Shown piece after piece: positions 1 to 64,000 of a stretch of DNA of 64,000 bases; the stretch's first letter is position 1, and each line of letters opens with the position of its first letter. Under the pieces are notes generated by a model. The model worked only from the letters and a program-made list of their open reading frames with translations, searched no databases and was not told the DNA's origin. The stretch covers positions 3,720,001-3,784,000 of the forward strand of contig JANTQA010000021.1 in assembly GCA_027625915.1 (NCBI GenBank), in the 5' to 3' direction. This DNA is from Anaeramoeba flamelloides (Eukaryota > Metamonada > Anaeramoebidae). The translations under genes were made by a program, and so were the position numbers.

Positions 1-254
1 TCACACTATTTTCTAGAGCTGTTCTACATATTTTTTAAATTTGATTGTACAAGTTTGAAATGTTCTCAAATTTGAAATGCACTTGAAAATCCCCAAAATC
101 CATTTTTTGTAATTATTTTTTTTGATCTTTTCAATTTGCTTTTAATTTGAAAAATAAAGAAAAACAGTCATCACTGAAAACGTAAAGATAACAAAAAATT
201 TTTTTTTATTTTTTTTTTTATCCAATTTCTAAAATGTGAAAAATTTTTTTGAGA

Positions 255-325
255 AGCGAAAGTGAAATAACAGAATTACTCAACCCCCTCAAGGGTGGGA
301 ACGTGGTCCTTAATATTCTGAATTG
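255..325 (+). repeat. Long-range inverted repeat, left copy
   Basis: This block, which begins GAGAAGCGAAAGTGAAATAA, recurs inverted and about 85% similar at 11165-11240. The shared part is about 70 bp and includes a GC-richer patch (CAAGGGTGGGAACG). It could be the end of a dispersed element. No other copy was noticed. Confidence 0.65.
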
Positions 326-344
326 TTTTTAAGATTTTTATTAT

Positions 345-545
345 TTTTTAAATGAAAATTTTCTCTCAAATTTGCACTATTTTTTGAAATAAATTTTACC
401 ATTTGATCCTTTATTTTTAGTATCTTTAATTTTTTAATGATAGAACTTTAAGAAACCAAAACAAGATTTACTTTTAGGTTTTTTGACAGTTTCTTTGATC
501 TATTCATTTAATGTCTTTTATTACAAAAAAACACACTTTTTATCT
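345..545 (-). mobile_element. Fragment of the 477-bp MITE family
   Basis: The stretch from the Phe/Lys-rich 345 region to the run near 545 matches the reverse complement of the central part of the intact MITE at 51704-52184. Shared landmarks include a TTTGATCCTT segment, AATAGAACTTTAAGAAACC and ACAAAAAAACAC. Terminal repeats are not recognisable, so this is a decayed internal piece. Confidence 0.65.
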
Positions 546-871
546 GTGGTGTACGGAGTAAACTTTTCTACAAGAATTATTTTGGCAATTATCAACCGGA
601 GATTCAAAGAAAAATTTGAAAGAATTCGTATCGTAAAATTATTGGTTTCTATCTGCCCCTTTTACTCCAAAAAGGAGAATATAAATCGTATTGTCCTTTT
701 TACCTCATTGTGTAAAAAAAAATTAATAAATTGAGTAAAATGTCTTTAAAATGACACACTGTGGTTGATAAGTAAGTTGTCTCCTTCACATTTTTCAATA
801 TTTTCCCTCTAACAAAAAAAAAATTTTTTTAATATTAGCCATATTTTCCCTCGTCTTCGACTCTGTGAAAA

Positions 872-1097
872 TACTGTTAATTGCAGAATAAAAAGATCAT
901 ATTTTTCATTCTGCTTTACAAAAAAAGCTAATCCCAAGAAACAATATAAATCATCAAAGTACCCATTTCTGAAAGCCAAATGAATAATTTAACCTCGTTT
1001 TTAGAAATGAAAATTTGAAATGAAAGATAGATTTTTAAAATAGTTTTTTGGAAAGTTGATTGAAAATTTTGTTTTATTTATTTTGAAACAAATAGTA
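872..1097. mobile_element. 226-bp MITE, TACTGTTAATTG family (copy 1)
   Basis: The element begins TACTGTTAATTG and ends in the inverted counterpart AATAGTA. Inside each end lies the shared block AAATTTTCATTCAGCTTT or its complement. Near-equal length (226, 227, 221 bp) and matching ends in the copies at 2311-2537 and 9039-9259 support one non-autonomous family with roughly 50-bp imperfect terminal inverted repeats. TA at both ends suggests Tc1/mariner-type insertion. Confidence 0.7.
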
Positions 1098-2310
1098 TGT
1101 GTTGAATTGTTCCTCGGTCTTTCGCCTTTGAAACAATTCATAAATATTAAATTTTTTATTTTGCAAAAGGGTAAATATTAAAAAATAAAAAGCAGATAAC
1201 ACATACATGTTGATTAATTTGACATTTAATTTCAAACAACAGTTCTATCTAGAGGATAAAACAAAGAGTTTAATAAAAATAAAACAAAACTAATCAGTCT
1301 TTAGTTTTTTATGTTTTCTGATCATTTTGTGAATCTTTGAAATTCAACAATTTGAAAAATAATTATTTTTTGAGATTCTAATTAGGAATTATTCAATTTT
1401 TAAAAACTATTATTTTGAGTGCTGGGTTTTAAATTAGAAAAAAGGAATTAAAAAAATGTGATTAATTGAAATAAAGAGATAATAAAATGTTTGTTCAATT
1501 TCAATTCTTATAAATCTGATAACTCCACTTTTAAAAATAGTTTTTTACCAAAAATCTTTTGAAGAACAACTAATTTTACAAGTTTCTTAATATTTAAAGC
1601 AATGGAATTCTTGCTTCAAAGCTTTATGTCAAAAAATTTTACAAAATAAAAATGGGAAAAGGAAGCAAAAATTTTCAAACATAATCAGAATTTATCAGTA
1701 ATTTCAATCTGAAAATTTTTAAATGTGGTTATTCAGAAAATGTAATTATTCCTTGTTTATATATATTTAGAATAGATTTGATTGAGTTACAGAAACCATT
1801 TACCACTGATATCATTTACACACAATGGTACGATATTGAAATTGTTGAAGAATCCATGATTACCCTATCCCTTAACAAACTAGAAAATTTTCATTTATTC
1901 CAGTTACTCTTGGAAAATTAGAACAAAAATAGAAATTTTTTGTGAGTGATAAAAAACAGAAAGAAGTGATTTGGAAGAAAACAGAAAAAAATAGATCAGT
2001 TTTTTCTTGTGAAAAGAGAAAAGCAGTTTCAAAAAAAAATAAAAAAAAAAGAGAATTCAGCAAAACGGAAATTTTTGTTCTTGTAATAGTCATTTTACCC
2101 AATTTTGATTTTACAAAAAAAGTCCCTAAAACAAATCAATTCCAATTTGAAATCAAAACATATGCTTCAGAACTCTTCAAATTTTTACAAATTTATATGT
2201 TTCTTTTGAAAAATGGATCAATATTCTTGAAAGTCTTCTTAAATAGAGTACCTGAGTAAAGATAAGTGAAATAATTTCACTTTCTTTTGTATAACAAGAA
2301 AATGAATATA

Positions 2311-2537
2311 TACTGTTAATTGTAAAATAAACTGGACAAAATTTTCATTCATCGTTCCAAAAAAAATCTTTGAAATAATCTTTGAAAATCGAATTATTTT
2401 TCAATCATATAACGTGTTTAACGTGGTTAGAGGATCGGGACTATCAAAATTCTGTATTCAAAGGATTTTTGAAATCATAATTTAATTTTGGAAAGATAAA
2501 TGAAAATTTTGTCCGATTTATTTTTCAATTAAGAGTA
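2311..2537. mobile_element. 227-bp MITE, TACTGTTAATTG family (copy 2)
   Basis: Starts TACTGTTAATTG, ends AAGAGTA, with CAAAATTTTCATTCAT near the left end and its inverted form near the right. It lies about 140 bp upstream of the start of the secreted-protein gene at 2675, so it may sit in that gene's promoter region. Confidence 0.7.
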
Positions 2538-2674
2538 AGCAAAATTCAACCTTTCTTGTGATTCCAACACTTTTTTTGAACAGAAAAAGTCACACACAAT
2601 TTTATCAACTCTGTTTTTTGTTTTAAAAATAAAACAGATTTTGAAAAGATTATTTTTGAAATTTTCTTCAATTT

Positions 2675-5600
2675 ATGAAAGTTCTTTATTCCTTGATTCT
2701 CTTTTTTACATTTCTTCTTATTATTCCCCATGCTTTAGGGGGCAAAAGACAAGAAGAAATGCCAGGTACAGTTTTTGAGACTCTTTTAGAAAAGATCACC
2801 TCACTTCAACAGCAAAAGGAGAGCAAATATTTTTTCCCGTTTAGTTGGTACAAGCAGAAGGGGCTATTTGAATCCTGGATTCATCTTAATATGGCTGGTG
2901 ATGAATTAATGAAAATAATTCGTGATGATGTGAAATTTTATGACAACAATTTCTTTGTGACGGGATGGGTTGTTCAAATCTTGGTTGAAACACATCGCCT
3001 CCAAACTGTCAACGTCGACTCTAAGGTTATTGAGATGGCACTTGAAACGCTGTTGAAATACAGTGATCAGAACCATCCAGATATCCCCATGATTTCCTTT
3101 TGGCCACAAACAAAGAAGGACAATATTTGGTATGCATACCCTCAAAATCTAATTGATCCCATGAAGGAGTCTGGAGGATTTCTGAACATGATTCGAAAAT
3201 TCTTAACCTCTTTGCACCTTGATGGCTTGTGGGACAAGCTCAAGCCCATCTTTGAAATGGTAACTATGAGTGAAGATGCCTTTAATATCCCAACGGACTC
3301 CGACGATACCTCAATAAATTTTGCATTGGGCGCCTCGCTCTATGACGCACAAAAGGAATTTCCTGACATGTTTAATCTTTGGAACACAGGCAGCAACCGC
3401 AATTTGCACCTTGCAGTCAAAGAAATTGTCAAGTATTCCTATCAACCCTTATCAAAGAGTCTTGACGACTCAATTTTGGATCCTCGTTCTTATTTGTTTA
3501 TGCACGACTTTTTGCATACCTCAGCTGTGAATACCCCTGACTTTAAGTTGAGTGCAACTTGGCTTTTAAACCTAACACAGGATCGTCAATTCTTCCATAA
3601 GAAATTGGCAATGCCCTTTAATGTAAATAATGTCGACATTACGGTGTGTTCCAACTTTCTCTATGGGGTAACCCATCTTGCAACTTCAAATATCGTCCCC
3701 TTATCCTCTTGGCTCTCTGATGAAGTCAAACAAATGATTTATAATAATGTTCAATACATCCAATGGGTGATCAAATCAGGAAGGGTCGGTGAAAGGTAAG
3801 TTGTCATTTTACCTACAGTAAGTTCCACTTTTAAGACAAAAACTTTCAATGAAATTTAAGGAACAAAAAAAAATCTCAAATTCAGGCACAAAATTCTAAT
3901 TCTCATAAAATGATTTGTGTTGAAAAAAAAAATTCCAAAAAGTGTGCCTTAATTTGAGATTTTTTTGTACCTTAAATTTGGTTGTAAGTTTGTATCTTAA
4001 AAGTGGGACTGACTGTATTATCTTTTTATACTGGTCTTTGAGTAAAAAATTTTTCTTCCTTTTCCTTTTCCTTTTTCAAAAATAGAGTTTTCAAAGAAAT
4101 AAGTTATTGTTTGTGACTCAATTTCAAAAAGGAAAAGGTATATGAAAATCATGTTAAATTTAGTTCCTATTTATTTGGGGCTGCCCAACCGATGAAAAAA
4201 ATCAAATCATTCTAATTAAAGCATAAATCAAGATAAAACAAAAATAATAAACAATAATATCATAGATATTATTCAAAATAACTACCCATTACTTATCTTA
4301 TAATTAGTTAATGATAAAGAAAATTCTGATTCTTTATTAACATTTCTAAACAAAAATTTAGTAATTAGGGAAGTACTTTAGAGTGCCTTAGGGTTCCATC
4401 AAATGCTATATTTTATTTTTTTTTTTTGAAAAGTAATCCGAAAATTTATTTAATTTCTTTTATTTCTAAAGTAAAAAAAACCTAACGGCGGTTTTCTCGA
4501 GTTTTATGTCAATTTGAAATGTCAATAGATTTTCGTTAGGTTTTTTTTACTTTAGAAATAAACCGAAAATTTTAATAAATTTTTGGTTTATTTCTACAAA
4601 AAAAAAAAAACCTAGAACACTTCACAAATAAAATAAAAAACCTCAAAAAAACCCAACAGCATTTCCCTAATTTTATAAATTCTTGAATAAAAAAAAACAC
4701 AAAGATGCTTTTCCAGAATTGAAAAGAATAGTGCAAAACCAAAACATTTTCTCAATTCGTTTAAATTTTTGAAAAGATTACTGTGTTTTTTTTTTAATTT
4801 TTGAAATAAACCAAATATTTCAAAATTTTTCTTTATATTTCTAGAATTAAAAAAAAACCTAATTGGGGTTTTCTTGAGTTTTCCGTTTATTTATAAAATC
4901 ACTAGATTTCATTGATAAAACAGAAAAGTGAAGAAAAACATTTTTAGTTTTCCCAAAATTTCAAAAAAAAAGAGTAAAAACAAAGATTTTGTCTCCTATT
5001 TATGATCAAATACCAGTATTTGAGAAAATTTATTTTTATTAATAATACCTTTCTTCTACCTTAATTTTTTAACCATCAAAAAATAAAAATAAAACAATTA
5101 CAATATTTTGTGTTTGATATAAATCATATAATATTCAATAAATTATAAGGCCTGATATTGGATTAACTTACTACCCCCCACTGTATGACTTTTATTGGTT
5201 TGCTTCAAGAACATTATCTCTCTTGTCAACCGAAGGCCAAAATTTCCCAGATCCTATCTTTGAAAAGATTTTTTACATCTTACAGGACACTTTTGAAAAT
5301 GAAGCCACACCGCAATTGTTAAATAGAGGCCACACCAAGGGCGATTATCTCTTTTGGGATGACTTTTTGGGAGTAAATGATACAAATATCTCGGGCAAGC
5401 CAATAAATAGAGCTGAAGATCGCCTGTTTACTACTTCGATTGTATTAAATGCACTGATTGACACATGGTCTACTCGAACTTCTGATTACAAGTATGTCTG
5501 GAAGCAAAAAACCCCCCAGGATGTGAAAAAGATGATCAAAATGGCAGCCAACTGGATTACAAAGGAAGGAATTGACGATTATAAGCCAGAAAATGCTTTC

Positions 5601-5918
5601 TTCTCGGGCAGTGTAAAGGGGGGAGGAACTTTGCCAGCCTATTATCCTACAAATTACATAAAATATCTGAATGGTACAGCCCCCCCTCCAAACCCTTCAA
5701 TGAAGTATTTTACACCAGAATTAATCAATGCCATGAAGGGAATCGTTGATCAGGACACTTATGAAAAAATGTTAAATGAAATGCATTTTGGTTCAAAGAC
5801 TCCCAGAAAACAAGTACCCTATAATGGGAAAATACCATGGCCTTATTGGAGTTCACCAGCTTTAACATACTCAGTATCTTTACTAGGGATTTCCAAATAT
5901 GAACATTTGAAAGATTAA
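2675..5918 (+). CDS. Secreted 629-aa protein, two exons (possible alpha/alpha-toroid fold)
   Basis: Exons are 2675-3795 and 5150-5918. The donor is G|GTAAGT, the acceptor is TTATAAG, and an Arg codon is split between them, giving one continuous frame of 629 aa. Residues 1-22 are a clear signal peptide (MKVLYSLILFFTFLLIIPHALG). The mature protein has no membrane segment and several N-glycosylation sequons (NLT, NDT, NIS, NGT), so it is probably exported. Helical stretches, Trp/Tyr-rich motifs (FFVTGWVVQ, SFWPQ, PYWSSP) and a DDTS motif around residue 212 recall helical-barrel cyclase-like proteins. That likeness is weak and no catalytic site is claimed. I do not recognise a named family. Codon use is balanced and clearly unlike the AT-rich flanks, which supports a real gene. 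Confidence 0.85.
3814..4017. mobile_element. 204-bp MITE in intron (TACAGT ends)
   Basis: Left end TACAGTAAGTTCCACTTTT and right end AAAAGTGGGACTGACTGTA form terminal inverted repeats that extend about 75 bp with few mismatches, so the element is almost a hairpin. TA/CAGT...ACTG/TA ends are typical of Tc1/mariner-derived elements. Its position next to the splice donor makes a long intronic stem likely in the pre-mRNA. Confidence 0.85.
4460..4562. repeat. Hairpin with 26-bp arms
   Basis: The arm TATTTCTAAAGTAAAAAAAA followed by CCTAACG recurs inverted at about 4535-4562, separated by about 45 bp. Similar polyA-CCTAA segments at 4610, 4850, 8380 and 16440 suggest a dispersed, decayed repeat. 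Confidence 0.6.
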
Positions 5919-8900
5919 TAAGTTACAATAAAAAAGAATCTAAAAAAATATCGCTAAAAGCAACCTATTTTATTTAACAAAGATTCCTACAAAAATAAAT
6001 AGAATTATGAATTTTTTTGAAATCTTTTTTGTTTTGAAAAGATGAACTTTCAATTATCCCTTTGAAGGTCTAATTTTAAGGATTAATATACAGTTATATC
6101 TAATTTTAACAGTTTTTATTAAATGCTAAAAATTTTTTTATTTTTCTTATTTTTTCCCTTATTTGGAAGAGAAAATTAATTACTTCTATTAAAAATAATT
6201 TTTTTTTTTTGTTTTTAATTCAAGGAAATTGCTCATTATGCTTTTTTTGATTGTTAATTGGATTAAAAAATCAATAGATTTTTGAAACAAAAACAGGAAT
6301 CAAAAAAAAAAAAAAGAGTAACAGTTTGGCTTTCTTGAGTTTTATTTTTATTTAGGAAAATTTCTTGATTGTAAGAATAAAATACAAGAACCAGAGAAAA
6401 GTACCTTTATCTTTTCAAGGTAGAATAGGATTTGAGTATAATCTTTGATTGCCCTGAGGCATTTTTAATACTAGACACGTAAACACTTTTTCTTGAGATT
6501 TCTATTGATTTCCAAAGAAGTAAAAATTTTCAGATCAAAAAGAAAACCTCAAGAAAAATGTCATTTTTTTTTTACAGGATTTAAAAAAATTGAATAAAAT
6601 CCTAGATTTTTCACCATCCCTTTAGGTCCTGGAAAAATGTCATTAGTTTTTTTTTAAAATTTACGAAATAAAAAAGAAAATTTCTCTATTATCTTTTGCC
6701 CTAATAAAAAATTTTTTTTATAACATGTTATAAACGTGTTGTAAAGGAGTTATAAATGTTGAAAAGTTATAAAATTTTATAATAACAACATTTATAAAAT
6801 TAAAGTTTTTAATAAAATTTGTTATAAAATTTGTAACATGTTATATGCCTTTTTATTTAATATTTTTTCAAAAAATATTGAAAAAATCACCATACAAATA
6901 AATAATTTGTGATAAAAATGTTATATAGATTTTATAAAAAAAAATTATTTTATTCGGGAAATTTCAAAAAGTAAAAAAAAATTAGGCATTTAAAAGCACT
7001 ATACAGCACCTAAATATACTAGAATGCACTTGGCACTGTCCCTCCCCTACTACTCATGTATTTATATATATCTGAATTTTGAAAATAAAAAAATGTCTAG
7101 GTGTCAAACTTTTCTGGAATTCAATTCCTCCTAACAACATTGTTCCCAATTAACTATCATTCCCTCTGAAAACACAAAGTTAAAAATTAATATAAAAATC
7201 TGAGCTTGCTTTCCTATATTCTATAAATCTTGGAAGTAATCAAATAACCAATATAATTTGAATCTTTTTGATTTGAGATGAATATAAATATGAATATAAA
7301 TAGGAACAAATAAAGGTCTTGAATCTTTGAAAAAAAAATGTTTTAAAAAAAAATTAGATTTAAATTGAAACATTTCCAAGAGTACATTTTTTTTCCAACT
7401 GTGAAACAAAAATAATCTAAATAGTTTAAAAATAAATTTTTGAATTAAAAAAATGATATTATTGTTATTATTGAGTTAACAAAAGGATGAATAATTAAAA
7501 ATTAAATTTCAAGGGGGTACTGTTTTTTACAAATTAAATAGATTCTTATTGAGATTTGTAATATTTGTTTTTGATGTTTGTGTTTTAGCTTTCTGAAATG
7601 AATGTATTAAACCCCATTTAAACAATTGTTAAATTTGTTACTATTTTTTTGAAATCAAATATTCACAGGTTCGCCATCTAAAACAAAAAATTCAAATGAT
7701 ATTTTTATAAGTGATTAAATTAATCCTTGAAAATGGGAAAACATGTTATGAGTTTTATATAGAAAAGTCTTGATTGTGATTGAAAATATTTTATTTTTTT
7801 TTTAATTTTTTTCTCATTGTTGAATTCCCTTTTTATTAGGAAGAAGAATTACCAAGGATGAAAAATCAAGTGGTTATATACTAGTACCCAAAATATCTAA
7901 ACTAGCTGGTATGGGCAACTTGAAGATAAAAAGAAAAAAAATAACTTGGGGAGATAAAAATATATTCGAACAAAAAGAAAAAGAATGACAGCTACTATAC
8001 AAATACCCCGCAACCAAGTTTCACATATTTCTTAGATATAATTAAATGATAAAATTCTACATACAGTACCAATAATGTTTTTTGAGTGTTCTTGATAAAA
8101 TTGGGCTGTTGATTTTTTTTCTTAATTTTTTACCAACTGCCTTTAAAATAATAATTCTTTTTTTTATTTATTTTTATTTTTTTTTTTACTTTTTTATTGT
8201 TTCTTTTTGATTATTCGACCAATAAAAATTTGGAACTTGTTTGATTACAAAATATTTTTTTAGATTTTTTATCTAAAGTACAAATTTATCATTATTAATC
8301 AGGATGGGTATTAGTTTTTTTTTTATATTGAACAACTAAATTTAAAATTTCCAAAAGTTACTTGTAATTTCTAAAATTAAAAAAAAACCTAACTTATCTT
8401 TTCCCTAAATTAAACGAATAGAGCAAAATTTTTGATTTTTCTATATTGATTTGTTAAATTAAAAAAAAATACCTAATGACTTAAAGAGAATCTTTAGTAT
8501 CTCCCTACCATCAATAAAAAAAAACAACAAAAGGTCACATATTTTAATTTTTCTGTTCGATAGTCTTGATTTGGGTAGTAAAACAAAAATTTTGTTGTGA
8601 TTTTTCAAGAAAAATATCACAGATCCAATCTCAGACAATAAAACTAATTGATGTATATGTGATTTAATAAAATAAAATTTGATCGAATTTTTAGAAAATT
8701 TTATCAAATTAAATTTCGTTCTTTTAACCAAAAATTGTTTTATTGTATGTAGTCTGAAAAAAGTTATTTTCTATTTTACAAAAAATGAAAAAATTGGGCT
8801 CAACAAAATTTTTTTAACAAATTATTTGGTCTTATTTACCAGAATCCTTGCAACAATTTAAATCTTTTTGGTCACACAAATAATCGATTAGGAATTTATC

Positions 8901-10344
8901 GGATAAAATTACAAAATTCCCATTAATATCTTTGACAAAATTATATTTTGAAAAATAAAATTCTGTCTTTTAACAAAAAAACAATTTATAAGAAAAAATT
9001 CTAATTGACCTTATAAATTTAATGATTATAACCTAAACTACTATTTGTTGTAAAAGAAATGGAACAAAATTTTCATTCAGCTTAACAAAAAAGGTATTAG
9101 AAATCTTTTAAAATTTCTTTTTTTTGATTCCCTAAAGAAGATTATTCAAATTCTAATTTTCGAAATGTAGACTTTGATGATTCTACTAATTCTTTTTGGA
9201 TAGATTTTTTTGAAAAGATGAATGAAAGTATTGATTGTTTTATTTTACATTTAACAGTATTTAAAAAAAATACAAGTATTTTTGAATAAGTTAAATAAAT
9301 CAATTTTTTGTTTAATCAAAATAATTATCTCAAAAAAGAAAATAAATCTTTTTATTAATATTTCTGGCAATAAAACTTTTTATTGTTGTAGAATAATGAA
9401 TGAAATGGAAATAAATAAGATTAAAATTTCGTTATATTTTAAGAAATAAAATAAATTAAATTGTTTTCAATTCACAGAAAATGAATAAAAAAAAATGATG
9501 TGACTGATAAAATCTTCTTTACTGGCTTTCTTAGTTGATCAGAAATTATTAAAAATTCGCATTTATAAAAATTCTTAAATATCTAAGGTCACTAATAAAA
9601 TATTTTAAAATTTTACCTTCTTGTGGTTGTAAAAAATGATCTCACCAAGGTTGAAAAAAACAGATCATATTTAATTAACAAAATTATTTTTAACGATGTT
9701 TACATGCTAAACTCTTAGAATAATATATAATTAATTTTCATAGTTTGGAAATACCATGAAACTATTTTATTGAAGCTGACGTGTCTATTAAATTTTTAGA
9801 AATTTATTTAAATTTTCTCTCAAATGAAACTAAAAAATTTTCAATAAATTATTACCTAAAACTATTTTATTATATTTTAGAGTTCTTCTTGATTCTTATT
9901 ATCCTGATCCTCTTTAACAGAGTTCTAATTCACACCATATTGAACTTTTATAACTGAGTCTTCGAGCCCACCAAAATCTTAAATCTTCATTAACGATGAC
10001 AGTTCCCTTAAAACTGTTTCGTTACAAAAAAGTTTTCAAAAATATGATTCAAACCAATCAATATTCATCAAAAACCTACTTTTGTTTTGTATTTTTAAAA
10101 CTCCACAGCCCTTCTTTTTCCAAGAGTTTTCAATTTTGCAAAAAGAAGAAAAACTCTAATCAGTGTTTTGACTCTACAAAATTTCAACTTTGACAAAAAA
10201 ACTAATAATAAATTTAATGTTTAATACAAACAGAACGATAATCCATTGAATCACCTTTCTTAAATATTAAAAATAAAATCAAAACATTTTCTTTTTTTAT
10301 TCATTTTTCTTACAAAGAGTCTTGAACCTTTAATTATTTTAGCA
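5919..10344. other. 4.4-kb AT-rich intergenic region without genes
   Basis: No open frame with protein-like composition is seen on either strand. The content is homopolymer-rich DNA, a GTTATAAA-rich palindromic patch at 6720-6850 with TAACATGTTATA at both ends, decayed AAAAACCTAA repeats, and one MITE copy at 9039-9259. Confidence 0.7.
9039..9259. mobile_element. 221-bp MITE, TACTGTTAATTG family (copy 3)
   Basis: Begins TACTATTTGTTG, ends TTTAACAGTA, with CAAAATTTTCATTCAGCTT near the left end and the inverted equivalent GATGAATGAAAG near the right. The right end matches the inverted consensus better than the left. Confidence 0.65.
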
Positions 10345-10953
10345 ATGAAAATAACTTTCTTACTTTTGATTCTTGCCCTTTTGATTCTCATTCAAGGATC
10401 AGTACCTGTGCCAACAAAATTATTGATCCATGGCCGAAGCTATGATGACAATGTATGCAACGGCAAATCTTTCACCGACGAGACAAGAATTGATCAAAAA
10501 TGTTATTCGTTGAGCTTAGACAGCATGTATCTTACCAACCAAATGAAAGGAATCACTCTAATGTATTGCCCAAGCGTTATTGATTGTTCAAAAAATTGCT
10601 TTGAATATCGAACTTACACCCCAGACGAATGTACTGTCACATCAAACTATACCTCACAACTTTTTTCCATTGAAAAAAAAGATCTTGATCAAACCAAAGC
10701 TGTCGATCAAAGAAACTACCCATATTCAAAAACATGCGAAGGAGATTATTACGAGTACACTTATGTTGAAGGTGAGTGCTATAACCTTGAGGGTGGATTC
10801 TCCGTTTATGGCATCTTAGTGAAAGACACCATTGAAATCTTCCAGGCAACGAACTACAATTGTAAGAACGCTACCCCTGTCAACGTAAAATTAGGTGAGT
10901 GTGTTGAAAACAAGGACGGGACAAGTACCGTCTACCACCTTGTTCAAAACTAA
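10345..10953 (+). CDS. Secreted 202-aa Cys-rich protein with two similar halves
   Basis: A single-exon frame starting MKITFLLLILALL, a strong signal peptide probably cleaved near residue 18-23. The mature part holds ten cysteines and two N-glycosylation sequons (NYT, NAT) and no membrane segment. Residues about 37-98 and 131-189 share a pattern: Cys, 11-14 residues, Cys-Tyr-x-Leu, about 30 residues with Lys-x-x-x-Ile, then further Cys ending in an Asp/Gly-Glu-Cys motif. This indicates an internal duplication of a roughly 60-aa disulfide-bonded module. I do not recognise the family. Composition is much less AT-biased than the flanks, supporting a real gene. It has no close neighbour on the same strand. 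Confidence 0.85.
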   Translation: MKITFLLLILALLILIQGSVPVPTKLLIHGRSYDDNVCNGKSFTDETRIDQKCYSLSLDSMYLTNQMKGITLMYCPSVIDCSKNCFEYRTYTPDECTVTSNYTSQLFSIEKKDLDQTKAVDQRNYPYSKTCEGDYYEYTYVEGECYNLEGGFSVYGILVKDTIEIFQATNYNCKNATPVNVKLGECVENKDGTSTVYHLVQN

Positions 10954-11164
10954 TGGGTCTGGTGATGCAAAAAGTGCTTTTCTTATTTTATTTGACATTC
11001 AAAAAAAAATATAAATTTTTTCAACCAAACAAAAGTCACCTGAAGAACATTATTGCATTTTTGAAAATTTGTCTTTATACTACAAAATACTCAGAAACTA
11101 GTTTCACACAATAATAATAAAACAATCACACTTTTGATCCATTTTTTATTTAAATTATTTTTTG

Positions 11165-11240
11165 ATATTAAGGAATAAGTTCCCAACCTGGAGGGTGTTT
11201 AGTTATTGTGTTATTTTACTTTCGCTTCTCAAAAAGAATT
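11165..11240 (-). repeat. Long-range inverted repeat, right copy
   Basis: Reverse complement matches the block at 255-325 (GAGAAGCGAAAGTAAAATAA here). The pair encloses 10.9 kb including both secreted-protein genes, but no longer arms or target-site duplication are visible. Confidence 0.65.
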
Positions 11241-11271
11241 TTCAATATGAAGAAATTGTTCCAAAAAATTA

Positions 11272-12655
11272 ATGCCTGTTGCGAAAAAAAATTGTGACAT
11301 TTTAAAAAAAGTATCGAGTCTTATTTTATTAAAAAGATAATAGTTTCTAATTTCCCACAATAAGTACAACGGATTCAAATCACCAGATTTTTTTGTAGAT
11401 AATAAGAATTCTAAGGGGGTCTAAAGTCTTTTAAGAAGTAAAGTAGTGAAAAAAATACCGTGCATGAAAAAAATCACTGAAAAGATTTTTAATTGTTAAT
11501 ATTAGCAAAAATTGTTATATAATTTCTTTTAATTTCAAATATTTACGATTTTAAGAAAAATTTTGAAATGCTAACTCCGAAATTTTCTTAGAATAAAGTT
11601 AATGAAATTGCACTTGTTCAGCACACGATTCAACCAATTAAAAAACAAGAATAATAATTATCATTTTTCAAACTCGAGCAAACCTCTATAAAAATATATT
11701 GTTTTTTAAAAAAAGTTGATCTACTTAGGCTATCAAACAAATACTTGATTATTCTAGAGAAATCCTACTTTAAAGAACTATCGATAGATTTATTACTAAG
11801 CTCATAAAAAATTTAGTTATTCATAAAATGGATTTGATTTTAAATAAATGAAATTACACAACAATTTTCCTAATATTAACAATCAATAATCTTTTCCGTG
11901 ATTATTTTTGTGTCCGGTATTTTTTTCACTACGATATCGATATTTAACTTAGATTTTCTCATTTTCAATTCCGTAAAGATTCTTAAAGTAGAATGCCTTA
12001 AAAATCAAATATTTTATATTTGGCCGTTAAAAGCATGAGGAAAAATATCATTGTTTTAGGACAATTCATATCTCTTAAATTACGACTGTAAGAGATAACC
12101 CTTAATATTTAATCTGAATTTTTTTGTTAATAATTATGAGAAACTTGATTCTTTTGAAGATAAAAAAATTGTGAAAATGAACAATTTCGGATTTTTCCTT
12201 TTTTCATTGGAAATCATTCTGAATCCTTTATTTATTCAAAAATAGTATTGGATATCAAGACTAAGGACTAAAAACCTAAACGAATTGATATATAATTCAA
12301 AGAACAATTGTAAAATATTACTTGTTTTTAAAATAATTATTTACAATGAGAAAGATTCAAAAATTATGATAATTCTTCATTTCTGTGAAGATTTATTGTC
12401 AAATTTTAATATTTGAATTATAACTGCATTATTCTTAAACAATCTTGGAGTAATTGTAATCAAGAAAATCCAAGTTAGATATCTATTCTTCTTAAAAAAA
12501 TATTAGACCCCATTTGAATTCTACTATCTTTAAAAAATTTTGATAATTTGGATCAGTTTTTTGAATATTGTGGGAAATTAAAAATTATTTTATTTTTAAT
12601 AAAATAAGTCTAGATTTTTTTTTTAAAATGTCACAATTTTTTTTTCATAACAGTA
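11272..12655. mobile_element. 1.4-kb inverted-repeat element containing a nested MITE
   Basis: The left arm (CTGTTGCGAAAAAAAATTG, GTGACATTTT, TTAATAAAATAAG in its inverted form, TTTCCCACAATA) recurs inverted at 12480-12655 (TATTGTGGGAAATTA, AAAATGTCACAATTTTT, ATAACAGTA). Arms are about 170 bp and imperfect. No transposase frame is seen, so it is non-autonomous. The interior holds a second, independent inverted-repeat element. Confidence 0.7.
11444..11931. mobile_element. 488-bp nested MITE (TAGTGAAAAAAATACCG ends)
   Basis: TAGTGAAAAAAATACCG at the left and CGGTATTTTTTTCACTA at the right are perfect inverted ends flanked by TA. Similarity continues inward for about 65 bp (AATTGTTAATATTAG against CTAATATTAACAATC). 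It lies wholly inside the 11272-12655 element, so it inserted later or the two moved together. Confidence 0.8.
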
Positions 12656-13074
12656 ATTTAAAAGTTATTTAAAAACAACAAAAAAAAATTAAAAAAAAAT
12701 GAAAAATAGATTTTTTAATAGAATTTTTTCTTTAAAAAAATGAATTTAAAAGATTTTCAAATACAAATTCAAAATTGAAAATATTTCAAACATGTAGAAG
12801 TTACTGCAAACATTATTGAGAAAAACTTTGGGAATTTTTTTTTTATGAGTTGAGAGATTTAGAAAAGGAAATTATGTAATATTAAAAAAGAAATTTTGGA
12901 AAGATCTAAGAAGTGAAAAGTATGAGAAATAGTTGGAAATAGTGAAAATTTCTCATTTTTTATCAAAGAAATCAGCACTTTATAAAATTTAAATAAAAAT
13001 AAACCACTCTTCCAAGAGCTTTTTTATCTAATTTCTCAGTTTTAACTTGAAAACATAGTATTTATAAATTAATA

Positions 13075-14914
13075 GAGGTTTTGATGATAACATGCTATAA
13101 TTCACGATAAAGTTACAAAAATCGTGATAATTTCAATCAAATCGCGATATATCAGAAAATCGCGATATTCAATATTATCGCGATAATATAACAAATCGCG
13201 AAATTCTATAAAATCGCGATAATTATTAAAAAATCGTAATAAATGCCAAAATATCGCGATTAAAAAGTAATCGCGTTATAATAGTTGATGGGTTTTGGAG
13301 TTAATTGAGAAATATTTTTTTAAAAAAAAAATTTCAGGTTTGAATCAAAAAATAGATTAGGTGAAAAATAAGTCATTCTTTGAAAAAACAACAAAAAAGA
13401 TACTTGATCCAATCAAGAATCAGATCAAAGAGTTTTATTGTGTTTTCATTTAATTTGGTTGACAAACCTATCGATCCTTTAAGATCAACAACAATAAGAA
13501 CTAAAGAGAAATAAATATTTTTTCAGTTAATCGTGGTGTTGTAAATTGAGTTGAATAAAAGAGCTTCTAAAACAACCAACCCTTTGTCTGTTCTTTAAAG
13601 AATGTGATCTTGGGTTACAAAATTTTCAATATTCTCAGCAAGCTAAAAGGAGTTGGATAACTCTTCAAAAGATTTCACAACATCCTTGCCAGATGATCAC
13701 CAATTATTTAGATTTTTTATACAATATACTTGTCTTCTTCTTTTTCTTCTTTGAGAATCTTTGTTTTGGACAGAAAACACAATTAGAGCTTAGTGTTTTT
13801 TGTTTGATCGATCACCAAAAAGAATGAAAATTATTCTTAATTCTTTTTTGCTATTTACAAATGGTGAAGGTAACAACTCCATTTTAAGAAAACACACATC
13901 TTTTATATTCAAGTGTATTGTTGAAATCGGTAATTATTAGTTTGATCATAAAATTTGTTTGAGATTTCATATTTTGTTAAAAAACAAATGAAAAGAATAA
14001 AATTTTTTTCAACAACAAACCAAACTCATTCCCTTTATAAAAGTTTTCTGTCTTTCAAAACTTTCAAACACTTGAAGAAAGCTCAGAACCCTTACAAACA
14101 CTTTCTGGCATTATTAAAGGGAAAGTGTTGTAAAAGTATCAAGGCTTTGTAAAAGTCAAGAGATTTTTTTTAAGGTGATTTCAAAAAAATAATTTTTCAT
14201 TTTTTTGGCGAAAATATGTACTTAAAATAATTAAGCACTATTTTTTTCTGATTAATATTTTCGAAATTAAGTCCATAACTTAATTCAATTAAACGCTGTG
14301 ATAATTTTTTTAGAATAAAAACACTCTCAACTTTTGAAGATCGAAAATATTTTTTGAAATTAGTGTGCACTTTTTTATTTTTTTTGAAAAATTGGGGTTG
14401 AGAAAAGTTTGAAATTAAAGAATAAGTTAATATATTAAATTAGAATGCTTTTCCAGAGAGTTTATCCTTTTAGTTTAACTTTTTTTTAATTTTACCATTT
14501 AAAACTAAAAAAAAACATTTGAGGACCAAATTAGTGCCTTTTGTGAAAAGAAAATTCCCCATAATTTAGAATTTGTTTTAGTAAATGAGTTAAAACAAGA
14601 TACTGAATCTAAAAATATACATAATTTCAAGTTTGAATTCAATAATTTTGGCAAAAAATGTTTTCAAGAAAAAGTTAAATTGAAACTTTATTTATTTTTT
14701 CATTTAGTTTTTTTAATAGTATTAATGGAAGGTATTTGATCAGTTTTTCATTTTTAGTGTTTTTTGGGTTATAGGGACATATGAATATCGCGATAATGTT
14801 GTTTATCGAGATTTTATGATTTTTCGCCATAAAGTTGGACTAATAGCACTTTTTTTAATACTATTGCGATTTTAGTGTTAATATCAGGATAATATATATT
14901 ATCATCAAAACCTC
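13075..14914. mobile_element. 1.84-kb TA-flanked element with ATCGCGAT cluster
   Basis: Terminal inverted repeats GAGGTTTTGATGATAA and TTATCATCAAAACCTC are perfect over 16 bp and flanked by TA on both sides. No long frame is present, so it is non-autonomous or decayed. The left part (13100-13280) carries about nine ATCGCGAT-type palindromes 20-30 bp apart. A diverged inverted relative lies at about 54930-56190. It lacks 0.57 kb present here (14210-14775), which suggests a further insertion in this copy or a deletion in the other. Confidence 0.75.
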
Positions 14915-14916
14915 TA

Positions 14917-17710
14917 ATATTAACACCAAAAAGTAAAAATATAACAAAATGAAAATCTTCACAAAATTTTTTTATATACTGATAGAAAACTTTAAGAACT
15001 AATGTCTTTAAATAAGAATGATTTATATTAATTATATACAATCGGGATATAAAAAGTATTTTTCTTCAGCTAACAAACATGTCAATTTTTTTCAAATTTG
15101 ATTTAAAAGGTTGTTTTAACAAGATGAATATATTTTAGCTCCAAATTATAATTGAGATGTTTGAGAAGATGATCAAAATACTATCTATATTTTCAATAAT
15201 TATGGTTGTTAATTCCATTGAAAAATCATTTATTAATTTTTATTAAAAAATTGATGTTTTATTGAACATCCTTTCAAAAAAATTTATCAAAGGTAATTGA
15301 CAGAAAATTTTCTTGAAATAGTACTGAAATTTCTAGGGAATTTTTTTATTAAATGAATTGAAAATTAAGGGAGGGTTCAATGATCTAATTGATATTTGTA
15401 ATCTATATTCCCATTAATAAACCTGAAAATCAATTATTGAAAAACAAAATTCCCTTTTAGAAATAAACTCTATTTCAAAATCATTGGTCAATTAAAAATG
15501 AAATTTTTAAGAAAAATATTTTTAATAATTTAAGTTATCTATTATTATATAAAAATTTCTATTTTGATATTCAGTTATAGACTCAAAAGATATTTATTTT
15601 TCATCTATAAATAAAAGTTGGAAAAAGTAAAAAAAAAAACTATTAAAACAAATTTTGCCATTTATCTTTTAATAAGCATTACGTAAAAAATTGTAATTTT
15701 AAAAAATCAATAAAACCCATTTATCGCCCCCCCTTCGATTTAAATAACTAAATCTAATCTCTTTTTCATATTTGAAACCACTTTTTTCATTAATTCATCT
15801 ATTACTTGGTTCCAAAATTTCATTTTCTTTTTTCATTTTAACAAAACACTGTGGAAAAAATTAAAGAGAGAAAAAATGATTTATTTATGAACTTTCCATT
15901 TTAAGAGTAAAAACGTCAAAACCTAACAAATACAATTCAAAATTCAAATGCAACATGGGCCATTTATTATGAAATTTAGAAATATAATAGTAAAACCATC
16001 TTAAGTATATTTTCCCCCCCCCCCCCAATAATAATAACACTAATAATAATTTGGTTATAAGATACTTTATTTTCTTTTTTATTTAGATAATATGAAATGA
16101 TGGTTCTAGAATTAGTCCAATAAATATAAATAATAGGAACCAAATCATAAATATTTTCTGTATTTTTTAATTCGCCATTCTTTATTTATCCTATTATTTG
16201 ATTATTTGAAAATTAATTCTGATTTTATATTAATAATTATAGAAATAAATTCAAATTTAGCGTCTTCTAGTAGAGTGGAAATTAACATCTCACATAAAAA
16301 AAACAAAATTAAAGTATTTTTTTTTATTATTGAAAAGTAGTGATTCATCTAAATTACCCCCTGTTTGTCCACAGGTTTTTTTTTATTTTTGTTTTGATTA
16401 GACAATCAATAGATTTTTGAAACAAAAACAAAAGGTAAAAAAAAAAAACTAGGCTCTTCGCATTACTTTTTTTGAATTATTCAAATAAAAAGAAATTTTC
16501 AGATATTTTGTTTTTATTTATAATTAAATAGGAACTTAATTACTCTACGACACTCTACAGTACTTCCTGAAACTCTAAAATTATTGAATTTTTTTTTATC
16601 CTATTCATAGTTTAGGCAAGATAATAATTCATAATATTGATTTTTGTGTACAAAATGAAAAATAAAACTATGAATTTAAAACAAAGACAAGAAAAACAGA
16701 AAGAATACACAATAAAGAGGGCATAAAAAAAAATAATAAAAAAAAAATCATTGAAAAAGTTTAATTTTGCACTCCAAGTTTTGAACTGGTTAGTCTTTGT
16801 TTACTTTTATGTTGTATTTGTTTGAATCTCGACCATAATTTGTTTTAATAAAGATGTCTAAATATTTAAACAATTATACATCAAATGAAATATGTTACTT
16901 TATTAAGTTTTAATTTAGAATTCTAAACATGTATTGTGACATTAAAGCCACGAAGTTATTAAGAATAAGAATTTTATTTCAAACTTTTATTTTGAGCTTC
17001 TATATTTTTTGTTCAATTTTTATTTTTGTTTTTTATTAGTTTCCCAAATCATGTTTTCACAAAATCCCATTAGAAGACATCAACTAGATATCAAAAATGC
17101 AGTGCAAGTATTAACTTGACAGATAGTATGAACAGTTTGATTCAATTCCTCCACTATGGTTAGTTTCTTAAATCATATTGGTTGGGTTCAGTTCTCTTCA
17201 GTTATTTAAGTACAGTTCAATTCATTCAAGATCTGATCAGATAAAGTTAGTTTTAGATCCAATCATGAAGAAGTATATCAATTCTTATCATGATTTTTTT
17301 TGTGACTTTACCATCCCCCAACACAAAAAAAAAAAAAAAAAAAGGGGGGGACCTAAATGAATCATAAGGAACTTTAGGAACCTAAAGAACTTCAAAATGA
17401 TAATTTTGAAAAGATATAAAGTTTATAAAATCAAAAATAAAATTATTTAAAAAAAATCCAAAATAATAAAAATATCTTGAAAAATAGTTAGTATAAAAAT
17501 ATTTATTACTTTTGTATGTATTTATATAATAAAGATTGTTATATAAATAATAAATTTGATAAGATCAAAGATCTGATAAAAAGTTATAAATAATAAATTT
17601 TAAAAATATTTTTACTAAATTTCAGAGAGCAAGAAAAAAAAACAAAAGTAATCAAGAAAAAAATCCAAGAAGATTAACATCACAAAATATTTAAAATAAT
17701 CACAATAAAA
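14917..17710. other. AT-rich non-coding flank, left part of duplicated unit A
   Basis: No gene is seen. From about 15446 rightward the sequence is shared with copy B (from about 34003), with B lacking about 0.53 kb (15460-15990). From 16900 to 17710 the two copies are nearly identical and lie just downstream of the receptor genes' stop codons. A C-tract of about 14 bases lies near 16015. Confidence 0.7.
15470..15975. repeat. 505-bp diverged repeat also present in intron 2
   Basis: Similar to 22185-22675 in intron 2 of copy A and to the matching part of copy B (about 43985-44495). Landmarks are AATAAAACCCATTTAT, ATAACTAAATCTAATCTC and CATTAATTCATCTRTTAC. The divergence is far larger than that between copies A and B, so this repeat predates the tandem duplication. 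Confidence 0.7.
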
Positions 17711-19431
17711 TCAATTTTTAGATATTTGATGGATTGTATTTCTTCTTAAATTATTTAATTCAATATTTCTTTGCATTTCTATATCTGAATTTTCAGATGT
17801 TTCTGAATTTAAATTTGAATTTGATGATGATGATGATGACGATGAGGATGACGATGATTTTGATGATGATCGATTGGAACCACTCTTTTCATTTTTTTCT
17901 TTTTTTTTAGATTTCTTTAATGCTTTTTTGATTTCTTTTCTATCAAATTTACCTGTATTTCTTCTGATAACTTTTTTTATATTATCTTTTTTCCATACCG
18001 ATCTAGGGTCATAACCAATCGAATTGTTTTCTAATTGCTCTAATAAGATTAATTCCAAATTATTTTTCACTCCAAAGGTTGAAATAATGATTCCAAAAGA
18101 CCAGACTGTGAGAAATGCCATTATACCCAAGGTTTCAAGGCCTAACGAAATTAAAGATAAAAGTAAAAGGTAAGTGCCAATGGAAATCCTTGTTTCGGCA
18201 AAATATTTGGGAGGTTGCAATTTGTATTTCTTATAATAATCGATATATGTGGGTTTGAAGGGCCGAATCCAAACTAATAAAAGTGTTACAACTGCAAAAC
18301 AAGCAAATGTTATCCACCCTTGGTATTTTGGATACCGAGATATCATTATGATTATTGAAACAATTATTGCCTTTGAGAATAGTTCAATTAATTCCCACCA
18401 TATTTTGTTTGGGAGATATTTGTCAAATAACCAAGGTATTCGTTCTTTCCAGAAGATGATATTTGAAGCTCGTTTATAAATGATAATAATGGTCAAAAAA
18501 AAGATTGGGATTCCAAGAGCAAAAAATACGAGGATAATTACAAACAAAGGAAGATATCGATTCCATTTCCCATCTCCGAGGATAATGTTAAAATCAGCTT
18601 CCAATCGATACTCAGTTGTTCCATCGGTTTCTATTGGTTTGGCATCAAAGGGGGTTATTGATAGCACCAAAACTGGGATGTATATGAATTTTAGCAACAA
18701 GCCGAAATAATTCCAAAAAAAGCATGACAATTCCTTTTTATCCATTTTCTTGACATATTTTTTGTACAAACAGAAAAGGAAAAAGCCTATCATTAAAAAT
18801 AAATAAAAGAGAAATTTGATCAGATAGACATCAAAAAAATCAACTTTTGGAGAGATGCATTGAAAGGAAAAAATTGAATCAACATCAAAATTTGCTAATC
18901 CAATTGCCTTGGACACGGTGTCTATTTGACTTGGCCAATTTAATTGCATGCTGGTCACAATTGACATATATTGGAAAAAAGTGATAAAAATAGGGATCAT
19001 CATATTACTCTTGACTGCACCAAATCTTTCAATAAATGCCTTGATAGCACCCTTGAAAAAGAAAAAGAAAAGCAAAAAAATTGCCAATATGGCTGCAATA
19101 AAGACAATGAAAAAGATCCACACCCCTGATTTATAACATTCATAACATTTCCCTTTCTGGAATAAATATCCTTCCTCGCATACTGTACATGGGTGTTTAG
19201 TTGATTCATTAAAACCCGGTCTACATTCATTTTCACCTAAGCAGGCATCTTCATAAAAACATTTTATATCTTCCGAGTATTGTAATCCTTCAGTATTACA
19301 GAAGGTTCCTTCTTGACATATAAAACATGCCTTTTCCATTGACGTCTGGCCTGTAGAATTACCAAAATATTTTATTGGACAAACTTCACAGGAATCATAT
19401 GCAGATCTCTTTTTATCGGAAGAATACGTAC
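17711..19431 (-). CDS. Copy A exon 5: Cys-rich end, multi-TM domain and Ser-rich tail
   Basis: Begins at the acceptor ACAATAG, giving GTYSSDKKRSAYDSCEVC. More Cys-rich units follow (CFICQEGTFC, CTVCEEGYLFQKGKCYEC) and then hydrophobic segments at about residues 955-978, 995-1015, 1053-1074, 1091-1112, 1148-1173, 1200-1220, 1229-1248 and one or two in 1274-1310. Motifs shared with the gene at 59418 are GIPI in the fifth segment and a WWE or YWE just before the sixth. The tail has Lys-rich runs and 12 consecutive Ser encoded by a GAT-type repeat at 17820-17875. The internal Met at 19339 is not a separate gene start. Confidence 0.88.
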
Positions 19432-22400
19432 CTATTGTAGAATTTTACAATTTACCAATTTAATTTTTGATAAAAATAACCAAATTTTTTGAGGTTAATT
19501 AGAAAAATTATTTTTAAATTGGATGAATAACAGAACATCCCAATTTTATAATATTTATTTATGTATATATATATATTTTATTATTTATATTACATGAGTA
19601 ATATATTATTTTTGTTTTAAAATCACAAAAGACTTTTAAAAGCACCTTTTTCTCGAATTTTTTACATGTTTTTTCGTTTCATCCGTTGTTTTGTTTTATT
19701 TATATTTTGAAAAAGTCCTCAAATTCTCTTGAAATCATAATTTTCCTTTCTCAGATGTTAAAAAATACAAACAACGAATAAAAAAAAACAATGGAAAAAA
19801 AAAATTTATATGCAGGACTTTATTGCCTTAAAAGCCTTGGAAAACAATGGAAATTCGCGATTACCAAATAAAGCCATATTATTTTGCATTTAAAGCCATG
19901 AAAATAGTTTGAATTTTTTATTTTGAAAACACAAAATCATTACAAATTAGGTTTTCTATTTGAAACCCTTGAAAACCACAAACTCTTTAAATACCGAGAA
20001 AAAGAATTAATTTTGTTTTAACAAAATTTCTAGTAAGGAAAAAAAATGTTCAAAATTTAACTTTTTTACTAATTCCAAATTAGATCAGCTCACCTCATTT
20101 TTTTATGTTTGGATTACATACCTATATCAGACAAACTGATTTTAAGCTTCGCTCACACATGTAAAACCCGTTTTATGAAATCAAAAAAATAGTCCAACAT
20201 GTGATATAAATACAATTCCAAAAATTTGGGAACACCTAAAATCAAAAATAGGAAAAAAAAAAAAAACAATTAATGATATTTTTCCAAACTTAATATAAAA
20301 CCACATTTAAGTAACGGAATATTAATTTGTTTTTATAAGTAATCATTTTCATCCAAAAAAAAGAAAAAACAAAAAATGAAAAAATCAAAACCAGAGTGTG
20401 CAAAAGAATGAAACTAGTGGAACCAAAAATATATTGGTTAATTTGTTGAAATTTCACCAACATTGGTTGATCGATCAAATGATAAGATACCATCTCCGAA
20501 TTGAATGTGGATTTTCCATTTAACAAACTCACATTAACCTTCTATCAACCATCGAAAAAAAAAATTCCAGATCAAACCAAACAGATTAGGTAACTGAAAA
20601 AAAGGAAATGAAAACAAGACCAAATAGACATAAAATGAAATAGTTTTGTCAAATCAATATTATTTCCAAAATTAATTTAAAGTGGGGTATTGCAATTCTT
20701 TCAATTGTTTAAACTGTGTCCGAATTTTTGGAATTTAGTTTTATATATTATTATATAAAAATCTATAATCGTTGTTAAAAATTTGTATGGATATTGTCTG
20801 ATGTTTGATTTTTATTATTGTACGTTTCCATTTTAATTAAAATTTTTTTTTTAAATTCTGTCAATTGGGAATATTCTATTTTCAAAAAAGAATTTAGAGA
20901 AAAAATTATTTACCCTTTCCACATTCTACACAAGTTCCTGTCTTTCCATTTCCATATTCTCCCTTTACACATTCAACACATTCTTTTTTGTAAACACCGA
21001 AATTTTCATTTAATAAAGTGTCTTTAGTTTGATATCCTGGTTTACAATATGTATATTGAATAAAAATATCATGCATTACTATTGTAGAATTATAGATCAT
21101 TCCAATTCAAAAATTAAATTGAAGAAGAGAAGATAGATTAAATTTTAATTTAATTTGTTTTTTTTTATAATGACCAATAAAAACTAAAGTTGAAATACTT
21201 ACTCCAAGATTTACTGGTACTAGGAATTTGATAATCTGTTTCAATGACATTCGCCCACTTTGTGTCTATCTGTTGATGTATATTACCAGAAACAACATAT
21301 TTTTTTGGATTCTCGTCTCCATATGTTACAATTTTAAGAACATTACCTGTATGAATAATATTGATTATTTCGATCTCTTCATTGCCAGTTATTAAAAATT
21401 CTACATATGATCCTCCTTCATCAAAAACATGATTATTGCTTACTAATTTCTCAATCCTTCTATCTTCTTCCATTTTAATTGGGTATTTAAAAAGGTAACT
21501 ATCGAAACCCATGATAAATGCCTCATTACCTGTTTTAGTGTCATAACCTAAATATCTAATTGTGCTTAAGGCTGCATCATTACCTTCTATGTTCAATGTT
21601 GAAAATATAAGTCTCTTAATTTCCAAATTCAAATTAAAATCAAATTGTATTAAAAAGTAATCTATACGATCATAAGAATGCTGTGACAAACCCCCAATTA
21701 TTATCTTTTCTTTATGGGGGCTATAATCGATTGAATAACAATCCAAATAATTTGTATCGACATCTGTATCAGTTTTTATTCAAAATTATTAGAAATAAAA
21801 TTATTAAAAAGAACCAATTATCAAACAAAATATTTGAATAATAAAAGAGAAACAATTAGTTGGTTTGGGTTTATAGAATATCATTGTATTGTATTTTTGA
21901 CTTTTGCTGAGGATTTGATTCATCTTTTTTTTTTTTTTTTTTTTTTTGAGAATATTTCTGGGATTTTGTTTGAAAGTATTTTTAAACTATGTTTTAATAA
22001 TTGTAGTGGAATCAGGTTTGTTTTTTAATAAAAAGTTTTGCATCTTTACATCAATTTTCATTTTTTACCATTTCTAAATCGATTCTTTTCTGATATAATG
22101 GAACAAAAATTTATAAAAATATAGGAAAATCTTGTAAAAATCAAAGAAAAAAAAATGTTTTTGAGTATATAAACTATCATTCAAAATCATTGGCCCATCA
22201 AAAATCAAAATTTAAAGAAAAATATTTTTAATACTTGTAGTTATCTATTATAATATCAAAATTTTTATTTTAGTATTTGGTTCACTACTCCAGGGGTATT
22301 TGTTTTTCTTCAAAAAATAAAATAAAAAAAGTTTAAAAAAATTTTAAAAAAAATTGTGCCATTTATTTTGAATGAAGCATTACATGAAAAATAGAAAATT

Positions 22401-25400
22401 TAAAAATTAATAAAACCCATTTATGGATTCTCCTTCCGTTTGAATAACTAAATCTAATCTCTTTGTCATATTTGAAACCAATTTTTCCATTAATTCATCT
22501 GTTACTTCTTTCAAATTTTTCATTTTCATTTTCCATTTTGACATAACACTTTTGAAAAAATAAAAAAGAGAAAAAATGATTTATTTGCAAACTTTTCATT
22601 GTGAGAGGAAAAACTTCAAAAAGATACAAAAGCAATTCAAAATTGAAATATAAGGTGGACCATTTATTTTGATTTTTAGTTTATTTTTAGGCTGACGGGA
22701 AATGGACGAGTTAACCAAATTTAAATAATTTAGTAATTTGAGTCTGCTTTTTGAAATTCAAAATTTTATATGTTCTGATATAAAATCAAAAAAAAAAAAT
22801 CCATAACTTTTTATTTTTATTGACAATTAAATTTCTTTCTTTAAAATGATAAAATATATTTTTCGTTTTATGTTATAAAGTATTGATTTATGATTGAAAA
22901 TTTTTTATTTTGTAATTATTTTTAATAATTAATATTTAAATTCAAATTTTAGTAAATAGAACTTATAGAACTTCAGTGATCAAATAAATCTAAATTTGAT
23001 TGAAGCTTAGTTCTAATTTATCAATGAAATTGAGATCAAATAAGTTAAAAATAATTTATTCTTTAAGGTTTGAAAACAACCATTTTCATCTTTTAAAAAA
23101 AATGAAAAAAAATCATTTAAAAACACGACAAGAATAGCACAAAAATTTTAGTCACTTTTTTTACTTGTCAACGCTTTTTTTTTTTTCAAATTGTTCCAAA
23201 TTTTAAAAAAAAATCAAAGATCAAAATCCCACAACTTTCAATTTAAAAGTTATTTACAAGTTAAACTTTTAAAAACATGTAATTTAAACAGCTTTCCAAT
23301 TTTTGTTTTTCATAAAAATAGTTTCAGGATGTTTTTGAAAGTTTTCAAATATTTTTCTTTTCAATAACTTTCAAAAATTTCAATTAAATTCAAAATGTTA
23401 TCTTTTGTTAATTATTATTGTTTACCCTTTTTTCGGCTTATATAGGTTTGTACCAAGTATTTGAAATTTGAAAAAATATGAAAGAATATCAGAGACTGAA
23501 ATCTTGCAGACTGTCAGTCTGAAAGTTCGAAAAAGTCTTGAAAGTATTTGTATGGATTTTGCTATACTTGTCGTGAAGAATTTTCAAAAAACAAAATTTA
23601 TTTTACAAATTGTTTGTTCTTACTTTCAAGAATTTTTATAAAGTTATAAATCTTTTTCGAACTATAAATGAAATTGATTTTGAATTTTGAGGATAAAATT
23701 ACTTTATTCCCCAAATATATTTTTGAAAATTTTTTATTTAAAAAAATCAAATTTATATATCCGAACAAAAACACAATTTAATTAAGTAAAAATTTATAAA
23801 TTGTTCTTAAATTTCAATAATTATAATTATCCTTCTATTAATAAATACAGTTATACTTTTCAATCGGTGAGAAATATCAGTTTGTTGACAAACTATGAGA
23901 ATAATCTCAAAAAATAAAAAAAAAAAAAATTTATATTAATATTCTTGAAATAAAGTACTTTTATTGTACAATAGTGATGGAAACTGGAATAAAAGAAGTT
24001 AAAGCCTGTTAAAATATAAGAAAAACAATGAATTATTTAATTTTCTTTTTCTCTGAAAAACTATTAAAGAAAAATTGATCTAATTAAAAAAATTTTTAAT
24101 ATTTTAGGTTTCTTTACGTGACTAGTCTCTATTAATTTTTTTTTTTTGACCAATTTCTAAATAAGGAATCCTTATCTTGAAATATGTAAAAAATTGATAA
24201 ATAGACAGTTTTTTTCAATGTTAGAACTTTTAGTTCAAATTTTTTAAAAATTTTACAATTCTAGTCAAAAAAAGTGTATTTTAAATTTTTTTTGTTTAAA
24301 AAATTTCTTTAACGGATGAGAATTTTTTGTTTAATTTTGAATTTAATTATTTTCTCAAAATTAATATTTATTCTCATTTGAAAAATCAAAAAATAATTTA
24401 AAATTATTGAATATTTTCTTATTCACTTCTTTTCATTCAACTTTACTCTATAAAGAATTCAATTTGTCTTATCAATTATTACTTTTTTTAAAAAAAAGTT
24501 CTTATTCTTTTCTTTTTTTTTTTTTTTTTTCCCTGATAAAAACTATTGGAATGGTAATTTGGGAATATTTAAAAAAACTTCAAATTCAACAAAAACAAAA
24601 GTGTATAAACTCAAAAAGTGGATTCATGAAAAAAAGAATGGTACAACGAAAAGAAGCAAATTTTTTATTTTGAGTAAAGTATATATTGCATATTTTTTTT
24701 GAATCAAACTATTTTTCATGCCAATCCAAAAAAACCTTATCAGGTTTATTTTTCAAATTATTTTTTGTATGTCAACAACAAACACAACAAGGTTTTGCTT
24801 TCTTGCTCATATTTGTTTTTATTTTTTGTATTTTTGCCAAAAGTTGAAAAAAAGTAACTTTCAAAAAAGTGAAAAAAATGGATAATTTTTTCTTTCAATA
24901 AAAACTTTAATTAAATTTAATGAATGTCATTTAGTGAGATTCCATTAGTATAAAAAGATGTTTTTCAATTTGATTTCAAATCAAAGTAATTAACAAAAAA
25001 AATTTCAAAATATCTATTAAATTTACATAAAAAAATTGAATAGAGATTAGTCCCTTAAAGATTAGAATTTTTGATACTACACATCTATGATATTTTATAT
25101 GTAGAGTATATCATCAATAAAATATTTTAAAAATTTTCTCTGTATCATGGAAGAATAATCCATTGATTTTTTTTTTTTTTTTATTCTTATTTTAATTTAT
25201 AGTCTTAAATTTTATAAAAAATAGAGATTTTGATATCAAAAAAATTGGTTATATATCAAGATTGAAAAATAAATATACACCAAATTATAATTATTTAAAC
25301 TACCAAAAGTTGAAAATTCAATTATCTTAACCCAAAAACATTTTTTTTATTTTTAAAATCAATTTAATTTTCTCAAAATTACAAATAAACCATTTAAAAA

Positions 25401-26541
25401 GTTTAATCAAAGTAAAATTCGAAAATATTCCTCATTATTCGAATTAACATTTTCAATTTGGTTTTTTTAAAAAAATGTAAAAACAATTTTTAGAAAAAAA
25501 AAAAAATAATTTTATTTTGATAATCAATCAAGAATTAACTCAGAATTTGAGGTAATTCTAATAAAAATAGTAAATTAGTAATGGGAGTATTAATATCAAA
25601 TGATATGAATTCACTATTTACCCCTCTTGATGTTGATCCTCTCACAAGGTTTTAATTTATTTTTTTTTTCGTAACTTTCTTGATTAATGATATCATATAT
25701 TATCAAATTTGATATTTTTAAAGTCAGTATTTTTCTTTTACTAAACATACAAAGGAAATTTTTCTGATTTAAATTGTATTTTGATCTTTTATTATATTTT
25801 AACGAAAAGAGAAGATCAAAAAATGATTACAAGAGCTATAAATAATATTACAGTCTTTCCAAGGCTACCATAAATTTTTATATGAATCAAATTTTGAAGC
25901 TGATATAGATTTTTAAAAAGTTGGATATGAGAATAAGAAAGCTCATATCGAAAAAAATTTTCACAAATAACCTCATTTGAAAAATTTTCTTTTGAAACCA
26001 GAAAAATTATTTTTCAGATCCCTAAATTGCTTCAAACCTGGAAAATCTTTTGAGATGCCACTTAAAAGTTTCTCTTGAAAGACCGAAAATATTTTTGATC
26101 TTATCACAAGAAAATTTTTCAAATGAGGTTATTTGTGAAAATTTTTTTCGATATGAGCTTTCTTATTCTCATATCCAACTTTTTAAAAATCTATATCAGC
26201 TTCAAAATTTGATTCATATAAAAATTCACGGTTGCCTTGGAACAGCTGTAATAATAATAATTTCTATGGTTTCTATTGAGTCTTTATGTTTATTAGTAAA
26301 ATCAATAAGTAAACTGTATAAGAAAATAAAATCTCTAAAAAAATCACCTTTTTTATAGTTTTTTATTTCTTTCTTTGAATCGATAGGAATATCGATATAA
26401 ACTCTTTTTCAGTCAAAGGAGCCCAGTTTTATTGAAGAAATCGAATGCATTCTATGAGTTTAATTCATTACTCTTATAAAACTAAAATATTCAATTTTTA
26501 GATCAAAATCATTTTTTCTCATTTTGTAAAATTTTAGTTTT

Positions 26542-26579
<38 letters not shown>

Positions 26580-29292
26580 TTAACTTTGAAAAAAAAAATG
26601 TTTGAAAAACCAAATAAACATTAAGAAAAGTTAAGCTTTGTATGTTCTTTTGAAATTCATACATTTACAAGTAAAAAATCTTTTTATCAACAATTTTAAT
26701 TTCCTAAAGAAATTGAGAATTTTGCACGAGACCTTACAATGAATGTAACCCAAAAAATTTTTTAACATTATTTTTTTTTTGAAATTTATGATTTTTTCAT
26801 GGTTTTCTTTTATAATTGGGGACTCTTGTAAGAAGTTTATTATTTCTCGTATTTCTAAACAATCTAAGTTTGGCTGATTCTTAAAAATAAAGTGACTTTT
26901 TCATTTTTGGCTGAGCCCCTTTGAGTGAAATGGAGTTTATTATTCGGGTAAAAGCATTAAGGCTAAATAATAAAATATTAAAAAAATGAAAACCCAGGAA
27001 CTCTATGGTACTTAATTTAACACTTTAATACTATTCCGGACTTCTCGTCAACTTTAAAATGGTTATATGTACAATTATTCAAACCAAAAAATATATAATC
27101 AATCAGAAAATTGATTTATAAATTTTACTTTTGTTTTATATATATTTTTTTAGAAAAATCTAAAATTTTTTAAATGAACTGAGTTTTAATATATTTTGTC
27201 ATGTTTTCAAAGATGTAAATTATCTCTAAAGAATATATTAAATGATATCATTGAATTATAAAATTTATAATGATTTAAACTTTAGAATTTTGATTAAAAT
27301 TAGAAAAAAAAAAAAATCATAAATTTAGTTTAAAAATAATAAACGAAATTTTTACCTTCATACACATAACTGTCTGAATTTTTGACTTTTAATGTTGTCG
27401 AGTCGATAATATATAAAAAACATTCATAATGTTCATAATATTCATAATATTCATAATTATCTTCTTTTTTTTTGTCAGTCCCAACAGAGCCAGTAGCAAT
27501 AATTAGATTATCTATTTTATCAGCTTTTGAAATAACTTTCATTTCATTCAAAAATACTTGTGATTCAAATTCAGGATTAGAATAACAGTTTGAATTTAAG
27601 ATATTTTTACCATCATTAGATATCAATAAAATGTAATTTGTTTCCCCTTTCTGAATACAATTTTCGTCTATATTGGTATCACTAATTGAATTGTTTGTAT
27701 AAGAGTGGTAAATAATCTCACCATTTTTTTTCATTTCAAGATGATCCTGTCGCTCTTCAGCTATATATCGAAACCATTTAAAGTCCTTACCATTCCCGTT
27801 CAGTTTTGCGATAAAATTATTTCGTTCTTCGTATTCGTCTTCGTAAGTTTTGAAATCAGATTCCAAATCAATTCCAATTTCATCTTCGCCAAAATTGCTT
27901 GAGCCGCCTAGGATAAGATCATCTGAAATGGTATCAATTTCAATGTTCCAAATGTAAAAGGAATCATATTCACCTAAAAAATAAGAGATCCAGATCAACT
28001 CTTTGGCATCTAAAGATACTTTGACAATAAAATTCTGATCCAAACAATCCTGATAATCGAAATCATCATCAAAAAAATTGTTGATTTTTTTTTTATCTTT
28101 TACCATTTCCCAGTTGCAACCATCTGTAAAACCAGTCACTACCATGAAACTGTCATCCTGATTATCACTCGAAATTTTTACTGAGGTGTCCATGAAATAT
28201 TCAAATTCATCACTTCCTAAATAACTAAAAAAATAAGGGTCAATAATGATTGGTGAATTTAAATCAACAGAATCGATGAATTGTTGCTCAAAAAGAGAAT
28301 AAGCCACAATCCAATTAGAATCGTAATAGTCATTGATCTTTTGGTTCTTCTCAATGATTTGTGCTTTGCCACGGAAGTATTTTTCATATTGTTGGTAAAT
28401 AGGCGTGCTTTCTGAAAAAATGATTTTCTGATCATTTTGATTTTCTTTCACAAAATTCAATTCTCCGTTTGGGCCAATATTTAAATTGATTTCATTTTGA
28501 GACTTGTTATCATTCTCACTGTCACTTTTGCTCATCCTCTCGTCCCCATTCTTGTTTTTATTGCTCCGAAGGACGGATTTAATGGAATAATTTAATTTGA
28601 TTTGATTGAAATCAAAAGCCTTTTGTAAGATGAAAGAAGATTTTAAATGGTTTTGCGCAATTTCAAATTCAAGTGAAATATTTGGATAAATATTTTGATA
28701 TATTATTTTTTCAACATTGACAAATTGCTCTGAGCCAGTACTCAAGTTACCCTTTTGAAAGAGCTTGTTGATTGTTGTGTATTTGCTACCGTTCTTCCGA
28801 TCACTTTTGGACTCGATCGAGATCAATTCTTGTTCATTTGCTCCAAGAAAGGATAAATTAAGTTCGTGGATCTCTTCGTTGTCAAACAAGATGAAAATTA
28901 TCGACTCACGCCGAAAGCAGACTTGATATTTTTGCATAATAGATATCATCTCATATTCACACAAATTTGTCTTTTCTTCACTTAATTCATTATTCTTGAT
29001 TAAAATTGTTGGAATATTAATACCCTTCATTTCAGATTCTTTCTTTTGGTGTATAGGCTGGTGCTCTTTCCTTCTTTCCATTTGAGCCCTTTATTGATTT
29101 TTTGTTAGAAAATAGTTTTCAAAAAGTAAAGTACAATAAAAATCAAATCACAAAAACTAAGTTTAATTTTGAAAAAAAAAAGAGTAATAGTTACCTTGGC
29201 TGATAAATCTCATTATTTTCACTTGGTATTAATAAAATTGGTGCAACTAAGAACAAAAATATAATTAAATGGATAAAATAATTTTTCATCAT
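17711..29292 (-). CDS. Receptor-like membrane protein, copy A: propeller, Cys-rich stalk, multi-TM (1425 aa)
   Basis: Minus-strand exons: 29292-29195, 29088-27356, 21763-21203, 21078-20914, 19431-17711. All four junctions are GT...AG, and joining them keeps one frame of 1425 codons plus TGA, which strongly supports the model. Order along the protein: signal peptide (1-22), DUF7948-like domain followed by SBBP-like beta-propeller repeats (about 60-800), GCC2/GCC3-like Cys-rich units (about 808-950), eight to nine membrane passes (955-1310), then a basic and poly-Ser cytosolic tail. The first ATG (29292) is followed directly by a second, and either works. DUF7948 and SBBP repeats are known mainly from bacterial surface proteins, so the ectodomain is probably extracellular and ligand-binding or adhesive. 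Ligand and signalling role are unknown. Nothing in the sequence breaks this copy. Confidence 0.88.
19432..20913 (-). other. Copy A intron 4, 1.5 kb (empty LINE site)
   Basis: No coding sequence is seen. An open frame at 20290-20532 is low complexity. The matching intron of copy B carries a 3.1-kb LINE. The equivalent unoccupied site here is near 19515. Divergence from copy B is visibly higher than in intron 2 (for example AAGCTTCGCTCACAC here against AAGAGTCGGCCACAC). Confidence 0.8.
20914..21078 (-). CDS. Copy A exon 4: first Cys-rich units
   Basis: Encodes residues 798-852, with YCKPGYQT and CVECVKGEYGNGKTGTCVEC, the GCC2/GCC3 (ephrin-receptor-like) pattern of CxxC and Gly-x-Tyr. The acceptor ACAATAG and donor GG|GTAAAT keep phase 1 on both sides, so the exon could be skipped without frame change. 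Confidence 0.8.
21203..21763 (-). CDS. Copy A exon 3: end of propeller
   Basis: Encodes residues 611-797 beginning DVDTNYLDCYSIDYSPHKEK. Blade-like strands IIIGGLSQ, NEAFIMGF and KYVVSGNI fit SBBP-type repeats. The start comes from the acceptor CAG at 21764-21766, which keeps the frame of exon 2. The donor GGA|GTAAGT leads into a 124-bp intron. Many residues in the first half differ from copy B. Confidence 0.82.
21764..27355 (-). other. Copy A intron 2, 5.6 kb
   Basis: The donor is G|GTAAAAA and the acceptor is GATACAG. This intron is larger than the coding sequence and contains no convincing gene. It holds a 402-bp hairpin MITE (25849-26250), a 505-bp diverged repeat (22185-22675) and a 34-base T tract near 26540. 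Identity to the copy B intron is very high by eye, and part of it recurs at 32376-33995. Confidence 0.85.
25849..26250. mobile_element. 402-bp hairpin MITE in intron 2 of copy A
   Basis: Ends are TACAGTCTTTCCAAGGCTAC and the inverted GCCTTGGAACAGCTGTA, with TA flanks. Arms of about 140 bp are nearly perfect (TCATATAAAAATT, GAAAGCTCATATCG in both). The central loop of about 120 bp is in the opposite orientation to that in copy B. The open frame that crosses it is an artefact of the repeat. Confidence 0.88.
27356..29088 (-). CDS. Copy A exon 2: DUF7948-like domain and propeller
   Basis: Encodes residues 33-610. The DUF7948-like signature is visible in order: IYQNIYPNISLEFEI, NGELNFV, STPIYQQYEKYFRGKAQI, WIVAYSLFEQ and SPIIIDPYFFSYLGS. 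These correspond to the bacterial pattern of YPGIDLVY, GDL, PVVYQ, VGxYDxxxPLVIDPVL. SBBP-like propeller blades follow (DDSFMVVTGFTDGC, DDLILGGSSNFG, DNLIIATGSVG). A hydrophilic Lys/Asn/Asp insert at about 190-220 looks unstructured. The last 220 residues differ markedly from copy B while the first 300 after FDNEE are identical. Confidence 0.85.
29195..29292 (-). CDS. Copy A exon 1: signal peptide
   Basis: Encodes MMKNYFIHLIIFLFLVAPIL and a short hydrophilic stretch (SENNEIYQP). The donor is AG|GTAACT, and intron 1 (29089-29194) is only 106 bp. The next exon supplies the last base of an Arg codon, then Ala-Gln-Met, which is why the Met at 29081 is internal and not the start. Confidence 0.85.
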
Positions 29293-30694
29293 AATAACTG
29301 TTATGAACAATTCAAAAAAAATAAAAAAAAAGAATTCAAAAACAATTAAAAAAAAATGACCTTTTTTATTTTTTAATTTTGCCTACATATATTAATTAGA
29401 GGTTAATAAAATTGTCAAAAAGTTTGGGTTTTCTGTTGTTTATTGTGATTTTTAACAGAAATTTAATTTCTTTTCGTATATTTTCACATCAAATAATGTT
29501 TTTTCCAAAGAAAAAGTTTGATTTATTGAAAAAAGATTCCATTCTTGAATTGCTTTTTAATGATTTGTGGTCTTTCCTTAAAAAGATTTCAGAAAATTTG
29601 TTCCAAAGTTGAAACATTGTTTTGGTTTTTTTTAGAAGAAAAATACAAAATAATTGAAATATTCCATGATTTGATGAAAATTAACAAAGTATTGAGATAA
29701 TTGTGGGTAATAAAATTAAAAAAGATCAGAAATAAAAATTTTATTGTGAAAAAATTTTTTCTAAAAATCTTTCAAAATTAATCGAGTAGTAAATTTAGGA
29801 TATTAACAATAAAGTTTTTGGGAAATAAATATATTTTGGTAAAAAAAAAAATATTTATTTTTCAAAAGAATGAAAAAAATAGTATGAGACGAATTTTTAA
29901 ATTAAGAACGATAGAAAAGATTTTTATTTTTGGAATCAAAATCTTTCAAAATATGAAATATTATTAGGAAATTGGCTCATTTTTTTCCATTGATTATATT
30001 TTTCAATCTTCAAGTCAAATGAATGTGTAAAAAATTGGGAAACGTTTTTTTTTTTTCTGTCAATAAATATGAAAAAATCAATTCACTTTCGAGTTGGTAA
30101 AGAATGATTGAGAATTTGTCTTTGTTTTTTGGAAAATACACTCTATTGGTTTTGAACATTTAAAAAAAATGGAACAGTTACAAATGAGGGAATTATAAAC
30201 ATAGATGTGTTCTGAAAGATTTATTGGTTTTTGAGTTTTTAAAGAAAGATTCTTTTTTTGGTTAATGTGGTCTCTAATTCTAAGATTGTTAATTCGAAAA
30301 TAAAAAGATCAAAATTTTCATTCAGCTTTCCAAAAAAAACAATATTCTCTACGAATAGATAACAAAAAACCAAAGCTCGCAATTCTTTAAAGGTCATTAT
30401 TTCATTTTAACTTCGTTTTGTGAATTAAATATTTGAAATTTTAAATGATTTTTAATTCTTCTTTTGATGAAAAGTTGAATGAAAATTTTGACACATATAT
30501 TTAGCCTCAAATAGTACAGGGTTTCAAACCCTATTCTAAATAAAAAAAATTAAAAATAAATCATGTCCAATCTATATTTTTTTTTTCATAGTAAGATTTA
30601 TTGTTCTTCTAAATGAGGAAATTTTGAAATAAAACTATAGACTTTATATCCAAAGACCCTTTTCTGAAAATTCATTTTAATTTATTTGATTTAA
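29293..30694. other. Upstream region of the copy A receptor gene
   Basis: The presumed promoter region of the minus-strand gene, nearly identical to 51086-52964 apart from a MITE inserted in the latter. No gene is seen. It contains a relative of the 226-bp MITE at about 30285-30516. Confidence 0.7.
30285..30516. mobile_element. MITE, TACTGTTAATTG family (copy 4)
   Basis: The left end is degenerate (GATTGTTAATTCG). Internal TIR blocks are clear: CAAAATTTTCATTCAGCTTT at the left and GTTGAATGAAAATTTTG at the right, ending ATAGTA. The same element is present in copy B at about 52554-52787, so it predates the duplication. Confidence 0.65.
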
Positions 30695-32375
30695 GGACTA
30701 CGTTTCACATTGAAATTCAAGGTAAAATGTTTTCTAAAAAGGTTCTAGGTGTTGGTAGTTCTCACAAATATTTATTCGGTGAGATCTAAGTGGTAAAAAT
30801 GACATTTTTATCATAAATTTTTAGTTTACCCGTATCTCGAAATGACAAAGAACGTTGCGAAAAAACAACTTTTTGAGAAAATATCGTGTTTTATGAAAGT
30901 GGAATACCTTGTTAATAATTTTCTTCTATGTTTTAATTATATCATTAATTGGTTTAGGGGGTATGAGCTCAACATATAAAATGCCGAAATGGGGGAAAAT
31001 TGCAAAAAATTTGGATTAAAAGACTGTAGTTTTACAGTCAAGACATTTTTTGAATAGTGTGTACAATATAGTGTTTGGAGTTGGATTAAATCCACTAAAA
31101 TCCTCATTTCCAAAAATTGGATGATCAATTTTTCTCAAATGAGAAACATAATATTTTTTTTTAAAACAAAAACTGACTAATTTTTGCAAATTTATTTCCC
31201 AAAAGATCCTTTCATTAAAAATTCTTCAAAAAATTTACCACACAACCTCAACACAATTACTCTTGATACAACAAATGATGTTTTGAGAGAAACCATCCAA
31301 ACAAAAAAAATTTTATCAAAAAGCCCATTAAAAATGTTAGGTACGTTTGGCATGGATCATGTTATTCAACAAACAATTCGAGGAGACACACTCCTCTTAG
31401 TCATTGGCAGGGAGATTTAATTCAAAGAAAAAAAAAAAAAAAAAAAAAAAAAAAAGCCAAAATCACACACTCTTTGTAATAATTAATACAACCGTTCCAG
31501 CCCTACCGTGAATATTTATAAAACCATGGAATTGATTTTTGATTATGAAATTTTATTTATGTACAACAAAAAGTAAAAGGGTTTGTAAAGCTCATCATAA
31601 ATTATAAAATTTATAATACAAGGTTAAAATAAATTATCCCTTTTTTGCTTCCTTTGGTTCCTTTGGTTTTGGAAATTGACCAACAAATTCTAAAAAATAC
31701 TTACATTAGTGTGTGGAACTTCAATCCCCAAAACTATAAAAAAACCAGCTTTTTACAATTTCAAAACAAAGATCGAAAAATAAACTTTCAATGGTTTCTG
31801 TGATTTCTGTGATTTCTGTTCTTAAGATTTCTGTGATTTTTGTGATTTTTTTCTTTTGAGAAAATTTAATTTTTGTCTTTATTTTTAAAAAAAAAAAAAC
31901 TTTCTCTAATAAAGTAAGGGAAGTTGAAAAATTTATCTTATGATCGAGATTGAATTCTATATTTCTAAAAACACAACTTTATAATAGACAACCAATTTCT
32001 ATGTCTTATAATAGTTCTTATACAGAAGGGTTGGAATGGTTGTATGGTTTGTGGAGAAAATGTCACAATTCAAAGCAACTCAATGATCAAAAATCATTGA
32101 CAATATGATCATTTAGATTTAAAGACGTTTGTTGAGAAGTGTTTTTAATGTTAAAAAAATCCAGATTTTTTTTCAATTTCATTTTTACCATCCTTAACAA
32201 GGTGTTCGAGTTCACGTATCTCAAAATTTCTTTTTCATTTTTCATAAAAAAAATGACATAAAATGATTTTATCATCCAAATTGGAGAATATTTTAAAGAT
32301 CCTAACTTTGGTGATTCAAATGGAATTGGAACAAAAGCTTTTGATACAAATTGGTTAATCTGAAACGTAGTTCTG
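30695..32375. mobile_element. 1.7-kb spacer between duplicates, possible element
   Basis: Begins exactly where copy A ends and stops where a partial intron copy starts. Its ends, GGACTACGTTTCA and TGAAACGTAGTTC, are inverted with one mismatch, which suggests a DNA element. Small frames (for example 31184-31420, with TITLDTTNDVLRETIQTKK, and the run FKDPNFGDSNGIGTKAFDTN near 32290) look more protein-like than the surroundings and may be remnants of a gene I cannot identify. A second inverted-repeat element lies inside at 31487-32044. Confidence 0.4.
31487..32044. mobile_element. 558-bp MITE (TACAACCGTTCCAG ends)
   Basis: The left end TACAACCGTTCCAGCCCTAC and the right end GGGTTGGAATGGTTGTA are imperfect inverted repeats of about 20 bp flanked by TA. 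The ends resemble those of the TACAGTCTTTCCAAG family, so it may be a distant relative. Confidence 0.6.
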
Positions 32376-33995
32376 AAGTGACTAGTCTCTATTAATTTTT
32401 TTTGACCAATTTCTAAATAAGGAATCCTTATCTTGAAACATGTTTAAAATTGATAAAAAAACAGGTTTTTCAATGTTAGAACTTTTTTTTCTTGTTTTTT
32501 AAAAAATTTTACAATTAGTTTAAAACAATAACTATTAAAATTAATTTAAAAAAAATATCATTAAGGTTCTAGTTATTTACTGTGAATGTACTCCATACTC
32601 AAGGGGTGGCCTTAGACCAAAAATAGTATTTTGAAATATCTCTTCTTTTCGCTGACAAAATTCAAATAACAAAAAAAAAATTTCATTGGATCGTCCATGA
32701 CAAAAAATTCAACCAAGAAAAATAAGTTTAAAAAGAGTTCTCAATTTCAAAAAATAAAATTTTAAAAAAAAAATTCATCTTTTCTCATTTTCTATTCCCA
32801 AATGGTTAAATTTCTTCAATTTAAAACAAATTGCTTTCTTGAAGTTCGAAATCAATTTAATTCGGTTTAGTCTGATTTGTGGTTATTTTGTAACCCTCTA
32901 AATTTGACCAAGTAAGGATTAGGCAATATTCAATCAATAAAAATATTTCATTTGAAAAATTGAAAAAAAAGAAAAAAAAAATCCACCGAGATCTCAAAAA
33001 GTGCCAAAGATCGACACTTCAAAACTGACATAGTTGTTTTCGAAATTGTAATTCAAAACCATTCTAATTGGAAATTGGGTGTCACTCTTTGGCACTTTTT
33101 TCTAAAAATGTCCTCATCTTTAGTTGTTGATTTTTGGAGATCGATCATACATCATTGGTTGGTTGGTTTTTGATTGGTGTTAGGTCCTCATAAAAATTAC
33201 TAACGAGTTTTTTTCAATTTCAGAAAAAAAAATTACACCGTAATGCCTCGAGAATTAACAGATGAAAATTTTTTGATTAATTTTAGATTTAATTATTTTC
33301 TCAAAATTAATATTTATTCTCATTTTGAAAAATCGAAAGATAATTTAAAACTATTGAATATTTTCTTATTCACTTCTGTTCATCCAACTTGACTCTATCA
33401 AGAACTCAATTTGTTTTGTCAATAATTACTTTTTTTTAAAAAAATATTTCTTATTTTTTCTTTTATTTTTTTTGATGCTGACAAAAACTGTTCGAATTGT
33501 AATTTGGGAATACTTAAAAAAACTTCAAATTCAACAAAAATAAAAGTGTGTAAACTCAAAAAGTAGATTCATAAAAAAAAACAGAATGGTACAAGGAAAA
33601 GAAACAAATCTTTTATTTTGAGTAAAGTATATATTGCATATTTTTTTTGAATCAAACTATTTTTCATGCATAAACAAAAAAACCTTTTCAGGTTTATTTT
33701 TCAAATTATTTTTGGTAGGTCAACCACAAAAACAACAAGGTTTTGCTTTCTTGCTCATATTTGTTTTTATTTTTTGTATTTTTGTCAAAAGTTGAACAAA
33801 AGCAACTTTCAAAAAAGTGAAAAAATTGAAAAATATTTTCTTTCTATAAACACAATAAGTAAATTTAATGAATGTCATTTAGTGAGATTTCATTAGTATA
33901 CATATAAGTTTTTCACTTTGGTTTCAAATCTAAGTAATTGGCAAAAAAAAAATCTAAATTTAAATTTACATAAAAAAATTGAATAGAGACTAGTA
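32376..33995. repeat. Partial third copy of intron 2
   Basis: Matches 24118-25035 of intron 2 in copy A (GTGACTAGTCTCTATTAA at the left, ATAAAAAAATTGAATAGAGA at the right) but is interrupted by about 0.7 kb (roughly 32545-33258) absent from both full copies. It is clearly more diverged than A is from B. It joins directly to the left edge of copy B at about 34000. Confidence 0.8.
32996..33100. repeat. Hairpin in the spacer insert
   Basis: AAAAAGTGCCAAAGATCGACAC and its inverted counterpart near 33080-33100 (GTGTCACTCTTTGGCACTTT) form arms of about 22 bp with a few mismatches and a loop of about 60 bp. The role is unknown. Confidence 0.6.
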
Positions 33996-34109
33996 CCTTA
34001 AACAAAATTCCCTTTTAGAAATATAATGGTAAAACCATCTTAAGTATATTTTACACTTCTCCAATAAAAGAATAATAATAATTTGGTTGTTAGAAACTAT
34101 ATTTTCTTT

Positions 34110-34552
34110 TACAGTCTTTCCAAGCCTACCATAAAATTTTAAATAATACAGATTTGAGTTTTCTATTCTTATTTTCTATTTTCAAAAAATCTGGAAATAA
34201 GAGTTATTATTCAAAAAAAATTTCAATAAATGAGCTATTATTCAAATTTTGAACCATCAAAAAAATTTTGAAGATTCATGAAGCACTTGAAAATATTGTT
34301 CAAAAAAGGTAAATTTTTAAAGATCAGTCAATATTGATATTTTTTTTGAACTTCTTTCGACCAATAATTTTTAGGTTTCAGTGATCTTGAATTGTTTTTA
34401 TTGTTGTTCCAAAATTTTGAATAAAAGCTCATTTATTGAAATTTTTTTTGAATAATATCTCTTATTTCCGAATTTTTTGAAAATGGAAAATCAGAATAGA
34501 AAAATCAATTGTGTTTTATTTAAAATTTTATGGTAGCCTTGGAACGGCTGTA
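34110..34552. mobile_element. 443-bp hairpin MITE, TACAGTCTTTCCAAG family, private to copy B
   Basis: Ends are TACAGTCTTTCCAAGCCTAC and GTAGCCTTGGAACGGCTGTA, with long arms (AATAAGAGTTATTATTC inverted inside). The corresponding site in copy A near 16085 is unoccupied and carries a single TA. Confidence 0.85.
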
Positions 34553-34770
34553 TATTTAGATAAGATGAAATGAAGTTTCTTGAATTAGTCCAATAAATAT
34601 AAATAATGGTAAAAAAATAATAAATATTTTATATTTTTTTAATAATTCATCGTTTTTTATTTATCCGACTATTTGATAATTCGAAAATTAATTCTGATTT
34701 TATATTAATAATTAGATAAATAAATTCAAAATTTTACATCTTTCAGTAATATGGGAATTAATATCTCATA

Positions 34771-34993
34771 TACACAGTCTTTACAAGTCTACCATAAAAT
34801 TTTAAATAAAATACAATTGATTTTTCTATTCTGATTTTCCATTTTCAAAAAATTCGGAAATAAGAGTTATTATGCAAAAAAAAATTTCAATAAATGAGCT
34901 ATTATTCAAATTTTTTGAAAATGTAAAATAAGAATAGAAAAATCGATTGTGTTTTATTTAAAATTTTATGATAGTCTTTGAAAGGCTTTAAAA
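34771..34993. mobile_element. Short deletion derivative of the same MITE family
   Basis: Begins ACACAGTCTTTACAAGTC after a TA and ends GATAGTCTTTGAAAGGC. It shares the arm sequence of the 34110-34552 copy but lacks most of its middle. It is absent at the matching place in copy A (near 16295). Confidence 0.7.
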
Positions 34994-36596
34994 AGTAAAT
35001 TAAAGTTTTTTTTTTTTTATTATTGAAAAGAAGTGATTCAATAAAAATACCCTCTGTTTGCACACAAGTTTTGATTTAATTTTTGTTTTGATTAGAAAAT
35101 CTATAGATTTTTGAAACAAAAACAAAAGGTAAAAAAAAAACTAAGTTCTTCACATTAGTTTTTTTTTGAATTATTGAAATAAATTGAAAAATTCAGATAT
35201 TTTCTTTTTATTTTAATAATTAAAAAAAACTTAAGCACTCTAGGGCACTCTACAGGACTTCCTGAAATTCTAAAATTATTGAATTTTTTTTATCCTATTC
35301 ATAGTTTAGGCAAGATGATAATTCATAATATTGATTTTTGTGTACAAAATGAAAAAAAAAAAAAATTAATTTAAAACAAAGACAAGAAAAACATAAAGAA
35401 TACACAATAAAGAGGGCATAAAAAAAATTAATAAAAAAAAAATCATTGAAAAAGTTTAATTTTGCACTCCAAGTTTTGAACTGGTTAGTCTTTGTTTACT
35501 TTTATGTTGTATTTGTTTGAATCTCGACCATAATTTGTTTTAATAAAGATGTTTAAATATTTAAACAATTATACATCAAATGAAATATGTTACTTTATTA
35601 AGTTTTAATTTAGAATTCTAAACATGTATTGTGACATTAAAGCCACGAAGTTATTAAGAATAAGAATTTTATTTCAAACTTTTATTTTGAGCTTTTATAT
35701 TTTTTGTTCAATTTTTATTTTTGTTTTTTATTAGTTTCCCAAATCATGTTTTCACAAAATCTCATTAGAAGACATCAACTAGATATCAAAAATGCAGTAC
35801 AAGTATTAACTTAGCAGATAGTATGAACAGTTTGATTCAATTCCTCCACTATGGTTAGTTTCTTAAATCGTATTGGTTGGGTTCAGTTCTCTTCAGTTAT
35901 TTAAGTACAGTTCAATTCATTCAAGATCTGATCAGATAAAGTTAGTTTTAGATCCAATCATGAAGAAGTATATCAATTCTTATCATGATTTTTTTGTGAC
36001 TTTTACCATCCCCAAACACCAAAAAAAAAAAAAAAGAGGGGGGACCTAAATGAATCATAAGGAACTTTAGGAACCTAAAGAACTTCAAAATGATAATTTT
36101 GAAAAGATATAAAGTTTATAAAATCAAAAATAAAATTATTTAAAAAAATCCAAAATAATAAAAATATCTTGAAAAATAGTTAGTATAAAAATATTTATTA
36201 CTTTTGTATGTATTTATATAATAAAGATTGTTATATAAATAATAAATTTGATAAGATCAAAGATCTGATAAAAAGTTATAAATAATAAATTTTAAAAAAT
36301 ATTTTTACTAAATTTCAGAGCAAAAAAAAAAAAAACAAAAGTAATCAAGAAAAAAATCCAAGAAGATTAACATCACAAAATATTTAAAATAATCACAATA
36401 AAATCAATTTTTAGATATTTGATGGATTGTATTTCTTCTTAAATTATTTAATTCAATATTTCTTTGCATTTCTATATCTGAATTTTCAGATGTTTCTGAA
36501 TTTAAATTTGAATTTGATGATGATGATGATGACGATGAGGATGACGATGATTTTGATGATGATCGATTGGAACCACTCTTTTCATTTTTTTTTTTT

Positions 36597-38122
36597 TTAG
36601 ATTTCTTTAATGCTTTTTTTGATTTCTTTTCTATCAAATTTACCTGTATTTCTTCTGATAACTTTTTTTATATTATCTTTTTTCCATACCGATCTAGGGT
36701 CATAACCAATCGAATTGTTTTCTAATTGCTCTAATAAGATTAATTCCAAATTATTTTTCACTCCAAAGGTTGAAATAATGATTCCAAAAGACCAGACTGT
36801 GAGAAATGCCATTATACCCAAGGTTTCAAGGCCTAACGAAATTAAAGATAAAAGTAAAAGGTAAGTGCCAATGGAAATCCTAGTTTCGGCAAAATATTTG
36901 GGAGGTTGCAATTTGTATTTCTTATAATAATCGATATATGTGGGTTTGAAGGGCCGAATCCAAACTAATAAAAGTGTTACAACTGCAAAACAAGCAAATG
37001 TTATCCACCCTTGGTATTTTGGATACCGAGATATCATTATGATTATTGAAACAATTGTTGCCTTTGAGAATAGTTCAATTAATTCCCACCATATTTTGTT
37101 TGGGAGATATTTGTCAAATAACCAAGGTATTCGTTCTTTCCAGAAGATGATATTTGAAGCTCGTTTATAAATGATAATAATGGTCAAAAAAAAGATTGGG
37201 ATTCCAAGAGCAAAAAATACGAGGATAATTACAAACAAAGGAAGATATCGATTCCATTTCCCATCTCCGAGGATAATGTTAAAATCAGCTTCCAATCGAT
37301 ACTCAGTTGTTCCATCGGTTTCTATTGGTTTGGCATCAAAGGGGGTTATTGATAGCACCAAAACTGGGATGTATATGAATTTTAGCAACAAGCCTAAATA
37401 ATTCCAAAAAAAGCAGGACAATTCCTTTTTATCCATTTTCTTGACATATTTTTTGTACAAACAGAAAAGGAAAAAGCCTATCATTAAAAATAAATAAAAG
37501 AGAAATTTGATCAGATAGACATCAAAAAAATCAACTTTTGGAGAGATGCATTGAAAGGAAAAAATTGAATCAACATCAAAATTTGCTAATCCAATTGCCT
37601 TGGACACGGTGTCTATTTGACTTGGCCAATTTAATTGCATGCTGGTCACAATTGACATATATTGGAAAAAAGTGATAAAAATAGGGATCATCATATTACT
37701 CTTGACTGCACCAAATCTTTCAATAAATGCCTTGATAGCACCCTTGAAAAAGAAAAAGAAAAGCAAAAAAATTGCCAATATGGCTGCAATAAAGACAATG
37801 AAAAAGATCCACACCCCTGATTTATAACATTCATAACATTTCCCTTTCTGGAATAAATATCCTTCCTCGCATACTGTACATGGATGTTTGGTTGATTCAT
37901 TAAAACCCGGTCTACATTCATTTTCACCTAAGCAGGCGTCTTCATAAAAACATTTTATATCTTCCGAGTATTGTAATCCTTCAGTATTACAGAAGGTTCC
38001 TTCTTGACATATAAAACATGCCTTTTCCATTGACGTCTGGCCTGTAGAATTACCAAAATATCTTATTGGACATTTTTTACAGGAATCATATGCAGATCTC
38101 TTTTTCTCAGAAGTATACGTAC
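36597..38122 (-). CDS. Copy B exon 5: Cys-rich end and multi-TM domain, tail lost
   Basis: Starts GTYTSEKKRSAYDSCKKCPI. The membrane part differs from A by only a couple of residues (NYLGLLLK, SKATIV). It ends RKEIKKSIKEI after the frameshift. About 65 residues of tail, including the Ser run, are then out of frame. Confidence 0.8.
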
Positions 38123-41100
38123 CTATTGTGTAATTTTACAATTTACCAATGTAATTTTTGATAAAAATGACCAAATTTTTTGAGGTTAATTGGAAAAATT
38201 ATTTTTATTTTTTTTTATTTTTGAAGAGAGAAAATTGCTTTTCTCCTGTGTGCCCTAATTTCTAAACTTTTTTTTAGAAATTTTGTTAAATAATCACAAA
38301 TTTTATTATCACTTACTAATGATAATATATATGATGAATTCTTTTTCTTAATAATATCTCTGATATTATTAATTTTTTTATTTTTTTCAAAAAATTCAGA
38401 TATCCAGATTTTTCGATTTATTTTATAGGCAGGACAGTCCCATAAAAAATGATCGAAATCTTCAATGATATCAATATTTAACTTTTCTTTACATAAATCA
38501 CAATTTTTATTTTTATTTTTACTTGTTACATAAGAGTACCTATTTAAACAATTAGTAAAATTTCGAAATTTTAGAATTGTTTTTGAAGCTTTCCAGTTTA
38601 AATATTTTTGTTGTTTGAAATTGCAATTTTGTTGTTTTATAATTTTTAGATATTGTTGAACTTTCCAACTAGGTGAATTTTCCAATTCGGTTAATCGAAA
38701 AACTTTTAATTCTAAATCTAATAATTTTAATCCCTTAGTGTGCCAATTAATATTTTCATTTTCCAATTTTCGAAAATTTAGTATTGTTTTTAATTTTTTT
38801 TAAATATAAGAAATCTAATTTTTCAATCAATTTATATTTTCTTCAGTATATTTTTAATCTAGCGAGATCAATTTTTGCTTCAGTTTTATAAATTAATCGT
38901 GGTGAATGGATATTAATTTGTAAGAAATTTGTGACTGATTTATTGATAAATCTATCAATTCTTTCAAAATCATTTTGTTTCAAGTCAAATATTTCAAGAC
39001 CATAATAAAGTTGACTTAAAATGAGAGCTTTGAAAGAAGTTATTTTGACTCCATTGTTGATTTTATTTTGTTGAAACAATCGATTAAGTGTTTCCAAGGA
39101 CTTTTCTACTTTTTTGAAATTATATTCAAGATGTGTGTTTTTTTCTAACCAAATCCCAAGATAAAAAATATCTTTTTAATTCTTTTTTATATTTGGTTTT
39201 TTTATTATGTGGGTTCATCCCGAATCTTTTTATTATTTCAAAAATACTTTCTAAATTAATTTTTAGAGAGATTAATGGCCCTTTCATAATAAGAATAAGA
39301 TCATCTGCATACATTTGAACATGAACAGCTAAAGTTTTTAACTTTTCTAGTAGGAAATGAGATATAAATGCGAAGAGAATTGGTGATAAGGGATCTCCTT
39401 GATAAACTCCAATTCCTTCTTTTTTTGTAATATCTCAAGAGCCAATTTTTAATTGTTTCATTTTTGATAAATTTTTTAATAGATTGATATATTAACGAGT
39501 GTTGTATAGAGTTAAAACATTTTTGTATGTCTATAGTAACTACAAAGTATTCTGTATTTTTATTTTTATTTTTTATTTTTTTAAATTTTCTTAATAAATT
39601 TAAAACAGCAATTCTTGTTCCAAAATATTTTTTAAATCCAATTTTTTTTTTTTGAAATCAAGTCCCATGAGTCTTGAATTCCAATGTATATTAATTTTAA
39701 AAAAATCTTGGAAGAGATTGATTTATAGAGATAGGTCGATAATTTAATGGTTCGCCTTCATCCCCCGATTTATGAATAAATAATAAATTTCTTTTTTTAA
39801 TAAAATTTATACTTTTTTCAGTTTCGTCTGTTATCCAATTTAAAAAAATATTTTGAACTGTTTTAATAAAATAATTATAATTTAATAAATATTGAATTGG
39901 TTGGTTTTTTATAAACTTATAATGATTTATTTTGTCAAATTCTTTAACTGATTTATTTTTTTGAAATTTGATTATTTCTTTAATTTTATCTTGATCAAAA
40001 AATTTCCTTTATGTCAATTGGATTTAATGAATTTTTATTAATTTTAAATTTTTTAATATAATTAATTATATTTGTATTAGGTTTTTTGACTAATTGATTT
40101 TACAAAATCGTTATACACTGTGAATATGGTTTCATTATTTAAAAACATTTTTGTAGAAGTTTCTCTTATTTTATTTAATGTTTTCCAAAAGTTTTTATTT
40201 TTATTATATTCTTCATTTATTTGATTAAGTAATTTCAAGTAATTTAATTCATTAATTTTTTTGATTTTATGTAAAGTTTCATTTTTATCAAACAATTTAT
40301 AAAGTAAATTATTAATTTTTAATTTATCTTGTTTGATATCAAATACTATTCTTTCTTACTGTTTATATTTTTTTTTAAATAAAATAAAATTTTCTTAATT
40401 TAAATTAAAATTCTGTCGAGAAAAGAATTGGAGAAAGTCTTCTTGAAAGGTTGGAATATCTTTAATTTTATAGATATCATTGATTTCCCAATTTGATTTT
40501 ATTTCAAATTTATTCATAATTGTATTATGATCACTAATAAAATTTTTGATAGTCTTTGATTTATTGAGTTTTAAATTATTAAAATTTGTTAAAAAATAAT
40601 CCAAATTGTTTGGTTTTCTACTTGGTTTATTATTAAGAAATAGTTTAAAATTAAATTTTCCAAATAATTTTATTTTGTTTTCATTTAAATTAAAATCACC
40701 ACCAATAATTGTTTTATTGTTTTGGTATTTTCTTAAGATATTTATTATTTTTTTATTAATTTCAATATTTCGGTCATTTCTCCGATATATAATAATAATG
40801 ATTAAATCAGTAAATTGTATTCTAAATCAGCAATTAATATTTCACGAAAAAATTCTAGAAATATCTTTTTTATTATTATTAATAAACCACCCTTATTTCC
40901 ATTATTTCCATAAGATTGTTTATTCACAGAGAAATAGTTTGTGAAAGTTGGTTTTTTTGTTATTTTGGATTCTTGTATTAAACAAATATTGATATTACAT
41001 TTTAATAAAATAGATTCTAATTTAAAAATTTTATTTGAATTATTCAAGCCACAAATATTTAAAGAGGCTATATTAATATTTATTTTTTGATTTTTATTTT

Positions 41101-41358
41101 TCATTTTTTTAGAACCTTTTATTAATAATCTTTGTTCTTCAAAAAATGTTTTATATATAAATCATTTGGAATATTTTTTTGTTTATTTATTAATATTCTT
41201 TTAAAAGTTTTTATTTTTTCGAGATTTTCCCAAATTACAAGTTTATTATTTCCTTTCCTTAAAAATCTAATAACACAATAATTATTTAAGAAATTAAATA
41301 TTTCTAATAAAATTATTTTTATTAACTGAACAACAGAACATAACAATTTTATTATATT

Positions 41359-41389
<31 letters not shown>

Positions 41390-42727
41390 TATTTTTTTAT
41401 ATTACACGGATAATATATTATTTTTGTTTTAAAATCACAAAAGACTTTTAAAAGCACCTTTTTTCAAATTTATTCTATTTTTTTTCGTTTCATCCGTTGT
41501 TTTGTTTTATTTATATTTTGAAAAAGTCCTCAAATTCTCTTGAAATCATAATTTCCGTTTCTCAGATGAAAAAACTTATAAATAATGAATATAAAAAAAC
41601 AATGGAAAAAAAAAATTATATACATGTAGGACTTAATTGCTTTAAAAGCCTTGGAAAACAATGGGAATTCGTGATTTCACATTGAACTCGTGGGTTTTGC
41701 ATTTAAAACCATGAAAATAGTTTGAATTTTTTATTTTGAAAACACAAAATCATTACAAATTAGGTTTTCTATTTAAAAAACTTGAAAACCATAAACTATT
41801 TAAACACTAAGAAAAAGAATTAATTTTGTTTTAACAAAATTACTAGTAAGGAAAAAAAATGTTCAATATTTAACTTTTTTACTAATTTCAAATTAGATCA
41901 GCTCACCTCATTTTTTTATGTTTGAATTACATACCTATATCAGACAAACTGATTTTAAGAGTCGGCCACACATGTAAAACCTGTTTTATGAAATCAAAAA
42001 AATGGTCTAACAAGTGATATAAACCCCATTCCAAAAATTTGGAAACACCTAAAATCAAAAATAGGCAAAATAAAATCTCCAATTAATGATATTTTCCAAA
42101 GATAATAATAAAACCAAATTTAAGTTTCCCAGTATTAATTTGTTTTTATCAATAATCATTATCATCCAAATTAAAGAAAACAATATAAAACTCAAAAAAA
42201 AAACAGAGTGTCCAAAATAATGAAACTAGTGGAACAGAAAAAAATATATTGATTAATTTGTTGAAATTTCACCAACATTTGTTGATCGATCAAATGATAA
42301 GATACCATGGACAAATTGAATGTCGATTTTCCATTTAACAAACACAATACTAACCTTCTATCGGCCATCGAAAAAATTTTCCAGATCAAACCAAACATAT
42401 TACGTAACTGGAAAAAAGGAAATGAAAACAAAACATAAAAGATAAAAAATGAAATACATTTGTAAAATCAAAATTATTTCCAAAATGAATTTAAAGTGGG
42501 GTATTGCAATTCTTTCAATTGTTTAAACTGTGTCCGAATTTTTGGAATTTAGTTTATATATTATTATATAAAAATCTATTATCACGGTTGAAAATTTGTA
42601 TGGTAATTGTCTTAGGATTGATTCTTTATTATTGTATGTTTCATATTTAATTAAAAAATTTTTTTTAAATTCTGTCAATTGGGGATATTCTATTTTCAAA
42701 AAAGAATTTAGAGAAAAAATTATTTAC
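38123..42727 (-). other. Copy B intron 4, 4.6 kb, carrying the LINE
   Basis: Without the LINE and one target duplication it would be 1491 bp, close to the 1482 bp of copy A. A TA microsatellite lies at about 41361-41381. Differences from copy A are frequent. Confidence 0.85.
38210..41308 (-). mobile_element. LINE (APE endonuclease plus RT), 3.1 kb, in intron 4 of copy B
   Basis: Minus-strand order: end of a first ORF (41308-41122), endonuclease start INIASLNICGLNNSNKI with CLIQESK (41104 on), endonuclease end with ISDHNT (40604-40395), linker, then reverse transcriptase. RT motifs are visible as HKSGDEGEPLNYRPIS near 39770, VVTIDIQKCFNSIQHSL near 39530, GVYQGDPLSPILF at about 39410 and YADD at 39311-39300. 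A C-terminal Cys-x2-Cys-x13-His-x4-Cys motif lies in 38766-38215. This order fits the L1/Tx1 or Jockey-like groups. The 3' end is A-rich and the 15-bp duplication AATAAAAATAATTTT flanks the element (38195-38209, 41309-41323). Several frameshifts split the RT frame and the 5' end is truncated, so it is inactive. Confidence 0.92.
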
Positions 42728-42892
42728 CCTTTCCACATTCTACACAAGTTCCTGTCTTTCCATTTCCATATTCTCCCTCTTTACATTCAACACATTCTTT
42801 TTTGTAAATACCGAAATTTTCATTTAATAAAGTGTCTTTAGTTTGATATCCTGGTTTACAATATGTATATTGAATAAAAATATCATGCATTG
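42728..42892 (-). CDS. Copy B exon 4: first Cys-rich units
   Basis: 55 codons as in A, with CVECKEGEYGNGKTGTCVEC. The splice sites ACAATAG and GG|GTAAAT are preserved. Confidence 0.78.
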
Positions 42893-43017
42893 CTATTGTA
42901 GAATTATATATATCATTCCAATTCAAAAATTAAATTGAAGAAGAGAAGATAGATTAAAATTTAATAAAATTTGTTTATTTTATTATGACTAATAAAAACT
43001 AAAGTTGAAATACTTAC

Positions 43018-43569
43018 TCCAAGGTTGAATGGTACTAGGAATTTGATAATCTGTTTCAATGACATTCGCCCACTTTGTGTCTATCTGTTGATCTATATTA
43101 CCAGAAACAACATATTTTTTTGGATTCTCGTCTCCATATGTTACAATTTTAAGAACATTACCTGTATGAATAATATTGATTATTTCGATCTCTTCATTGC
43201 CAGTTATTAAAAATTCTACATATGACCCTCTTTCAGCAAAAACATGATTATTGCTTGGTAATTTCTCACTTGTTTTATTTTCAACTTTAATTATTAATTC
43301 ATAAAGGTAACTCTCGAACCCCATGACAAACGCCTCATTACCTGTTTTAGTGTCATAACCTAAATATCTAATTGTGCTTAAGGCCGCATCATTACCTTCT
43401 ATGTTCAATGTTGAAAATATAAGTCTCTCAAATTCCAATTTGAAATTAAAATCAAATTGTATTAAAAAGTAATCTCTACGATCAGCAGAATAGTATGACC
43501 AACCCCCAATTATTATCTTTTCTTGATGTGAGCTATAATCGATTGAATAACAATTTAAATAATTTGTAT
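43018..43569 (-). CDS. Copy B exon 3: end of propeller
   Basis: 184 codons, three fewer than in A. The frame is open from the acceptor GATACAG to the donor GGA|GTAAGT. Local replacements relative to A include GGWSYYSADRRDY, ESYLYELIIKVENKTSEKLP and VFAERG, while a 60-residue core (GNEEIEIINIIHTGNVLK and on) is unchanged. Confidence 0.78.
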
Positions 43570-46500
43570 CTGTATCAGTATCAGTTTTTATTCAAAATTA
43601 TTAGAAATAAAATTATTAAAAAGAACCAATTATCAAACAAAATATTTGAATAATAAAAGAGAAACAATTAGTTGGTTTGGGTTTATAGAATATCATTGTA
43701 TTGTATTTTTGACTTTTGCTGAGGATTTGATTCATCTTGTTTTTTTTTTTTTTTTTTGAGAATATTTCTGGGATTTTGTTTGAAAGTATTTTTTAAACTA
43801 TGTTTTAATAATTGTAGTGGAATCAGGTTTGTTTTTTTAATAAAAAGTTTTGCAGCTTTACATCAATTTTCATTTTTTACCATTTCTAAATCGATTCTTT
43901 TCTGATATAATGGAACAAAAATTTATAAAAATATAGGAAAATCTTGTAAAAATCAAAGAAAAAAAAATGTTTTTTGAGTATATAAACTATCATTCAAAAT
44001 CATTGGCCCATCAAAAATCAAATTTTAAAGAAAAATATTTTTAATACTTGTAGTTATCTATTATAATATCAAAATTTTTATTTTAGTATTTGGTTCACTA
44101 CTCCAGGGGTATTTGTTTTTCTTCAAAAAATAAAATAAAAAAAGTTTAAAAAAAAATTTTAAAAAAAATTGGGACATTTATTTTGAATGAAGCATTACAT
44201 GAAAAATAGAAAATTTAAAAATTAATAAAACCCATTTATGGATTCTCCTTCCGTTTGAATAACTAAATCTAATCTCTTTGTCATATTTGAAACCAATTTT
44301 TCCATTAATTCATCTGTTACTTCTTTCAAATTTTTCATTTTCATTTTCCATTTTGACATAACACTTTTGAAAAAATAAAAAAGAGAAAAAATGATTTATT
44401 TGCAAACTTTTCATTGTGAGAGGAAAAACTTCAAAACGAAACAAAAGCAATTCTAAATTGAAATATAAGGTGGACCATTTATTTTGAATTTTAGTTTATT
44501 TTTAGGCTGACGGGAAATGGACGAGTTAACCAAATTTAAATAATTTAGTAATTTGAGTCTGCCATTTGAAATTCAAAATTTTATATGTTCTGATATAAAA
44601 TCAAAAAAAAAAAAATCCATAGCTTTTTATTTTTATTGACAATTAAATTTCTTTCTTTAAAATGATAAAATATATTTTTCGTTTTATGTTATAAAGTATT
44701 GAAATATGATTGAAAATTTTTTATTTTGTAATTATTTTTAATAATTAATATTTCAATTCAAATTTTAGCAAATAGAACTTATAGAACTTCAGTGATCAAA
44801 TAAATCTAAATTTGATTGAAGCTTAATTCTAATTTATCAATGAAATTGAGATCAAATAAGTTAAAAATAATTTATTCGATAAGGTTTGAAAACAACCATT
44901 TTCATCTTTTAAAAAAAATGAAAAAAAATCATTTAAAAACACGACAAGAATAGCACAAAAATTGTAGTCACTTTTTTTACTTATCAACGCTTTTGTTTTT
45001 TTCAAATTGTTCCAAATTTTAAAAAAAAATCAAAGATCAAAATCCCACAACTTTCAATTTAAAAGTTATTTACAAGTTAAACTTTTAAAAACATGTAATT
45101 TAAACAGCTTTCCAATTTTTGTTTTTCATAAAAATAGTTTCAGGATGTTTTTGAAAGTTTTCAAATATTTTTCTTTTCAATAACTTTCAAAAATTTCAAT
45201 TAAATTCAAAATGTTATCTTTTGTTAATTATTATTGTTTACCCTTTTTTCGGCTTATATAGGTTTGTACCAAGTATTTGAAATTTGAAAAAATATGAAAG
45301 AATATCAGAGACTGAAATCTTGCAGACTGTCAGTCTGAAAGTTCGAAAAAAGTCTTGAAAGTATTTGTATGGATTTTTGCTATACTTGTCGTGAAGAATT
45401 TTCAAAAAACAAAATTTATTTTACAAATTGTTTGTTCTTACTTTCAAGAATTTTTATAAAGTTATAAATCTTTTTCGAACTATAAATGAAATTGATTTTT
45501 GAATTTTGAGGATAAAATTACTTTATTCCCCAAATATATTTTAGAAAATTTTTTATTTAAAAAAATCAAATTTATATATCAGAACAAAAACACAATTTAA
45601 TTAAGTAAAAATTTATAAATTGTTCTTAAATTTCAATAATTATAATTATCCTTCTATTAATAAATACAGTTATACTTTTCAATCGGTGAGAAATATCAGT
45701 TTGTTGACAAACTATGAGAATAATCTCAAAAAATAAAAAAAAAAAAATTTTATATTAATATTCTTGAAATAAAGTCCTTTTATTGTACAATAGTGATGGA
45801 AACTGGAATAAAAGAAGTTAAAGCTGGCTAAAATATAAGAAAAACAATGAATTATTTAATTTTCTTTTTCTCTGAAAAACTATTAAAGAAAAATTGATCT
45901 AATTAAAAAAATTTTTAATATTTTAGGTTTCTTTACGTGACTAGTCTCTATTAATTTTTTTTTTTTGACCAATTTCTAAATAAGGAATCCTTATCTTGAA
46001 ATATGTAAAAAATTGATAAATAGACAGTTTTTTTCAATGTTAGAACTTTTCGTTCAAATTTTTTAAAAATTTTACAATTCTAGTCAAAAAAAGTGTATTT
46101 TAAATTTTTTTTGTTTAAAAAATTTCTTTAACGGATGAGAATTTTTTGTTTAATTTTGGATTTAATTATTTTCTCAAAATTAATATTTATTCTCATTTGA
46201 AAAATCAAAAAATAATTTAAAACTGGTGAATATTTTCTTATTCACTTCTGTTCATTCAACTTTACTCTATCAAGAATTCAATTTGTCTTATCAATTATTC
46301 CTTTTTTTAAAAAAAAGTTCTTATTCTTTTCTTTTCTTTTTTTTTTTTTTTCCCTGATAAAAACTATTGGAATTATAATTTGGGAATATTTAAAAAAACT
46401 TCAAATTCAACAAAAACAAAAGTGTATAAACTCAAAAAGTGGATTCATAAAAAAAAGAATGGTACAACGAAAAGAAGCAAATTTTTTATTTTGAGTAAAG

Positions 46501-48355
46501 TATATATTGCATATTTTTTTTGAATCAAACTATTTTTCATGCCAATCCAAAAAAAACCTTATCAGGTTTATTTTTCAAATTATTTTTGTATGTCAACAAC
46601 AAACACAACAAGGTTTTGCTTTCTTGCTCATATTTGTTTTTATTTTTTGTATTTTTGCCAAAAGTTGAAAAAAGTAACTTTCAAAAAGTGAAAAAATGGA
46701 TAATTTTTTTCTTTCAATAAAAACTTTAATTAAATTTAATGAATGTCATTTAGTGAGATTCCATTAGTATAAAAAGAAGTTTTTCAATTTGATTTCAAAT
46801 CAAAGTAATTAACAAAAAAATTTTCAAAATATCTATTAAATTTACATAAAAAAATTGAATAGAGATTAGTCCCTTAAAGATTAGAATTTTTGAGACTACA
46901 CATCTATGATATTTTATATGTAGAGTATATCATCAATAAAATATTTTAAAAATTTTCTCTGTATCATGGAAGAATAATCTATTGATTTATTTTTTTTTAT
47001 TATTTTAATTTATAGTCTTAAATTTTATAAAAAATAGAGATTTTGATATCAAAAAAATTGGTTATATATCAAGATTGAAAAATAAATATACACCAAATTA
47101 TAATTATTTAAACTACCAAAAGTTGAAAATTCAATTATCTTAACCCAAAAACATTTTTTTTATTTTTAAAATCAATTTAATTTTCTCAAAATTACAAATA
47201 AACCATTTAAAAAGTTAAATCAAAGTAAAATTCGAAAATATTCCTCATTATTCGAATTAACATTTTCAATTTCGTTTTTTTAAAAAAATGTAAAAACAAT
47301 TTTTAGAAAAAAAAAAAAATAATTTTATTTTGATAATCAAACAAGAATTCACTCAGAATTTGAGGTAATTCTAATAAAAATAGTAAATTAGTAATGGGGG
47401 TATTAATATCAAATGATATGAATTCACTATTTACCCCTCTTGATGTTGATCCTCTCACAAGGTTTTAATTTATTTTTTTTTTCGTAACTTTCTTGATTAA
47501 TGATATCATATATTATCAAATTTGATATTTTTAAAGTCAGTATTTTTCTTTTACTAAACATACAAAGGAAATTTTTATGATTTTAATTGTATTTTGATCT
47601 TTTATTATATTTTAACGAAAAGAGAAGATCAAAAAATGATTACAAGAGCTATAAATAATATTACAGTCTTTCCAAGGCTACCATAAATTTTTATATGAAT
47701 CAAATTTTGATGCTGATATAGATTTTTAAAAAGTTGGATATGAGAATAAGAAAGCTCATATCGAAAAAAAATTTCACAAATGAACTTATTTCAAAGATTT
47801 TCTTGTGATAAGATCAAAAATATTTTCGGTCTTTCAAGAGAAACTTTTAAGTGGCATCTCAACAGATTTTCCAGGTTTGAAGCAATTTAGGCATCTGAAA
47901 AATAATTTTTCAGGTTTCAAAAGAAAATTTTTCAAATGAGGTTATTTGTGAAAATTTTTTTTCGATATGAGCTTTCTTATTCTCATATCCAACTTTTTAA
48001 AAATCTATATCAGCTTCAAAATTTGATTCATATAAAAATTCACGGTTGCCTTGGAACAGCTGTAATAATAATAATTTCTATGGTTTCTATTGAGTCTTTA
48101 TGTTTATTACTAAAATCAATAAGTAAACTGAATAAGAAAATAAAATCTCCAAAAAAATCACCTTTTTTATAGTTTTTTATTTCTTTCTTTGAATCGATAG
48201 GAATATCGATATAAACTCTTTTTCAGTCAAAGGAGCCCAGTTTTATTGAAGAAATCGAAGGCATTCTATGAGTTTAATTCATTACTCTTATCAAACTAAA
48301 ATTTTCAATTTTTAGATCAAAATCATTTTTTCTCATTTTGTAAAATTTTAGTTTT

Positions 48356-48396
<41 letters not shown>

Positions 48397-49171
48397 TTAA
48401 CTTTGAAAAAAAAATGTTTGAAAAACGAAATAAACATTAAGAAAAGTTAAGCTTTGTATGTTCTTTTGAAATTCATACATTTACAAGTAAAAAATCTTTT
48501 TATCAACAATTTTAATTTCCTAAAGAAATTGAGAATTTTGCACGAGACCTTCCAATGAATGTCGCCCAAAAACTTTTTTAACATTATTTTTTTTTTTGAA
48601 ATTTATGATTTGTTCATGGTTTTCTTTTATAATTGGGGACTCTTGTAAAGGGTTTATTATTTCTCGTATTTCTAAACAATCTAAGTTTGGCTGATTCTTA
48701 AAAATAAAGTGACTTTTTCATTTTTGGCTGAGCCCCTTTGAGTGAAATGGAGTTTATTATTCGAGTCAAAGCATTACGGCTAAATAATAAAATATTAAAA
48801 AAATGAAAACCCAGGAACTCTATGGTACTTAATTTAACACTTTAATACTATTCCGGACTTCTCGTCAACTTTAAAATGGTTATATGTACAATTATTCAAA
48901 CCAAAAAATATATAATCAATCAGAAAATTGATTTATAAATTTTACTTTTGTTTTATATATTTTTTTTAGAAAAATCTAAAATTTTTTAAATGAACTGAGT
49001 TTTAATATATTTTGTCATGTTTTCAAAGATGTAAATTATCTCTAAAGAATATATTAAATGATATCATTGAATTATAAAATTTATAACGATTTAAGCTTTA
49101 GAATTTTGATTAAAATTAGAAAAAAAAAAAAATCATAAATTTAGTTTAAAAATAATAAACGAAATTTTTAC
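43570..49171 (-). other. Copy B intron 2, 5.6 kb
   Basis: Ten bases longer than in copy A and nearly identical by eye. It contains the hairpin MITE at 47662-48064 whose loop is inverted relative to A, and a poly-T tract of over 30 bases near 48360. No gene is seen. Confidence 0.85.
47662..48064. mobile_element. 403-bp hairpin MITE in intron 2 of copy B, loop inverted
   Basis: Same insertion site, ends and arms as 25849-26250. The central segment (GATAAGATCAAAAATATTTT, then TAAGTGGCATCTCAAC, then GAAGCAATTTAGG) reads as the reverse complement of the copy A loop. Confidence 0.9.
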
Positions 49172-50881
49172 CTTTATACACATAACTGTCTGAATTTTTG
49201 ACTTTTAAAGTTGTCGAGTCGATAATATATAAAAAACATTCAGAATAATAATATTCTCCGGTTGTTTTATTATAAAACCAAATAGAGCCAGTAGCAATAA
49301 TTAGATTATCTATTTTATCATCTTTTGAAATAACTTTCATTTCATACAACAATACTTCTGATTCAAATTCAGGATTAGGATAACAGTTTGACTTTAAGAT
49401 ATTTTTACCATCATTAGATATCAATAAAATGTAATTTATTTCCCCTTCCTGAATACAATTTTCGTCTATATTGGTATCACTAATTGGATTGTTTGTATAA
49501 GAGTGGTAAATAATCTCACCATTTTTTTTCATTTCAAGATGATTAATTTGTTCTTCAGCTATATATCGAAACCATTTAAAGTCCTTACCATTCCCGTTCA
49601 GTTTTGCGATATAATTATATGGGTAATCGTCTTCGTCTGTTTTGAAATCAGATTCCAAATCAATTCCAATTTCATCTTCGCCAAAAATGCTTGAGCCGCT
49701 TAGGATAAGATCATCTGAAATGGTATCAACTTCAATGTTTTCAATGTAAAAGTAATAAGAGTCACCTAAAAAATAAGAGATCCAGATCAACTCTTTGGCA
49801 TCTAAAGATACTTTGACAATAAAATTCTGATCCAAACAATCCTGATAATCGAAATCATCATCAAAAAAATTGTTGATTTTTTTTTTATCTTTTACCATTT
49901 CCCAGTTGCAACCATCTGTAAAACCAGTCACTACCATGAAACTGTCATCCTGATTATCACTCGAAATTTTTACTGAGGTGTCCATGAAATATTCAAATTC
50001 ATCACTTCCTAAATAACTAAAAAAATAAGGGTCAATAATGATTGGTGAATTTAAATCAACAGAATCGATGAATTGTTGCTCAAAAAGAGAATAAGCCACA
50101 ATCCAATTAGAATCGTAATAGTCATTGATCTTTTGGTTCTTCTCAATGATTTGTGCTTTGCCACGGAAGTATTTTTCATATTGTTGGTAAATAGGCGTGC
50201 TTTCTGAAAAAATGATTTTCTGATCATTTTGATTTTCTTTCACAAAATTCAATTCTCCGTTTGGGCCAATATTTAAATTGATTTCATTTTGAGACTTGTT
50301 ATCATTCTCACTGTCACTTTTGCTCATCCTCTCGTCCCCATTCTTGTTTTTATTGCTCCGAAGGACGGATTTAATGGAATAATTTAATTTGATTTGATTG
50401 AAATCAAAAGCCTTTTGTAAGATGAAAGAAGATTTTAAATGGTTTTGCGCAATTTCAAATTCAAGTGAAATATTTGGATAAATATTTTGATATATTATTT
50501 TTTCAACATTGACAAATTGCTCTGAGCCAGTACTCAAGTTACCCTTTTGAAAGAGCTTGTTGATTGTTGTGTATTTGCTACCGTTCTTCCGATCACTTTT
50601 GGACTCGATCGAGATCAATTCTTGTTCATTTGCTCCAAGAAAGGATAAATTAAGTTCGTGGATCTCTTCGTTGTCAAACAAGATGAAAATTATCGACTCA
50701 CGCCGAAAGCAGACTTGATATTTTTTGCATAATAGATATCATCTCATATTCACACAAATTTGTCTTTTCTTCACTTAATTCATTATTCTTGATTAAAATT
50801 GTTGGAATATTAATACCCTTCATTTCAGATTCTTTCTTTTGGTGTATAGGCTGGTGCTCTTTCCTTCTTTCCATTTGAGCC
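49172..50881 (-). CDS. Copy B exon 2: DUF7948-like domain and propeller
   Basis: The open part from FDNEEIHEL to WISYFLG is identical in protein to copy A (about 300 residues). After that, differences crowd together: GDSYYFYIENIEVD, TDEDDYPYNYIAK and TGSIWFYNKTTGEYYYSE replace other residues in A, with a net loss of eight codons. The DUF7948-like and SBBP-like signatures are the same as in A. Confidence 0.75.
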
Positions 50882-51703
50882 CTTTATTGATTTTTTGTTA
50901 GAAAATAGTTTTCAAAAAGTAAAGTACAATAAAAATCAAATCACAAAAACTAAGTTTAATTTTGAAAAAAAAAAGAGTAATAGTTACCTTGGCTGATAAA
51001 TCTCATTATTTTCACTTGGTATTAATAAAATTGGTGCAACTAAGAACAAAAATATAATTAAATGGATAAAATAATTTTTCATCATAATAACTGTTATGAA
51101 CAATTCAAAAAAAATAAAAAAAAAGAATTCAAAAACAATTAAAAAAAAATGACCTTTTTATTTTTAATTTTGCCTACATATATTAATTAGAGGTTAATAA
51201 AATTGTCAAAAAGTTTGGGTTTTCTGTTGTTTATTGTGATTTTTAACAGAAATTTAATTTCTTTTCGTATATTTTCACATCAAATAATGTTTTTTCCAAA
51301 GAAAAAGTTTGATTTATTGAAAAAAGATTCCATTCTTGAATTGCTTTTTAATGATTTGTGGTCTTTCCTTAAAAAGATTTCAGAAAATTTGTTCCAAAGT
51401 TGAAACATTGTTTTGGTTTTTTTTAGAAGAAAAATACAAAATAATTGAAATATTCCATGATTTGATGAAAATTAACAAAGTATTGAGATAATTGTGGGTA
51501 ATAAAATTAAAAAAAGATCAGAAATAAAAATTTTATTGTGAAAAAATTTTTTCTAAAAATCTTTCAAAATTAATCGAGTAGTAAATTTAGGATATTAACA
51601 ATAAAGTTTTTGGGAAATAAATATATTTTGGTAAAAAAAAAAATATTTATTTTTCAAAAGAATGAAAAAAATAGTATGAGACGAATTTTTAAATTAAGAA
51701 CGA

Positions 51704-52184
51704 TAATGTAGTCAAAATAAAGCGTGCCAAAAAATTTAATGCGTGTTTCAAAATAAAAAGCGTGTTTTTTTGTTATAGTTGACCTATACATTAACCAATC
51801 AAAGAAACCAATAATAAACCCTAAAAAAATATCGTATTGGTTTCTTAAAGTTCTATTATTTAAAAAGAAATTCTAAAAATCAAGGATCAAATTGGAAAAT
51901 TTATCTCAAAAAATAGAGTAAATTTTTTAGAAAATTTTAATCATCAAAAAAACAAAAAATTTCAAAAAAATTGAGAATATTATGAAAAATTTTCAACTAT
52001 TTGCGTGAATAATTTAAATTTTACTAAAAATAACCAGACCTTTACTTTCAAAATTGATTTGTACTTAGGTATACTATTGGGTAGTAGATTGGACATTGCC
52101 TTGGTATAAGAATAAAAAAAAGCACGGATAATATTTTGAAACACGGATTATAGTCGTTGGGCACGCATTATTTTGATCACTGTA
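51704..52184. mobile_element. Intact 477-bp MITE upstream of copy B, with empty site in copy A
   Basis: Inserted at a TA that is single in copy A (29912-29913, AAGAACGATAGAAAAG). Ends match as inverted repeats: TAATGTAGTCAAAATAAAGC at the left and, inverted, TACAGTGATCAAAATAATGC at the right, both followed by GTGCC. There is no coding frame. Relatives are at 345-545 and 58625-58873. Confidence 0.93.
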
Positions 52185-52553
52185 GAAAAGATTTTTATTT
52201 TTGGAATCAAAATCTTTCAAAATATGAAATATTATTAGGAAATTGGCTCATTTTTTTCCATTGATTATATTTTTCAATCTTCAAGTCAAATAAATGTGTA
52301 AAAAATTGGGAAACGTTTTTTTTTTTCTGTCAATAAATATGAAAAAATCAATTCACTTTCCAGTTTGTAAAGAATGATTGAGAATTTGTCTTTGTTTTTT
52401 GGAAAATACACTCTATTGGTTTTGAACATTTAAAAAAAATGGAACAGTTACAAATGAGGGAATTATAAACATAGATGTGTTCTGAAAGATTTATTGGTTT
52501 TTGAGTTTTTAAAGAAAGATTCTTTTTTGGTTAATGTGGTCTCTAATTCTAAG

Positions 52554-52787
52554 ATTGTTAATTCGAAAATAAAAAAGATCAAAATTTTCATTCAGCTTTC
52601 CAAAAAAAACAATATTCTCTACGAATAGATAACAAAAAACCAAAGCTCGCAATTCTTTAAAGGTCATTATTTCATTTTAACTTCGTTTTGTGAATTAAAT
52701 ATTTGAAATTTTAAATGATTTTTAATTCTTCTTTTGATGAAAAGTTGAATGAAAATTTTGACACATATATTTAGCCTCAAATAGTAC
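52554..52787. mobile_element. MITE, TACTGTTAATTG family (copy 5, duplicate of copy 4)
   Basis: Counterpart in copy B of the element at 30285-30516, with the same degenerate left end, carried by the tandem duplication and not by a new insertion. Confidence 0.65.
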
Positions 52788-54031
52788 AGGGTTTCAAACC
52801 CTATTCTAAATAAAAAAAATTAAAAATAAATCATGTCCAATCTATATTTTTTTTTTCATAGTAAGATTTATTGTTCTTCTAAATGAGGAAATTTTGAAAT
52901 AAAACTATAGACTTTATATCCAAAGACCCTTTTCTGAAAATTCATTTTAATTTATTTGATTTAAAAAATACTGTTATTTTCCAAATGGAATATTATTAAT
53001 TACTACAACTTATCAAATTAGTCGAGTAAAAATTTTGTCTCAGAGTTAACTAAGGAAGTGTAGTTTATTGTCGAAAAATATCATTTCTAAAAGATGGTGT
53101 TCAGATCTTTGTGATTTTCTTTCAACTTATTAAACCAGAAAAATTTTCTTGATTACTTTGTGAAAATTTTACACCAAATGGAAAAATTTATTTTTGAATG
53201 ATTCATTCTTGGAACACTATTTGAGAATTTTTTCGATAAAAAACGAATCAAAACTTAATGGAAATTTTAATTATACAGTTTGTGTAATTAAAAAATTCGT
53301 CTTTTCATAATCAAAAATTTATTCCAAAACTCCTTTGATCTTGAAACCGCTTCAAATTATTATTTGTAAAGTTTCAAAAATCGATACGAATAAATAAAAA
53401 AATCAAGAATTGATCCATTCCACAATCTGAAAAAATTTTGGTAGAAATTTGAAGAGGAGTTAACGAACTTCACCAATGTTAAACACATTATCTTTTTTCG
53501 AATAGTGGATTTTTATTTTTCAAAAGAATTTATCTGTGTTGCATTTAGTTCCAATAATTTTCAATCCAATTAGGGAAAAATTTTGAGTTTTTTTCCCAAT
53601 TCATTGTGAATGACGAAAGCGAGAGCAAAAGATTTCAAAGAAATTGTCAAATTTTTTGAACTGAGAAAAAGCCACAAAGCTTACATTTTTTATAATTAAA
53701 TCTTTTTTCTGGCTTTTGCAAGAAAAATGATAGCAAATTGCTCTTTAATATTCACAATGAAAGAGTTCCAGGGGAGGTCTGATAACAAATTAGTAGTGGT
53801 ATTTAAATTGTTTTTGTAAAAAAAACTTAGTACAACACTTTCAAAATCCTACTTTTAAGACTGATAAAGTTAAAAAAATAACGGAAAATTGATAATTCGT
53901 TTTAAATTTTACAAATTTTTTTTGCACAAGCTTGAATCAAGTAGTCTATTGTTTTAAATGTGAAGGGGTTTTGTAAAATTGGTTTGAGTTCATAAGATTC
54001 TTTCTCTTGAATTGTTTTTTAAGTGTGCCGA

Positions 54032-54456
54032 TGTGGAAAAAAAGTGAAACACGGTTTTTAATTGGGAACATTAATAGAACCTGAAAATGAAAAGTAAGAT
54101 TAAATCTAAAGAAGAAACCAATTAACTTCAAATAATAACCCATTATATTATTGCTAATCAACCCAGAAAATACAATTTAAATCTACTTTTATATAGAAAT
54201 TATAGGTGTAATTTTGGGGTTCTCAAAAATAGTCAATTTTTTGAATAAATTTTTAATAATTGATCAATCAAATAAAAACTCCATACCAAAAGATAGTATT
54301 AAAAAAACTATTATTGTGGCGAATACTTCATTTTGTCTTGGTTTATTTATTTATTCTTTTTTTAATTGATCTTAGTTTGAATTTTCAGGTTCTATTAATG
54401 TTCCCAATTAAAAACCGTGCTTGAACTTTTTTTCACTGTTTCACTTTTTTTCCACA
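54032..54456. mobile_element. 425-bp hairpin element (TGTGGAAAAAAAGTGAAAC ends)
   Basis: TGTGGAAAAAAAGTGAAAC then CACGGTTTTTAATTGGG and ACATTAATAGAACCTG at the left are mirrored inverted at 54384-54456. The right arm has about 18 extra bases between the two blocks. No TA flank is visible. The frame at 53946-54161 overlapping the arm is an artefact. Confidence 0.75.
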
Positions 54457-54929
54457 ACGATTAGTTACTCTTGAGAGAAAAATGTTGGACAGAGAAAAAT
54501 AATTGTATAGTAATTTTAATTATGAACATCAATAAAATCACAGAAACTGATTTTTAATTTGTTTCATTTGTGAAATAACTAAAGAAATTCAGAATAATCT
54601 ACTTAATAGAATAAGGATTAATGTGATTCTGTTTTTTCAAAACCTTATTTCTTTTAATCGAAAACAAGTTTAAAAATTACCATTTTCAGAATTAATAGAA
54701 AACTTTACTAAAACTTGGATTTTTGTTAAAATAGTATGATCTACTTTAGTTATCAACCATTGAAATAAGTATTCTACACACACCACGGATTAATGAACCT
54801 GTAACACATTTAAACCTGGATTTATCAAAAATTCACCTAGTTATCAATAGGAATTGATTTTCAATTTTACTAATGTTACCAATAATAAAAGGTGTTCAAC
54901 TATTTTTCTGTGTCCAACATTTTTCTCAC

Positions 54930-56190
54930 AACAGTAGCATATATTATAATGATATTAACAATAAAATCGCGATTAGTCCAACTTTTTGGAGAAAAATCAT
55001 GAAATCACGATTTATAAAAATTATCACAATATTCATAATATCTCGAAAAAAGGAAAAATTATTTTTTTGATTTCACCTAAAAAAAATCTCTTGACTTTTA
55101 CAAAGCCTTTTGACTTTTACAACGTTTCCCTCCATTAAAAATGTTTGAAACGTTTAAAGCGTTATAAATTGTCTTCAAGTGTTTGAAAGTTTTGAAAGAC
55201 AGAAATCTTTTATAAAGGAATCGAGTTTGTTTGTTGTGGAAAAAAATTTTTGTCAATTAATCTTTTTTTTTACAAAATATGAAATCTCAACAAAATATAT
55301 GATCAATAATAATAATTATCCATTTCAACAATGTACATTTGAATAAAAAATAGATGAGTTTTTTTAACATGAAGTTATTACCTTCACAAGTTAAATAACC
55401 AAAAGGAATAAAGAGTAATTTTCCTACTTATTGGAGATCGATCAAGCAAAAACCTCTAAGCTCTAGTTGTGTTTTCTGTCCAATACCAAAAATGCTCAAA
55501 AAGAAGAAGAATAAGAAAAAGACAACAATAATTATAAAGAATCTGAATTATTTGTAAGATCATCTGGTTATGATTGTTGTTAAAGCCGTTGTAAAGTTAT
55601 CCAACTCCCCTTTCAGCTTTCAGAGAATATTTTAAATGTTTTCACCACAGAACACAGTCTTTTAAGAACAAGGTAAAGGGTTGGTTGTTTTAGAAGCTCT
55701 TTTATTCAACGAAGTAATTTCAACACCACAATTAACTGTGAAAATATTTATGTCTATTTAGTTCTTATTGTTGTTGATCTTAAAGGATTGATAAGCTTTT
55801 CAACCTGTCAGAGAAAATAGAATAAAACTCTTTGATCTGATTCTTGATTGGATCAAGTATCTTTTTTGTTGTTTTTTCAAAGAATAACTTTTTTTCACCT
55901 AATCTATTTTTTTGTTCAAAATAATTTTCTTCTTTGTAAATATTTTTTTCAATTACCCCAAAACCACATCAACTATTATATCACGATTGTTTTTTTAATC
56001 TTCATATTTTGATATTTCTCATGATTTTTGAATAATTCTCATGATTTTATGGAATTATCGTGATTTTTCATATTATCGTGATAATATTGAATATCTCGAT
56101 TTTCTATATATATCACGATTTAATAGAAATAATCGCGATTTTTGTAACTTTATCCAGAATTAAGCATGGTATCATTAAAAAATCAAATGA
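54930..56190 (-). mobile_element. Diverged inverted copy of the ATCGCGAT element
   Basis: Its reverse complement follows 13090-14210 and 14780-14905 almost continuously (shared: GATACTTGATCCAATCAAGA, AAAAGAGCTTCTAAAACAAC, GGCTTTGTAAAAGTCAAGAG). The terminal repeats are degraded. Many ATCGCGAT palindromes are ATCACGAT, ATCGTGAT or TCATGATT here. Confidence 0.85.
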
Positions 56191-58624
56191 TTTTTATCAA
56201 GAATCAACTATTGGTAATTATCAGGTTATTATTATTTCTGAAAATAATATTATTTAGACTAACTTATTAATTTTGAAAAAAAAAAAAAATTAATTTCACA
56301 ATTAGGCATTAAAATAAAACAAAAAATATCTAATTTATATTATAAGTTCAGAATTTTTCTCATATCAGGTATGATAAAATAAAAAATGTGTTATTCACTT
56401 GAGTCTACTAATCAAGGAATATTTTCTTATCTTTAGAAACTCTTTTTTATTAAAATATATTTCTTCTCAGGTAGTTATCTATCATTGGGTTTCATATTCT
56501 TATGACAACGGTCAAATTAATTTATTTTCTATTTTTACATCAGAATTTAATATTTGAAAAACAAAAATTATAAAAAAATTATATTTCCTAACATAGATTG
56601 TTGAATATCTTTTACACCAACTAAAAAATTCATAAAATATATTCCATAAAAATATAATCTATATTAAAAAATATCAAATGGAAATTTGAAAAAATAAATT
56701 AGATATCAAAAAATGGAGGAATATCTCTTGATTATTTTATAGAATTTTTTATTTCTACTTGAAATTTTTAATCAAAATAAGTTCCTAATTTTAAATTTTT
56801 TTTTTTTATTTGTAATCGAATTTATTAAAATATCTTTTTATCATTACTGATCAATTCAAATTTATTTTATTAAATTTTTAGTTCAATTTCCATTTTTGAA
56901 ACCAATTAACTTAACAAATAAAACAAAACATTCGAAAGAATCTTTTAAAATTTAAGTCAATTTTATAAACTTTCTTCACATTTAAAGTTATACAATGCAT
57001 TAATCAAAGACCGTGTTTAAAATTTGTAAAATGGAAAATGAATTAAAAATTTTCAGGTATTTCTTGGAATTTATCAGTTTTTCACTTTTAAGGAAGTAAG
57101 TATATTTTGCTATTTTTGAAAATTTTTAATTATGTGAACATTACGAAAAAAATATTTTTTGAGTGTAACACGATATTTAAACTTTGAAACCAGAACATTG
57201 TTAGCTGCTCTATTTGTGAAAAGAAAACGAATCCAGCAGTAAATCAGGGTTGAATCTTTATTTTTTCTATTTTTTGAACAATTTTTTTGTTTAAAATTTT
57301 TGGTTGTATTAAATTTGGTTTTGGATCAAGAAATATGTTTATATGAATGAGAGAAATTAATCAAAAAGTAAACCAAAAAAATAGACCCCAAAGGGCATAT
57401 CTTTGCAACTTATATTTTCTTTTAGAAGACCAAGGACGAAATTTCATCTTTCCAAATAAATTTGAAAAAATCAAAAATGGAAAAAAAAAAAATGATAAAA
57501 GCCTATTTTCGAAGATTTTTTTTCTTTGTGTTCTAAATTTATATGAATAAAAATAATTTATAAACTTGAATTTCTAGCCCCATTACTGTTTATTATTATT
57601 TTGGAAAATATTTTTATTACAAATTTGCTATCAAAATACATTTTTCAAATATTTTTATTTAGAAAAACATAATAAAGAATACTATTTCAAAGATTAAAAT
57701 TAAGGGGTTGAATTCTCAGAATAAAAAAAAACAGTTACAAAAAGATAAAACCCAAAATAAAATTCAAATTTAGAAAAAAATTCATTAAAAATTCAGAAAT
57801 ATTTTTAGTTCTCAATTTTACCAAAATAAATTATTATTAAATCAAACTAATAAATCCAATAAAATTTGATTTCTGAAGAGGAATTTAATAAATCTCTGAT
57901 TTTCTAACCCCAATCAAGAATTAGATGAATTAAATGACAATAAGATTTATTAATTCAAGTTGGAAATTCTTTAGAAATAAAAAGTAATTTGTTAATCAAA
58001 AATTTTACAAACAAAAAGTATTTCCCTGAAGAATAAAAAATAAAACCAAATTAAGAAAAAGTAATTGTATTGAGTATTACTGATAAGATCAAAAAATAAA
58101 TGTTTTTTATTTATTTTTTTTAAATCGATTTTTTTCATTTATTGGATTGTCATTTTTTAATTGGTATGAAAATATATTATTTTAAGATATCTGACGCTCT
58201 AGTGTTTATTAAAATATCAATATATTTGGCTAAAGAAATGATTTAAAAAATTCAGTTTCACATCAATGATGACACACAAAATTTAAAAAGTGTACTTGCT
58301 CCCTTAAAAAAGAATCAAGATTTAACCTCAAAATCCAATAAAAATTACAAATAAGGGTCTTCGTCCCTATTTCTAAAGTCACACACCTACAATAACAACA
58401 ATCAAAAAAAATTTGCTCTTTCGAGAAACTGATTCCTTCAAATTAAAACCACTTTGCTTTTTTTTCTAATTGTTTCGATAAAACAACAAATTCGCAAATT
58501 ATTTAATAATATACTTCCATTCAAATCAATTTTGAAGGTAAACATTATGTTCTTTTTTGTAAATAATAAAAAAGGAATAAATTTTAAAAAAATTTCGTAA
58601 TTTTTCCAAATTTTATTTTGTTTT

Positions 58625-58873
58625 TTTAATGATGAAAATTATCTCAGAAATTTACTCTATTTTTTGAGACAAAATTTTAAATGTGATCCTTTCATTTTTA
58701 GAATTTTTTTTTAAATAATAGAACTTTCAGAAATTGCGATAATATTTAATTAGGGTTTATTGTTGGTTTGTTAGATTGGTTAATGTTTAGGTCTTATATA
58801 ACAAATAAACACATGCTTTTTTATTTTAAGCACGTATTAAACTTGCGGCAAGCCTGTTATCTTGACAACAGTA
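58625..58873 (-). mobile_element. Partial MITE of the 477-bp family
   Basis: Matches the reverse complement of the first half of 51704-52184 (TTTACTCTATTTTTTGAGA, TTTTTAAATAATAGAACTTT, GGGTTTATTGTTGG) and ends with the recognisable terminus CTTGACAACAGTA. The other terminus was not found. Confidence 0.7.
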
Positions 58874-59417
58874 GAAAAAAAGGGATAAAATCATTATGGG
58901 TTTGAATTCTTCAACACTAGTTGTTACCACCATCGAAAAAATTTAAAAGGCCTTGGATCCCTGTAAATTTGAAAAAGAAAAAAAGATATCGAATGAGGGT
59001 TGGTTTTCTTTATGATTAAATTTCGAGAATTTTCAATTTTTAAAAATATGATCGATAAAAAACTTTCAAGATAACATATTTGTTTATTCTCCTCAAAAAC
59101 ATTTTAATTGTGGAGATTTAATTTGGAAGAAAAACAAAAAAAAAAAAAAAAACATAACTATCTTAAATTGTTGCAATAACTTTTAGAAAATCTTTTTCTA
59201 CTTTTTTTTTTTTTTTTCGCATTGAAAATGTTTGTAAACTTGAGATGAAAAAATTTTCGAAATTGTTTTCATCAATATTGTTCTAGAAACAAAGTGGTAG
59301 TGAGGTACTTAATTTTCTGGAAAGAATCGATTTACTCAACAAGTTTGTTCAAAAAGAAAATTAAAAAATTCTAACCCAAAAAGTAGATTCATTTTTTGTT
59401 CTTTTTTATCACAAATT

Positions 59418-62400
59418 ATGAAGGAAATAGAATTGGTTTTTATTTTCATCATAGTTACGGTCTTCGTAACGAAGGGTGTAATGTGTAATGATGAAGGTGA
59501 AGGATGTTTAAAACGTAATTTACCGGAAAAAGAAGAACATAAATTCCAAGTTAATCCCTTTGAAAGATTAGGACAACAACCCCAAGTAGTAACTTCAATT
59601 GATACAGGTGACTCAAAATTCGTGGTCTGTTGGCCAAGTACAAATAAAAGTGCTGATTATGATATTTTTTGTCAAATGTATTCCAGTACCGAGGGAAATA
59701 AAATTGGAGATGTATTCAAAGTCGATTCAAAGGAAAACCAAGATCACCAAAACCCAACAATTTCGTCAGCTGGTACAAACAAAGATAAATTCGTTGTCTG
59801 TTGGCAAACCAAGCACAAAACTGAAGACGAGTGGGGAATTTTTTGTGAAATTTTTTCCAGTTATGATGGAACAACAAAAGTAAATTCATTCCAAGTTAAT
59901 ACTGACATATCCAGCCAACAAGAAAATCCGTTTGTTGAATCAATTGGTTTTGAAGACTCTCAATTCGTGGTCTGTTGGCAAAAGGTTGAGACAGAAGATA
60001 GTGGGTTTGGCATTGTTTGTAAATTTTATTCCAGTTCTAATGGAGCACAAATTGCTGAAGAATTCCCAGTCGGTTCAAAGAAAAAACGTGATGAAACAAA
60101 CCCATCAATTGCGTCAATTGCTGAAATTGATGCAAGCGAAGTACGATTTGTGGTCTGTTGGCAAAGTGATGGGTACGATGGTAGTGGGTGGGGAATTCTT
60201 TGTCAAATATATTCCAGGGATAATGGATCAAACTCGATTGGAGATGAATTCCGAGTTAATTCAGAGATAGACGGTCATCAAAAAAGCCCAACAGTTTCGT
60301 CAATTGGCCCAACTAAAGATAAATTCGTGGTCTGTTGGCAAAGTGATAAACAAGATGGTAATGGGTGGGGAATTTTTTGCCAAATATATACCAGTACAAT
60401 TAAGCAAAGCTCAATTGGATCTGAGTTTCGAGTTAACAATTATACATCGGGCTCACAAGAAAACCCAAGTTTAGTGTCCATTAATGATCCAAATGGAGTT
60501 AAATTCATGGTTTCTTGGCAAAGCCAAAGACCAAACCAAGCTGGTGGAGCTAGCGAAGTGACTGGGATTTATACTCAAATATACAATTGCAGCGATGTAC
60601 AGAATATTCATCCAATTTTCGATCAAGAATTTCAAATCGATAATGATGAAACAATGGATAAATTCACTCCAGACCTTGCATTCATTGATGATCCCAATGA
60701 AAAGAAATTTATTATTACCTGGCAATCCCGCGATCCAGAAAATAACGATTATCGCGTCTATACTCAAATTTATAAAAGCACGTTGCTTTGTAACTGTGAA
60801 AAGGGATCTTATAGTAATTATTCCAATCCAAACAAATGCCTGGAGTGCTCAGCAGGAAGTTACCAAAAGGAAACAGGCCAAACCATATGTGAGCAATGTT
60901 TAATAGGGACTTATCAAAATGAAACTAAGCAATCCTTATGTTTCGAATGTTCGCCGGGAACTTTCCAGAATCAAACAGGGCAGACCTTTTATTATGAATG
61001 CTTAACAGGAAGTTACCAAAAGGAAAGGGCCAAAACCCAATGTGATCAATGTTTAGTAGGGCGTTATCAACCCGAAACTAAGCAATCCTTTTGTTACCGA
61101 TGTTCGCCGGGAACTTTCCAGAATCAAACAGGGCAAACCTTTTATTATGAATGCTTAACAGGAAGTTACCAACAGAACTGGGGTAAAACCCAATGCGATC
61201 AATGTGAAGTAGGGCGTTATCAACCCGAAACTAAGCAGTCCTTTTGTTACCAATGTTCGCCGGGAACTTATCAAGAAGCAACAGGACAAACCTTTTGCCG
61301 TGAATGCGTAGAGGGGAATTATCAAGATAAAACGGGTCAACCCTTTTGTGAAAGATGCTCAAAGGGGACTTATCAAAATGCGACTGGAAAAAGTCTATGT
61401 GACGAATGCTTAGCTGGCACATATCAGGATCAAACAAAGCAAACAAATTGTAAAATATGCTCCAATGGGACTTACCAAAATGAAGATGGCAAAATCCTTT
61501 GCCCCCTGTGCCCCCCGGGGAATTACCAAAATAACACGGGGCAAACTGATTGCTTTGGATGCCCCAAGGGGAGTTATACTGAAAAGAAAGGGTCAAAAAC
61601 ACTTGATGACTGTCAAAGTTGTGATATCGGAACCTATGGAGACGCCAAAGGATTGTCTTCTTGTAAATTATGTGATGTAGGAAGCTATACAAATGTTTCA
61701 GGATCCACTAAATGCCATGCTTGCCCTCCTGGTACATATGCAAAGAAACCGGGCTCAATTGAGTGTAAGAGTTGTGAGATTGGAACTTTTCAAAATGATG
61801 AGGGCCAACCCCGTTGTGTCGAATGCCCGATGGGAACTTATCAAAATACGACTGGGAAAGCTGATTGCTTTGGATGCCCTGAGGGGAGTTATAATCAAAA
61901 GAAAGGTTCGACAAGTCTTGATGACTGTCAAAGTTGTGATTTGGGAAGCTATGGAGATACCAAGGGATCGTCTTCTTGTATAGAATGTGATGCAGGCACA
62001 TATATGGATCATAAGGGATCATCCATTTGCAAACTTTGTGATTTTGGCATGTTTTCGCCCGATTCAGGTTCCACTGGTTGCAGGTATTGTAGCCAGGGAG
62101 ATTATCAAGATACACTCGGGGCAATAAATTGTAAATCTTGTGGATTTAATCAATATCAACCAGATTTGGGGTCTAAGGAATGTAATTATTGCCCCCTGTT
62201 CAGTGAAACATTATCCACACAAACAAAAACAATACAAGAATGCTTTTGTAAAGTCGGGTATTATGGGAAGCCAGGTGAAGTTTGCCAAACATGCCCCAAA
62301 GAAGGTATTTGCGATACATTTAATCAACATTATCCCAAACCCCAAGACGGTTATTGGCAGTCAAAAGATTACCCAGATGAACTTCATAAATGCATAATTC

Positions 62401-64000
62401 CAAGTGCCTGCCCAGGAAGGGAAGCTGAAGCGTGCAATACCGAATCTGGATACACTGGATATAAATGCACAAAATGTTTGCAAAATTTTTATCAATCTGA
62501 TCTGCAATGTGAACAATGCCCTGGGAATGCAAATCAACGATTAGCACTCATTTTGATAGTCATTTTTCTCATACTTTTGGTACTCTTGTTCCTCGCCCAA
62601 AAGGCTACTTCTTATTTTGGTTCATTTACAATCAATTTTTCCTTTTTACAAATCTTAATCCTCATTCATGAATTGGATATCGATTGGCCAACAAATATTA
62701 ACGGTGCCTTCCAATTATTCAAGCCATTTAATTTCGATTTAGATTTCTTAGCGACAGAATGCAGTTTTGATTTTAGTTACTTTGAAAAATGGTTAATTAT
62801 CCAATTGTTGCCAGTTATTTTTTTATTTCTTTTGTTGATCATTTATTTCATACTGTTTCTTCATTCCTTGCTTATCCGCAGATTTAACCTCAGACAAAAT
62901 CGCATTATTAACGCATGCCCATCATTTATATGCAAACCATCAAAATCGGTTGATAACAAATTCATGTATTATCTAAAGTTATGCAATTATACCCTTTTCT
63001 CCCCATTCTTCAACGCGTTCTCAAATCAAGAGCTTAAGAACATTTATTCCAGTTTTGTCAATGTCTATTTGACCCTCTTAACCTTATTATATTTGATTCT
63101 GTCTCAAAAATGCTTGGAAACCTTTAATTGCCAATATAACAATAAAAACAAGAAATTTGAATTTCTCCACGACACAGACAATAATTGCTTCGAGGGCTTT
63201 TGGCTACAAAAAATGTTACCATTGACAATAATTTTTATTGTCTTATACATCATCGGCATCCCTATTTTAATACTTTATCTATTAATCAAAAATTCCAAAA
63301 TATTGACAGAAAAACAATTTGATATGAAATTTGGTTTGCTATATTCCAGATACAACAAATCCTTCTTTTATTGGGAAATTGTAATCATGCTAAGAAAACT
63401 ATTATTAATCATTTTAAAAATCTTTTTATTTGACCAAATCAAGAATTTAAATATTATCTTTTTCATTATAATTTTGCTTATTGCTATGATTTTACAATTT
63501 AAATACAAACCTTATCATGAAAACAGACACAATATATTGGAATCATTTTTGTTGACAGTTTCAATTTGTATTTTATTTTTTGGTCTTATCTTCAATTCAA
63601 GTGAAGTTGATGTTACGAATAACGAATCTTTATCTTTAATAAACGTTTTGATGCTAATGTTAATAATTTCTATATTATTTATGGTGATTTGTACAATTTT
63701 TGATGTCTTCACAAAAATTAAAAAAAAAGAAACAACTAATGTAAATTTAGTAAAGAAGGAAAACAAAATTATCAATTTAATTCAAAAACATGAGATTTCT
63801 TTTCCACTTTTATTAAAATGGCACACGTCTTTAAGCAAATCGAAATTGAAAAAATTAAACAAAATCTTTTTTATTATTTCAAAATTCCCAGTTGATAACA
63901 ATAAGAAAATGATGCAATCAAAAAATGCTACCCAGTCCTTATTAAAACATTTGTTTAAAAATGATCTAATTATGAAATTTGTTAAATGGTATCACAAGAA
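59418..64000 (+). CDS. Large receptor-like membrane protein: 7-repeat propeller, GCC2/GCC3 stalk, about 9 TM (partial at right edge)
   Basis: An uninterrupted frame of 1527 codons from ATG at 59418 to the window edge, with no stop or intron. Residues 1-23 are a signal peptide (MKEIELVFIFIIVTVFVTKG). Residues 45-455 hold seven repeats with the core FVVCWQSDGxDGxGWGIFCQ, then IYSS and EFRVNS. This is the pattern of FVVTWQS repeats known from large bacterial surface proteins, and seven fits a seven-bladed beta-propeller. Residues about 458-1037 are about two dozen units of the form C-x2-C-x2-GTYQN-x-TGQ-x2-C (GCC2/GCC3, ephrin-receptor-like). About nine hydrophobic segments follow (about 1043-1430), including IIGIPILILY and FYWEIVIMLRKLLL. 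A Lys-rich cytosolic region continues beyond the window. The role is probably surface sensing or adhesion, inferred from architecture only. It faces copies A and B and shares their membrane domain. Confidence 0.93.
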   Translation, partial: MKEIELVFIFIIVTVFVTKGVMCNDEGEGCLKRNLPEKEEHKFQVNPFERLGQQPQVVTSIDTGDSKFVVCWPSTNKSADYDIFCQMYSSTEGNKIGDVFKVDSKENQDHQNPTISSAGTNKDKFVVCWQTKHKTEDEWGIFCEIFSSYDGTTKVNSFQVNTDISSQQENPFVESIGFEDSQFVVCWQKVETEDSGFGIVCKFYSSSNGAQIAEEFPVGSKKKRDETNPSIASIAEIDASEVRFVVCWQSDGYDGSGWGILCQIYSRDNGSNSIGDEFRVNSEIDGHQKSPTVSSIGPTKDKFVVCWQSDKQDGNGWGIFCQIYTSTIKQSSIGSEFRVNNYTSGSQENPSLVSINDPNGVKFMVSWQSQRPNQAGGASEVTGIYTQIYNCSDVQNIHPIFDQEFQIDNDETMDKFTPDLAFIDDPNEKKFIITWQSRDPENNDYRVYTQIYKSTLLCNCEKGSYSNYSNPNKCLECSAGSYQKETGQTICEQCLIGTYQNETKQSLCFECSPGTFQNQTGQTFYYECLTGSYQKERAKTQCDQCLVGRYQPETKQSFCYRCSPGTFQNQTGQTFYYECLTGSYQQNWGKTQCDQCEVGRYQPETKQSFCYQCSPGTYQEATGQTFCRECVEGNYQDKTGQPFCERCSKGTYQNATGKSLCDECLAGTYQDQTKQTNCKICSNGTYQNEDGKILCPLCPPGNYQNNTGQTDCFGCPKGSYTEKKGSKTLDDCQSCDIGTYGDAKGLSSCKLCDVGSYTNVSGSTKCHACPPGTYAKKPGSIECKSCEIGTFQNDEGQPRCVECPMGTYQNTTGKADCFGCPEGSYNQKKGSTSLDDCQSCDLGSYGDTKGSSSCIECDAGTYMDHKGSSICKLCDFGMFSPDSGSTGCRYCSQGDYQDTLGAINCKSCGFNQYQPDLGSKECNYCPLFSETLSTQTKTIQECFCKVGYYGKPGEVCQTCPKEGICDTFNQHYPKPQDGYWQSKDYPDELHKCIIPSACPGREAEACNTESGYTGYKCTKCLQNFYQSDLQCEQCPGNANQRLALILIVIFLILLVLLFLAQKATSYFGSFTINFSFLQILILIHELDIDWPTNINGAFQLFKPFNFDLDFLATECSFDFSYFEKWLIIQLLPVIFLFLLLIIYFILFLHSLLIRRFNLRQNRIINACPSFICKPSKSVDNKFMYYLKLCNYTLFSPFFNAFSNQELKNIYSSFVNVYLTLLTLLYLILSQKCLETFNCQYNNKNKKFEFLHDTDNNCFEGFWLQKMLPLTIIFIVLYIIGIPILILYLLIKNSKILTEKQFDMKFGLLYSRYNKSFFYWEIVIMLRKLLLIILKIFLFDQIKNLNIIFFIIILLIAMILQFKYKPYHENRHNILESFLLTVSICILFFGLIFNSSEVDVTNNESLSLINVLMLMLIISILFMVICTIFDVFTKIKKKETTNVNLVKKENKIINLIQKHEISFPLLLKWHTSLSKSKLKKLNKIFFIISKFPVDNNKKMMQSKNATQSLLKHLFKNDLIMKFVKWYHK
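59616..60780 (+). other. Seven tandem FVVCWQ propeller repeats (protein-level repeat)
   Basis: FVVCWPS, FVVCWQT, FVVCWQK, FVVCWQS, FVVCWQS, FMVSWQS and FIITWQS mark blades at roughly 60-residue spacing. Between them come GIFCQIYSS-like and EFRVNS-like strands. The last two blades lose the paired Cys (VCW to VSW or ITW; FCQ to YTQ), so the disulfides suggested by the VCW and FCQ pairs would be limited to blades 1-5. Confidence 0.85.
60787..62530 (+). other. Tandem GCC2/GCC3-like Cys-rich repeats with recent internal duplication
   Basis: Units of about 22-24 residues follow one another. Two larger blocks recur nearly unchanged: ECSPGTFQNQTGQTFYYEC with LTGSYQ (at 60945 and 61100) and the pair SLDDCQSCD with GSYGD or GTYGD (at 61600 and 61920). 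Odd units have Tyr-Tyr where Cys is expected (QTFYYEC), leaving unpaired cysteines. Confidence 0.85.

Follow-up and report, generated by a model that had tools for sequence, protein, structure and literature searches.

We consider it probable that A and B, which are tandem copies of one five-exon receptor-like gene, stem from an old tandem duplication that was overwritten piecemeal by gene conversion between the copies, with their divergent coding patches being unconverted islands. Such a pattern of islands of divergence is of a recognised kind, described for human colour-vision genes, and is no proof of accelerated evolution. Self-comparison of the window (the whole 64-kb stretch analysed, part of contig C22 in a 254-Mb assembly of 76 contigs) revealed the tandem units A (16299-30694) and B (34990-52964), the latter with two interruptions, of 3.1 kb (38208-41308) and about 480 bases (51705-52183). 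Unit A carries, on the minus strand, one gene with five exons, GT..AG borders and a single open frame of 1425 residues. The features of both copies are listed below, with differences between A and B given per aligned bases.

16299..17710, unstranded: A 3' flank, 2.1% from B over 16676-17710 (22/1032) and 10.5% at the edge, 16299-16675 (39/373); collinear homology continues further left at 83.6% and 82.7% identity.
17711..19431, minus strand: A exon 5, Cys-rich start at 19170-19431 (11/262), then a multi-TM part (by eye) and tail (4/1456).
19432..20913, minus strand: A intron 4, 155/1474 (10.5%) from B; noncoding control, with divergence as in the patches.
20914..21078, minus strand: A exon 4, Cys-rich, 5/165.
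21203..21763, minus strand: A exon 3, putative blades 5-7; divergent, 46/558 (8.2%) and one 3-base indel.
21764..27355, minus strand: A intron 2, 5.6 kb, 1.49% from B; a presumed homogenised tract.
27356..27972, minus strand: A exon 2 divergent patch, predicted blades 2-4; 51/593 (8.6%) and in-frame indels of 18 and 6 bases.
27973..29088, minus strand: A exon 2 first part, DUF7948 and predicted blade 1; 0/1116 against B besides one 1-base T-run indel.
29195..29292, minus strand: A exon 1 of the GT..AG model, signal-peptide-like start (by eye); identical in B (0/98).
29293..30694, unstranded: A 5' flank, 4/1398 against B; right end of the duplicated unit.
36404..38122, minus strand: B exon 5, frame broken in the tail by a 1-base T-run indel.
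38123..42727, minus strand: B intron 4, carrying a LINE-like element at 38208-41308.
43018..43569, minus strand: B exon 3, sequence read directly; predicted acceptor 6 bases further in than that of A, the AG used in A being altered in B.
43570..49171, minus strand: B intron 2, counterpart of A intron 2.
49172..49764, minus strand: B exon 2 divergent patch, counterpart of the A patch.

The domain order of gene A is a signal-peptide-like start, DUF7948, seven blades, a Cys-rich stretch and a multi-TM part, the first and last of these assigned by eye. DUF7948 (PF25778) was matched above the Pfam cut-off of 27 by both A (45.2 bits, E 1.4e-11) and B (44.9 bits, E 1.8e-11). Alignment with the relatives L058 and L059 suggests seven SBBP-like blades in A. 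A profile built from 20 blades of relatives, excluding A and B, matches A blades 1-4 (i-Evalues 6.8e-7, 2.4e-6, 2.9e-5 and 6e-4, with 7 targets) and weakly blade 5 (0.011); blades 6 and 7 were not found by this profile, and blades 5-7 are hand-assigned. The pair thus resembles DUF7948/SBBP propeller proteins (PF25778, PF06739) in its DUF7948 match and in the fit of blades 1-4 to the relatives' profile. It differs from them in that the A exons miss the Pfam SBBP model, with no PF06739 repeat above the cut-off in the exon 2 or exon 3 frame, and in that the propeller is joined to Cys-rich and multi-TM parts. The paralogue L006 matches both DUF7948 and SBBP in Pfam. Solved structures gave no match to A exon 2 at E up to 1, and the 22 structure matches of L058 all lie from residue 721 on, in its Cys-rich part. 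Bacterial relatives were discarded as the basis of a structure alignment, as the scan gave a single locus, 22% identical. In a literature search for SBBP beta-propeller receptors in protists, SBBP went unmentioned among the matches listed.

Divergence between A and B varies along the unit. An earlier sequence-only reading had described the first 300 residues of exon 2 after the frameshift as identical and intron 2 as nearly identical, and both descriptions hold: besides the single-base indel there is no difference over 27973-29088, and intron 2 differs at 81 of 5426 positions when 25957-26109, a palindrome loop flipped between A and B, is left out (129/5563 with that stretch). Intron 1 is likewise free of differences (0/106). 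The end of exon 2 and exon 3 are, as that reading stated, rich in replacements and in-frame length changes. From 27972 to the splice site at 27356, 37 codons are replaced and 3 silently changed among 197 aligned, and the exon 3 open frame shows 31 replaced and 6 silent among 200, a few intronic codons at its ends included (within the exons proper, the 382 aligned codons include 68 replaced and 8 silent ones). These patches were also said to be more diverged than the neighbouring intron. This is correct with respect to intron 2 (Fisher p = 4e-19 for the exon 2 patch) and incorrect with respect to intron 4, the divergence of which is indistinguishable from that of exon 3 (p = 0.13) and the exon 2 patch (p = 0.20). 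A single near-identical intron can therefore be a misleading reference, as intron 4 of the same gene sets the opposite baseline. Intron 3 differs at 7 of 123 positions.

Intron 4 and the edge of the 3' flank equal the patches in divergence, as expected for an old duplication. Furthermore, towards the left edge of the unit divergence climbs from 2.1% to 10.5%, and further left identity drops to 83.6% and 82.7%; hence the duplication is most simply old, with a starting level of about 10%. The 5' flank (0.3%) differs from intron 2 (1.5%) with p = 6e-5, and homogenisation would then have occurred at two or more times. Since intron 4 escaped homogenisation, selection on exons is not the whole account.

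We propose that an old duplication of a propeller-bearing, membrane receptor-like gene would have been followed by divergence that reached about 10% in noncoding sequence. Later conversion between A and B would have overwritten at least three stretches, namely the region from the promoter to blade 1, most recently (0.0-0.3%), intron 2 (1.5%) and, in exon 5, the part encoding the TM region and tail (0.3%). Islands retaining the original divergence would be the exon 2 patch and the sequence from exon 3 through intron 4 to the start of exon 5. Whereas the divergence classes, the positions of their borders, the graded left edge and the kept reading frames are observed, we infer that conversion, rather than repeated unequal crossing-over, made A and B match; the comparison is within one genome, and an outgroup would be needed to read the direction and dates of conversion. 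Conversion of exons only from a cDNA template was rejected, as introns 3 and 4 diverge too.

A hidden Markov model with three rates (0.25%, 1.5% and 23%), fitted with the palindrome loop of intron 2 included, described the alignment best, with lnL -1714 compared to -1742 for two rates and -2078 for one, a gain of 28 and 364 log units, respectively. The mosaic is partly fine-grained rather than composed of long tracts, as the hidden states switch over short stretches, inside intron 2 too, and clumping of differences is seen both in exons and in introns 2 and 4; this tells against the conversion model. Uniform shuffles gave a 99.9% maximum of 422 bases for identity runs, which six runs of 467-1397 bases surpass: three of them lie in 27970-30694, one in intron 2 and the other two in exon 5 and its 3' border. 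The divergence map, the Markov model and the identity runs thus each show this duplicate pair to be a mosaic of low- and high-divergence tracts.

Support intervals for the tract borders, computed with rates set by the author, place the exon 3/intron 2 border at 21762-21791 (splice 21763/21764) and the intron 2/exon 2 border at 27351-27431 (splice 27355/27356). The outer borders fall at 27970-27992, in exon 2 between predicted blades 1 and 2, and at 19352-19371 in exon 5. Uniformly placed borders would match both ends of one intron so closely with P about 3.5e-4 in a post-hoc test. A weaker step of the proposed mechanism may explain this coincidence: if A and B bind different things and conversions reaching the propeller face were removed by selection, a tract would stop at the two splice sites of intron 2.

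A tract ending at these sites would also be expected in the absence of selection if a long intron 2 had been copied, as a large insertion during gap repair, into a gene copy with a short one, so that the splice-site borders reflect the limits of homology. We give this variant, which overlaps with the conversion model, a low but appreciable probability. It is supported by tract borders at both splice sites and by the nearest paralogue listed, on contig C64, in which intron 2 has the same position and phase and is about 0.2 kb long (by eye). In addition, the whole intron has no other copy among the matches listed, and is hence not mobile-element-like; a mobile-element origin was itself rejected, no other full-length copy being present among 65 places listed, with the other matching places corresponding to a nested repeat or to shorter pieces. 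No short-intron allele of A or B is known, however, and the present data fit intron copying and selection-limited conversion alike.

A different source for the patches would be a third homologue. Here the duplication is young (1.5%), and one copy obtained its patches from a homologue or allele diverged by 10% and lacking the long intron 2; copying skipped the heterologous intron loop, and a tract of about 3 kb therefore appears split by intron 2. Without intron 2, the patch and the region from exon 3 to the start of exon 5 do form a continuous divergent stretch, and relatives with a short intron exist, as on C64. In a search of the 254-Mb assembly with the best candidates scored, the B exon 2 patch matched only B and A (2 of 2 places), and the sequence from A exon 3 to exon 4 gave long matches only to A and B, plus a 63-base stretch of 81% identity on C34. 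Among the matches listed, the next relatives of the exon 2 and exon 3 proteins both lie on C64, with 35% and 32% identity, and within this one assembly no listed match is a donor carrying the patch including its silent sites. Conversion from a third family member, which the sequence-only reading had offered as its second option, hence found no candidate, although such a donor may have been lost or may reside on another haplotype. The left edge of the unit, diverged by 10-17%, would also be unexpected for a young duplication, and we regard this scenario as unlikely.

The first option of the sequence-only reading was diversifying selection on the ligand face; taken as strong selection, this would have altered the coding patches fast, with neutral sites staying at the level of intron 2. 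That reading correctly observed that most base changes alter the amino acid, as 49 of 57 single-base codon changes are replacing and 8 silent. Random changes under the mutation spectrum of the locus would be ~80% replacing (19.8% silent), compared to 86% replacing and 14% silent observed (p = 0.32), and the supposed reverse of neutral expectation is not confirmed. The low dS that it named as support for selection was not found either: in the patches, some 15 of 218 silent sites are diverged (estimated by counting, codons with several changes being averaged over paths), more than in intron 2 (p = 3e-6) and not distinguishable from intron 4 (p = 0.12). The patches therefore hold old divergence at silent and replacement sites alike. 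Equal synonymous and intronic divergence had been named as evidence against selection, and such equality applies to the silent sites and intron 4 and does not apply to intron 2.

Estimates of dN/dS depended on the assumed transition bias. Counting at kappa 2 gave 2.5 for the exon 2 patch (dN 0.112, dS 0.045; p = 0.013 one-sided, 0.027 two-sided) and 1.24 for the exon 3 frame (dN 0.087, dS 0.070). Introns 2 and 4 contain 80 transitions against 151 transversions, so kappa at the locus is near 1, and the value of 2.5 was dropped as a conclusion because kappa 2 differs from this. For both patches the counts give 1.37 at kappa 1 (Fisher p = 0.19, bootstrap 0.09) and 1.72 at kappa 2 (Fisher p = 0.04, bootstrap 0.006). 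Codon maximum likelihood (ML), with kappa fixed at 1.06, yielded 1.11-1.18 for the patches combined (p > 0.58), 1.75-1.87 for the exon 2 part (p = 0.19-0.25) and 0.99-1.00 for exon 3. A dN/dS significantly above 1 with low dS was thus seen neither by ML nor in counts at kappa 1, whereas kappa-2 counts would nominally give a ratio significantly above 1. As intron 4 and the silent sites resemble the patches and dN/dS is about 1.1, the patches do not look accelerated; rather, the remainder appears homogenised.

The location of the replacements leaves some room for selection. The b-c and d-a loops share one face of a propeller, and the A/B differences appear to lie mainly in loops of this predicted face. 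With classes taken from sequence alignment and hand-assigned with the A/B differences known, replacements affect 50 of 158 codons in loops b-c and d-a, 6 of 55 in loops a-b and c-d (p = 0.0023) and 12 of 169 in strands (p = 1.4e-8). For blades 2-4 alone the corresponding values are 29/81, 1/28 and 6/86 (p = 5e-4 and 6e-6), and omission of a poorly alignable loop leaves 18/65 in b-c and d-a (p = 0.0099 and 7e-4). Blades 1-4 were checked against the profile made without A and B, which, where it covers blades 2-4, gives their register to within about a residue; mafft, run in parallel, placed blades 3, 6 and 7 poorly. By codon ML, dN/dS is 0.97-1.05 in the b-c and d-a loops and 0.88 in the rest, with p >= 0.18 in every test. 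Nonsynonymous sites of these loops (about 64/389) were further compared to intron 4 (155/1474), giving p = 0.002 at kappa 1 and 0.0006 at kappa 2, but 0.09 and 0.04, respectively, without the poorly alignable loop.

The one-face pattern is consistent with selection keeping A and B different, without proving it, and relaxed constraint in long loops would yield part of it. The scaffold segments are low at silent sites too (5/132, p = 0.0096 against intron 4), which is unexplained by amino-acid constraint. Of the earlier interpretation, the placement of the differences on one predicted face of the propeller survives, without selection being proved as their cause. Given an ML dN/dS of about 1 and silent sites and intron 4 diverged like the patches, we view strong diversifying selection as quite improbable, despite the count ratio of 2.5 and the one-sided distribution of replacements.

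The reading frame was conserved in the divergent exons. Their indels comprise 18, 6 and 3 bases, with no frame-breaking indel in 1578 exonic bases, compared to 11 in 1597 bases of introns 3 and 4 (Poisson P of none in exons 2e-5); thus the frame was kept while replacements built up at about the neutral rate. The A/B difference looks to be left mainly in the part encoding the likely ligand-binding domain, and the splice-site borders of intron 2 and the one-face replacements leave room for selection. A stronger version of the conversion model holds that selection against ongoing conversion prevents the propeller face of a protist recognition receptor from becoming alike in A and B (and perhaps across strains), while the 5.6-kb intron 2, lying precisely between two selected exons, is homogenised; this would amount to opsin-like islands in a non-animal SBBP-propeller receptor. 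We put it forward tentatively, as a possibility that may well prove wrong. Should selection indeed maintain the islands, A and B would directly indicate a ligand face of an uncharacterised protist receptor type.

Two known systems allow comparison. In the human red/green opsin pair, as described in PMC3924837, introns are homogenised and divergence peaks in exon 5, which is explained by selection restricting gene conversion. A and B resemble the opsins as duplicates lying near each other, in which introns of low divergence flank a coding peak. Other primates show the direction and two functional substitutions are known for the opsins (PMC3924837), whereas A and B are known from the sequence of one genome and their neighbouring intron 4 is also highly divergent. 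In Tigriopus californicus, the paralogues GOT1p1 and GOT1p2 are reported (PMC3728101) to carry exonic islands of divergence amid more similar sequence, with selection and a neutral limit to conversion both weighed. These exonic islands in more similar surroundings are shared with A and B. Unlike A and B, the GOT1p pair is described as lacking introns and as having conversion events revealed by several populations (PMC3728101). The Ka/Ks of GOT1p orthologues is given there as much below one (PMC3728101), while the A/B comparison involves paralogues only.

Both frame breaks of B, one early in exon 2 and one in the tail part of exon 5, are 1-base T-run differences. Neither falls within a divergent patch, and the stretches that hold them otherwise differ by 0-0.3%; the breaks are either recent or assembly errors, and B, with two 1-base frame breaks, may be dying as a gene. 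One-base homopolymer breaks are among the errors that occur in assemblies, which would also suit an artefact in which A and B are two haplotypes misplaced in tandem. The flanks speak against this, as they are not repeated at allelic identity: the left flank of A matches the right part of the spacer only patchily, at about 84% or less (with the exception of a 93% inverted match of 27 bases), and nothing in 52.9-57.5 kb matches the spacer beyond 30701. The window is also free of any N. We therefore consider such an artefact highly improbable.

The introns also hold dispersed repeats, comprising about 950 bases of intron 2 (about 24.1-25.06 kb; copies mostly 85-89% identical) and another repeat in intron 4 (about 20.2-20.76 kb; copies mostly 81-86%). 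The LINE-like insert in B intron 4 belongs to a young family, as 45 of 51 other places listed are 97-99% identical, and was set aside for dating the A/B split, being uninformative on the 10% level. The last exon of A and B has many relatives in the genome, its protein finding, in a search with the best candidates scored, 74 matching places (A, B and split pieces counted), of which the nearest beyond A and B is 50% identical and lies on C64.

Self-comparison of the window shows that a palindrome in intron 2 of the tandem receptor-like genes A and B carries its loop region in opposite orientation in the two units.

25829-26270 (A) and 47642-48084 (B): palindrome in intron 2, arms of 185 bases

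The inverted loop is the source of 48 of the 129 apparent A/B differences in this intron. Sequence comparison also reveals that the 3' splice AG of intron 2 in A (21764-21765) is altered at B 43570-43571. As the next AG in B lies 6 bases beyond the altered acceptor, the B product would be two residues shorter. In the closest paralogue, at locus L003 on another contig of the assembly (C64, ~1187-1403), intron 2 has the same position and phase as in A/B but spans ~0.2 kb, both judged by eye.

Intron 4 of B contains an element recognised by eye from reverse-transcriptase-like fragments, with a target duplication of ~13 bases.

38208-41308: LINE-like element, inside B intron 4

Among the matches listed, copies elsewhere display 97-99% identity at 45 of 51 places, the remainder being 96% (one place) or 70-89% (five). 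Despite the 97-99% identity of most other copies, the longest open stretch in this one has 194 codons.

Two further features lie outside the introns.

51705-52183: insert of ~480 bases, 5' of B, with TA on both sides
59313-63998, plus strand: open frame of 1562 codons, reaching the window's end

The open frame is a predicted further receptor-like gene adjoining the A/B pair. Within it, Ephrin_rec_like (PF07699) matches 18 stretches at E 4e-67, and the end is TRP-like with a score under the cut-off. Self-comparison of the window relates the insert, at about 76%, to 58505-58873 (via 51704-52078) and to 311-584 (via 51713-51982). By eye, its termini resemble short inverted repeats.
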